A DNA stretch of 64,000 nucleotides from Serendipita indica DSM 11827 (Eukaryota > Basidiomycota > Agaricomycetes > Sebacinales > Serendipitaceae), in NCBI GenBank assembly GCA_910890315.1, contig CAJVGD010000012.1:1116001-1180000 (forward strand), in the 5' to 3' direction. Position 1 is the stretch's first letter; every line of letters begins with the position of its first letter. The translations under genes were made by a program, and so were the position numbers. The notes under the pieces were generated by a model. The model saw nothing but the letters and a program-made list of their open reading frames with translations, was not told where the DNA came from and made no database searches. Positions 1-64,000 of this stretch are shown here, in pieces.

Positions 1-17
1 GCGTACAAGTTTTCCAG

Positions 18-3000
18 GATGAGCAAAGACGACAAGTGGATGAGCAATCCGTACATGTTTCCTGGTGTCACCCCCAGTCATCTCAAACGACGCTCAGAGT
101 CGCATTCGTCGTCGCCCCTCGTCGCTTCTTCCACCTCTTTCGTCTCATCCAAGAAGCGGCCCAGCACGAGTCATGCATCAGGTCACAAAGACTATGCGCC
201 CTCGGTAGCCTCGACAGCGACAAGCAGTACCGTCAAGGTGCGATATCCATATACCGTCCTCAAAAATGGCAAGAAACATCACGCGTTCCCAACCGACATT
301 ATACCTTATCCACTCAACTATGATAATCGGATTCTCGACGCGTGAGTAGTAATTCATTTCTGCCGTTTGCCCTGGGAGTCTTCGTACTTGAATCGGCGCT
401 AACATGGTTCACAAGCTTCATTCTCGACTCGACACCGATCCAATCTCACTCTGCGAGCAATAGCTCTCCTCTCATGGCGACCTCTGGGTGGAAGCCATCC
501 CTCGTACCCACCATCCACACCTCGGACCCATCCACTCACCCAAAACGTGTCCTTGATCTCGGATGCGGAACGGGCGCATGGTGTGTAGCGGCTGCCCAAG
601 TATGGCCCTATACGCAGTTCACCGGTCTCGACATGGTCGCGATCCAATCCGTCCCGTCTTCAGTGGGTGTAGAGAGAATTGAAGAAGTCGTGAGGAGAGT
701 CAAAGAGGGCAAATCTGTGGCAAAAGTCTCACCAGGCGCCCCGCGGGGCACCAGCGGCGTCCCGACGCTCCTCACACCTTCTCGGCCTTCGACGAGCAGC
801 AGCTCGAGTTTACGGTCGGGTTCTGGAGGATTACATGCTCTGCACCCGCTTACGACGACAATGACGAATGCGAGTATGACGAGTACGGCTAGTATTGGGA
901 GTAATGGGAGTAGTGGGAGCGGTGGGAGTGCGAGTCAGATGCAGACTCCCACCATCGCGCATCCATACAAGACTGCCAGGGGACCATATTCACCCACGCA
1001 AGAAACATCCCAGCCCTTGTTCTCTGTACGCGCCTCGGCAAACGTCGCTATTGAAAGCAGTACGAGTTTGAGGACGACAAGTTTGAGTACAGCCGAAGAA
1101 GATTCGAATGGAAATGCTGCGAGTGCAAGTTCGGTCCTTTTGCACCAATGCTCGACGCCGTCTCCTCTATCCCAAGCCCATTCTTCTTCTCAGCCACAAC
1201 CAACGCTCCCGGCTCATGCGCGCATCAAGTGGGTCCACCATAATTTTTTATCCAGACGGGGCTTGCCGTTTGGCACTGGCGAATTTGATCTCGTACGCGT
1301 AAACGGTGTCGCGCAGGGTGTTCCAGAGGATCGTGTAAGTCTTTTTTTTACCTCTTCTCTTCCTTTCTTTGCCCTCCCTGGCTCGACCTACTCTGGAGTA
1401 GCGTTTCCCTCGCGAGCCGTAATCGATGACGGGATCAGTACCCTCAAAGTGCCACCAACCACGTTTCAGCCACCCAAACTAGCACCAGGAGTTTACCGTC
1501 GAGGCCAACCTCGGTTAGCCATTACAACCGACCTCTGGGTCCACTATCGCATCCAGAGTTTTTTGTATTTGGGCGCCCTTTCCGAGTCGGGACATGTCCC
1601 ATGATGTTCTCTTCCCAAGGGATGTTCGCTGTTATTCGGCAATCTTGTCACGTCGGTTCGGCTGCCTTTACCTTTTTTGTGCCTTGGCGTCATCCTCTAC
1701 GACCCAACGGGGCCCTTGTAGTCCGACACCCTCTTCATACTTCTGCCTTTTGCGAGTGTCAAATCACTCATCCGAGCTTGATCCACTCTATGCCTAGACG
1801 CATCCAGCCCGAGTTTTATCCCTACTCCCAGTTCTTCCCATCTATGGCTCTTCATCCGCTTAACCATATTGACCTTTTGTTCCACAGTGGGACCATTTGC
1901 TTGCCGAGTTGACCCGCGTCCTCGCCCTCGGTGGTTCACTCGAGATTATCGAAGAAGACATTCTTTTCCCAGTCGTATTAGCACCAAAAATCACCTTTGG
2001 CCTCGCACGCGTCGGTCCAAATGGACAACCGCTCAACGCCGCACTCGCAGCACGACAAGCAGGGAAAGAACACCAACAGTCACTCAAATCCGCACACCAA
2101 AACGCGCTCTCCAGTCTCAACGAACTCAATCGTCAGACGTTGTTCTACTCGGAGGAACATCGTCCGTCTGCGTTGGGAGGTGGTGTGTCGCCTTCGGGAG
2201 GAACGTCGCCTGGAGGGATGATGAGTGGTGGTGGGTATTCACCTCTTACGCCTACCGAGTCTAGCACATACTCTTCGTCATTTTACGATTCGTTGGGGAG
2301 CGCGGCAGGCAATGCTGGTGGTGCAGGATCATCTGGATACTATGGTATCCCCGCTTCGTACATGCAATATGTCCAAACCGTCCCAGCACTCGCGCGCTCA
2401 TTACCACCATTGGCACTCGTGAATCCATTTTTACATCAGCATCAGGCGCATTTCGTGCATGATGGTACGATCATGGGGTCCAAAAAGGGTGGAGACGTCA
2501 CGCCTTTTGCGCAGGATCATGCCGTGTTGGAGAAATTGTACACGAGCGTGTATTCACGGAGGTGGATTAACATCACGCCCACGAATATCCTCGCGGGTTC
2601 GTTGGGCAGGCAGGTCGAACTCGGTGGAGTCGTCTATAGCGATTGTCTCGAGATTCATAAACCACGCGGACGTGTTGCTACTGTCGGGGAGAGCTTGGAA
2701 GAGGAAGAAGGCTTGGAGGAGACTTTGTCTGCGCGACGGCGTGGGTCTGGTGGAAGCCAGACACTGTTGGAGAAAGAAGAAGATGAAGAAGATGGGGATA
2801 CAGAGGAAGATGCTGGAGATGTACCACTTTCCCCTCCCTTGACGCCGACGGGTGAACCCCGTGCGGCGCGTACGGGTGCGTACCCACCAAACATGCGACG
2901 AAAAAAGGGTGGCAAGAGTGGTAGTGGTACCGTTGCGTTTCCACCTAAATCCATTGATGCACCCATGACTGGAGATTCATTGGTGCGCAAGAAGAGTTTG

Positions 3001-4347
3001 AGTGGCAAGACCCGCTCGCGTGCAAAGTCGACTGCAACACAGGAAGTCCCCACTGTTGATTTCAAAAAGCACCCGACGTTGGCACTCAATGCGTCTCTTC
3101 ATACCATGTTCCCGAATCTAGACAACGAGGTCACTCGGGCGGTGCATCTACAACGGGCATGGGAGAGTGAGTGACTCCATATTGATCAAGCTTACCAAGT
3201 TGATATCGTATAGACGTCGTGGCGTGCAAAGAGGCCATGTGGGAAGAGTTTTTGCACGACTCTGCAATGCGAGAAAAAGAGGCCAATACTTCGTCTTCCA
3301 ACGCGTTTCCATCTTCGTCCTCTCTTGGAATGGGAATGGGAATGGCTATGGCTGGCGGAGGGAGTCTGGTTGGTGCTATGGGCTCGCTTGGTGGCATGGG
3401 TGGCATGGCGGCGATTGGTGGTATGGGAGGACTCACCGCGAGTATGGCGCTCCCCGTGGCGCCGTTTGTAGTGGCGAGGCGTGTGCCTACGCTACTCGAT
3501 GAACTCGAGTGGGCCGATTCAGATATGCGAAGGAGCGAGCGAGAGAGGTTTGACATTTTGCTGGACCGCTACGAGATGTGAGTGACTCTCTGGCTTGCTT
3601 TGGTGAAGAATGCTAATGGATAAACAGGCGAATTCGACGGCACTGTGCGCATGCTTACGAGAATAGCGGGATACCTTGCTTGGTGGCGCGGGATCGTAAA
3701 GGATGGGCCAACGTTGAAGCGGGTTGGATTCTTCGGATGAAGAGCTGCTCGACGATGAAGCTGAACCGAGCAGCCAAAGTACACCTCCCTTGCCCAACGT
3801 CGGCATATCTTCGCCCGTCGACTCGGCCCCCTCTGATAGGGGCCAGGTGGGTGGTGGACACCGCGAGCTCATTGCAGAGGAAGAACTATCGAGTTCGGAT
3901 GAAGTCACGCTTGCAGAGCCCAACTCACCACGACGCTCGACCTCGACAGCCGGTCGACCGAGTCTGGCATCCCGTCTCTCTCCCACGAGTGAATCACCAT
4001 CGCATAATCTACGTGTAACTCTCCCTACAACTGCAAGCGGTGGGAGTAGTAGTAGTAGTAGTGGGGGTTCCGGAATCAGTCCGCCTCTGCCAACCATCTC
4101 ACCTGCCTCGCTTGGGACGACTGGACGGTTGAATCCAGATGGAACGCCCATGATCAATCCATCTGCCGTCGTTGCAGCATCGCTTTCTCGTGAACGCGCA
4201 CGGAGTGGCAAACAACGCAAACGGTCCATGTCCCAGCGCGAAGCTAGGACGGCAACGAGTGGAGAGCCCGAGGGACCAGAGGAATTACCCTCGCGCATTC
4301 TCCGCGCATTTATCGCGACTAAAATTCAACCTCCCATTACGGTTTAA
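18..4347 (+). CDS. SAM-dependent methyltransferase, 5'-partial, with a large disordered insert
   Basis: Multi-exon methyltransferase of unknown substrate. The class I motif I is seen as VLDLGCGTGAWCVAAA with the acidic end of strand 2 in FTGLDMV (about 548-635). The later core, FDLVRVNGV...VPEDR spliced to WDHLLAELTRVLALGG, gives motifs II and III. A Ser/Thr/Gly-rich stretch of about 170 residues (about 740-1200) splits the Rossmann fold, and long disordered acidic tails follow. Readable introns are about 342-415, 1335-1887 (long for this genome), 3167-3213 and 3579-3627. A splice acceptor lies directly before base 18, so the gene probably starts outside the window and the ATG at 19 is not necessarily the start. 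After the exon beginning at 3628 the reading frame must change between about 3690 and 3730 to reach the acidic tail ending at 4347. I see no good intron there, so an indel or assembly error is possible. Confidence 0.75.
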
Positions 4348-4805
4348 AGAACCACAAGATATTGTTTCAACCCTCCACCCACATTTTTGTTACGCACCTA
4401 ATGCATCTGTTCAATTTTGCTCGGAATGTGTATTTGTAGACAATATGGATGTAGAAATTTTGGTTTTGACGTTTTATTGGATGGTTAATCGGAGATATGG
4501 CGCATGCCGGTGGTGACCGGTGGATGGGTGGCCGCTTCGACCGGTCGGGTTGGAAGCCAACAAAGTCAAACCGCGGACAGCGGGTTTGTATTGGAGCCAT
4601 GCTGTATTGAATACCCTAGTCCCAGTGGCCGCAATTCTACGCCGAAACAAAGCGGACAGAACACTTGGACTCTTCCTCGTCTGACAAACGTCGTCCTCGG
4701 CGTTATTGTCGACAACTGTCATTCCTTTTTCCAGAGTTCAAAGACGCCTGTTTCTATATTTCCAACAAGACGACGCGCACACGCTCGTTGAAGTTTTGAT
4801 CAAAG
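4348..4805. other. Intergenic, promoter side of the ceramidase gene
   Basis: This holds the 3' end of the methyltransferase transcript and the upstream region of the ceramidase gene. I see no convincing gene, repeat or RNA; the short open frames here lack codon structure. Confidence 0.5.
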
Positions 4806-7800
4806 ATGTTCTTGCCAGCGTTGTATGCGGCGACTCTCCTCGCTCTTTACCCGTCGAGCGCACTCGGACAGTATCTCTTGGGCGTTGGTGCGTCTTGCTA
4901 TACCTCGTTTGCTCATTGCCTCTGACGTCGAATAGGCATTGGAGATGTAACGGGTCCAGTGACAGAGGTATGCGTCTACATGCTACAAATTGTCGATATA
5001 CATGCTCATTCTCCTCGCAGACAAACATGATGGGCTACGCCGACCTCAGCCAGACCGACACAGGCCTCCATATGCGGTTCGTCCCCGCCCATCTCGACGT
5101 AACAGCAGCACCTGACCCTCGGATCCTCATTATCTGATGCAGACAACGCAGCCGTGCGTACATTGTTGCCGAAGCCGCCAATGCGACCAATCGGTTCCTG
5201 CTCATCAATTCAGGTCAGCATATGCTCCCCATTCTCTATAACATACTCGAGAAAAACAAGAGCAATGATACTGAAACAGTCTATAGATATCGCCATGGGT
5301 GACTCGGGCGTCCGCCGTGCAATTGTGGCCAAGCTTTCTGCGCTTTACCCTGGCGTGTACGACGACAACAACATTGGGCTCGTTGGAACGCATCAGCATG
5401 CAGGTGTAGGTGGCTACCTCGAGGTCCGTATACCCGGGTCTATCCTCCCGGATTCTCGCCGCACTCCCCTTCCCCTTCGATTGGGCGATCCATCATGATG
5501 GAGAAGTACATCAGTACTGACGTGTCCCCCATCTAGAACTTGCTTCCACAACTCACTTCGTTGGGCTTTGTGCGCGAGACGTTTGATGCAATTGTCACTG
5601 GCTCCGTCAAGGCTGCCGTCGACGCGCACAATAGTCTGGCGGCAGGGTCACTATCCTTTGGGACCACCGACGTAAGTTTGCCGAACTCTATTCCCCCATA
5701 TTTTCCCATACGCACCAAACTCGGGGGGCCTGTGTGAGAGTGGGAATTTGTCGTATGCTGCTTGCCTTCTCGCGCGACGTGTCCATGTGCTCCATCTGGG
5801 CATCTCGGACCCCCCGCATCCACTGTTTTGGAATACCGAGGTGCTGATGGGAGTTTCGTTTAGATTCTCCAGGGAAATATCAATCGCTCGCCGTCTGCGT
5901 ATCTTGCAAACCCTGCAGAGGAACGAGCAAAATATGCATACGACCAGGACAAGACGATGACACTCATCAAATTTACGGGCTCAAGTGGCGATAGGGGCTT
6001 CCTTAGCTTCTTCCCGGTATGACCTCTTGCAATTCTTAAAGTGTTGGGTGTTGACTAGTCGTACAGGTCCATGGAACCTCTCTTTATCAAAACAATACGC
6101 TCGTTAGCACTGACAACAAGGGCATGGCAGCCTATTTGTACGAAAGTGAGCAACTTGGCTTCGAATCGAGCGTCGGTTGACAGTCTCTAGATTATGCCGA
6201 GCCGAATACTGCACCTGGAAAGACTTCTTTTGTCGCTGGCTTTGTTCAAGGTATATACCTCGAGCTAGGCGGAACATTGCTGACCTCCACTAGCCAACGT
6301 TGGTGATACTAGCCCCAACACGTGCGTTCATATACCGATTAGAGATGACTACTGACATATACTAGTCTTGGAGCGTTTTGTCAAAGTCCAGGCAAGCCAT
6401 ACGACGGACAGCCTTGCGAGTTTTACCAATCAACGTGCGGAGGTGTCACTCAAGTACGTAGTGACGGAAACCCTTGAATATTTCACTCACGTATGCATAG
6501 GAATGTCACGGACGCGGTCCAGGATTCCGAGTCTCCGACTTTGAGTCCAACTACCTCATCGGCAGCTACCAATTTGAAGGTGCCAAGACGATTATGGAAT
6601 CCAACTCGCTTAAATCCTTGAACGGCTCCGTACGCGCGGCGCACATCTACGTCGACATGTCGACCTATACGTTTAAAGGCGCAGACGGACAGACGAAACG
6701 AACGTGCAAGCCTGCTATGGGATATGCATTTGCAGGAGGAACGACCGATGGTCCTGGCGCATTTGATTTCAAACAAGGTACCACCTCTGGAAATCCGTTT
6801 TGGGATATCGTCAAGGGATTCGTGACCCCTCAGCCAAGCGCGGATCAGGTCGCATGCCATGCGCCCAAGCCAATCCTACTCAACACTGTGAGTTCACTCC
6901 GTCTCTTGGAAATAGTTTGACAGCGTACTAATATGGGATGGCACATCTCTAGGGTGAGGCAACGCAGCCGTATGATTGGCAGCCCAAGATTGTCAATGTC
7001 CAGCTGTTCCGTGTGGGACAAATGGTCATTCTACTCGTTCCTGGAGAGTTTACGACAATGGCTGGGCGCCGATTGCGTGAGGCTGTCAAAGCCAAGCTCG
7101 TCGCAAATCCGTCCATCATGGGTACAGACGTCACAGTCGTCATTGCTGGTCCTTCAAACACGTACGGCCACTATGTCACCACCAAGGAGGAATATGGGTA
7201 TGTAAATCTGATTCAATAGGGTTGCCTGGCTGACAAGGGTCGATAGTGTGCAGCGTTATGAAGGTGGCTCGACGATCTATGGTCCTAACACCCTCGATGC
7301 GTATATCAACATCTATGGGGATATGTTGGGATACATTAGTGATGCACCAAGAGCGCCCCCATCGCAAGCGGGTGCACCACCGGATTTGACGAAGAACCCT
7401 CTTTCTCTTCGAGTACGTACTCTTCTATTCTTAACCATCGTTTCTCACCTGTCACTAGACTGGTGTCGTTCTCGACAATGTCCCGATTGGATCCTCGTTT
7501 GGCAAAGTCCTTACCGCACCTTCGGGTTCCTACTCGAAAGGTTCCACGGTAACAGTCAAGTTCCAGGGAGCCACGCCTCGTGTAAGTCATGTTCTTAGAT
7601 CAAACCTCTTTTTGATTCTCTCGAATGTCCTCTGACTTATTCCCAGAACAACCTCCGACTCGAAGAGACCTTTTTGACCATTGACCGCCAAGTCAACGGA
7701 CAATGGCAGACGTACCGCACCGATTCGCACCCGTCGACAAAGTACAACTGGAAGCGAACAAATGGTGCGCTCGGCTATAGCGAGGTTACGATCACCTGGG

Positions 7801-7922
7801 ACATTGAGCGCGATGCGCCCTCGGGTACCTATCGTATCACCTACTATGGCGATTACAAGAATGGCTGGACGGGCAAGATTAGCGCGTTCACAGGCCAGAC
7901 GGGTTCTTTCACCGTCTCTTAA
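4806..7922 (+). CDS. Neutral ceramidase
   Basis: Secreted neutral/alkaline ceramidase (EC 3.5.1.23), which hydrolyses ceramide to sphingosine and fatty acid. The start at 4806 gives a signal peptide (MFLPALYAATLLALYPSSAL). The first introns are clear (4888-4935, 4968-5020, 5077-5142), and splicing yields TGPVTETNMMGYADLSQTD, the typical N-terminus of the mature enzyme. Family hallmarks are the zinc-site segment GLVGTHQHAGVGGYLE (about 5370-5420) and the active-site hexapeptide region ANVGDTSPN (about 6293-6325). Further hallmarks are CHGRGPGF (about 6505) and VIAGPSNTYGHYVTT (about 7140). The C-terminal Ig-like domain ends at TGSFTVS. More than a dozen short introns interrupt the gene, and I see no lesion. 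It is convergent with the lipase gene. The assignment rests on several conserved blocks in the right order. Confidence 0.93.
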
Positions 7923-8203
7923 GGTTGTCGCTATGTTCTCGTTGAATCAACTGCTCTCGTTTGTTTCCATTCATTTTTGTCACTCTTTTGTGTTGGTAGT
8001 GTAGACTGGACAATCAACGTGCTTTCAAAGCCACAGAAATACTGAGAAACATTGTATTCATGTTGGACATAGTGAAGAGACGTTTGCGGTGTCTATTCGT
8101 TTATCATCTAGCTGCGTCGCCACACAAAGTCCCCTGGGGCCATCTCTTGCAATGAACGAAAGTATAGGCCTACCAAACCATATTAGCGTCCAGTATAAAG
8201 ACG

Positions 8204-10607
8204 TCAAGAAGACGTACCAGGGAAGTGTGAGACGATTCTTCCAAAAAGCGGGACATACTCGAGCGCTGCGATCCACCACGGCACGCCGACGCCATACTTG
8301 GCCTCTTCACGTCTCTTTCGCAACTTCCTTTCGCGCTCGCTCATCTTTTTACTGCCTGATTCACCTGTGCGAGCAGAAGCGAGTGCGTTCATGGCGGCAC
8401 GGTACGTCGAGCGCGCTTCGTCGGTCATGGCATATCCAATAAACTCGTCACCTCCACTCCCACCCCTTGCGCGTCCACGATGACGTCCACCTAGCTTCCT
8501 TTCTCCATCCGAATCCGAGTCCGAGCTAGGTGCGAAGAGCGTCTCGTCGTCTTCTTGTAGCCAGTGGCGTGCACTGCCGTCTGCGAGCGAGACAACTTGA
8601 GCTTTGAAGCCCCCATAACGTGATCCAGAGGTAGTCGAACTTGCGAGCGGGGCGGGTGTACAATAGTTGTCGACAATGATGGACTTTCCAGAGCCTGGAC
8701 GCATCTTGACCTCGCTTCCGAGATGTGCGTACGCAAAGAGACTCGCTGGAGTACATGAGTATCCACCCCCAGAGGGAAAATTACCAGCTTACTGGTGTGA
8801 GGATAGAGCGGATCATCACCGAGCATGGGAAGCAAAGTCGAGACGGCATCGGAGCGCTACGGATCGTGTTAGATGGACTAAGCATGGTAGAGGGACCTTA
8901 CATTTGTCACGCGCCAGACGTTGCGTACCCGTCCGGTAATACTCCTTCGGTGTTCCATAAACTCGTTAAAGACCTTGGCGGAGGCCATGTCACAGACAAC
9001 GGGTGCACCGTAGAGATAGGCATCGCACAACTGTACGCGAGGATGAAGGCCGTCCAAGTTGAGTAATGCACGAGTATAAGTAAACGTTGCCATTGCGCAT
9101 CCAAGCGAGTGACCTGATGACCGTCAGGAGAAAGGAAGACGGGCCGAGAGATCAAATTACCAGTGAACCAGACGTTGATATCCTTGTCTGTGCGCGACAT
9201 GAGGTCGTTGGTGACCACCTTGAGAGCAGCAATGATTGTCTCTAAAGACACTTTAGCCAATGAAGCTCTTTTGAATGCACAACATACCGTATGGTGTACG
9301 ATGAGAGGTTCCTTGATCCGGGAACAAGCGATTCTTAAACCCACGGTGAACTGTCATAGATTAGAAAGAGACTGGGGCACACAAGGAGTACGCACCCTGC
9401 TGATAACCAGGCAGCCTATGCCCTGCATCGACACGAGTGATATCAAAGTCGGTCAACCACTCGTCAAACTCGGCTGGACTGGTCCCTTTGAAGGCAACGA
9501 CGACCCAATTCATCTTCTTGTCCCAGAACAGCGCGGCATAGCTAGAGCTAGCACTGTTCAACTCGGAGCAAGGCTCATACTCCAATCCAAGTCGCTCGAC
9601 CAACGAAGTGATAACGTTGTCCCCCTCGGATCCGTGCAAAAGCGCTCGAATCTGCTGTGCAGACTTGTGGCCAAACGTCTTCAAGAGGTGTGATGGTCGA
9701 TGGTGGTGGATGTGATGAGACATTTGAGATTGAAATTGTGAAAAGGCACCCGGAGCTCGGCCACCGAAGACGTGGACAGAGGCGAGTGGAGAGATGGGCG
9801 ACAGTGGCGTCGCACTTGGAGATGTGCGATACTTGGGACTTCCGTTGCTCCCCTTGCGCTTGTGATGCGTGACCTTGGGCACTGAGTGGGTGTGCTTGAG
9901 TGACTCGCGGATGCCGTCGCTGGTGCGCTCGTACACGACGGATGCGAGGAGAAGGAGCATCTTGGCAATCTCGAGGTTAAAGTCTTTGCCGTCGGGGGAG
10001 CCTGGAGATGTCGATGCAAGCGCAGCTTTGGAGAATCTGACTTCACGCTTGGTGAGAGAGCTGAACATTCGAGTGTTGACTGTTACGGTTGTCTGAGCGT
10101 GATTGTCGAAAGGAGGGATGGCACACTTACGACTATTGGTCGCGCTGAACCCACCATTGAGACGCGAGTAGATACCAAACACGCTCTCGACGAATGGGAG
10201 CTTGCAAACCAGACACATGAACACGCCCATCGTCAACACGGCGCTGACGAGGGTCGAGAAAAAGACAAGAGCGACAAAGTCGACGATTTCTACGGTCATA
10301 GATTAGCATCTTCGGACTGAAGAAGGAGTGTATACCAACGGATCTGGCGACCCAACAAGTGACGAAAGCTGATGGCCACACCGGACCAAGTCATGACGAT
10401 GAAATGGATATAGCTCTTAAACGATTCATAACTGAGGTGGAGATATGGATCATTAAAGATAGCGAGGCCCTTTCGCTGCGCAAGGTCGGGCACTTCATCT
10501 GCAAGGAGTGCACGAATAGCTTCATGAACATGAGCAGTGGCAACGTCGATGACTGCATTGTCCATCGTTGTCGAACTCTGCGAACCCGAGCTCTTCGTAT
10601 CTGCCAT
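8204..10607 (-). CDS. Class-3 lipase, membrane-associated (sn-1-specific DAG-lipase-like)
   Basis: Alpha/beta-hydrolase of the lipase class 3 family. The start is ATG at 10605-10607 (MADTKSSGSQS). A hydrophobic segment near 10210-10290 (FVALVFFSTLVSAVLTMGVF) suggests membrane anchoring. The oxyanion-side motif VVAFKGTSPAEFDEWLTDFD lies at about 9430-9510. The nucleophile elbow GHSLG is at 9100-9114 and is completed only by splicing: NVWFTG joins HSLGCAMATF across a 45-nt intron. The downstream YLYGAPVVCD and FPLGVDTHVLQ segments probably supply the Asp and His, but I did not confirm them. The C-terminus is a Ser/Asp- and Arg-rich tail ending at 8204. A disordered Ser/His-rich stretch (about 9660-9900) sits inside the hydrolase domain. 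The substrate is inferred only from the family. It is convergent with the ceramidase gene, so two lipid hydrolases are neighbours. Confidence 0.83.
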
Positions 10608-11014
10608 TATGGCCCGCAATTAGGAAAAAATTCTGCACAAATTCCGTGCGCAAAGGGGAAGAAAAGAGAGCAGGAAAGCGCAGGAAAGAGAGGGGACCAA
10701 GACGCAAGGCATGTTTGTCCAAAAGCAGAGTTGCCGGACGATTTGCAAACGGCCATGCCGTCGACATCCTCTTTGAATTGGGTGGCTCTGCGACTTGAAA
10801 TCCCTCAAAAGGGTTCAGCAATCGTCATTCCTGTCAACGGCTGTCAGTGGAAGATGGAGACCAAGTTTGGCGACAAAGCAACATCAGCTTCTCGTCGGCG
10901 GCACGCTTTGATATATATCGACTTTGCATTACGAATCACACAACATCTCACCAGTTTGCCGGATGCTCGTGTGAAGTCGATTTCAAACTCTTGAATATAC
11001 CCAAACTAAAATAT
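10608..11014. other. Intergenic, promoter of the lipase gene
   Basis: An A/G-rich stretch around 10650-10710 reads as a pyrimidine-rich tract on the lipase strand, a common fungal core-promoter feature. I see nothing else. Confidence 0.45.
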
Positions 11015-12488
11015 TTACAAAACTTTGACTGCGTTAGCGACCATGGCAAGTCGATCACAATGAGCCTGCGTAAGTCCAGTACATTCTTCAAAGCTAATTG
11101 CCTCAAGTCGCTTATCATTTGTATCTGCCAATGCAAGAGGTAGCTGTTCCGCGAGCCCGTCTCCCCATACAAAACTCTGCCGGCAAACAACCTTTGACAG
11201 AGCGGGAAGGTGATGAAGGAGACCGAGCAAAAGCGGTACGATCGAATAATAGGGTATATTTCTCCGATACTTCTCTGGCCACCCTTCAAATTCGAGTTGG
11301 GTAATCGACTTGATTGCGCCACCCACCGTCGCAAGCCATTCCTCGCCAAGCTTGCGTGAGCGAGGTTGGATATTGGGTAGAAGATGACCGTTTCTAGCGA
11401 GGGCACCTTGATCTCGGTGAAGAATGCGACATGTACAGGTGTGATGCCTAGTACACGAAGGTTGGACATGATTTGATTGGCGTTTGACAGATAAGGACCA
11501 TATTTATCGACGTCAATCTGACAAGAGTGAAGGAATAGCTCTTCGATCCATGGTCGAAGCATCCCGTTGAGCGATACCAATCGCTGCCTCTCCGTCGTCT
11601 TTAGCCGCAATGTCTTGATCGTCCTTGGTCCCGCTTCCCAAGGATCTGTTGGGAAATTGTCGATGAGAGTGACATTTTTCGGTTGGTAGGAATAGAAGAG
11701 AGAGTTGATTTCGTTGCTAAAATCGCTTCTTTGTGGCCAATGAAGGTCAGTGAAGTCGGTTTAGGGGCGTATGCACCTCCAATACGGACAAGATGTCGAA
11801 TCTCGACCGGTGCTCTTGGGTGAACTTTGCCTCCTGCTCTCTCCAGGTCTGGATTTACCGCACGGAGGAAGATGTAGACATTGTGGTCATCTTTCGGGAA
11901 CAGGAGTGACTTGCGTCCTTCGAGTGTCCTCTTGGGCTCCAATACAGGGATCATATCCCGCGACTTGTGATCCCGCGATATGGATTCTTTGCTATCGAAG
12001 CGCTCCGAGACGTCAAGAAGGAGCGTCACTGGCTTCCTTGTGCTCGTGCTCGTAGTAGCGTCTGAGTGCGCTAACGCGCCTTCTGCGCCTTTCCGAGATA
12101 GTTCCATGGAGCTTGCTTCACCCCTCGTCCACCATTGTCTTGGACAGGTCGGGATTGTCAACCAGAGGTCCGGAAAGTCGTGGACGATGGAGCGCCAGCG
12201 GCGGCAAACGTGAGAAAGAGTGATAGGAGGATGAACAAGCGACTGTTGCATTCTTAATGGCTCGGAGATGTAATCGTGGATTGCGGCGTCGACGGCGTAC
12301 CGAAAGACGCTAAGCCAAATTTCGGTCGGTATGTCGCGGTTTTGCAATATATATCCATCATTATCGATGGTACTGGTGGATGTGGATTCGAGAGTTTCCT
12401 TTGGAGACAATGCCAGTTTGTCCAACGACTCTTCCAGGCCAGGGATCTTGGACTCGGCCAGCGTGCTACGAGTAGTGTTGACGGACAT
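11015..12488 (-). CDS. F-box protein with two apparent frame changes
   Basis: An F-box lies near residues 50-110: the IPTEIWLSVFRYAVDAAI block followed by ITLSHVCRRWRSIVHDFPDL. The rest resembles the divergent leucine-rich region of agaricomycete F-box proteins, which select ubiquitination targets as SCF adaptors. The start at 12488 is a clear ATG. The N-terminal frame runs to about 11770. The continuing sequence (TDFTDLHWPQRSDF, then NVTLIDNFPTDPWEAGPRTI) is in a second frame, so a short intron or an indel lies near 11720-11790. A second change near 11360 moves SNLAHA to RKLGEEWLATVGGAI, which reads to a stop at 11015; no intron fits there and a one-base deletion would explain it. The gene may be a young pseudogene, or the assembly may contain an indel. 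Confidence 0.62.
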
Positions 12489-13082
12489 GAAACGTTGAAA
12501 GAATTATTTAGCAGTGACAAGTGGAGGAAGTGGGAAAATGGCCGGATATATGTACAGTCGAAGACGGACGTGGGAAACGACGGCCACTGCCAGAGAGCGA
12601 TGAGGCGAGCGACGAGACCGATGTTATCATTTAATTGGTTGGTTCCACGCCGACGCCGTGAATGTTTCGCCGGGAGGGACCGCTTGGAGGTGCCGCTTGT
12701 CAGTCTTTTTGCCAGGATAGCTCGACAATTTGGATATGGAATCTAAATATATGACCTCGATACGATATAGAGTCACTGGGAGTGCGCTCAGAGTTAAAAG
12801 CGACAGCGGTCGAGGTCAAGTCTTTGGCAATGTGGCAGACGCCGCTGGCTGTGTCATCACCGCACGCACTCTGAATGGCGATGCATCTCCGCGTTAATTC
12901 TGGGTCCCTGGCTTGGCTCAGCGCCAAAGGGTTCGGACACTGTCAATCTATAAAACCCTCGAGAAAACACTCTGAACAATCCTCAGACTGGCTCTCGCCT
13001 TTTTCTTTCGCACCTTTTTCTTCTTCTTCTTCTTCTTCTTCTCTTTTCCTTTTTTTTTCTTCTAGTCCTTTGAAAGGACATT
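12489..13082. promoter_or_regulatory. Promoter region of the secreted-protein gene: TATA box and pyrimidine tract
   Basis: A TATAAAA box is at 12949-12955, about 130 bases before the ATG at 13083. A CT-rich tract with repeated TTC follows at about 13001-13066. TATA plus a long pyrimidine tract before the start is typical of strongly expressed fungal genes. The upstream half also serves the divergent F-box gene. Confidence 0.6.
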
Positions 13083-14095
13083 ATGCGTTTCTTCTCTGTC
13101 ATCCCCCTACTCGTCGCTACCGTCTCCGGCGTCTTCGCCGCTCCCATTCCGTCTGGAGAGTCCCTTCCTTCGCTCGTCGCCATCCAAAGGAGGGACGGGT
13201 ACCTCTATCGGGGTACCAATAAAGACGACGTCAAGGACCTTGCACCTACAAAGACCAGGTTGGCAGGCAATCCGGCCATTGGGAGAGAGCCTGAGCTCAC
13301 AAAGGCCGATCATGGGGATCACTATGTCCAGTGAGTAATTCTTGTTTTGCCAGTTCTGGGTCTAATCGATCGCATAGTGGCGGAAGTGGCATCTCAGTGA
13401 GCACAGACCCATCTGCACTTTCTCAACCGTATCTCTGGAGGTATTGCGAGCAGTAGGAAGACATAACCTTTCGTTGACACTTGTATAGAAAGAAGGAAGA
13501 AGACGTCAAAGAGAGGTTCAAGGTCACGCATACTCCCGAGCATGGTCATGACCCCGCCACTGGTTACCACGACACAAACCACCATTCACTACACGTCCAT
13601 GAGGGGCAACAACTCACTCATGCCGAGATCAAAGAGCACTTCAGGGGGTGGGAACGTGTTCCAGGTACGTTGATTCCCTTGCTTTATCCCAACGCTCGTT
13701 CAACTAATCTCCAAACCCCGCCAGATCATGAGCGACTCCAACATGCCCAAAAGGAAGGTGCTCATCCAAAGGCTGTATCCAACTATGAAAAGGCAAAGAA
13801 TGATGAAGCAAGAAAACAGGCGGAGAAGGAGGCAAAAGCGGCAAAGTCGGGACAACAGTCCCAACATCACGCCCAAGGCTCTCACCAACAACAGCAGCAG
13901 CATCACTCAACTAGTGGCTCCCACACTGGTGAAACTCATCCACACCCGCACCCTGCTGCCGCGCACTCGAGTGGCTCGCCTCCAGGCTCACCCACTGCAG
14001 CCTCGCATCCTGCCCCGCATCCTGCCTCACATCCTGCCTCACATCCTGCCTCACATCCTGCCCCGCATCCTCATAATGCCCATGGCGGTCACTAA
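13083..14095 (+). CDS. Small secreted His/Pro-rich protein, possible ADP-ribosyltransferase-like N-terminus
   Basis: Four exons are readable (13083 to about 13331, then about 13379-13440, 13489-13663 and 13725-14095), giving a protein of roughly 240 residues. It begins with a clear signal peptide (MRFFSVIPLLVATVSGVFA, cleaved near the following AAP). The mature N-terminus contains DGYLYRGTNKDD and, about 50 residues on, GGSGISVSTD. This spacing recalls the Arg and Ser-Thr-Ser strands of the enterotoxin-A-type ADP-ribosyltransferase fold found in many fungal secretomes, but that is a weak motif-level resemblance and no activity is claimed. The middle is charged (KKEEDVKERFKV), and the C-terminus is Gln/His-rich and then a His-Pro-Ala-Ser tandem repeat. 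It could equally be a cell-wall or metal-binding protein. It has its own strong-looking promoter. Confidence 0.7.
14000..14073 (+). repeat. 12-bp coding tandem repeat (HPAS/HPAP)
   Basis: About six near-perfect 12-bp units of the type CCTGCCTCACAT encode alternating HPAS and HPAP tetrapeptides at the C-terminus of the secreted protein. Such short in-frame repeats change number easily by slippage. Confidence 0.85.
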
Positions 14096-14298
14096 GAATG
14101 GAGATTCCACGCATCTTACGGCAGTTTTTGTTCGATATAGCTCAGATATACATTTGTTGTACCACCGAGATCCGCTCAATCAAAATCAGAGTTATTTGTG
14201 GGCGTAGTTTATAGCACCTTCTGATTGCCAAATGCGTGAGATGAAACATGATATCGTAACTGACTATCAGACATCCCCCCTAGAGCCGAGCAACAAAC
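14096..14298. other. Short convergent intergenic region
   Basis: It separates the 3' ends of the secreted-protein gene and the multi-BRCT gene. No feature is seen. Confidence 0.4.
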
Positions 14299-17200
14299 TC
14301 ACGACTCGCTGCCCTCCAACGCGAGTCGAGCCGCTTCCTCCCAATCCGGAAGCTCCTGTCGCAAGACCGCCACCAAAACGACCTCCTTTGTGTAGACAGG
14401 AATACCATGTTGGTGCAATTCTTTGATCTTGGGTTTGACGTGTTCACCCTCGGCACCAATAAAATGTCGATCATGCAAGTGATCTTCCATTGCTCGTACT
14501 TGCGGGACCTGTCGCATGCACTGCAAGGCAATGTCAGATACGTCACTCCCAGCAGTGTCGGATAACGCACCACCCCTCCAGCTGACCGTATCGTACTCGA
14601 TATAGTGTGGATTAATACGGGATCTAGCGATGGGTTGAGGTAAAAGACGTGACCATGGAACAGTTTTCCGGGGTTTTGGGCGGCGCGAACCAGTGTTTCT
14701 TGCAAGTTGCAGCCAAACTTCTTTTCACCTTCTTCATCGCGTAGAAGGAACGGAGTCTCGTCTATGAACAAAGTTGGTTTGATACCTTCCCACATGTAGA
14801 GAGTAATCTTACCGACGACGCGTTTCTGAGCGAGACACTCTTTCAGCCAGGCCTCGGTCACAAACTTGGGACCATAGGAAATCGCAGAGAGAAACTTTTC
14901 GGTCCGGAGGATTGTGTTACTGACGAGGTGCGTACAGTTCTGATGTTTATCCGCCTGTTGTATTCCGAGTTGTTTGAGTCGCTAGCGACGAGTCAGATCA
15001 ACCCTTCGAATACCGAGACCATACATACCAAGACGTCGGAATCACTAAGTGTAGACTTGGTAGCGAGATACCGTACGGCTTTGTTTGACGCCGCAGCTGC
15101 TTTGTGAGAGCTGAGAAGAGTTTAGCCTCCAATCAAGAAAATAGAGTGAATACTGACAATGCAGACCCTCGCGCATCTCCACCAACACTACGCCGCTTGA
15201 CGTGTCGTTCACCCTCTGAGTGCTCGTCACGCCTTCGTTTCTTCGGATCTTCCCAATCACCCCGAACACTTCCTCGCCGCAGCTCCTCGTCGAATCGATT
15301 GGCGTCTGGCATGATTTGGTGAAGGCGTTGAGCCGCCTGTGCGGCTGCTTTGCGCCGTCCTCCAGCCGACGTTTCCGGTTCGTTTGGTACGTCAGACTCA
15401 GAACCAGGCTCAGAGTTGGATGGCGGTGGACCCGAATTTCGCTTCGGCTTGCCCGGATGTCGACCCGCTGGATCAATTTCTTTCGCGTCCCCACTCTCTT
15501 CTTCCTCGTTTCTTTCTGAGTCAGAAGACTCTTGCTTGGTCTTTGGTTGCTTCCGACCTTTGCCTTTAGCTTGCGCCTTGGATTTGGCCGCCATTGGCTC
15601 GTCGGTATCGTCCATGTCCATCTGCTTCTGTGGTCTCCTTCGAGGCGGCTCCGTCTTGCCCGAAATGCTATCACGCAACCTCCTAACGGCCCCCGACTGC
15701 GCCAAATGTGCGACTCGGCTTTGTTTATGCCCAGCCGCGTTGGCGTCGCTCTCTCCTGAATCAGGTCTTTCCTCATGAGGCGCCTCATCGACTTCTTTTA
15801 ACGTCTTGGACGGCCTCGCAGCGCCAGCGACAATCGTCTTCTTCCGCCTCGTCAGTAGATTATTCTGGCTCTCAATCTTCACGTCCGAATCCGAGCTCTG
15901 GGTTTGCATCACCCGCTTCTTCCCTTTGTTGGTCGCCTCGGGATGTCGATAGTTTATATCGACGTCTTCTGCTTTGTCCATCCCAGGCACTGGTTCTGGA
16001 GAATCTGATCGACTCAGAGGCTGGGCTCTCTCTTTTCCTTTCGCCTTCTTCGGAATCGGTGAATCAGGTTCCTCGGGCTCAAGCTCTTCCGGAAGCCCAT
16101 AATCAACATCGAGTTTCCTCGCCATCTCCACCCTCTCCTTTTTTGACGCACTGAGCACCGCGGCAGCCAAACTAGGTTGACTAGCCTTTCTGGGGGCGTA
16201 TCATTTACGACTCTTCCAGACGGCCGCTTGGTCGGCGATGGATCCCAGGGGCTCCGAAGCGCCTTGCTAGGAACAGGTTGTCGCGCGAATTCGGCAAATT
16301 TGGGCACAGTGGGTGGTTTGGTTGGAGGTACTGGTGGTTGAATCTCTGGCGACTCTCGTGACGGTTGAGGTTTCACGGGTGAAGAAGTCTCGGGAATAAC
16401 CACGTTGCCAACCGGTCGCACCGGGGCTCCACGTGACGGAGAGCGACGATCCAACACCGCGTCGTCGGCCCAGGGGTCGCTATTCATAAATCGCCATCGG
16501 GGTGGCTATCACGAATAAGTGGATAGGCATTGAAATCGCGTACTGCTGCAATTTCCTCGTCGGTGTATCCAATCTTCCGCATTTCCTTTGTGACGAGCTT
16601 CAATTCTGAACGCAGCATGGGGATTGGATCGTCGGCAATCCTGGACCCTGGCAACATATTCGCATAGTCGACCTTTTGTGTCCAATGTACATACCTGTCC
16701 AACGCCTAAGTGTCCGATTCACAAGTTGGACCGGCTTACTTACGTGGTATTGCTCAGGTTTGCATACTTCCATTCACGAAAGGTGGATTCCAGCCAAAGA
16801 TGGTTGACTATTGGGATTTGCCAGACTTGAGCATGCTTAACCTTCTCTCCTTCGAGTCTACGTGCTGCGTGAGCAAGGCCAAAAGTCCACCATGTACTCG
16901 ACTTACTTGCTAGCAATGACTAAATCATGACTGCTAGAAAGTGTCGTGGTGAACACATCTGGACCATCTCCACGGGGCCCAGCCATGATAGAAATCAGCT
17001 TCTTGAGATACTCCCTCGCGGGCCCTTGGTAATTAGTAATTGTGATTTTCTTGGCAAACATGTCAGAACCAGCAATGAAGACGAGGTTTTGTGAGTTTAC
17101 CTTGCCGCGTATGCCTTGCACTGCGCCCAGTCGTGCCGGAAAATGAAGCAACTGTTCGGTAGGGGGTGTGATCGCACCGTTGATATGGACATAAAATAGC

Positions 17201-18626
17201 CAAGCAAGTGTCCCAACCATCATACTGTCCATATATGGCTGGTTGAGGGTAGAGTTATTCGACTTGAGCATCGTCCGGACGGCGGCAATATAGGGGAGGC
17301 CACTCCGGTACTTGGTAATGAGGACGTCTACATCGCCACTGACAATCCTCGCCGCCTCGATGCGATCTCTTTCTCGATATCGTTCGCTGATGGTTGGTGC
17401 CGTCCCAAGATGTTGCTGATCGGCATACGCCAACTCAAACCTTTCGCACTCGTCAATCTCCATCTGTACCTCGTTCTCTTCCCCCATCACAGAGTCGCCA
17501 TCCTGGTCGACCCGTGGTAGCGCATGCACAACTTGTGCTCCGAGGCGCTTGAGCTCGAGTTCGACCGTTTCCCGTCTTTCATCGGAGAGTAAGAGGGAGT
17601 GACTGAGTAAGATGCGGTGGCCACTCCAGACCTTGTACGTCTTGGTCTTCGAAACTGATTTGACACCAGAACCGGAGGGTTCCTCGTCAACGAGTTTACC
17701 AGGCGAGGCTTTCTCCAGGGCATCGTAGAAGTTCCTTGCAGAGCGTGACATCCTTCTTTTGAGGTTTGCACTATTCACTGCGGAGGACAACGCATGTTGG
17801 TACTCGTTTGCAGCTTGTATGATTGCCTGCTCATACGGTTCTTCTGGCACTCTATGTTCAGTCTTGAAGCAGTCGTCGAACCAGTTGGCCATGACAATTT
17901 TGACGCCAGTCTTGTCCGCAAACTTGCGGGCTGTATGATACTTGTCTCCTTTATCAAGCGTCAATGCCGAAGTCCGATTTTGTCAATACAATTACCAGCT
18001 GGGGCGAGTACAAGTAGATGCGTAACATCACGCGTGAATCCATCTCTATATAGACCCCCTCTGGCGTGCGTGCCCGCAATGACGGCTTCGAGGTCTCCGG
18101 GCGGAAGATGGTCAGAGGCGATGACCAATGTGGAGAAGATGGCTCGTGGGTCTGGCGAAAAATACTGAGGACTGCAAGAGATACATAAGTACTTTGGATA
18201 GTGGCCTCTAGGGAACAACGTACTCTTGCCGCTGTCCGTTCAGCAGGCTCCTTTGAATCCATTCCGGCTTTCGGGGGAGCTTATTCAGCCACAATGTATG
18301 TACAATAGCGGCTATATGACTCACTAGGACTATGGGAGTTTCTTTCGGACACCGGTTGGACCCTTCAAATTCTTCAGTTTTGCTAAACACGATGTGTGCC
18401 AGGCGAATGTCGTCAACCTGGAGTTAGTCAAAGAAACTGAGTCAACTAGGCTTCCTGTAGGCTGTGACTGACGCCTTACCTGGATACCTCCCTCCCTGTT
18501 CAGAAGTTTACAAAGGCCGGTACGATCTGGAATAGGTATAGACGATGCTACAAAGTAGCGGAGATCAGCGAATAGGTTTCTCCCCGATGACGAAGTTTTC
18601 TGCAACGTCGCCTCTTGAGCGGCCAT
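14299..18626 (-). CDS. Multi-BRCT DNA-damage scaffold, Rtt107/Brc1 type
   Basis: The start ATG at 18624-18626 gives MAAQEATLQKTSSSGRNLF. N-terminal BRCT modules follow in order: LFADLRYFVASSIP (about 18590); AIFSTLVIASDHLPPGDLEA (about 18100), with DKTGVKIVMANWFDDCF near 17900; and RILLSHSLLLSDERRETVEL (about 17600). Next come LVFIAGSDMFAKKITITNYQ (about 17060) and VWQIPIVNHLWLESTFREWK (about 16800). A disordered Ser/Pro/acidic linker spans about 16500-15100. A C-terminal BRCT pair (LLATKSTLSDSDVLRLKQLG..., FVTEAWLKECL..., then KLFHGHVFYLNPSLD...) ends at 14299. Four or more N-terminal BRCTs, a linker and a terminal pair is the layout of S. cerevisiae Rtt107 and S. pombe Brc1. Those proteins dock on phosphorylated H2A and coordinate repair at stalled forks. 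The role is inferred from this architecture. Exon 1 lies in repeat R1. Confidence 0.82.
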
Positions 18627-18815
18627 CGTTCGGCTAAGGAGTGGCAAATGGTGTGTAAATGGCGAAAATTCGGCGGTCTTGCGCGTCGTTGATGAACTGA
18701 AATACAAGAGACAAGAGACGCACGACGAATAAACTCAAGTTATCCTCGGCGACACACGCGGCGGAGGCCAAGGTTGTGTGGACTCCTGACACCACCGCGT
18801 GTGCGCCTCAGACTC
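18475..18815 (-). repeat. R1: NLR-flanking repeat, overlapping promoter and exon 1 of the multi-BRCT gene
   Basis: First of four related sequences. Shared marks, read on the plus strand, are GGATACCTCCCTCC, then AATTCGGCGGTCTTGCGCGT, CTGAAATACAAGAG, ACACACGCGGCGGAGGCCAA and CTGACACCACCGCGT. Here the repeat is functional sequence: it holds the first exon and upstream region of the multi-BRCT gene. It lies 3' of NLR copy A. Confidence 0.75.
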
Positions 18816-19457
18816 AGAATACAGACAAGGATAATAAAGATATTTAAGCTCTGTAAGTAGAACTCAAACACATTCTCGACGCAGTCACTCTACATGAGGC
18901 CACCCAGATATATTCATCACGTAGTTGCGAGAAATCATCAACCCATCCCCTAATCGAGCAGGTTACTTGTTAAATGAATACAGGCTTCGGTCTCGGCAAT
19001 AGGGGAACAGAATCAGAGCACAGATATCTACGTATACCCAATCAATGATAGTCACGTTAAATTTTTGGATGGAACAATCAATGTCTAGTACCAGAGAAAT
19101 GCCAGCACCAAAAACGTGTATCGCGTAATCACAGTCGCTTTCCCTAACTTGCTCTTGTCAGTGTCTGGCTGTTGGACATCCGTCAGCCTTAGCTCTCCCA
19201 GTTCATTTGGAAAGATCAAACTGACTCTCTTGAAGACCTGATAGATATAAAAGGAGATCCTCCATCATTTCTTGGAGGAGATAGTTTCTCTGGTAATTTC
19301 AATTCCATCTCCACATACAAACTAGCAGGGCGCTCGGTAATGTAAATACATTCCAACAGCCCTGAGTACGCCTATTTCAGCAGAACAGATAGCAGGTACG
19401 ATCCATGCTCGGAAGACAACCAGATCTACATTACTTGGAGGGGTCATAGGAATAATT
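18816..19457. other. Intergenic between R1 and NLR copy A
   Basis: No gene is seen. A small inverted repeat (TCCTCCA, 7-8 base loop, TGGAGGA) sits near 19258-19280 and could form a hairpin, with no known role. The downstream end overlaps the 3' flank of NLR copy A. Confidence 0.4.
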
Positions 19458-22400
19458 CTAGTCACGGAGTAAGAATCTATGGATTTGTGGTTCACCAACA
19501 GAGCCATGAGATTGTATAGAGATGATATCTTTGAGAAGTTCCTGTGGAGCTCGAGTGTGAGAGTGGTCTTTCCCAAAGACTGCGACGCGTAGTTCAGTGG
19601 TCTCTCCCAGGAGCTTTGCGGCTTCCTCAAATCGAGAGCGCCTGTAAAGCATAATACATAGGTTGTATGAAGTATCAAGGGCTCGGGGTGCCGTTGACCC
19701 TGGATCTCAAGCTGCAGAGCAAGGGCATCTCGTTGCATTCTTTCAGCATCTTCCAACTGACCACGGTCGTGTAATGTAGCAGCAAGACATTGCGCAGCAG
19801 AGACGGTGTACGGATGCCATCGCCCGAAGATTTTCAGGTGTAGAGCAAGTACTTTTTGTTGCATGCCTTCTGCCTGGTCCATTTGACCACGTGTACAGTG
19901 TATCAGCAAGATTGGATATTGCAAGGACGGTATTTGGATGTTCTCCTCCAAGGATCCCTAGATTTAGAGAGAAAACCTCTCGTTCCATTTCTTCTGCCTC
20001 GACGAGTCGACCACAGAGACGCAACGTATCTGCGAGGTTGCCCATTGCCATGGTGGTGTCCGGATGCCCCCCTCCAAAGATCTCCAGCCGCAGAGCAAGC
20101 ACTTCCCGTCGTATTTTTTCTGCCTCAATCCACTGGGCACGATTGACCAATGTGTTTGCAAGGCTATCCATTGCCGAAACTGTATTTGGATGCCGTCCTC
20201 CAAGGATCTCCAGCCGCAGAGCGAGTACGTTCCGTTGTATCTTTTCTGCCTTAATCCACTGACCACGATGTGAAAAGGTGTATGCAAGGCCGTGCATAGC
20301 ACGGATTGTGTCCGGATGCCGTCCCCAAAGATTTCCAGCCGCGCAGCGAGTACTTTTCGCCTCATCTTTTCTTCCTCGACCCACTGAGAGCGCTTAGTCA
20401 ATATGTATGCAAGAGAGTCAATTGCAGTTATGGTGTCTGGATGGCGCCTTCCAAGGATCTCCATCTGCAGAGTGAGCACCTCTCGTGTCATCCTTTCTGC
20501 TTCAACATACTGACCACGATCAGCCAAGCTATATGCAAGGTTCTTAATTGCCATGAATGTGTCTGGATGTCGCCCTCCAAGGACCTCTAGTCGCAAAGCA
20601 AGCACCTCTCGTCTCATCCTTTCTGCCTCGGGCCACTGACCACGATGCGCCAAGCTACATGCAAGGTTGTTCATTGCCATGGCGGTGGCTGGATGTTGCC
20701 TTCCAAGGACGCCTAATCGTAAAGAAAGCACCTCTCGTCTCATCCTCTCCGCCTCGGCCCACTGGCCACGATCTTCAACGGTGTTTGTGAGGTTATTCAT
20801 TGCAGATATGGTTTCGGGATCCCGCGATCCATGGTTCTCAATCTCCCAAGTGAGTATCTCTCGTCGCATATTCCCAGCGGCGTCAAATTGAGCACAGGAA
20901 TGTAAAGCAGTGGCAAGTCTCCACAGAGCCCATATCGAGTCTCGATGCTTCTCGCCTTTGGCCTGGTGAAGCTGGAGGAGGGCAGACTCTAAGAGCTCTC
21001 GACACGAGCCCCAGTCACCTACCGAGTCGTAGAGCTCGTAAAATGCCAACGCACGAGGTATATGTTCCGATTGCAGAGACCGAGGCGTGTTATTGGCGTG
21101 AGGAAGCAACTGCCAAAGCCGGGCATTGCTACCCACAACTGGCCGGATCGCACCGAGTAGGAGCTGCTCCGTCATTCGCGCATAAAGTTGGTTCTCCTCT
21201 GCGTTGAGACGGTCTTTGATATACACCTGAAGGAGGGGGTGTACGCAGTAGACTAAACCGTTTCTCGAAACGTTGATGAACGACGCGCGAGACGCCGATT
21301 CAAAGATCTCTTAGAGCCCTATTTCATCCCGTGTTGAGCCTGGGATTTCTTGAAGATTTGATATCACGGTCTCGTCGCTCTCCGGAGGAGGACAGCCTTC
21401 CCGGGCAGTGTATGTAGTGAATCCAGTCTTCGTTGAGTCTTCAAAGAGGGAAACCGGAATGTTCGAGTGATGAAGGAATGCACTGAGCTTCAGGAGCTTT
21501 GTGCCTTTGTGTGCAAGCAGTCGAAGGATAGGTCGAACGCGGTATATGTCGACGAGGTGTACTCGCTGCCGATTTCTAGCTTCTTCCGCAGAGGTCGATC
21601 GTGATGCTTACGAAACGTGTCGAGGTACGTATCGAGCCGTCTCGTCTTGCGAATATACGTTCCTGCCTGAGTAATGGCGAGCGCCAACATCCCTAGCTCC
21701 CTGACGATCTCGAGCGACTGGACGTTTGATTGAGGTGCAACGTTGGCGATGACATGAAGGAGCTCCACTGCCTCGCTCTCCTCGAGATTACCAACAGGAA
21801 TTGCGCCATCCGGAGCATATCCACTGCATTCGCTATTCCTTGTCGTAATTAGAATCGTACCGTGGATGGAATTGGGAAGATAGGGGCGAAGGTTTAGATC
21901 CGGCGAGTCGGCATTGTCGAAGAACAACAGCCATCCTGTCTCCTTGCCGTCAAGGTACGCGACCGCCTCCTTCCAGGTCATCTTGCTATATTCTGGGCCT
22001 AAACAGTGAACCGATAGTCCCAAGTCTTTCTCCAGCTGGGTCTGACTTGAGGCGTCGACGAAAATCACACGAGTGAACCTAGCTACCGATGAGAGATATC
22101 CAAATAACCGGAGAGTCCGTACTTGTTTTCGTTGTCACGAATCCACTTTGTAGCGAGCTGAGTTTTACCGGCACCTCCAATCCCGTGTAAGATACACCAG
22201 GGTTGTCGTCGCACAAGACTACTTGGGAAGAGATGCTGTGTGATAAGGGATTGAATCCGTGGCCTATCGATGTAGTTTCTTGACACAGTCAAACTCGGCT
22301 TTGGTAGGACAACCTCATTCGGCGATCGATCTTCTCTATTTGCCAGATCTGGAGACATTTATTGGTTTGAAGCAATGCCAGTGGTCCACGAACCTCGATA

Positions 22401-23540
22401 TGCGTCCTCGGTACACCACTTCTTTGCCACCCCAGCGGTGGCTCCTTCAACGTGCTGCTTGAGGTAGGAAAGAACAGTTGCATAATTTGCGTGACCTGAG
22501 TTGGGAAACTTGACCATCTCACAATGGTCGGCGTCCAGTCCTCTCTCAATTGCCTGACGATCCCCAGCGATGGTGGCAGAGTTATACGGCACAATCTACA
22601 CACTTCAGCCTCGAAGAAGCGAGATCCATCGCAAATACTATTTGTCTTTGCCACCGATGATCGGGGTTGGATACACTTCGTAGAACAGAACGGTTTCGAT
22701 CTCTTTACTAGCCGAAGTGTACAATCTCTGTATGTTGTCCAATGCCGAGGAGTTCTCCTTGAGGTTTCGGACGATAACCTTTGTAGTCTTTAAGTGCACC
22801 GACAATAGCCTGTTCATGGTCTGCAAAAGCTCAACGCCTTTGACGCCAAAGTGAGGCGTCCCGAAGAAGAGAACGGCGTGAGTTGACACCAATATGTCCC
22901 GAAAGTCATTTTTCGAGCCCACAGTCTCGCTATGACAAAGGCCAAGTGCCTTAGTTGACTATTAGAGCAAGTACGTGCGCAATGAGATGTATTACCTGTT
23001 TGAGCACTATGCCTCCCAAGCTATGCGCAATGAAGATGATCGGTCGCTGCGGTTGTTGAGACTACGAGGACTAGGAGCGGACCTTTACTTACTCGTGGAT
23101 GATCACGGCGTTGTCGAGAGAGATTTGAGAAGCTTGTCCGCGTGTTGGTATATTTTCTGCGTCGAGATACACTCTCGACTGCGAGTGTCGGCGTCGTAGC
23201 CATATGCGAGTATTCGTGCGTTGGGTATGTCGGCTTTGAGGAGATCTCGAAGCCACAAGATGCCATTTTCCGCCGTCCATGTCCTCTCTCTGTGACCATC
23301 TAATCCATGGATGGCGATAATACTGACATAATGAGCTCAAGCTCCAGCCCGCGAGTAAGTTGTTCACTCACTCGACGATAGGATCAGTCCCCGATGCGAG
23401 TTCGAGGAAACCAAGATCATCCTTCTTGGATTTTGTTCTCGAGGGTGACGGCTTGCTGAGATCTAAACCAGGAACGGCTGCTTCTTTGTCGGTTTAGAGC
23501 TGCGTAAAATGCCTTTCAACCGTGAGCGAAGACTTGACAT
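19458..23540 (-). pseudogene. NLR copy A: SesB-like/NB-ARC/TPR receptor pseudogene
   Basis: Homologous along its length to the intact copy B. Recognisable parts are the N-terminal peptide MSSLRSRLKGILRSSKP (ATG at 23538-23540), the alpha/beta-hydrolase with AHSLGG (about 23020) and GTPHFG (about 22855), and the NB-ARC with P-loop GIGGAGKTQLATKW (about 22150). The Walker B-like WLLFFDNAD is near 21920, and about ten TPRs span 21000-19460. It is disrupted: a roughly 20-base deletion after the N-terminal peptide shifts the frame, the frame is lost again near 21490, and a TAA replaces a sense codon near 21312. Further frame changes occur near 20335, 19885 and 19670. Its TPRs are more divergent from each other than those of copy B. 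The NB-ARC segment is almost identical to copy B, suggesting recent conversion or duplication. Confidence 0.85.
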
Positions 23541-24049
23541 CGTTCTTGTCCGAGACGGTGGGAAACAAGAGCGGGTTGTTTGCTGAACAGCCTGGGTCAA
23601 TCGGCTGGTTGGTGGCGCGCGAGACTGGCATGGTGAGCTAGCGTCTTTCATGGCACTGTTACAGCTAGTTGATGATAGATTCCTACTTTTCATCGCTTTA
23701 TCCGGGACCCTGATGCTCTTCTTTCTATAAGACTGACAGACCAGATAAGAGTGAATGGTCGGATGTATGTTCTAGACAGTATGTCTTAGGCAGTATGTTT
23801 ATATGTTGAAACAAATCTATCAGATAGATAAACGTGGCGATACCTGGGCAAGTTCATGTAGTGGTAGTCGTCGGTCAGGTAGTGGAGGTCATGGTCGAGC
23901 AATGCCTTCTTACATCAGATAGGAGTCTCGTGAAATCATGATTTAAACTATAAGATGTTCGAGAAAACGAGCCTGCGCTAGATAAATGTTGCCAACCCAA
24001 AGTCAGTCGAAGCGGCAAAGCCGGATAAACTTTGTATTAAATGTGGCTG
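23541..24049. other. Intergenic 5' of NLR copy A
   Basis: This is the presumed promoter side of copy A. Short direct repeats of the type GTATGT(C/T)TTAG occur near 23765-23800. No gene is seen. Confidence 0.4.
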
Positions 24050-24270
24050 AAGCATTACGCAAACATCTACCCATATACAAGTAGAGCGGCCACCGTGGGG
24101 ACTGCGAAGTGAACAATGACGGCTAGTCTGTGGAGATTTGGCGTTTAGCGCGTCGTCCATACCTTGAAATGAAAGATACAACAGATGCACGACGAATAAA
24201 CACAAGTTGTCTGCGGTGACACACGCGGCGGAGGCCGAGGTTGTGTCACCACCGCGTCTGGTCCTCGGAA
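24050..24270 (-). repeat. R2: NLR-flanking repeat
   Basis: Second copy, lying directly 3' of NLR copy B and 5' of copy A. It shares ATGCACGACGAATAAACACA, ACACACGCGGCGGAGGCC and CACCACCGCGTCTGGTCC with R1, in the same orientation. The part matching exon 1 of the multi-BRCT gene is eroded here. Confidence 0.72.
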
Positions 24271-24313
24271 TCATGATCTCATAGTACAAGTGATCGAAGT
24301 ACAAATAATGTAT

Positions 24314-27300
24314 TCACGAAAGTAAGAATGTATGCGTTTGAAGACGAGGTGGCTGCCCAGACACAAGGTCACCGAGAAGTTGCTGGGCACGTCGAGTGTG
24401 GGCGTGGTCAGCACCAAACACCGCGACACGTAGCCCCATGGTCTCCTGTAGAAGCTTGGTCGCTTCTTCGAAATGATTGCACTCGTGTAACATGAGGGAT
24501 AGGTTATAGGAGGCGTCGAGGGTGCGAGGATGCTCTCGGCCCAATATCTCGAGTCGGAGGGCAACTGCCTCTCGTTGCAGCTTCTCGGCACCCTCCAGTA
24601 GACCACGACGGTGTGAAGTAGAAGCGAGGTTGCTTATGGCTGATATGGTGTCAGGATGCCGCCCTCCAAGGATCTCAAGCCGCAGACTGAGCGCCTCATG
24701 TTGAAGGTTTTCCGCTTCTTCAAATTGACCACAATCATGCATGATATTTGCGACATCATTCATTGCCCGGATGGTATACGGATGGCGTTGTCCAAGGATC
24801 TCTCGCCGTAGACCGAGTACCTCTCGTCCCATGTTTTCTGCCTCATCCCACTGGCCACAGATTCGCAAGATGCTCGCAAGCTCGCTCATGGCATTGATGG
24901 TCTTGGGATGTCGTTGTCCAAGGATCTCAGTCCGAAGGTTGAGTACCTCCCGCCCGAGCTTTTCAGCCTCATCCAACCGACTGAGATCACGCAGGATGCG
25001 GGTAAGACTGATCATTGCCGAGAGTGTGTATGGATGCCGTCCTCCAAGGATCTCCCGCCACAGAGCGAGTACCTCTCGTCCAATCTTCTCTGCCTCGACC
25101 CACTGACCGCGATCGGCCAATGTCGATGCGAGGTTACCCATTGCCACAATTGCGTCTGGGTGCCGTCCTCCATGGATCTCCAGCTGCAGAGCGAGTACCT
25201 CTCGTCCAATCTTCTCCGCCTCGACTGACTGACCGCGGTCATTCAAGGTCGATGCAAGGTTACTCATCGCCAAAATTGTGTGTGGATGCCGTTCTCCAAG
25301 GATCTCCAGTTGTAGAGCAAGTACCTCTCGTCCAATCTTCTCCGCCTCGGCCCACTGACCACGGTCAGCCAAGGTCGATGCGAGGTCACTCATTGCCAAA
25401 ATTGTGTGTGGATGTCGTCCTCCAAGGTCATCCCGCCACAGAGCGAGTACCTTTCGTTGAATCTTCTCTGCCTCGGCCCACTGACCGCGGTCAGCCAAGG
25501 TCAATGCGAGGTTACCCATTGCCGAAATTGTGTGTGGATGCCGTTCTCCAAGGATCTCCAGCCGCAGAGCAAGTACCTCTCGTCCAATCTCCTCCGCTTT
25601 GGCCCACTGACCGCGGTCAGCTAAGGTCGATGCGAGGTTACCCATTGCCAAAATTGTGCGTGGATGTCGTCCTCCAAGGATCTCCCGCCACAGAGCGAGT
25701 ACCTCTCGTCGAATCTTCTCCGCCTCGGCCCACTGACCGCGGCCAGCCAATGTCGATGCGAGATTATGCATTGCCAAAATTGTGTCTGGGTGTTGTTCTC
25801 CAAGGATCTCCAGCCGCAGAGCAAGTACCTCTCGTCCAATCTTCTCCGCATCGACCCACTGACCGCGGTCAGCCAAGGTCGATGCGAGGTTACCCATTGC
25901 CGAGACTGTGTCTGGATGCCATCTTCCAAGGATCTCCAGCCGCAGAGCAAGTACCTCTCGTCCAATCTTCTCTGCCTCGGCCCACTGACCGTGGTCACCC
26001 AAGGTCGATGCGAGGTTACCCATTGCCACAATTGTGTCTGGGTGCCGTCCTCCATGGATCTCCAGCTGCAGAGCGAGTACCTTTCGTCGAATCTTCTCCG
26101 CCTCGGCCGACTGACCGCGGTCACCCAAGGTCGATGCGAGGTTACCCATTGCCGAAATTGTGTGTGGATGCCGTTCTCCAAGGATCTCCAGCCGCAGAGC
26201 GAGTACTTCTCGTCGAATCTTCTCCGCCTCGACCCACTTACCACGGTCAGCCAAGGTCGATGCGAGGTTATTCATTGCCGAAATTGTGTCTGGATGTCGT
26301 CCTCCAAGGATCTCCCGCCACAGAGCGAGTACCTCTCGTCCAATCTTCTCCGCCTCGGCCCACTGACCGCGGTCAGCCAAGGTCAATGCGAGATTATTCA
26401 TTGCCAAGATTGTGTCTGGGTGGCGTCCTCCATGGATCTCCAGCCGCAGAGCGAGTACCTCTCGTCCAATCTTCTCCGCCTCGTCTAACCGACCGCACCT
26501 ATTTAGTGCAATGGCAAGCTTGTACATAACCCAGAGGGAATCATCCTGTCTTTCCCTATTGGCCTGCTGAAGCTGGCAAAGGGTAGTCTCCAACAGCTCT
26601 TGACACAATCTCCAGTCACCTAAGGACTCGTAAAGTAGGTGAAATGCCAATGCGTGAGCTGCATGCTCTGATTTCATGAGCCGAGGTATATTATTGGCAT
26701 GGGGAGACAACAGCCAAAGATGCGCATTGCTACCTTCGGCTCGTCGGATGGCTCCAAGTATGAGTTGTCTTGTCATACAACCATAGCGCTGATTCTCCTC
26801 TTCATCAAGACTGTCCTTAATATACACCTGAAGGAGGGGGTGCACGCCGTAGACTAAACCGTCACTCGAAATGTCGATGAATGACGCACGAGATGCCGAT
26901 TCAAGGATCTCATGGAATCCAACCTCGTCCCATATCGAGCCTAGGATCTCTTCAAGGTTTGAGATCAAGGCCTTGTCACTTGCCGGAGGAGGGCAGCTAT
27001 TCAGAACGGTGTATGTAATGAAACCATTCTTTACTGATTGTTCGAATAGAGAGATTGGAATGGCCGAGTGATGAAGAAATGCGCACAGCTTAAGTAGCTC
27101 TTGTGCCTTTGGGGGGAGATATTCGAACGACAGGTCGAACGCGGCGTATGTCGACGAGGTGTACTCGCTGCCGATATCCGGCTTCTTTCGCAGAAGCCGA
27201 TTGTGATGCTTACGAAACGTGTCGAGGTACGTATCGAGCCGTCTCGTCTTGCGAATATACGTTCCTGCCTGAGTAATGGCGAGCGCCAGCATCCCTAGCT

Positions 27301-29162
27301 CCCTGACGATCTCGAGCGACCTGACGTTTGATGGAGGTGTAACGTTGGCGATGACATGAAGGAGCTCCACTGCCTCGCTCTCCTCGAGATTACCAACAGG
27401 AATTGCGCCATCCGGAGCATATCCACTGCATTCGCTATTCCTTGTCGTAATTAGAATCGTACCGTGGATGGAATTGGGAAGATAGGGGCGAAGGTTTAGA
27501 TCCGGCGAGTCGGCATTGTCGAAGAACAACAGCCATCCTGTCTCCTTGCCGTCAAGGTACGCGACCGCCTCCTTCCAGGTCATCTTGCTATATTCTGGGC
27601 CTAAACAGTGAACCGATAGTCCCAAGTCTTTCTCCAACTGGGTCTGACTTGAGGCGTCGACGAAAATCACACGAGTGAACCTAGCTACCGATGAGAGATA
27701 TCCAAATAACCGGAGAGTCCGTACTTGTTTTCGTTGTCACGAATCCACTTTGTAGCGAGCTGAGTTTTACCGGCACCTCCAATCCCGTGTAAGATACACC
27801 GGGGTTGTCGTCGCACAGGACTACTTGGGAGGAGATGCTGTGTGATAAGGGATTGAATCCGTGGCCTATCAATGTAGTTTCTTGGCACAGTCAAACTCGG
27901 CTTTGGTAGGACAACCTCATTCGGCGATAGATCTTCTCTATTTGCTAGATCTGGAGACATTTATTGGTTTGAAGCAATACCAGCAATCCACGAACCTCGA
28001 TATGCGTCCTCGGTACACCACTTCTTTGCCACCCCAGCGGTGGCTCCTTCAACGTGCTGCTTGAGGTAGGAAAGAACAGTTGCATAATTCGCGTGACCTG
28101 AGTTGGGAAATTTGACCATCTCACAATGGTCGGCGTCCAGTCCTTCTTCAATTGCCTGACGATCCCCAGCGATGGTGGCAGAGTTATACGGTACAATCTA
28201 CACACTTCAGCCTCGAATAAGCAAGATCAGTCGCACATACCATTTGTCTTTTGCCACCGATGATCGGGGTTGGATACACTTCGTAGAACAGAACGGTTTC
28301 AATCTCTTTGCTAGCCGACGCGTACAATCTCTGTATATTCTCCAATGCCGAGGAATTCTCCTTGAGGTTTCGGACGATAACCTTTGTAGTCTTCAAGTAC
28401 ACCGACAATAGCCTGTTCATGGTCTGCAAAAGCTCAACGCCTTTGACGCCAAAGTGAGGCGTCCCGAAGAAGAGAACGGCGTGAGTTGACACCAAGATGT
28501 CCCGAAAGTCATTTTTCGAGTCCACAGTCTCGCTATGACAAAGGCCAAGTGCCTTGGTTGACTATCAGAGCAAGTAAGTGCGTAGAGAGATGCATTACCT
28601 GTTTGAGCACTATGCCTCCCAAGCTATGCGCAATGAAGATGATCGGTCGCTGTGGTCGTTGAGACGAGGACGAAAGAGCGATCGTTTACTCACTCGTGGA
28701 TGATCACTGCGTTGTCTCGAGAGGGATTTGAGAAACTTGTCGGCGTTTTGGTATATAGTCCGCGTCGAGACACACTCTTGGCTCCGAGTGTCGGCGTCGT
28801 AGCCATATGCGAGAATTCGTGCGTTGGGTATATCGGCTTTGAGGAGATCTCGAAGCCACAAGATGCCATTTTCCGCCGTCCAAGTCTTCTCTCTGTGACC
28901 ATCTAACCCATGGATGGCGATAATGCTGCCATAGTGAGCTCAAGGTCTGGCGCGTAAGTAAACTGCTCACTCACTCGACGATAGGATCTGTTCCCGATGC
29001 GAGTTCGAGGAAACCAAGATCGTCCTTCTTGGATTTGGTCCTCGACGGTGACGGCTTGCTGAGATCTAAACCAGGAACGGCTGCTTCTTTGTCGGTCACC
29101 GTTTGCGAGGAAGGTTTAGAGCTGCGTATAATGCTTTTCAACCGTGAGCGAAGACCTGACAT
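24314..29162 (-). CDS. NLR copy B: intact SesB-like hydrolase/NB-ARC/TPR receptor
   Basis: STAND-type fungal NOD-like receptor of about 1,540 residues in six exons. ATG at 29160-29162 starts a basic peptide MSGLRSRLKSIIRSSKP. The alpha/beta-hydrolase (SesB-like) shows AIHGLDGHREKTWT (about 28900), the nucleophile elbow AHSLGGIVLKQ in a small exon (about 28600-28650) and FFGTPHFGVKG (about 28450). NB-ARC shows the P-loop GIGGAGKTQLATKW (about 27760), GWLLFFDNAD (about 27530), ILITTRNSE (about 27450), ELGMLALAITQAGTY (about 27280) and YGVHPLLQVYIKD (about 26830). A 45-nt intron joins NENK to FTRVIFVDASS. Seventeen 42-residue TPRs follow, to the stop at 24314. In related fungi such receptors oligomerise on ligand binding and trigger heterokaryon-incompatibility or immunity-like responses; this role is inferred. 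No lesion is seen. Confidence 0.9.
24990..26495 (-). repeat. Array of 12 near-identical 126-bp TPR-coding units in NLR copy B
   Basis: Twelve consecutive 126-bp units encode the 42-residue TPR with consensus core EAEKIGREVLALRLEILG, then HPDTI and AMGNLASTLADRGQWA. Differences concentrate at a few codons (G/R after KI, RLE/WRE/QLE, GGRH/GERH, D/H/R before TI, S/L/V before AM). Five older, more diverged TPRs continue to about 24390. The low divergence indicates continuing homogenisation by unequal crossing-over or conversion. In other fungal NLRs this is a signature of a fast-changing recognition domain. Confidence 0.92.
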
Positions 29163-29689
29163 CGGTCTTGTCCGAGACGGTGGGGAACAAGGGCAGGTTG
29201 TTGCTGAACGGCCGGCGTCAATTCGGCTGTTTGGTGGCGCGCGAGGCTGGCATAGTGAGCTAAGGCCTCTCGTGGCACTATTGCGGCCAAGTGAAGATAG
29301 AAACCAGTTTTTATTGCTTCATCGAGGCCCTCGGTCTGCTTCCTTTGTCTGCCTGACTCACAGACGCAGATGAGAGCGGTCGGAAATCTGTTTAGACTAT
29401 ACTTACACATGTCAAAGATCTACCGAATACCTAACCGTGTCGAAACCTGGACGGGTCCAGGCAGTGTATATTTTTTAGCGAAAGAGGTCAAGTTTGGCCA
29501 CCGTCTCACGTGAGCTCGCGTGAGAGTTTCGTGAACTCATGCTACGAGCAAAAAGGCGTCCGAAAAGAACAACCTGACAGGGGAGGCTACTATGTGTGCC
29601 AAACAAGTGCCACCGACCCAGTTCAGTAAAAGCCGACCAAGTTCTTCAGTGCGGGCTGAGGCATCGAAAAGTAGTGTCTAACTGGTGAA
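29163..29689. other. Intergenic 5' of NLR copy B
   Basis: Presumed promoter side of copy B. The first 200 bases are still related to the region upstream of copy A. No gene is seen. Confidence 0.4.
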
Positions 29690-29840
29690 TATCTGGCAAT
29701 ATAGTGCGTTGCTGATAGCTTGACATGGAAGATACGAGAGATGCACGGTGCATGAGTGCAGGTCATCCACGGCGACGCACGCAGTTGAGGCCAAGGTTTT
29801 GTGGATTCCTGACACCGTCGCGTCTGGTCTATTGTTGGAA
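29690..29840 (-). repeat. R3: NLR-flanking repeat
   Basis: Third copy, at the 3' end of NLR copy C. It keeps GAGAGATGCACG, ACGGCGACGCACGCAGTTGA and GGATTCCTGACACCGTCGCG. It is the most diverged of the four. Confidence 0.65.
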
Positions 29841-30039
29841 TCTAAGCACGGACGAAATGGAAAGTTTACAGTAAACGAAACCATCTTCTCCGGGACCGCC
29901 TGAGCCTCTCCTAATAATTGAAGTTTTCTGGGTTTATCAAAGCAATATTTAGTATACAAGATGGGGAGAGAACGCAATCGACTGCTATCGGACGAGAGTC
30001 TGTATGATACCTGTAGTTTAAGCAGTGGAGGACGAGAGG

Positions 30040-33000
30040 AGGAATGAATGGGCTTGGAGTAAAGAATACCACAAGACTGCTTGGATACAATATCGTTGAG
30101 AAGTTCGAGCGGATGTTGAGTGTGAGCATGGCCCTCACCAAACACCGCACGGCGGAACTCCATGGTATCCTTCAGACGCGTCGTCGCCTCCTCGAGATGC
30201 TTGCGCTCGGACAACATGAGGGATAGGTTATACGAGTCATCAAGGGTTTGAGGATGTTCTGTGCCTAGCACCTCCCATCCCAGATCAACCACCTTTCGTC
30301 GCATCCGTTCTGCATCGTCCAATCGACCACAGCGATGCGACGATGCAGCGAGGTTATTCATTGCTGATATCGTATGGCGATGTGATTCTGTGTAGTTCGC
30401 AACACGTAGATCGAGTACTTCGCGTTGAATGTTTTCTGCTTCTTGGAATTGACCAAGACCATGCAAGACGTCGGCAAGATGATGCCTTGTCCCAATGATG
30501 CACATATGCTCTGTCGATATTTCACGCAGCAGCAGCGTGAGTACCATTTGTTGCATCTCCTTTGCTTGGTATTACTGACCGGCACGAGATCCAGTCACCT
30601 AGCGACTCGTAGAGTCTGTGAAACGCCAGCGTGTAAACCACATGCTCCGATTGCATGGACTGCGGTATGACGTTGGCGTGAGGGAGCAGCTGCCAACGCT
30701 GCGCATTGCTACCTTCGGCTGGTTGGATTGCGCCGAGCAGGAGTTGTCTCGCCATGCGCTGGTATTCATCCTTCACATCACCAAGGCGGTTCTTGATATA
30801 GCCTTGAAGGAAGGGTGTATAGAGTAGAATAATCCATCGCTCGAAAGATTAAGCAATGATGCCTGGGTGCCCGGTGCGACAAGGTTACCGAATGCGAACC
30901 GATCCCACATTGAGCCTAGGATCTGTTCAAGCATGGAGATGAATTTCGCGTCACTCTTTGGAGAAGGAGAGCTCTCCCGGACGGTGCATGTCATGAAGCC
31001 GAATCCAATCGACCGTTCGAAGAGAGTGATCGGAATGACCGAATGATGAAGAAAGTAACAGAGCTTCAGGAACTCCAGTGTCACCACAGGGAGTTCTTTG
31101 AGCGATACTTCGAACGCAGTATATGTAGACGTGGAGTACTCGCTACCGTCACCTGGCACCTTTCCCAGAACCTGTTCATGATGTTTTTGAAGAATGTCCA
31201 GGTACGTATCGAAACGTCGTTCGTTCCGGATGAACACTCCTGCTTGAGTGATTGCGAGTGCTAGCATGCCGAGCTCCCTGACGATCTTGGGAGAATCGAT
31301 TTTGGATGAAGGGATAAAGGTGGCAGTTGTATGAAGCAAAGTCAACGCCTCACTCTCCTCGAAATTACCGACTTTAATTGAGTCTCGTGCGGCGTAACCC
31401 AAGTAGTCAATGTTCCTTGTCGTGAGTAGGACCGACCCATGCGCTGATGTGCCGAGGTACAGTTTGAGATCGATCTTCGTGCCGACTTTGTCGAGGAACA
31501 GCAATCAGCCCCACTCCTTGCTGCCAAGATATGCAACAGCATCCTTCCACATCGCCTTGCCATACTCTGAACCTAAACAGCGAATCGGCAACTCCAAATC
31601 CTTCTCCAATTGGATGTTACTGGAAGCGTCGACGTAAATCACCCGAGTGAATTTAACCAATGATCAGAGATCTTCCAAATCACTAAACACATCATACCTG
31701 CTTTTGTTCTCTTGTATCCATTTGGTAGCGAGCTGAGTTTTGCCTCCACCTGCCATCCCGTATAGGACACAGCGTGACTGGTTTATTGTAGGACCAATTT
31801 GAAGGAGATTATGTGTTATAAGGGATTGAGCTTCTGGTCTGTCGACGTAGTTCCTTGACAATTCTGGAAAAGGTTTCGGCAGGCCAAGCTCCTGCGATGA
31901 TGACTTTGCTCCTTTTGTCAAGTCTGATCTCATTTTAGTAATTAAACATCGTGATAAACCCGACAAACCTCGAAATGCGTCCTCCGCGCGCCATTTCTTT
32001 GTCACAGCCTCGTTCGCTCCTTCGACGTGCAGCTGGAGGTAGGATAGAACTGCTACATAATTCACATCACCCGAATGCTGAAATTTGACCATCTCAAAGT
32101 GATCGGCGTGCAACACCTCTTGAGCTGCCTGACGATCTCCGGCAACTATAGCCGAATAATGCGGCGCAATCTGTCCACGTTAGTACCAAAAGCTGAACTC
32201 TGCCATACTCACTTGTTGGTAGAAATCATCGACGATTTGTGTTGGATACTCTTCGTAAAACTGAACCGCTTCAATCTCCGCGCTTGCTGGAGTATATATG
32301 GATTTTATGTCCTCTAGATCCGATGAGTGTTCTCCGAGAATTCGGAGGATAGTATCTGTTGTCTCCTGGTTGGCTGACAAAGGCTCGTTAGGGTCAAGTG
32401 AAGCTCAACGCCTTTGACGCCGAAATGAGGTGTTCCAAAGAACAAAATCGCATGAGTGGATACCAATATATCCCGCAGCTGATTATTCACGCCCAAAGTC
32501 TTGACATGGCAAAGGACAAGCGCCTAGTTGACATTTAGAATAAGCAAATGAAAACGTGGAATGGCTTACTTGTTTGAGCACGATTCCTCCCACTCTATGC
32601 GCTATGAAAATGATCGGGCGCTGCAAAAATTTGAGATAAAGTCCGACAGAGAGCATTCCTCTACGTACGCGTGGATTGCCACTACGTTGCCGTGAGAAGG
32701 ATTGAACAAACTTTTCCGCATGTCGAGGTATTGTCTGCGACGAGACATGTTCTTTACTGTGAGTATCAGCGTCCCAGCCATACACAAGGATCCGGGCATT
32801 GGGTATGGTAGCCGGCAGAAGGACTTGAAGCCACAAGACGCCATTTTCTGCTGTCCATGTCTTTTCTCTGTGGCCATTCAAGTCATGGATCGCGATAATA
32901 CTGACATAATCAGCTCGAGGACCATTGCCTATACCACAAGGCAACGTATTCGACGACAGGGTCAGTTCAAGAAACGAGAGGGTGAAAACCAAAGCTACCC

Positions 33001-33181
33001 GTCTTCGAGCCGGCTTCCGAAGTTGATGGTCCGTCAGGACCTGATATGGTCGTTGCTTTGTCGGCCGGTCGTGAGTACGACTTGGAGGTACAAAGAAGGC
33101 TCTTGATGCGTGAGCATATACTCGGCATCTTCGTCCAGAATTATGGGGAGGCAAGAGCTGGTTGCTTGCGGAACGGGGCAC
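30040..33181 (-). pseudogene. NLR copy C: SesB-like/NB-ARC/TPR receptor pseudogene with a shortened TPR array
   Basis: Most diverged paralogue. Parts kept are AIHDLNGHREKTWTAENG (about 32880), FFGTPHFGVKG (about 32430), the P-loop GMAGGGKTQLATKW (about 31750), LLTTRNIDYLGYA (about 31420), ELGMLALAITQAGVF (about 31260) and about four TPRs (30400-30050). The hydrolase elbow reads AHRVGG where A and B have AHSLGG, so the nucleophile Ser is lost. A TGA replaces the Trp codon of the Walker B-like segment near 31505. The frame changes near 30795, and most of the TPR array is missing between WISCR (about 30590) and the resumed homology near 30555. The 5' end is uncertain, because the N-terminal peptide region has drifted. 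It is divergent from the NACHT-WD40 gene across R4. Confidence 0.83.
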
Positions 33182-33524
33182 GAAATATCAGTTCATATTA
33201 ATGGGGGAGTGACTGTATGCTGAGCCGATGTCTTTCTTGCCGGTATGATAGGATCCAAATAGTAAGAAATGCGATATGGGCCGTACAATGTGGTGGATTT
33301 GGCCTTCTTTGAAAATCCAATGCCAGAAACGAGCACGTCGGAGCAGTGCTTAGAGTCATACTATGTGCATTGAAACAACGTGCTTAAATCAATAAATCTC
33401 AAATTGAGGATGTGTCTATCCGGGCTGTGGAGTCTGCCAAACCGATCCGCGGACAACAGGCGGATCCGAGACCAAAGAAGGCAGTACGTGAGTAGAGTCT
33501 CTGTGGTCGTGAATGGCAGCTTAC

Positions 33525-33745
33525 TTGGATACCTCCCTCCATATTGATTAAAGGCCGTGCAGAGAGAGAATGATGCAAATATAGTCTGAATGGCGGAGAT
33601 TCGGGGCCCTTGCGAGTCGTTGATAAGTTGAAATACAACATACAAGGGACGCGTGACCAATGTGCGCAAGTCGTCCGCGGAAACACACGCAGTCGAGGTC
33701 AAGACTCTGACACCACCGCGTCCGCACCTCAGACGCAGAACACGG
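33525..33745 (-). repeat. R4: NLR-flanking repeat carrying a relic of the multi-BRCT first exon
   Basis: Fourth copy, 5' of NLR copy C and between it and the NACHT-WD40 gene. It matches R1 at GGATACCTCCCTCC, ACACACGCAGTCGAGG, CTGACACCACCGCGT and CACCTCAGACGCAGAA. In conceptual translation on the minus strand it still shows STTRK...SPPF...EGGIQV, aligning with STTRK...SPF...EGGIQV across the start of the multi-BRCT gene. The exon between those blocks has shrunk here. Confidence 0.72.
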
Positions 33746-33948
33746 AAACACATAGTAAAAGTGCTCAACATCTACAATTATTGCTCAAACACAATCTTTG
33801 ACTCAGTTTACTGGTGGTCAGACCTCGAAATTCTAGTTTATGAAGCCGATTCAGAGTCACTACGCGTCCGAATTGGTCGGAAACCTCAGTTGTGATGACA
33901 GGTCATTACTGTAACTCCACCCACACCTTCCTTCTTGGGCGCGCCTCA
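33746..33948. promoter_or_regulatory. Upstream region of the NACHT-WD40 gene
   Basis: Short region between R4 and the NACHT-WD40 start. No TATA box is obvious. With R4 (33525-33745) it forms the divergent promoter space of NLR copy C and the NACHT gene. Confidence 0.4.
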
Positions 33949-36900
33949 ATGGATGTCGCAAGAGGACTCAAGTCACGACTGAAACAAAAGTTCAGAGCAA
34001 GAGAAGCACAAGATGGATCCGAATCCTCACTCGAGCCACCGGCTACAACCACGCTGCCAGACGCGACCGCGCCCAATGTCGCGCTTCAATCAGACAAGGA
34101 AATTATAAACAAACAAAGCGATGGATCCAGATCACCTGTAGTTGAGGAAAATTCTAAGTGGATAGATCGAGGGATTCTCTTTCTCAATGTTGCGCAAGGC
34201 ATCTCCGAGAGCTCTGATCTCTTGGCTCCTCTCAAGGCAGCTTGCGGTGCTACTATTACACTGCTCGAGTCGATTAATGTACGAAACTTCTCTTGAACTA
34301 CCACCTTTACTTACTCTTACAGTCATCGACCGCCAATCAGGACGCATGGAGTCACCTCGTTACTTCGATCAAACGGCATCAACGCGCCTTAATTCAACAG
34401 CTAGGGCGTCTAGAGATGGATAAGGCGACTCTGGGAAATGCTTCTCAACTGATGCAGCTCATAGAAGACTACCAAAGGCGAGTAGATTCTTCGCGAGGTG
34501 ACGTATCTGACGCCCTATTCAGAGTCCTCGCCCAGATATTAGGAGAAGTCTTCAAGGAGAGCTCTGTCACAGAAGAAGACATTCACGGGACTAAACTTGG
34601 GCTCCGACGCTTGATGACACGTATCGGGACCGTCGAATTGGAAGCAGGAGCAATAGCCTCACTATATGAACAGCTAAAAGAAGCCAATTCACACCTAATG
34701 GTACTGTCGAATTCCGCGTGATAAGCCCGGAAGCTGATCTAGCTAAGACGGCATTGCAACTCTATGTGGCTAGCGAGACCACAGAAACCAAGGAGATGCT
34801 TGGGAATGTCCAAAGTCTCCTGATGAACTCAACCGGTGCGTATCTTTGTTTGATCATGATCTCGCTGAGCGATTATAGTGGTCACTGTGAACCTTCGCCA
34901 CGGTAATCAGCACGACAGATGTTTGGAAGGAACACGAGTAGCGATTCTCAGTCAGCTAGAACAGTGGGGACGTGACCTCGACTCCCAGCACAGAATATTC
35001 TTCCTCGGCGACGTTGCCGGCAAGGGGAAATCGACAGTCGCAAAGGAGATGGTCTGCCGTTGGGAGGAGCAAGGTATGCTTGCGGCCCGCTTCTTCTTCT
35101 CCCGTGGTCAGTCCGGAGGATCGACTGCTGGAGACTTTATTCGACATGTCGCAGCGGATCTTAGCAGAACGTTCAAACCTATTCGCCGCCAAATCCACTC
35201 CGCATTACAAGATCATGCCATCCTTACGAAGCCATTCGCAACGAGGTGGAAAACTCTGATTGAGGAGCCGCTTCGACAGCTCCAAGGCTCGTACACCATC
35301 GTCGTCGACGGACTTGATGAATGTAGTCAGGAAGGGCCCGCAGATAACCGCACGGACACGCGAGAGAATCTGCTGGAAGCGATTCTCGGCACGTTCACCG
35401 CAACCCTCCCAGTGCGGATCCTCATCGCTAGTCGTCGAGAAGAGGACATTGAACTGGCGCTTCGAGATGCACCGTCAGTTTACTCCACGGGTGTTCAGAC
35501 GGCACCTGGGCAGGAGCATCTCAACACGCAGGATCTAGAACGCTTTGTATCATTCCAGTTCACGCATATGAGCTTCGTTGGATTCACGACGCAAGACGTA
35601 CAAGAACTTGTCTCTCGATCGGACGGGCTTTTCATCTTTGCGAGCACAGCGTGTGGTCTCCTGCGCCGTTCGAAAGCTCGAAAAGCTCTTCTCAAGGAGA
35701 TTACAACTTCCGAGGCGTTTAGTGGTCTAGATGGTCTCTACCTCGAGATTCTCAAACGAAGCGCTCCTGACAAGCCCTCCCTGCGGGTGATTATTCATTT
35801 ACTCGGAGTAGTGCTTGCAGCTCGGGAGACGTTGACGTCGCGGATCCTGCTCAACTTTCTCGACGAGGTGGAGGATGTCGAGGGCGTGACGCATGGACTC
35901 GCAAGTGTCCTCTACAGTGGCGGCATGGACGACCCGGTATACATCATTCACCCAACCTTTCGTGAATTCCTTTTCCAAACCAATCGCGCAGCCGAGTTCA
36001 TGGTGGACGTAATGGATGGGCACGGAAGACTCGTCTTGGCCTCCTGCAGAACGCTCTCCAACGAGCTCAAGTTTGACATGTGCGGTGTGACTTCGGGTGC
36101 TTCTTTGACTCCCCTCAACAAGGAGATTATTGATCTCCCCGAACGCGTCGTTCGGTCCACCAGCTCCTCGCTCCGCTACGCGGTGGCGCATATGATCGAG
36201 CACGCTGTGTTTGTCCCAGAGTACGATGGGATCGTCTCAAGATTGTCTTCCATCTTTGATCAGAAACTGCTTGAGTGGTTGGAGGCCGTGTTCTTCTGCT
36301 CAGCCTTCTCGCCGGTGATGGCAAGCTTGATGGAATTACAACGCGTACTAGGTGATATTCACGACAAGCAGGTGAGGGCGCTTTATACTTCATCATTGTC
36401 AACTGAAATTACTTAGGCAGGCACATTGCGTAAATGGTGCTCAGAAACTGTGGAGCTTGTCAAGTCTTATCAACACCTACTCCGAATTTCCTTTATTCAG
36501 ATCCACTTTTCGGTCCTCACCTTCTCTCCTCGGAACGGTCTCATCTTCAGTCACTACTATGAACGCGCTCCCGTCAAACTTCCAATCGCCAAAGGCCAAT
36601 CATTCGCATCCAACGACCGCACCTTGGTCTTGCGTGGCCACAACAGCGTCGTGAACTGCGTTGCGTATTCATCTAAAGCCGCCTTGCTTGCCTCTGGCTC
36701 CAGGGATAAAACCGTAAAGGTCTGGGATGCGCAGACAGGAGCGCTCTTATATACACTGGAGGGACATCAACAAGAAGTCAAGAGCTTAGCTTTCGCTAAC
36801 GACGACAAGCATTTACTTTCCGGGTCGATGGACGGAACGATGATTAAGTGGGATCCACACACAGGTCACTCCGTCGGAAAGGGCATGGATCTTCGCTCTG

Positions 36901-38270
36901 GGTGGATCTGGTCCATAAAGGTTGCAGCAAAACGATGCATGGTCGTGTGCGGCACTAATGAGGGGACCTGTGGAGTGCATCCAGAAAGCGGAGAGATATT
37001 ATGGACTTGCAGTGATGCAGATCAGATGCCAGTGACTGCAGTTGCCCTGTCTTCAGACGAGGAGCTCCTAGTCTCTGCTTCATATGGGAAGACGGTCACT
37101 CTTTGGAAAGTATCATCACCTCCCTCCAGCATTCGCACTCTCACTCTCGACAACAACATCTACGATCTTACTTTTGTGCCCAATACATCAAGAGTCTGTA
37201 TCGCCGCTCAATACCTATGTTTATGGGATATCGAAAGCGGAAAGGAGATATATCGCACCGAAGACGAGCGCCAAAAGCACATTGTGGTATCATCAAATGG
37301 TGAAACAATCCTTGCCGTAGGTTCATCGCTAGTAACTCGCATATGGGATACGAAGAGTGGGAAGCTTTTGAGTGTGCCACTTCACGGTCACAACTCTGCA
37401 ACCAGTTGCCTGGCTTACTCTCCTGACGGTACTACCTACGTCACGGGATCAACAGACCGCACTCTCCGCGTCCATCGCGTCGGTACCGAGCCGACTGACA
37501 GTCACAAAGACTCAGTGCCTGCCGAGATCCGTACGATATCAATCTCTCAGGATGCATCACTCGTAGTCTCCGTCGATCGTTTATGCAGGATGAAGGTTTG
37601 GGACGGGACGACGGGCGAACTCCTTCGCGGACCGTTCCAACTGGAAGTGGAGACAGACGGATACTACACTTCTCAAGTTGCCATACTGCCAGGCGGAGAT
37701 CATGTAGTATATCATTGGCATGACGAAGCCGGTGTTTGGAGTACCATCGATGGTACCAAACTGAAGACTGTAAACTTTGGAGAGGAAGAGATTCTCCAAA
37801 TGTCCATATCTCACGATGGTTGCACTCTAGCACTATGGAAAATGGCTTCTTTCGATATCTGGGATATTAAAGATATCCTCGCTTCGGATCCAACCCTTCT
37901 GGCCACGGTTCAAGGCAAGGAACTAGATCAAGCTGGTTATCAGTCTTCCGACGTCGTTGCATTTCACCCGAGTGACGACTTTCTTGCTATGGATCAAATC
38001 GCATGGGTAATTCGCCCACTTCCAGCCCGGCCTGTCGAGCCAGTGGATCTTGCTCGTGTCATCTCCGAAACCTTTCCAATCCTATATCGGTGGGACCAGG
38101 AGCACAAACTAGATTGGGTTGACTTAGGAAGGCCAGTACGTATGTCCATTGCCATTCCTGGTGAATTCGACATCAACGCTCACCGTGGACTTGGAACAAC
38201 AATCGCCCTTGGAGCATTCGACGGGCGTATGATCATCTTAGACTGTGAGAAGGCAATGAAAGGGGACTAG
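33949..38270 (+). CDS. NACHT-WD40 NOD-like receptor
   Basis: STAND receptor of about 1,400 residues. I prefer the ATG at 33949 (MDVARGLKSRLKQKFRARE); an in-frame ATG at 33895 adds 18 residues. Region 1 (about 34150-34720) is an all-helical domain (DLLAPLKAACGATITLLESI..., HQRALIQQLGRLEMDKATLG...) like the four-helix N-domains of HeLo/MLKL-type executioners; this is an inference from pattern only. NACHT follows: P-loop FLGDVAGKGKSTVAKEM (about 35010), Walker B TIVVDGLDEC (about 35300), RILIASRREEDIE (about 35420) and IIHPTFREFLF (about 35945). After an intron at about 36370-36416 comes a WD40 propeller (GHNSVVNCVAYSSKAALLAS, DKTVKVWDAQTGALLYTLEG and later, degenerate blades). The splice near 34700-34745 is unresolved. 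It lies divergently beside NLR copy C. Confidence 0.87.
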
Positions 38271-38346
38271 GAGGAGGATAACTGTATTCTTGAAGATTTT
38301 ATTATACATTCGACCGTCTACACAGAGGTAATGTCCGGGTGAAACG

Positions 38347-40387
38347 TTAGGAAGATTGATAACTCCGCTGTGTTTCCATATCCCTCAACCAAGCAGAGAG
38401 ATGCGGGTTTGTGAACTCGATAGTCGAGCTGGGAACCGTCTCATTCCATATATTTGCAAGTGCAGGGTCGCCAAGGTGGAACTTGGTGATCAGACTTCGC
38501 ATTCTCGTGTATGCCAGATTTGAAGGTGGAATAATGGGAGCGAAACTGGCAAGACAACGAGTCTGCGCGGCAATGTACCGAATCATCTGCTCTTTCTCTG
38601 CTCTCCCACGCTTGATATCGTTTACCCAGGTCTCCGGTCTGAGAGAGATGAGATATTCGTAAATCTGACTATGAGGATTCGTGGTTGCCCAGCCACCATT
38701 AGCGTGAAGGATAAAGTCAACACACGTTGTACATTGTCTCCCAGCCTTTTGACTCATATGTCCAAGCTCTTGAACCGCCATCTCCCCCAAGAGTACGTCT
38801 TCTGTTCGCTTGTGTTTCAAGCCATATGCACGTAATGCTGTTGGCAGTGCCGATTGCTTTCTGACCAATGTCTGATCCTCAAGGAAGCGGCACAGGTCTT
38901 GCATGGAGCTGCTCTCCGCACCAACTGAACCCAGCCATATCAAGAAGCGACATAATCCCCGGGCTCTCGGTTCTCGACCCCGGGCGAGAGTGACCGTCTC
39001 GTTTTGGCCCTCGAATATTGAGGTCGACACAAGGTACGAGTATGTGCGCAGTATAGCCGGGTGACAAAAGAGCCGAGGCGCCGATTTCTGAACTTTGATG
39101 AGACCTCGCATATCGCGCAGTGTTTGCTCGAGAACCCAGCGCTCCGTGTGCTTGTCTGCCATCGCCATGAGGGAAACTAGGACGTCAATGTCCAGTTTCC
39201 ATGAGAGATGTATATGCCTCGAGACTTGGTCCTGTTTACCAATGAGCTCATCGAGAGTTTCGTTGTGCTCCGAGGACTTTGGTGGCCGTTGAGGAGAATA
39301 CAAGGAGAATATCCGTCGAATGCTTGAGGCGAAGAAGCGGAAAATCGTTGTCATGGGAGACTGGAATGGAGCATTGAGATAAAATAGCGGCAGAAGCGAG
39401 AGGAGGAAGTAAGCCCCTGCACCTAATAGCAAGCAGGTGATCACCACTGCCGCGAGTGGTCGCTCGTCTGAGTAGATGAGAAATTCGACGATCCCGACTC
39501 CAAAAAGCACCAGCGAGAAATGTACGACAACAGGAACAAATGAGGCAATATGCGCGAAGTAGAATCTCCGGACACCCTCTGCTCTAAAATGACGCGTTCG
39601 AGCGCGAAGTTGAGGGGTTGGTATGCCTTTGAGTCCGCTGATAATACCAGCGGCCCACTGCTTGACCAAAATGGCAAAAAAGGCAGAGATTAAACTTCCG
39701 GCAATACTGGCGAAGACAAGGCAGTTGATAGCCCATGCTCCCGCAGGGACGACGAATGGTTTACGCTCGGGTAGTGAATACGATGAGTTATCCATCTTGT
39801 GGAAGAGCGCGAGTAGGAGGTCATTCGACTTCTCGACTTCGTCTTCCTGGAGCAGTGGGCGCGTAAACTGCAAGAAAGCAGTCGCTGTGGCCGAGAAGAG
39901 ACCCGCCTAATGGGAGTAAGACTTTCGTCTACAAACAGTCTAACACTCACAAATATCAGGAGTACATCCATAGAAGCGTTGACAGATCTCACAAACTCGC
40001 CGTCTTCCTGAGCTGTCTTTTCATTATAAACGTGCCACGAGGTTTTCTGAGAACTGTCTTCCATCTTCTTCTCCAAGTTGGACTCTGTATTTTCTGTCAC
40101 CTGCGGCTCCATATTCACGGGAATCCCTGCCGCGACTCCAGCGTCTAGGCCTAGAAGGGGGAGTTGGTGCCATAACAAATACCTTCACCAGAATATGTCT
40201 ACCTGTAGTATGCTGATAAGGTGGTGGTGCGACTGGTGATGGATTGAGGTAAGGTTGGCCCGACGGCAGAATATACTGTGCAGTAGATAGGATCCCTACC
40301 AAAGTAAGATAATCTTACAACCAAAGGAAATGAAAGATTACCTGTAAGATCTGCCATTTGTACATTATTACTAGAGAAAAACTGCAT
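38347..40387 (-). CDS. DUF6535 multi-pass membrane protein, paralogue 1
   Basis: Agaricomycete DUF6535-type protein of unknown function. The N-terminus is in small exons: MQFFSSNNVQMADLTG (ATG at 40385-40387; or the inner Met at 40357) joins ILSTAQYILPSGQPYLNPSP, which joins LDAGVAAGIPVNMEP. The family hallmark EFVRSVNASMDVLLIF splices to AGLFSATATAFLQF over a short intron. About four membrane segments follow: MDVLLIFAGLFSATATAFL, INCLVFASIAGSLISAFFAI, IASFVPVVVHFSLVLFGVGI and PLAAVVITCLLLGAGAYFLL. A soluble C-terminal half contains ELGHMSQKAG and a Cys pair (CTTCVDF). All splice joins keep frame, so it looks intact. A close paralogue lies at 44879-46751. Position beside the NLR cluster suggests, but does not prove, a shared function. 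Confidence 0.8.
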
Positions 40388-41026
40388 ATTGCGAAGGGGA
40401 GAAAGCGGCGCAAGGTTGGGTGACGGCTGATTGGCGCCTAGTTCCTCCTCCAGGCTAACGTCCCACATACAAGAGCACCGATGAATTTGGACCACCAAAA
40501 ATAGCAAATGTAGGATCGTAGCGCCCTCGGAGGGACTTCGGCCATAATGAACATGATAGTATATTCTAATACTCTGCAGTCGACGACGAGAGCCAACATC
40601 TGGTACTCGAATTGTATGTATATATATGCTGACACGACTTCCTTCCAAATGCAAATGTGGACGGGTCCAGGTTGTTATCGACTTTTGACCAGAACTGCAG
40701 CGGTGAAAGGGAACACCGGCCAAGGTTTGCTTAGGACTCGGATGAAACGGACGCTCAGGATGAAGCTCAAAATCAATTCGGAGTTGGGCCGGAAACTCCT
40801 GGAGTCCAAACACTGAAGTTCATTTCCGTTACCTTCAATGATCCTCTCTACTCCACAGCGTCCAAACGTCAGGTGTCCTATTACGAAACTCTTACAATAA
40901 TATCTGGGTTCACCCTTTCGGTTCCCCGGCTTGACGTCACAAATTGCTCGTCATAGTTGAGGTAATGCCATAAATGCTGGTCGTGTGCCGAAGAAACGCG
41001 CGAAGATTTCGCACCTGAGCTTTACT
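40388..41026. promoter_or_regulatory. Divergent promoter region between the DUF6535 gene and the aquaporin
   Basis: No gene is supported. Short open frames occur on both strands but without splice or homology support. The region serves two divergent genes. Confidence 0.4.
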
Positions 41027-42079
41027 ATGGCTCTCCTACGACACTGGGCATCGCACCCAAGGTTAAACGAAGACCTACGGGCTGCATCCATCGAGCTCAT
41101 TGGAACAGTGAGTACTCTCCTACAATTTATCTTAACGATAGTAACCTTTGATAGACGGTATTTCTACTTCTCGCCTTGGGCGCCATCCAATCTGCAAAGC
41201 TCTCCGTCGTCGCCACCCAGGGTCTCCAAGTCGCAGAATATGGACCGCACTCTATCGACCATAATGTATACATCTCCGCGGCTGCCGGTGTTGCACTTCT
41301 TGGGAGTGCGTGGATGTTCTATCGAACGACTGGCGGGCTGTTTAATCCGTCCGTCAGTCTCGCGCTGCGACTCATCGGCCAGATCAGCACTCGGAGATTC
41401 GTCTTCTACGTGGTAGCGCAGGTATATTGGTCGTTTTTCGCATCTAATAATCCTCACAAATCGTAGCTCATTGGCGCAGTCGTCGCCTCTGCCCTCATAC
41501 TCGGCCTCACCCCCGGACCACTGCTCGTAAAGAACAAGTTGGGAGAAGGCGTCAACATGGTTCAAGGTCTCTTCATCGAGGTCATATGCACCGCCATTCT
41601 CTTGCTCTCCATCCTCATGCTCGCAGCGGAGAAGAGTCAAGCAACGCCTTTTGCCCCGTCGGTATCTCCATGACGCTGTTTGCTTGCCATATGTTCGCAG
41701 TTACGTTCACTGGTGCATCGCTTAACCCTGCCCGGTCATTTGGGCCATCGGTCGTTGCGGGATTTGGCAAGGAGCACTGGATATATTGGATTGGCCCGCT
41801 CCTTGGAAGCTGCCTCAGTGTAGCATTTTACGCTTGGCTCAAACAGTACGTCTAATTCCGTTCTGAGTACACTGTCTAACATGGAGTAGCACGAGATATT
41901 GGACAATCAATCCAAATCAGATGGAGACGCAGCACAAGTACTCGCCAGAGGATCCCATCAACGAAGTGGAGAGAGGGGTTCGAGACGATGAAGCTAAAAG
42001 CGGGGCCAAACGTCACCACGGAGCGCCAGATGCAGTCGGTCACGGAGTCGCCCCTCGCAAGGGAGACGAGATGATCTGA
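41027..42079 (+). CDS. Aquaporin (MIP family), with an apparent one-base frame break
   Basis: Membrane channel for water or small solutes. ATG at 41027 (MALLRHWASHPRL). Introns at 41108-41154, 41422-41466 and 41846 to about 41889 keep frame. Six-helix MIP features are ELIGT joined to TVFLLLALGAIQSA, the first half-helix motif as GLFNPSVSL (NPS instead of NPA), and the second as TGASLNPARSFGP (canonical NPA plus Arg). The C-tail is hydrophilic and ends GDEMI. At the C-run 41654-41657 the frame must change to pass from ATPFAP to VGISMTLFACHM. One extra C would give a continuous reading, so an assembly indel in a homopolymer is as likely as a real mutation. The protein would be about 300 residues, normal for the family. 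NPS in loop B occurs in some fungal aquaporins and may alter selectivity. Confidence 0.82.
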
Positions 42080-42136
42080 AAAACAGAATCATGGGAATTC
42101 ATCGTATATTTTTGTAATTACCTCTGTACCTAGGCG

Positions 42137-43330
42137 TTAAATTCCAGGAGGGAGACAAGGGTCCCATCCAAGGGCAACGCCTGTTAGTCTTTGTAACGTG
42201 GAGTTGAGTGTCCTCGTAATTTCGTTACTGAGAACACCGATGAAAGAGTCATTACTCGAGCCCAACATGGCCGGTAACTCGACAAACTTGATCCCTTGGC
42301 GGTGGCAGGCGTTTTGCAGCCACATTCTCTCCCAGAATGTCCACCCACGAGTGCTGATTGAGAAATTTTGTATCCTCGAGTAGGTTGATAGCTTGTAAAT
42401 GATAGCTGGAACCATTAAGACGCCGTGCGCCCCCCGTACCTGGGATGTTTGTATGATCAAATACTGGAATGGGTGATCAAGAGGCGGTGGTGATGTTCTG
42501 AGGGCCGTGGGGGCCTGCAACTCGAGCACCTGGAGCTTGGACATCTCTGTCCAGAACCAAGGTGAGAGAACGTGACCAAATGTGTGGTTTAAAGACACGT
42601 ACTCGAGCTGCTCCCCAAGACTGAAGACGAGGGGTCTATACATGCTGAACCCCGTTAATACGATATGCTTCAGGGAGGGTAATTTGAATACGGCGACAAT
42701 TCCACCAATGACATTGTCCAGTTCTAGATACTGTAGGCTGAGTAGAATCATCTCCTCTGGAATATTCTGGAGGGAATCGTCCCCGCCTCCAATGTTACGC
42801 AGGCGTAGAGTGGTAACATCTGGGAACGACGAGTAAAGGCGTGTCCAGAAGAGGGGTATCCAGCAACTTGCATCCACTGAAAGGTTGCGAACATTGGGGA
42901 GAAGTTTACCGGATTCTAGTGCTTTTTTAGCGCACTCTGTGGATTTGGTTGAGATGGACAGAGTGACAATCTGGCTCGCTACCAGGGTTGGTCTAATGAA
43001 TTCGCAAAAGCGCGTGAGCGTTGTATCCGTGGCGTCGATGTGTATCCACGAGACTGGACCTCTGGCGCGGGTATGGTCTTGGTCTTGGTCACGAAATGAT
43101 CTGAGCGGGATCCAATTCCAGTCGGCCCATTCGCGGCAGACGAGACGAAGGTCTAGCCACTGCTTCATGTAAGGGCGCCCCGTCTCCCACGAGAGGAGCC
43201 GGCGCTGTGCTGGCAAAGTCTTGACGTGGTCGAGGTTGGAGAATGGACCGAGCAACGCCGAGAGATGGAAGAGGATTCGATGCCATATGTCAAAGGGAAG
43301 TGGTGCGTTATAGTCTTTGATCTGGGTCAT
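42137..43330 (-). CDS. F-box protein, single exon
   Basis: An intact 397-residue open frame from ATG at 43328-43330. The N-terminal F-box-like segment is PLPFDIWHRILFHLSALL, with WLDLRLVCREWADWNWIPL about 45 residues later, i.e. an F-box stretched by an insertion. The C-terminal part contains short leucine-rich stretches (LRNIGGGDD, YLELDNVIGGIVAVFKLPSL, LKHIVLTGF). Such proteins select substrates for SCF ubiquitin ligases; the target is unknown. It is tail-to-tail with the aquaporin (57 bases apart). Confidence 0.75.
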   Translation of the reverse strand: MTQIKDYNAPLPFDIWHRILFHLSALLGPFSNLDHVKTLPAQRRLLSWETGRPYMKQWLDLRLVCREWADWNWIPLRSFRDQDQDHTRARGPVSWIHIDATDTTLTRFCEFIRPTLVASQIVTLSISTKSTECAKKALESGKLLPNVRNLSVDASCWIPLFWTRLYSSFPDVTTLRLRNIGGGDDSLQNIPEEMILLSLQYLELDNVIGGIVAVFKLPSLKHIVLTGFSMYRPLVFSLGEQLEYVSLNHTFGHVLSPWFWTEMSKLQVLELQAPTALRTSPPPLDHPFQYLIIQTSQVRGAHGVLMVPAIIYKLSTYSRIQNFSISTRGWTFWERMWLQNACHRQGIKFVELPAMLGSSNDSFIGVLSNEITRTLNSTLQRLTGVALGWDPCLPPGI

Positions 43331-43806
43331 AATGGGGTATAACGGCTGTCGGGTTGTCAGAGTTGCAAAGGGTGACGAGCTCGGCGGACCAATACGTAGA
43401 GAGTGGTTCAGCCTGGCCGGAGTTTTATCTTCCTACTCGGTTTGCGCCATTTGAGCAGGTGCCCGAGCGATGACTGCAGCCTCCTTGACGGGAGACGGTA
43501 TCTCCGAAAGAGCATGTCACTCTGACAAAGAAAGTAATCTGTCGCTACATTGCGTACGTACGTGTTATCACCGAAAGACAATGAAATAAACCACGGAGTT
43601 TGCCTCAATGGTCGGCACCAAGTTGAGGCCATTCATAGACCCTGTCCACTATTTACACCGCGTGCGCTCTCGTCTCATCCGGAGTCCAGGGATGGAATCG
43701 CTACATTCATCCAACCCGACGCTTCTGAGCCTGATTATATTCTCTGCTATCAGGCCATAAAGGCCACGAGTTTTCAACGACTCAGCGTCCCCTGCCTGCT
43801 TTCTCC
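43331..43806. promoter_or_regulatory. Divergent promoter region, F-box and nucleotidyltransferase-like genes
   Basis: No gene is supported. The region lies between two divergent starts (43330 and 43807). Confidence 0.4.
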
Positions 43807-44715
43807 ATGAACAGCCCACTCTGGAACGCAGCATACGCTGCTATAAGTGCCCTCAAGAGTTTAGGGTACGAAGATGCTTGCTTTGTGGGCGGTGTAGCTT
43901 GTGCACTCTATGGAAACAGCCGTCAGCCTCACGTATGCTTCTCCCTGCCTTGGTATTGGCTCTTGCTCACGCTATTGTAGGACCTTGACATTCTTGTTCT
44001 TAATACGCATCACGATCAAGAGCACATCAAGCGCCGTCTCACCAATGCCGACTCATCTTTCTTCCTCGTCCCGTCAAAGAAGGTAGGCGCTACGTACAAG
44101 GTACTCTGGTATAAAAAGCAGCAGACGGCGTATGGGTACTTGAGTTATGGATCATACGGAATGACGCCCAGTACCTTCGACGCCATCAAGGTCGATATTC
44201 TCCTACCAGGGGTGATGGACATTCCATCCTTCCCAGCTAGTGATATTCAACGCAGCAACTCGCGCTACTTACCAGCCGCACCACTCGCACTAGTGTTGCT
44301 GCTCAAGCTTCAAGCGTGGTCGCAGCACCGAGCGGCACTTCAGAGTTACTACTATCGCGAGCAATACAAGGATAGCATGGATTTGGATGCACTTGTACCG
44401 ATAGCCGCACAAAAGGGCATCAAACCACCAACAGACACGAGTCTACCCCAATCATTTCTAACCATGGCAGAAAAGCGCGTCAAGGAGTATCTGACCGCCT
44501 ATCCAGAGAGCCCAACGCGTGACGGTTGGCGATCTATGGGATACAGCGTCCCTAATCTCACCCCTCCGTCGGGAGCCCGGACGCGAACACCCGTCTATAC
44601 GAACTCTAGTCCATCCGGTTCGTCTTCGAATACCAAGGACGGCACTTCAAAGCCAAAGGTCAAACCCTTGCCCCGCTACAGGCCAGTATACTCATACAGG
44701 CGTTCGAGATACTAG
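43807..44715 (+). CDS. Nucleotidyltransferase-superfamily protein (Pol-beta fold, MNT-like)
   Basis: Two exons, 43807-43932 and 43981-44715, join cleanly to give 286 residues. The N-terminal region ALKSLGYEDACFVGGVACAL is followed by YGNSRQPH spliced to DLDILVL. This G-G-x(n)-D-x-D arrangement is the catalytic core of the Pol-beta-type nucleotidyltransferase fold. A third acidic residue may be in IKVDILLPG (about 44190). The C-terminus is Ser/Arg-rich and disordered, ending YSYRRSRY. Proteins of this type transfer NMP to small molecules, RNA or proteins, and similar minimal enzymes act in prokaryotic toxin-antitoxin pairs; the substrate here is unknown. It looks intact and has no partner gene I can identify. 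Confidence 0.68.
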
Positions 44716-44878
44716 TAGCTTCTATGTCACCGATATTCCAAATTCGCTTATATATACGAGTCGTATGTACAGCTGTCAAGATTTCTAGCTTTTGAACCAT
44801 TTCCGCACTCCATACACTCCCCCCAAGTGGTGATAAAATTCGTTTAGCAGAGCGTTGCCTTGGATGCTTGAAGCACTG

Positions 44879-46751
44879 TCAGGCTTGGAGAGCTCGCTGT
44901 GCTTCAATCTCCGATATCCACGCACTAAGATGTGGGTTCGTGAATTCAATAGTCGAGCCGGGAACCGTCTCACTCCATATATAGGCAAGCGCTGGATCAC
45001 CGAGGCGGAATTTGATGATCAAATTTCGCATCCGAGCATATGCTAGATTCGAAGGCGCGGTTAGGGGCGCAAATCTGGCGAGACAGCGGGTCTGCGCGGC
45101 AATGTACCCAATGATCCGTTCCCTTTCCGCCCTCCCGCGCTGTATGTCCCACATATCTGGTTGGAGGGTCATGAGATAGTTGTATGTCAGGCTGTGAGGG
45201 TTCGTACTTGTCCGAATACCATTGGTGTGAACAACAAAGTCAACACACGCCGTACACTCTCTTTCGGCATTTTGGTTTATATGTCCAAGCTCTCGGACTG
45301 CCATATCCCCCGATACCACATCCTCTGTGTGTCTGTATTTCAGACCGTATGCGCGTAATGCGATTGGGAGTACAGAATGATCCACAAACGATGGATTATA
45401 TTCAAGGAGTTGACGAAGGTGTTGCATAAGGTTGTTCTCTGCACTAATAGAGCCCAACCATATCAAAAAGTGACACAGCGAACGGGCTCTTGGCTCTCGA
45501 TCGTGAGCAAGTGAAACTGTCCCACCCGGTTGTATCATGGTAGACACAAGGTACAAGTATGTATTCATGAGGACTGGACTTAAGAGGAGCTGAGGCGCAC
45601 GTTTCCGAACTACGATGAGCCTTTGTAAATCGATTAATGCCTGCTCGAGAACCCGGCGCTCCGTACGCTTGTCTGCCATGCCAACAAGTGAGACCAGGAC
45701 GTCAACGTCGAGCGCCCACGAGAGATGTATGTGCCTCGAAACCGGATCTTGCTCACCAACGATCTCGTTGAGTAATAGATCGGTGGATGATAGCAGTCGA
45801 GGAAAACACAGTGAGAATAGCCTTCGAATGCTTGAGCCAAGGGAGCGGAAAATGGCTGTCAAGGGAGACTGAAAAGGGGCTTCGAGATAAACCAGTGGCA
45901 AGAGCGAGAGGAGGAAGTAAGCACCTACGCCTAATAGCGAGCAGGCAATCACCACCGCCGCAAGTGGCCGCTGTTCTGAGTAGATAAGAAATTCAACGAT
46001 TCCGATGCTGAAACATGCTAATGATAAATGAACGATGACGGGGACGAAGGCGGCTATGCGAGCGAACTGGAATCGATATACGCCTTGTATTCTAAATTGA
46101 TGCGTTCGAGCACGAAGTTGAGGTGTTGAGATTCTCGTGAGTCCACGTATAATATCAGCGGCCCATTGCTTCACCAAGATTGCGAAGAAGGCAGAAATCA
46201 GAGTGCCAGCGATACTGGCGAAGACAAGGCAGTTGATAGCCCATGCTCCTGCAGGCACGACGAATGGTTTACGCTCGGGCAGTGTATTGGACGAGTTCTC
46301 CATCTTGTGGAAGAGCGCGAGTAGAAGATCGTTCGACCTCTCGGCCTTGTCTTCCTGTAGAAGTGGCCATGTAAACTGCAGAAAGGCCGAGGCCGTAGCG
46401 GAGAAGAGACCCGCCTGATTGGGGTAAGGCTTTCATGGAATAACAAGTGGCCGAATGCTCACAAATATCAGAAGTCCGTCCATGGAAGTATGGATCGATC
46501 TCACAAACTCGCCCTCTTGCGCAACTTTCTCATTATAAATCTCCCATGAGGTTGCTTGAGGGTCGTATTCGATTTCCTTTCGGCTATTTGACCCTGTATT
46601 TTCCGGCTCAATATCCAACGGACCTTTTGGTGGTTGGCCAACATGAGTTTGCTCAGGCAGCAGGATATGGCGGGGGCCGGATCGGATGCCTACACCCGTT
46701 ATTAGACGCCATAGCTAGAGAGAAGGAGAAATTACCTGTGAGCCTAGTCAT
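44879..46751 (-). CDS. DUF6535 multi-pass membrane protein, paralogue 2
   Basis: Close paralogue of the gene at 38347-40387, in the same orientation and with the same exon plan. A first small exon MTRLTG (ATG at 46749-46751, less certain) joins IRSGPRHILLPEQ; then EFVRSIHTSMDGLLIF splices to AGLFSATASAFLQF. The membrane segments INCLVFASIAGTLISAFFAI, IAAFVPVIVHLSLACFSIGI and PLAAVVIACSLLGVGAYFLL align with paralogue 1. The soluble half keeps ELGHINQNAERECTACVDF and EFTNPHLSAWI at the end. The first 60-80 residues are the most diverged part. The function is unknown. The two copies enclose an aquaporin, an F-box and a nucleotidyltransferase-like gene, so the duplication was not simply adjacent. 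Confidence 0.78.
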
Positions 46752-46933
46752 GCGATGGGCGCAATATTGCAAAAGTCGAGGAGAGGAGCGGGATTTGCCT
46801 TCCTCTAGTTGTCACCCAAAAGGAAGTGCCAGGGTCACGGCCCTCGCCTATACTCGCGGGGATGTCCCAAATAATAGCATTTCCTTGTTATCTACGTCTA
46901 AAGTGGCGTATATACCAGAGTCTGCGTATAGTA

Positions 46934-48635
<1,702 letters not shown>

Positions 48636-48954
48636 TTCTTCTTATTTCTCAATTTCCAGCAATAATCAAGGGAACGGGACGAATCCAAAAGCTGTTGGTG
48701 TTAGCCAATTGTTGATTCGTTCTTGTCCTCTACCCACTGCGTCCGCGACGGCCAGACAGCCCACTGCAGTCTCCTAAATTGCCCTCAAAATTCATATCAA
48801 TCGTTACTCAGTCACGTTCCTTTTCACCGTCGAGTTCTTGTGACAATCCGGCACGCAAACCTCGACAAATCCACTCGGTACAAGGAAGAATACAACGCTG
48901 AACGCTAACAAAACGACTATCCCAACGTCTCCATTCTCGCAGAGGGCGCCCTAG
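48636..48954. promoter_or_regulatory. Bidirectional promoter region
   Basis: 319 bases between the ferrochelatase start and the divergent gene at 48955. No further element is identified. Confidence 0.45.
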
Positions 48955-51481
48955 ATGCCCTTGCGGGCGCTGCTTTTGCTGCCGTCGGGCGAGCAACCGA
49001 CCACGACGCCTACGCAGACATCCAAATTTTCAAAATTTCGACAAAAGAAGGATAACGGAAAGCCTAGAGTCATCTCTCCGCTCGATCTAGCGTCTCCGAG
49101 CAAGACTTCACCGAACCGTCATTCTACTCTGAGTGAAGGCCAAGAGAACAATGGTGCTGAGCAAAGCTATCCCAGTCCTGTAGGCTCTGGAATATGGAAT
49201 CTATCGTACGTCTGCTCTTTGTGTCGGACGTGGCCAACTGCCGCTTCCGGCTGGCGCTGACTCCTATCTCCTATTCCCTCGCTCTTCCGTCCGACAAAAA
49301 GCTAATTCTGTCACAGTTCCAAGCCGCTTCCATCGTCCCCGTCTCGTACCGAGCGAGATAATCGCGACTCGAATCAAACGTACCAGACGACGCTAACGCT
49401 TCCCTCAACTTCTGGGTCTTCGCGTGCTGGTACCGACCACACCCCAAGTCCTCCACTGTCTCCTTCTCCAACGACTTCTTCGGCCAGTGGATCGGCAAAC
49501 TATGCACATACGCCGTCAGGAAGCATCTACACCCGGGACGCAGAGTATGTGGGGCCTAGCAGAGGGAAATCCGTCGTTCCGCCAACGCTATTTCTAAACT
49601 TGACGACTACTACGATGCAAAAGGATGAGCGCGGTCGTCCATTGCTCAAGATCAACACGTCGATGCCAAGAGTGGGAAGCGGCGTCAGATACAGGCGGAC
49701 AGAGTCGCGGTATGAACATGCCGACTTGCCTGCCGAGTCCGAGTCCGAGTCCAGTGCCGATCCTCGGAGCGAAGGAACCGCTCGGCAAGCCGTCAACGAG
49801 AGGATCCAACATCTTTTGGTCACCTCACCCTCCGCCGAGACGGTTGACCCGTCATCGACTCCAACTCCGTCTCGCTTCTCGTTTCTTTCCACTCGCGCCT
49901 CGGTGTCACGACCTACATCTACATCCCAATCCCGATCTCCGTCACGACCAACCTCCAAGATGCTTACTCCAGTTTCACACCATCCCCCATCTACGCATTC
50001 TACGCTCCATCCTCCGTCCTCTCATCACCGCCCGAAACGAAAAGACACGCAGAAGAAAAATACGATCCAACGTCTGATCGACCACCCCCGCCTCCGACTA
50101 AAGGACTCCCTCCGTTTAAAATTCTGTCAGATGAAGATTTGCTTGACCTACTTGGTGAAGAGCGAATCCGTGTGCTCGGCGCTGGCCGCAAAGTCGAAAC
50201 AGGATGGAAGAAGATTGACCGGTATGAAACTTTTTTTATCATTTAGGTCAATACTGACGTACTTCGAGATCTCGGTTACGAAGCACGACTCTACGAAAGT
50301 TGCCCAAGGGCAAATACATTCGTCTGATTACACTTCCTCCCCTGGACAACGATAAGATGGAGAGTTATCTCAATTCTTTGCCTCGAGACGATGTCAAGGG
50401 TATCATGCCCGTCATCCAGATAGAGGATGATGAACTGGCAGAGGAAGTGGCCGAAAGCGGAACCTCTTTGTATACTCCGACAGTCTACATGACGGAGATC
50501 GTCGCCAGTCAATACGACTTACCGGTTGCTTGCATGATGTGGCCGCCACCTTTGCCAGCATCTCCGCTGTCGCGGACGTTCAGCCGGCCAGTCTCCTCCG
50601 TATCCGCTACGTCCGGATCAGGGCATTTGCCCATCCACTCTCTTCCAGCACAGGCGTACCAGCTTCCACTTCCACATCTTACGCGCGTCCAGAAGAATGC
50701 GCTTCAATCCGCCAAGCTTCTGGTGTACGCCGTGCCGCGAGAATACATCGGTCCAGTACCACCGCCAGAGTTGGAGTATGTCCAGGAAGAGGTTTTGGCG
50801 CCATGGGCAAGCGCTCCAATCAACACTGCTTCGACTCTTGTCGGAGAAAGTGGCTTGCCTACCACTCCAAGGACCCCAGGCTTTGGCGCCTCTGCGCTGA
50901 GCCCCAGATGGCCCGAGGGTATGTGGAATTCCAGAAATGCGGAATCGTCAAAGCGATCGAGTGGCGCATCCCAAATCAGTATGACCACGACCGCGCCTCG
51001 CAAGTCGGGAGACTCGAATGGAGAAGAGGGCGTACCGCAAACGGCGACGTGGTCGTCTGGGTTTAGTGCACTCCGTGCGCGTGCTCATGGATATTATGCG
51101 GCTAAAGCAGCCAATTCGTCTACTCCAGCGACACCATCGATAGCTCAATCTGCATCGGATCCATCGAGCCTCTCTGCACAAGCAACATCTCCGTTGGCTC
51201 CACCATCTACGGCTCCTATTGCACCTTCACGGAGCTTTAGCTCATTCTTCTCTCGTTCGAATACTGCCAATACATCGGCCTCGGGTACATCCGACTCTGG
51301 CTATGGCTCGTCCACGGCAGATTCGGAGCAGGGTCATGGTGCGCAGGAGACTACAAAGCTGGAGGTGAAGCTTGCGTCGAGTCCGATAGAGAGTGCGGAG
51401 ACACCGACGACTGCGTCGTCGACTCCCAACACGGGTAGGAGTTGGCGTTCGTGGGGAGCTCGGTGGGGCACCAATGCATAG
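48955..51481 (+). CDS. Hypothetical Ser/Thr/Pro-rich protein
   Basis: I do not recognise the family. ATG at 48955 opens MPLRALLLLPSGEQPTTTPT. An intron at about 49207-49318 joins GSGIWNLS to SKPLPSSPSRTERDNRD, and an intron at about 50221-50268 joins GAGRKVETGWKKID to RSRLRSTTLRKLPKGKYIRL. The only ordered-looking part is the stretch from ILSDEDLLDLLGEERIRVLG (about 50120) through LPPLDNDKMESYLNSLPRD to LPHLTRVQKNALQSAKLLVY (about 50715). The rest is low-complexity and likely disordered, ending SWRSWGARWGTNA. Between about 49890 and 49960 the frame must change to reach the ILSDEDLL block. I found no intron there, so an indel or an unrecognised splice is possible. Function unknown; a signalling or scaffold role would be a guess. 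Confidence 0.6.
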
Positions 51482-51821
51482 ATGAGCAATTCGGGTTTGG
51501 ATTTTGTACACCCACAACTGGAGTGCGGAGAGTTTGTAACAGTTTGACCTATAGGCGGTACTCTACACATCTAATCAGCTTGTCGTTTTCCCCGAGCTTT
51601 ATTGTTTCATACTATGTCACTTTGTACGTTGTACGATGGATATAGACGGTATTTCCTTGGATTCTCTTGTTATCCGACAGGGGCGTGCCGAGCACTTCTC
51701 ACGATTGTTGATCCTCCGCCGTCCTCGTCGTTTGTTTACGACGCTCGTTTCAAAATTCGTATTTAATATCCTAGCGTGAAGCGGGTCGCTCGCTGGGCAT
51801 TCTTCGTCGTTTGTCTTTATC
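51482..51821. promoter_or_regulatory. Promoter region of the GH17 gene
   Basis: A/T-rich 3' flank of the hypothetical gene and the upstream region of the GH17 gene. No gene or repeat is seen. Confidence 0.4.
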
Positions 51822-53393
51822 ATGGCAACGACAGAAAAGGCACTTCCACCGCCGCCTTCGACGACGCTGCGTGGACGCGTCGCTGCGTCGTACCAAAAGG
51901 CTCAAAACGTGTTTAACAAGCCAGGAGATGGAAAGCCGAATAATATGCGCAGGATTATTGTATATGCCGTCGTTGGTGTGCTCATTGTTGTCGGTACGTT
52001 GATGTCAAGGCCAGGAGTCGTTTGTGTGACATAGTGCTGATGTGCTCTTCCTGTCTACCCTTGCATGTTACACTTCAATAGTGATTATCGTCGGTGCTGT
52101 TGTCGGTACGCAGAAGCGCGGCTCGTCTAGCGGAGGTGGCGGGTCGAACGGCGGGTCGAATGGGGGAAACTCTGGACAGGGATTTCCACTCGATTCAAGA
52201 CTTCATAATTCGTTTTGGGGGTACGTCTCTTCGTTTGTCTATTCTTGGCGGAACTGGGGACTAAGATTGAACCATGGTAGTTTGGCGTACACGCCGTATG
52301 GAGCTATTGATTGCACTGCGACGCAAGCGAATGTTACCAAGGATATGCAATTGTTGAGCCAGCTCACAACGCGTCTCCGGTTGTATGCTTCCGATTGGTA
52401 CGGTCTAATTACATGTTTCCATAAAATACACTAATTGCGTTCCAGTAATGTTACAGCACTCGTCGTGAGTTCTATCGGCCGTCAGCTACAGCCATCCTCA
52501 CCTTTGTCCAGCTACAAGCGATACAGGATCTCAACGTAAACATGAGCATCTATGCAGGAATATGTCAGTATCGTCCTCATAAGTTCTCACATTCTAACAC
52601 CTCGTAGATATCCACCCCGACGTCGAATCCTACAACTCGCAGGTCGCCCAGCTCGACTTTGCTCTGAAGTCGTACGGAGTAGACAGGGTAGATGGCGTTA
52701 CCGTTGGTAACGAGTATCTTTTGAACGCTCCCTCTCGTGGCGACACCATTGCCAACGCGACCACATGGCTGATATCACGAATCAACGACTTCAAGACGCA
52801 CCTCCGCCAAGCAACAGCATCCTCGCCAGACCAACATCACAACTATTCCTCCATCCCAGTCGGAACCTCGGATGCAGCGGGCACGTTTATCGGCGATTCA
52901 AGCCTCGTGAGCGCCGTCGACTACTTTCAAGTCAACATCCATCCTTGGTTCAGCCAAAACACGTACGAACAAGCGGCGTGGTTCAGTTGGAGCTATATGA
53001 ATAACATCGTTCAGCCGTTGGTAAATGCGACGTGGCCGATGCCGGTCAACTCGACTGCCCAAAATCCGAGGCTATTCCAGGGAGAATTTGGTTGGCCTAC
53101 GGATACGGACGACGCTGCGCTTGGGATTAACCCCGCTGGTAGTCGAGCCGGATTGACGGAGCTGCAACGAGTGCTCGAGTGAGTTTCCCGGGCCATGCTC
53201 TCGAGTGTTATGCTGACCTGTGTGTAGTGACTGGGTCTGCGCCTCGAATCGGAACGGCACCAAATATTTCTTCTTCGAGGCGTTTGACGAATCGTGGAAG
53301 AAGATGTATGGCGGCGTCGAACAACATTGGGGATTATTTTACGAGAACAAGACTCTTAAGGCTATCAACATTCCGGATTGTCCTCACGATTAG
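51822..53393 (+). CDS. Membrane-anchored GH17 glucan endo-1,3-beta-glucosidase
   Basis: Cell-wall beta-glucanase or transglucosylase of glycoside hydrolase family 17. It has a short basic cytosolic N-terminus, then a signal anchor completed by splicing (IIVYAVVGVLIVV joined to VIIVGAVVGTQKRG), a Gly/Ser/Asn linker (SGGGGSNGGSNGGN) and the catalytic barrel. Key features are LAYTPYGAIDC, TTRLRLYASDCNVTALVLQ, VDGVTVGNEYLL with the acid/base Glu (about 52710), YFQVNIHPWFS, and FQGEFGWPTDTDD with the nucleophile Glu (about 53085). It ends CVWASN-like then NGTKYFFFEAFDESWKKMYG and a stop at 53393. The type II membrane topology places the enzyme outside the cell, probably acting in wall remodelling. 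All introns are short, and I see no lesion. Confidence 0.92.
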
Positions 53394-53985
53394 ATTTCTC
53401 ATGGTATCTTTCTCTCTTTGCGGACCCGAGGGTATTGGCCTCTTGTATTTAGACTGCGCTATGCGCGTCTTTCGCCACGGATGAGCCCTATTGTACGCTA
53501 CACTGATATCTCAACTAAATAGATCCCTTTCTGCTACCGTGCGGCTTCTTGTTTGCGTGCAAACCTCTTGGTCAAAATGGCCAGCCAGACCGCCAGATGA
53601 CAGCTACGGCCATCTCTCCTTACTGTCTTTAACTTAACTCACTCCTTATCATCTTTGTATCGTGTGTCTTTGAAATGTTGCTCGTTCATGGACTCATCCG
53701 GCAATTCCGAAAATCGAGTTGAAGGTGACAGAAACAGGAAAGTGACTGACTGACCCCGGGATGATGATGGGGGCCATAGTACCGAGCACTGTCGCGGTGC
53801 TGTTCAAGTGGCATTCGGGAATAGATTGGGACTGATTCAAGGACCTTTCGTTTTGGCACATTTGTAGCGTATCATTACTCGAAAACAATTACAACTTGAC
53901 TCCACGGTATATCCTATTGCTACTAGCCACATTGCATTGGAATCGATTCCGCCGTGTATTAAGCGGTGAGCGAAAGCAGAATGCA
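53394..53985. other. Convergent intergenic region
   Basis: 3' flanks of the GH17 gene and the F-box gene. Nothing else is recognised. Confidence 0.4.
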
Positions 53986-56066
53986 CTAGGTTTCTATATG
54001 GTGACCAAATGAGCGGATACGGATAACCTGGGACGGTTTAATGTCTTGGCAGTATCGCGACCTGCTGCGTGGCAAAGTGATCTGCCAAGCAACATAGGAA
54101 GCCCATTCCTCTTCGCGACTTGGCCAGGTCGAGATTATCTTATCGTTCTCCGTCTCATAGGCAGACATTGGGGGAGGCTTTGAGTCTTCGGCTCCTAATC
54201 CACGAACCCAAGGTGTCTTGCAATATAAAAGTGATTTATGGCATTGCCTACACCCAGGGCTGCATGAGAAAATGTTAGAAATCGGGCATGAAGTTCAGTT
54301 CAGTAACACACTCACAGGCTCATATCTTGAATAATGTCCATGTTACCCATCCACGAAAACGAAAACTTGGAAAGGGAATCAACGTCCTCTCCAGTCCCTT
54401 GCAGCAGTTTCGAGATTAAATCTGCGAAGTCTCCTGGTATTCTAGAGGTAAAAGTTACTGATTTGATTCGAGAAGCCGCGCTGGTCTTTCTGGACGAGTT
54501 TCTCGACTCTAGCATGATAAAGAAAATGTCCCACTCTATATAGGGTTGAAGCTTGAGTTTCCTCAGAGAAGGAAACGCTTCCGGATATGCAGCAAGATGG
54601 TAGATCAAGCGTGACCCTTCGTATTGTGCGAGGTCAGCCGTAGAATGCCCAAGATCAATCTTCCTAAGGAATTCGAATCGACGTATATGCCATTGAACAG
54701 CGTAACTGAGTCTATTAATTTGCAGTGCTTTAAGATTTGGCCAGTTTGAGAGGTCGACTGGGGGGGAGTCCTGGCTTGAGCTATGCTTGTAGTGAATGTT
54801 CAAGGTGGTAACATTGGTTGACCTGCATTGATTGATATCGCCGCCTTGTACGTCTAACGTCAGTTTCTGTATTGTAGACGACAGGGAGAAAGAAGGGCCC
54901 AGAGGCTGAGTGGGGAAGCCGAGGGAAACAGTCGTCAACTGCGACAAGGTGTCTTGGGAGAGAAGTTCTAGTAGAATTTCCGTGCGCCAACCACCCAATG
55001 TAAGTTGTTTCACATGAGGAAATGAGGACTTGACCATAGCCACCAAGTTTTGACTCCATCCACTGCTCCTTCCGCCAGATATATTTATCACTAGAACTTG
55101 AGCTAATGAGGGAGGCATAAGCACGGGTGGTTCGAAGCCTTTCAGAGTGGGTACAATATCTAGCACGACGCGCTGTAGGCATTGAAGTTGAGCTAACCGC
55201 GGCAGGAGTAAAGGTAAAACCTCAATATCTAGTCTAGTCTTCAATGTTTCGAGGCTGTCTGAGACCGCCGATAGGAATATATCCATATCTTGCTGTAGTT
55301 GCAAGTCATCCCCCGACATTTTCAGGTTCCATGTGCGTACTTGAGTACAAGATGGTAAAGATAATGGCTCTACCCGACCAGGGGGGCAATTTCTCTGAGA
55401 TTTTGGATGGAAGACAATTGTCTTTAGTGCCGAAAACTTGCCAGGAACAGCTATCAAGTCACGGACTCGAACATCAGCGCTCGTTGTGACCATGGAGAGA
55501 CGGCAGGACCATCTTGATTTGAGGATAGTTGGAGTCAGCGTAACATTTTGAATCTCTTTGAGCCCCGAGTGACAATTTATAAAGTTGACCGTGGATTCGC
55601 GAATGGGCTTATAAGAATTTCCTCGACGGCATCGTAAGAACGTAAGATTCCGAAGAGGCCCAAGAACTTGGTAGAATGTGGATAATGTAAACTCAGAATC
55701 CACATATAGTGATTGTATGCGATCGGTGTGGCCGCTTAGCTGATCAAATACCCTTTGGAATGATTGGTCTCCGCTAGTCTGCTTAGGGAAGATGATAAAA
55801 AGAGGACTGGACCTCGAGAGTGTGAGATGAACCGCAACTATGGCCAGTGCGTCTTCGGTGGAACACACATCCAAGACGATGTCTGTCCATAATACTGGGG
55901 TGGAGATAATTAGGTTCATCCAGGATGAAGAGATGCACGTGAGCTCAAGCAAGCATTTGCTTGAGATTGTATAGATTTTTTCGGAGAAAAAAGGCCCCGA
56001 GGAAGCGTATAGCAGGATCGTGGCAGATATTTCTGGTGGAAATCGATGCATAGGGTCGTTTTCCAT
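53986..56066 (-). CDS. F-box/LRR-like protein with a second C-terminal exon
   Basis: ATG at 56064-56066. The F-box reads RFPPEISATILLYASSGPFF, then LLELTCISSSWMNLIISTPV and LWTDIVLDV, a classic agaricomycete pattern. A long leucine-rich-like region follows (LETLKTRLDIEVLPLLLPRL, LTLGGWRTEILLELLSQDTL, LKALQINRLSYAVQWHIRRF). The first exon reads 584 codons to a stop at 54312. A better model uses the donor GTGAGT at 54315-54310 and an acceptor ending at 54260 (56-nt intron), continuing through CRQCHKSLLYCKTPWVRGLG to a stop at 53986. That adds about 90 residues with four closely spaced cysteines. Which model is used cannot be settled from sequence alone. Probable SCF adaptor with unknown target. 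Confidence 0.74.
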
Positions 56067-56399
56067 ATTTCTTCTTGTCTAGAATATGAAATCAGATCAC
56101 GAATGCTAGATCTAGAGGCGGAGTGAGAGGACAACAGGCGCTGACGAGGTCGAGGAAGAGTTCAAATTGTACTTGTGTAGTGTATATATACAGCTCAGCA
56201 AATTGGTGTCTGGATGCATTTTTCTCCGGCTAATTAGGCCGCATATTCGGCTATTGGGATTCTAACTGAACGAACCTATACTCATATCATTCATTTATGG
56301 TCCCTTTCCACATCTAAACTCAAGTACAAAGTAGACAGGGGCATCTTACCCAAGTTCTCTGGCTTCGTTCGAGTTCCCTTTCTCAAAAGGAAAAGGGCT
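56067..56399. promoter_or_regulatory. Upstream region of the F-box/LRR-like gene
   Basis: A TATATATA stretch at about 56183-56190 lies roughly 120 bases before the F-box start, on its strand side, and may act as its TATA box. The remainder merges into the leader of the retroelement; the boundary cannot be fixed. Confidence 0.4.
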
Positions 56400-57085
56400 A
56401 CTCGAGTACACTATAGCTGCTGTATTGTAACTCGCAGTGCCAAGAATGTACTATAAGTACATTACACTGTATATCCACATAATAGCCAAATGGACCAATC
56501 CGAACGGACTGGAGGGCTTTGTGGTCATCGCAGTGGTTTGGTGTAAGGTTTCGAGAATTTCTCCTCGTCACACACGTCATAACCGCACCCGTGACACTCG
56601 TTACCCCTTCCACATCACATTCCTCACCCTTCTCTTCATAGCCTCTATTGCATATACCCTCATAGCGACGGCCTTAGCACATGCTTAGCTTCCCATCGCT
56701 CTTTACTCGTTCCAATGTTTAACCTTGCTATATAAGACTCTATGTACATGTCTTAACTAGCAGAGTCTTTCCTGTACCCTCCCACGTCGATACCCTCCGT
56801 CAATAAACGGGCTTAGACTGGTGAACACGCTCGCCCCAGCTAAGTATTACTCACTTGGCCTCGTATAGCCCTCGTACTGGTGAGTTCTCCCTGTGAACCT
56901 CACATTTTTTCACCTAGATTATCCGTTTCTTGATACCTGGGCGTCGCCTGATCACCGACTACCCCAAACCTGTTTCGTCTGCCTATTTGCGTTCTCAGTG
57001 ACTTGATAAAATCACAAAACCCCATAAAAAGACTTCCTGTCTATTTCTCTTAAATATTAAACGCGTTGTACAAAGACTAGCTAGC

Positions 57086-59560
57086 ATGGCGACCAGAAGC
57101 GGATCTGTATATTCCAATTCGTCGCAAACCGGTGCGGTAATGCACCAAAACGGCCGAAATTTGTCCCGACGTAATGAGGGCAATGAGCACGAGGATGCTC
57201 AGGAAATTGCAATGATGATCCGGAGTCCCCGAGAGGGATCCGTGGATCGCCCCGAGTTGGGCCAGACAGTGTCACCAGTACCTTCGTCCGCTCAAGAGAA
57301 TGAGCCTGAGCATCTTGGGGGTGCAAGAGACGATGGATTCACGACGATTAGGGCGCAGAGACGCCGTCATGGTGCACACAGACTTGCGGGAGACAGTTAC
57401 AATGTTGATAGCAGTGGAGACGAAGGCCGTGTTGCGCAACGGCCAACCCCTGCATATTACTCCGGTCCGAAACACTTCCACGCGATGTTTGCGGAGGATG
57501 CCGGTCGAACGGTGAGGCCAGAGAGCCCGGACCGTGGAGAGTTCCCTGAGAGGGAGCTGGAAAACGTCGCAGTAGACGTGGCCATGATGCCTGTGATTCT
57601 AGGCCCTACGGCATTCAATGAGGCAATAAACGATTTGCCTGAAGAGATCAGAGACGCGTTCTTAGAGCGATACAGGGCGGCAATGTCCAGGCCGCACAGC
57701 CAAGCATCGAGCATAGTGGGTGGCCAACCCAGCCATCGTGATGTAGCCTCAGGAATGGCTAAATATCGCGAATTTGCACCGATCAGTGCAAATTCAAGTA
57801 TGAGAGCATTGAATTATCCGAAGTCGGCAGATTTAGCACGACAATCTAGCTCTCAGGTAAGGTTCAATAGGATAGGCGAGTCCGACAATGATGATTCGAC
57901 GCCTCGCACTCCAATCAGGCTCAATGTAGCCCTCAGAATTTCGTCTGAGTACAGCGAATCTGAAGCACCTCGTTACTCAACAGCCGAGAAAGGGAAATTC
58001 CCGGCTACTCGACCACCAGTCGCGTCAACGAGCGGTGGCATTGTGATCAGACCTGATCCTGACAGTCGGGAAGGCGCAGAGGCAGCCTTAATCGAGTATG
58101 ACCGACAAACCGCCATGAGACTGCAGGAGAAAGAGGATTTGGAATCGGCCCGGAGAATTGCAGCGGAGCTTAACACTGCCAAGGACCAACCGAAATTGCC
58201 TAAATCTAAAGACAGGCTCGTATCTACTCCGATGAATCCGGTCCCTGCGCCAGTAAATTTGGCCGAGAATCAGCCTCAAAAGACTCCACAGGCTGAGAAA
58301 AGCTCCCGATCGACGCTAGTGAACGTTATTAGGCAAAGCTCAGAGCAACCAGGCACTGTTCCGATCAGTCACACGCCTAGAAGCGTACCTGCGTCGCTGC
58401 AGATTCCCTCCGGCACGTACTTGGCTCGGCAGCTGAAAACGCCATCCAAGCCAGTGTCCAAGAACCATGTTCCCAATGTCACGAAGTTACTAAGCACAAC
58501 TCCAATGCCCGCAGCGGCAGGAGTTTCCGGAGTTGACCCCCCTTCACCCTCCATTTCGTCGTCAGACGACGAGTCAGAATCTCCAGACCCTTCGGATAGC
58601 TCCGAAGAATCATCCTCGGATAGTGCGAGCACCCGTAGCCATAAGAAGAAGTCGTCAAAGAAGAAGCGCGAGCGTCGGATGAAGTCGCGTGACGCAAAGG
58701 CTAACCGCGCTAAAATTGCCGCACACATGAAGCTTGATGCACCGAAGAAGTGGAATGGTGAGCCATCGATCGAAAAGCTCGAAGAGTGGCTCTATGAGAT
58801 TAATCAGTGGTATGACAACTACGATGTGCCCGCTAAGATGCGCGTATCGTCACTCTCACACTTCTTGGAAGGCAATGCTCGTCGCACCTTCATGTCCATA
58901 GTTTCGTCTACAATTGAGAAATGGACTCTAGACGAAGTCATTCGCATGTTTTTGGACGAATTATTCCCGTCAAATATCCGAGAGATACTGCGAGAGCGTT
59001 TCGACAGCTCCAGGCAAGGCTCGATGAGTATCCGAGCATGGCTGCATCGAATCCGCAACTTGTCAGCTCGCATTGATGATGTGTCCGAAAAGGACAAAGC
59101 TCGTCAGTTCTGGAAGGGCGCACGGCCATACATCCGCATTGAATGGGCCGGGCAAGGCTACTCCCAAGAGTTCTCTTCCTTGGAGGACCTGCTTGCCGCC
59201 GGAGAGCTTATTGAGCGTAAAGAGAAGCAAGAGAAAGCCGAAAAGGCCGCTGTCTCAAACCGCTCAAGCAACCTGCGAAGTTCGTCTATCTCACACTCTA
59301 ATTCGCATCACGCGCACAAGAAAGACCGGAAGCGCGACAGTAGAGACGAACGAAGGCTCAATCGTGATAATAAGCATCAGAACTCCGGTGGGCCACACAG
59401 ATCGTCTGGAGGCCACAGGCAGCGTACCACGAACAGCTCTAAGTCTTATCATTACAAGGACTTATCTAAGGAAGAACAATAAGAGCTTCGTGCGGCCGGT
59501 AAATGCTATAGATGCCGCGAGGTAGGCCATCAGGCTCGAGATTGCCCCTCAAAGACGCAA
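57086..59560 (+). mobile_element. Gag part of the fossil Ty3/Gypsy element
   Basis: A long disordered N-terminal half, rich in Ser/Pro and charged residues, precedes a retrotransposon Gag domain (about 58720-59220, with WNGEPSIEKLEEWLYEINQW and ARQFWKGARPYI). A CCHC nucleic-acid-binding knuckle (CYRCREVGHQARDC) lies near 59503-59546. The N-terminal extension of about 540 residues is large for a fungal Gag. Confidence 0.88.
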
Positions 59561-59626
59561 CTCAAGGCGCCAAAGCTGGGCGCGCATAGCATTAATTTTG
59601 CCACTATTGACGCTCAAGTCAAAGAT

Positions 59627-62215
59627 GTGTCTGATCTGAGCTCGTGTTCCATGACGCTATTCCCTTTCGAAGAGCCCAATGACGACACCTTATGCATTCG
59701 CGAGCTAGGGGTGCAAGAATGGGCTGAGAACGAGCTAGAAACAAAGCTTCGTCACATTCCCGAGCGAGACTGCAGCGATATTTTGGAAGGCATTCGCTTC
59801 AGCGTTGCACGATTGCCTGACTGCCCTGGGATTTTTCAGGTACACGACCTGCTTCTCAATATGAGTTGGAGTTTCACATCCATGGATCTCTTCGATGGCG
59901 AGTTTAATCTCGCCAGCGCATACTTAGAGTTCATGGATTCGCAGGAGTCATTCTGGTTACCAGATGTCGAGTGTTTGAAGGCGGAAATGTCCAGAGACTA
60001 TGATTGGACAGCCTTACAAAGCGTGCAGTGTCCCCCTGAGAAAGGCTTAGGCGAATTAACAGTGCCGATCATGCCGCATGAATCGCAAGAAGGACGAGAG
60101 GGGACCGCCTCAAATGGTTACGATTCAAGCGAAGACGACCTGGAATCGGAATTTTCATGGTATACAGTGATATCCGACGAGTCACGCGAGAATTACACTC
60201 GAGAAGGCACCCAATACGAGCAGGAGAATGTTCGGGTGACCATAATCGACGAACCACAGCGCCCAAAGAAGTCCTCTAAACGTCGAGAACCACGTACGCT
60301 GCTCCAGGGAAATGCTGCCAAAACGAAAGACCTTGAGAGACGCGTACCGAAGACATGCATAATCGACGCATTTGTGAATGGAGAGGCTGCACAAGCGCTC
60401 GTGGACACTGGTTCAATGTCTGATTTTGTATCGACAACCCTCGTTGACCAGCTTAGGCTCAAGTACGAGAGCCTGGCTAAACCCCTCACAGTCCAGCTCG
60501 CTGTGACGGGTTCTCGTGGAAAGATCAATGCATCTACCACTGTCAAGTTTCGATATGGCGATATCTGCGAAAAACGTCGATTTGACGTGATGAACATTGA
60601 TGGATACGATGTCATTCTAGGCACACCATTTCTCTATCAGCACAAAGGTGTTATTGGATTCAATCCGACACGCCTGGCTTTCGAAAGTATTGAGGCTCTA
60701 CCCATAGAAGGGAAAGAAGTCGCCACGATTGCATCGCTCGCAGCCTCAGTTCTGAATAATAGCCTAGAGGAAGTCCGAGAAATGCTCCGAAAGGAGGCCG
60801 CAGATCTCTGTAGACCCGCTGAGGAGACCCCTCTACCGCCATTTCGCGCGATTAACCATCGCATTCCGCTCAAGAATGAGTCGCTTCAGATCCCTTACAT
60901 TCCATCACGATGTCCGCAAGCATTTCAGGAGCAATGGGCTCGAAAGCGTGACACATATATTAGGACTGGTCGCTGGGAATACGCCACAGGTCACAGCGGC
61001 GTGCCCATGCTCTTTATCCCAAAGAAACCAGGCCCAAACGGCGAGAAGCGACCGCGTACTGTGTTTGCAAAGCAAAGACTGAATGAGAATACGATTAAGC
61101 TATCGTCACCTCTACCGGATATACAGTCTATTCTCGAGACCATTGCGCCTCACCGGCACAAATCCCTCATTGATGGTCGAGATGCTTACGAACAGATCCG
61201 TGTTGAGTCTAAGGATGTACACAAGACTCTATTCAACACCCCCGACGGCACGATGATCAGTAAGGTCATGCAGCAAGGTGACTGCAATGCGACTGCGACC
61301 TACCAAACTCTCATGAACTACGTTTTTGCGCCATACATTGGCAAGTTTATGTACGTCTATTTAGACGACATCATTATCTTCTCAGATGATGTTGAGAGTC
61401 ATGTCGAGCATATCCGCATAGTGCTGAACACCCTACGACGCGAGAAGCTTTACTTGACTTCACCTGATAAGCTTCAATTCTTCGCAAATCCACTGATAGT
61501 TCTTGGCCACGTGATAAACGGTCAAGGGATTATGACGGACCCTCATAAAGTCGACCGGATTGAGAACTGGAAAGTTCCCACCAATGCTGAACAAGTGTCG
61601 ATGCTCACTGGTATGGTTCAGTACGTCGCCAGAGACTGTCATGCTATAGCTATTCCTCTCGCTGTACTCTCCAAACTACAAAGAGTGCGAGAATGGAAGT
61701 GGGGCCCAACTCAGCAGCGCGCATTTGAGGAAGTCAAGCGCATTGTGTCACAGTGGCAGCATAATCATCGTCATACTATCGATCGTTCAGAAAATGCTGA
61801 CCCGATTGGCGTTCATGTCGACGCCAGCCTTACTGGTGCTGGTGGCATCATTTGGCAAGGAAAATCGTTCCAAACTGGTCGTAAAATCGCATTCTGGTCT
61901 GGGAAGTTCAACTCTGCCGAACAGAACTACCCTACACACGACCGAGAGCTACTTGGCATAGTGGCTACGCTAAAGCGTCATTCTCACATTCCTTATGGCA
62001 CGAGATTCACTGTCTACCGGATCATGAGCCGTTTGAGGGCCTCCTCAGGCAAAAGTCCCTCAATGAACGTCAGAAACGGTGGCTTGAAGCGCTATCTCAC
62101 TTCGATTTCAATATCGAATACATCCCTGGAGAAGAAAATTACATTGCAGACGCATTGTTGCGAGTATACTCCAATGAACCCAAAGGGATTGTCCGTGCCG
62201 ACAGCGAGTTTGTAA
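59627..62215 (+). mobile_element. Protease, reverse transcriptase and RNase H part of the fossil Ty3/Gypsy element
   Basis: An aspartic protease site is seen as ALVDTGSMSDFV (about 60397). The RT contains VPMLFIPKKPG and the catalytic YVYLDDIIIFS (about 61350-61385). RNase H shows VHVDASLTGAGGIIWQG (about 61812-61860) and FNSAEQNYPTHDRELLGIV. Confidence 0.9.

Positions 62216-64000: not shown

Follow-up and report, generated by a model that had tools for sequence, protein, structure and literature searches.

The minus-strand gene B (24314..29162 of the window, i.e., the 64,000-nucleotide stretch of Serendipita indica DSM 11827 contig CAJVGD010000012.1 that was analyzed) is best read, with a probability of roughly 0.6, as an NLR receptor in which a groove of tetratricopeptide repeats (TPRs) would perform recognition and an N-terminal SesB-like effector would kill or arrest the cell, specificity evolving by recombination. 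Its neighbors A and C would then be decayed siblings and the adjoining NACHT-WD40 gene a separate receptor. Evidence for this reading comes from the anatomy of B, from the mosaic structure of the A and B copies, and from the positions at which TPRs vary among related genes of the same genome.

An intact receptor between two decaying paralogues

B comprises seven exons (29162-28975, 28925-28694, 28649-28599, 28552-28241, 28197-27996, 27950-27725, and 27680-24314, minus strand) separated by introns of 43-49 nt, all of them GT...AG, and its 1525 codons contain no internal stop. The exon model reached 1525 amino acids after one acceptor had been shifted by 9 bases following comparison with the public protein P0127 (S. 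indica DSM 11827, 'related to tetratricopeptide repeat domain protein'), which is B itself, its first 699 residues being identical. The record is 720 amino acids long and ends upstream of the TPRs, whereas the frame found here remains open throughout; the gene model thus provides the sensor part missing from the public protein. Since this 2011 protein departs from the frame of B past residue 699, the strain from which it derives may carry a broken allele. The encoded protein begins with a SesB-like alpha/beta-hydrolase region (27996..29040, minus; about residues 43-315) containing S149, E248, and H285, continues with an NB-ARC domain and winged helix (26750..27950, minus; about residues 344-715) with the P-loop GIGGAGKT, and ends in a TPR array (24395..26536, minus) whose 17 units measure 126 bp each, units 2-12 (25025-26410) being near-identical. 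It is this order, N-terminal SesB-like hydrolase, NB-ARC, and C-terminal TPRs, that defines B as a SesB-like/NB-ARC/TPR NLR. By sequence, Pfam scores are high for TPR_10 (560 bits), slightly above the cut-off for DUF676 (21.3 vs 20.3 bits) and slightly below it for NB-ARC (22.8 vs 23.5 bits), and a PDB sequence search with the first 788 residues returned no match at E 0.1; the predicted folds of the CED-4-like NB-ARC and of the SesB-like lipase-fold domain are both clear. An open reading frame of 505 amino acids antisense to the array (25012-26529, plus) was rejected as a gene because the 126-bp unit has no stop in that frame, making it a by-product of the repeat.

The initial annotation had described three same-strand receptors of matching SesB/NB-ARC/TPR domain order, a description borne out by self-BLAST of the copies and by Pfam and predicted folds of B. 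In the self-BLAST, A (19686-23777) and B (25284-29397) are 82% identical over 4.1 kb, and C matches A and B at 68-69% over 2.4 kb. Its division into intact (B and the NACHT gene) and decaying members (A and C) likewise holds, with open frames in the former and indels and stops in the latter. Copy A (19458..23540, minus; coding part about 19.5-23.54 kb) is a SesB/NB-ARC/TPR pseudogene. Aligned automatically with B, it shows one in-register stop ahead of the TPRs and five indels that break the frame, the last of which lies at the edge of the alignment; the public protein P0129 (504 amino acids) is a short model of it. Copy C (30098..32950, minus) is an older pseudogene. Its would-be catalytic serine has been replaced by arginine (AHSLGG in B, AHRVGG in C), the same type of alignment yields two stops and, counting one at the alignment edge, three indels, and its TPR array is mostly gone, with two recognizable units left. 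Upstream of C, self-BLAST and a genome search detect a solo 3′-flank sequence of the B subfamily (33575..33807, minus), probably the trace of a lost fourth copy. A 3′ repeat with inverted ends occurs at four places in the genome search (3′ of A, B, and the related copy L003, and at the solo site) and, by self-BLAST, once more 3′ of C; as these are the places where flanks of the subfamily lie, the repeat represents flank homology, and its interpretation as a mobile element was rejected.

Variable TPR positions and the wider family

Thirty of 50 genome matches were fetched, A and B among them, and a total of 31 copies (A, B, C, and L003-L030) was examined. The main exon from NB-ARC to TPRs is open, by the criterion used, in 16 of the 31, as anticipated by the earlier proposal of birth-and-death evolution. 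TPR variability was analyzed in the 22 copies with homogenized repeats, B included; A, C, L005, L010, L013, L014, L022, L023, and L024 were left out, each having no cluster of at least five units at 85% or more. Within this one genome, amino-acid changes in the 22 copies concentrate at the ligand-facing TPR positions 2, 5, 9, 12, and 13, and the variable residues accordingly line the concave ligand face in the copies tested, B among them. Positions 33 and 34, listed as variable in TPRs generally, were not variable in these copies. In B, units 2-12 share DNA identities of 0.80-0.94 and protein identities of 0.64-0.88, measured by a procedure other than that of Dyrka 2014, where high internal conservation denotes 85% identity over at least 100 amino acids (PMC4986451). 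Identical TPR units across loci had been considered as a separate signal and were discarded, since they stem from recently duplicated genes or, for L003 and L014, from stretches that overlap. A comparison of repeat numbers between 2011 proteins and the assembly (27 compared) was set aside because the 2011 models are truncated or repeat-poor and repeats may have collapsed; several near-identical public proteins derive from this same assembly and therefore reflect the species rather than strain variation.

Neutral turnover, in which the sites would vary because exposed residues of fresh repeats are under relaxed constraint, and the genes would be a decaying repeat family devoid of a recognition role, is an unlikely explanation of this pattern. 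It would account for the 15 of 31 copies that contain no continuous NB-ARC-to-TPR exon by the criterion used, and the ratio for the whole array of B alone is 0.69 (bootstrap 0.36-1.36), not above 1. Moreover, pS is itself raised at the five sites (0.206 vs 0.117 overall), so that mutation or older divergence at these codons may account for some of the excess. Against it, pN exceeds pS at the nine most variable sites, four of which were picked from the same data (1.49, gene bootstrap 1.22-1.84), whereas pN amounts to 0.031 vs a pS of 0.104 at the remaining TPR sites. The five sites known from the literature behave alike in 12 of 12 similarity groups. Purifying selection on the NB-ARC of B also argues against neutral turnover: dN/dS is 0.11-0.28 vs 15 of 16 paralogues, the remaining one being saturated. 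A role of B in recognition is the reading favored here, and the variable sites specify which residues are predicted to make contact. At the effector end, 11 of 71 relatives bear Asp at the nucleophile column, so part of the family may be non-catalytic.

Exchange between A and B; a divergent NACHT-WD40 gene

Across SesB and NB-ARC, A and B share about 95% identity, which falls to about 73% from the winged helix onward, the drop lying near 27131-27203. The resulting tract covers 27203..29164 (minus) on the B side and about 21.6-23.54 kb on the A side and contains a younger, almost identical stretch; L003 is a mosaic with different boundaries. The identity step at the winged helix implies that the copies are recombination mosaics. 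Judged from this step, A is not just decaying, its SesB/NB-ARC half having been exchanged with that of B, and neighboring receptors at the locus share a common engine and differ in the recognizing part. The mosaic suggests that recombination can act in one way on the effector half of an NLR and in another on its sensor half. V pseudogenes serve as gene-conversion donors in some immune systems, and A (formerly also C) might in a similar manner be a silent donor whose segments enter B and diversify it. The tract, its younger stretch, and the L003 mosaic would fit such a role, but it is very improbable given that the tract does not set the direction of exchange and that the TPR half, the expected target, is free of recent A/B exchange (best unit match 0.78). 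In addition, the 3′ half of A has no genome match above 70% over its length. Its origin as a chimera from a surviving donor was rejected as well, the best match besides itself reaching 70% and short pieces at most 84%.

On the plus strand beside C lies the divergent gene (33949..38270; exons 33949-34278, 34323-34700, 34748-34835, 34879-36371, and 36417-38270), a separate intact receptor with an open frame of 1380 amino acids. The initial annotation had assigned it to another STAND class, and Pfam matches to NPHP3_N (72.7 bits), NACHT (30.5 bits), and WD40 (124 bits) support this, the order of NACHT followed by WD40 repeats being that of NWD STAND proteins. No Pfam family scores above cut-off in its N-terminal part, and Tandem Repeats Finder lists no homogeneous WD40 array of the hnwd type inside 33949-38270. 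For S. indica, 99 ORFs of NACHT-WD40 (NWD) receptors are given by Zuccaro et al. 2011 (PMC3192844); the gene shares NACHT and WD40 with those described there and differs in its N-terminus without Pfam match and in lacking a homogeneous WD array. That B and this gene form a co-regulated pair of sensor and helper is the least probable of the alternatives: they are divergent, both intact, separated by pseudogene C alone, and begin with similar peptides (GLRSRLK and GLKSRLK) whose DNA pattern occurs at only these two places in the window (two reached in 0 of 100 shuffles), yet across the genome the pattern shows no enrichment over a reversed control (13 matches vs 16), a whole decayed gene separates the two, and the contig richest in TPR receptors holds just one among the 150 NPHP3_N matches listed. 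This contig (C12) carries 17 of 38 merged TPR-receptor loci, counted from 48 of 50 matches (two short ones omitted) plus C, with A, B, and C merged into one; NPHP3_N matches over cut-off number at least 150 in the genome (258 candidates). With TPR loci and NPHP3_N matches so unequally represented on C12, the neighborhood of B and the NACHT gene may be due to chance. The notion of an 'active recognition locus' is upheld in part: a recognition role for the B locus is plausible from the coincidence of variable and ligand-contact TPR sites, and nothing was found for B and the NACHT gene as one functional locus.

Mode of action and relation to known receptors

As a cytosolic NLR-type receptor, B, presumably expressed, would bind a ligand or a self/non-self partner in its groove of 17 TPRs. 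Binding would open the NB-ARC and permit oligomerization as in CED-4/Apaf-1-like NB-ARCs, and the SesB lipase/esterase domains at the N-termini, brought together in this way, could then act on lipid, leading to cell arrest or death. Specificity would evolve by recombination, with the SesB/NB-ARC half swapped between neighboring copies, as in the A-B tract, and each TPR array homogenized internally with amino-acid differences kept at ligand-facing positions; A and C would be siblings that decayed in the birth-and-death process. Where CED-4, Apaf-1, and plant resistosome NB-ARC proteins carry CARD/CC/TIR and WD40/LRR domains, B has a lipase fold at its N-terminus and TPRs at its C-terminus.

The design of B is already known in fungi. 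The SesB-like/NB-ARC/TPR architecture is that of Pa_2_10340 of the ascomycete Podospora, the fungus in which NLR repeat diversification was worked out; with the Podospora NLRs described in 2014 (PMC4986451), B shares the three-part architecture, TPR units that resemble one another within a gene, and variable sites on the concave face. In that account, variability was observed between isolates and accompanied by repeat-number polymorphism, whereas the S. indica data stem from 22 copies in one genome and include an exchange tract of SesB/NB-ARC between paralogues. The S. indica data add the A/B mosaic, the ligand-site changes in 22 copies alongside purifying selection on the NB-ARC of B, and the count of 16 open exons among 31. 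S. indica is a root-dwelling, mutualistic basidiomycete. Tentatively, its receptors might diversify in a modular fashion: exchange between neighbors, broken copies included, would keep lipase and NB-ARC uniform up to the winged-helix boundary, and each TPR array would homogenize itself and vary only at ligand-contact residues, giving a shared engine with private, fast-changing sensors at dozens of loci that are concentrated on a single contig. Recurrence of the residue-level signature of Podospora in 12 similarity groups of receptor genes from a mutualistic basidiomycete would turn it into a general fungal rule.

Layout of the cluster and its genomic setting

Self-comparison of the window (C12:1116001-1180000, in an assembly of 24.7 Mb and 55 contigs) recovered the arrangement proposed in the initial annotation, namely three same-strand paralogues beside a divergent NACHT-WD40 gene. 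Copy A (about 19.5-23.54 kb), gene B (24314-29162; 24.3-29.2 kb) and copy C (about 30.1-32.9 kb) are encoded on the minus strand and the NACHT-WD40 gene (33.95-38.27 kb) on the plus strand. The 3′-flanking sequence that borders A, B, C and the paralogue L003 also stands alone at 33575-33807, which suggests that a fourth copy may have been lost. The NACHT-WD40 gene is most plausibly an independent receptor; a single partial relative of it (82%) lies at C12:1088775. At its 3′ end sits a pair of paralogous minus-strand genes (38347-39906, a DUF6535 gene, and 44879-46432), 73% alike in DNA. A gag-pol type retroelement occupies 57002-62215 (+), its two abutting frames encoding, in this order, Retrotrans_gag, zinc knuckle, aspartyl protease, reverse transcriptase, and RNase H.

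The DNA of B has at least 50 matches in the genome. Merging 48 of 50 matches together with C yielded 38 TPR-receptor loci—not independent of each other owing to tandem duplication—of which 17 reside on contig C12 (5.1% of the genome). By our own criterion, the NB-ARC-to-TPR exon is open in 16 of the 31 copies compared (A, B, C, and L003-L030), although some may seem broken on account of introns or edges. NPHP3_N gave at least 150 matches over the cut-off (150 scored of 258 candidates); one of these 150 lies on C12, and the NACHT gene of the window is absent among the 150 listed. L003, L013, and L014 (C12:1228810-1246344, +) form a second tandem group of B's subfamily, about 84-105 kb from B, with the main exon open in L013 and not open in L003 and L014. 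Loci L007, L011, and L022 on contig C24 are 95-98% identical to L009 and L024 on C12, the likeness of L022 and L024 extending into the flanks; such pairs may represent either a recent segmental duplication or the sequence of a second nucleus. The sequenced strain is described as most likely a heterokaryon (Zuccaro et al. 2011, PMC3192844).

A tract of probable exchange between copies A and B

B had been annotated as apparently intact and A and C as decaying, and the reading frames agree. B comprises 1525 open codons in seven exons, separated by GT...AG introns of 43-49 nt, with one acceptor placed according to P0127, a 2011 protein from strain DSM 11827; its SesB-like, NB-ARC, and TPR parts have predicted folds. 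Relative to B, copy A—represented by P0129, a public model of 504 aa—has five frame-breaking indels listed, the last of them at the alignment edge, and a single in-register stop ahead of the TPRs; its TPR region is spread over several frames. Copy C carries three such indels (the third at the alignment edge) and two stops, has lost the serine that would be the nucleophile, and retains two recognisable TPR units. Among SesB relatives in alignment A1, aspartic acid occupies the column of this residue (S149) in 11 of 71, and some members may therefore lack catalytic activity.

In 100-base blocks, identity between A and B is 85-100% over B coordinates of about 29.2-27.3 kb, falls to 83% in the block that follows, and ranges over 64-84% as far as about 26.0 kb. 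A change-point fit places the step at 27131 (94.8% before, 72.5% after), and none of 5000 permutations produced a run of identical polymorphic sites as long as the longest one observed (136 sites, 27632-27341). For L003, the closest other paralogue (91 kb away), identity to B is 71-82% in the 5′-terminal part, rises to 85-96% over the greater part of SesB, drops to 72-75% within the NB core, and is 76-86% farther on. Run tests gave 0/5000 for B/L003 and 9/5000 for A/L003, versus 1699/5000, 360/5000, and 1285/5000 in the controls (L013/L014, L004/L005, and B/L004, respectively). In the test of the best high-identity fragment, A/B, A/L003, and B/L003 each gave 0/1000. Since the control L013/L014 also gave 0/1000 (B/L004, 11/1000; L004/L005, 713/1000), this statistic reflects in part uneven conservation along the gene, and the mosaic claim therefore rests on the runs and the step. 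Over its length, the 3′ half of A matches nothing else in the genome at more than 70%; the tract thus looks like an exchange of the 5′ half rather than a fusion with a surviving donor. A literature search that covered few subscription journals, and is therefore weak evidence of absence, listed no paper on the locus or the A/B mosaic.

Site-specific variability of the TPR units

Units 2-12 of B share a mean DNA identity of 0.876, versus averages of 0.59-0.74 to the units of any other of the 30 copies; judging from this likeness, they are homogenised within the gene. The most variable, concave-face TPR positions are reported as 2, 5, 9, 12, 13, 33, and 34, and the ligand contacts as 2, 5, 6, 9, 12, and 13 (Magliery and Regan 2005, PMC1261162); in our alignment, unit numbering coincides with the canonical one. 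Five or more near-identical units are present in 22 of the 31 copies; averaged over these copies, pN (replacement differences among units) is 0.295 at positions 2, 5, 9, 12, and 13 and 0.045 at the other 37, a contrast reached by none of 100,000 random five-position sets. Positions 33 and 34 are not variable in these 22 copies, and with both added the contrast was reached by 5 of 100,000 random sets. Because many copies are recent duplicates, they were collapsed by hand into 12 similarity groups, which gave 0.298 at the five sites versus 0.044 elsewhere, in the same direction in 12 of 12.

Addition of positions 24, 31, 37, and 41, picked from the same data, defines nine sites with pN 0.236 and pS (synonymous differences) 0.159, a ratio of 1.49 (gene bootstrap 1.22-1.84); outside them, pN is 0.031 and pS 0.104. 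The same nine emerge when B is left out, and thus chosen they account for 59% of the replacement differences in B and 11% of the synonymous ones. Two observations count against a recognition role of the variable sites: the five sites have the higher pS, too (0.206 versus 0.117), and the ratio for the whole array of B is 0.69 (0.36-1.36). The NB-ARC of B is under purifying selection: together with the winged helix it gave dN/dS of 0.11-0.28 against 15 of 16 paralogues and saturation against one, values that are rough as dS mostly exceeds 1.

B as a complete receptor

P0127 is identical to B over 699 of its 720 residues, and its remaining tail matches another reading frame of the same B DNA. The change of frame is as from a one-base difference, which would be either an error in the older record or a second allele. 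The public proteins P0001, P0003, P0005, P0006, P0008, and P0012 of S. indica (Piriformospora indica) match the genome's receptor loci at 98.6-100% over long stretches, which together with P0127 assigns the window to this species, and no full-length B protein occurs among the best 120 matches listed in each of two protein searches. The N-terminus of B, MSGLRSRLK (29136-29156, -), common to three SesB/TPR loci, resembles that of the NACHT gene, MDVARGLKSRLK (33964-33984, +), both being basic peptides; the DNA pattern of the shared peptide has no genome-wide enrichment.

For S. indica, 99 NACHT-WD ORFs and expanded NB-ARC and TPR_4 have been reported (Zuccaro et al. 2011, PMC3192844). A study whose species list includes P. 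indica describes SesB-like/NB-ARC/TPR receptors of Podospora (TPR example, Pa_2_10340) that are polymorphic in repeat number and have variable sites on the concave face (Dyrka et al. 2014, PMC4986451). B is of the same kind. Its TPR groove would recognise a variable partner, perhaps of another strain, a microbe or the plant, its NB-ARC would oligomerise, and its lipase-fold domain would act on lipid, with cell death or arrest as the putative outcome. Owing to the frame change after residue 699, P0127 stops ahead of the TPR array and left the record without the whole sensor; B is a new, and now complete, member of the SesB-like/NB-ARC/TPR receptors.
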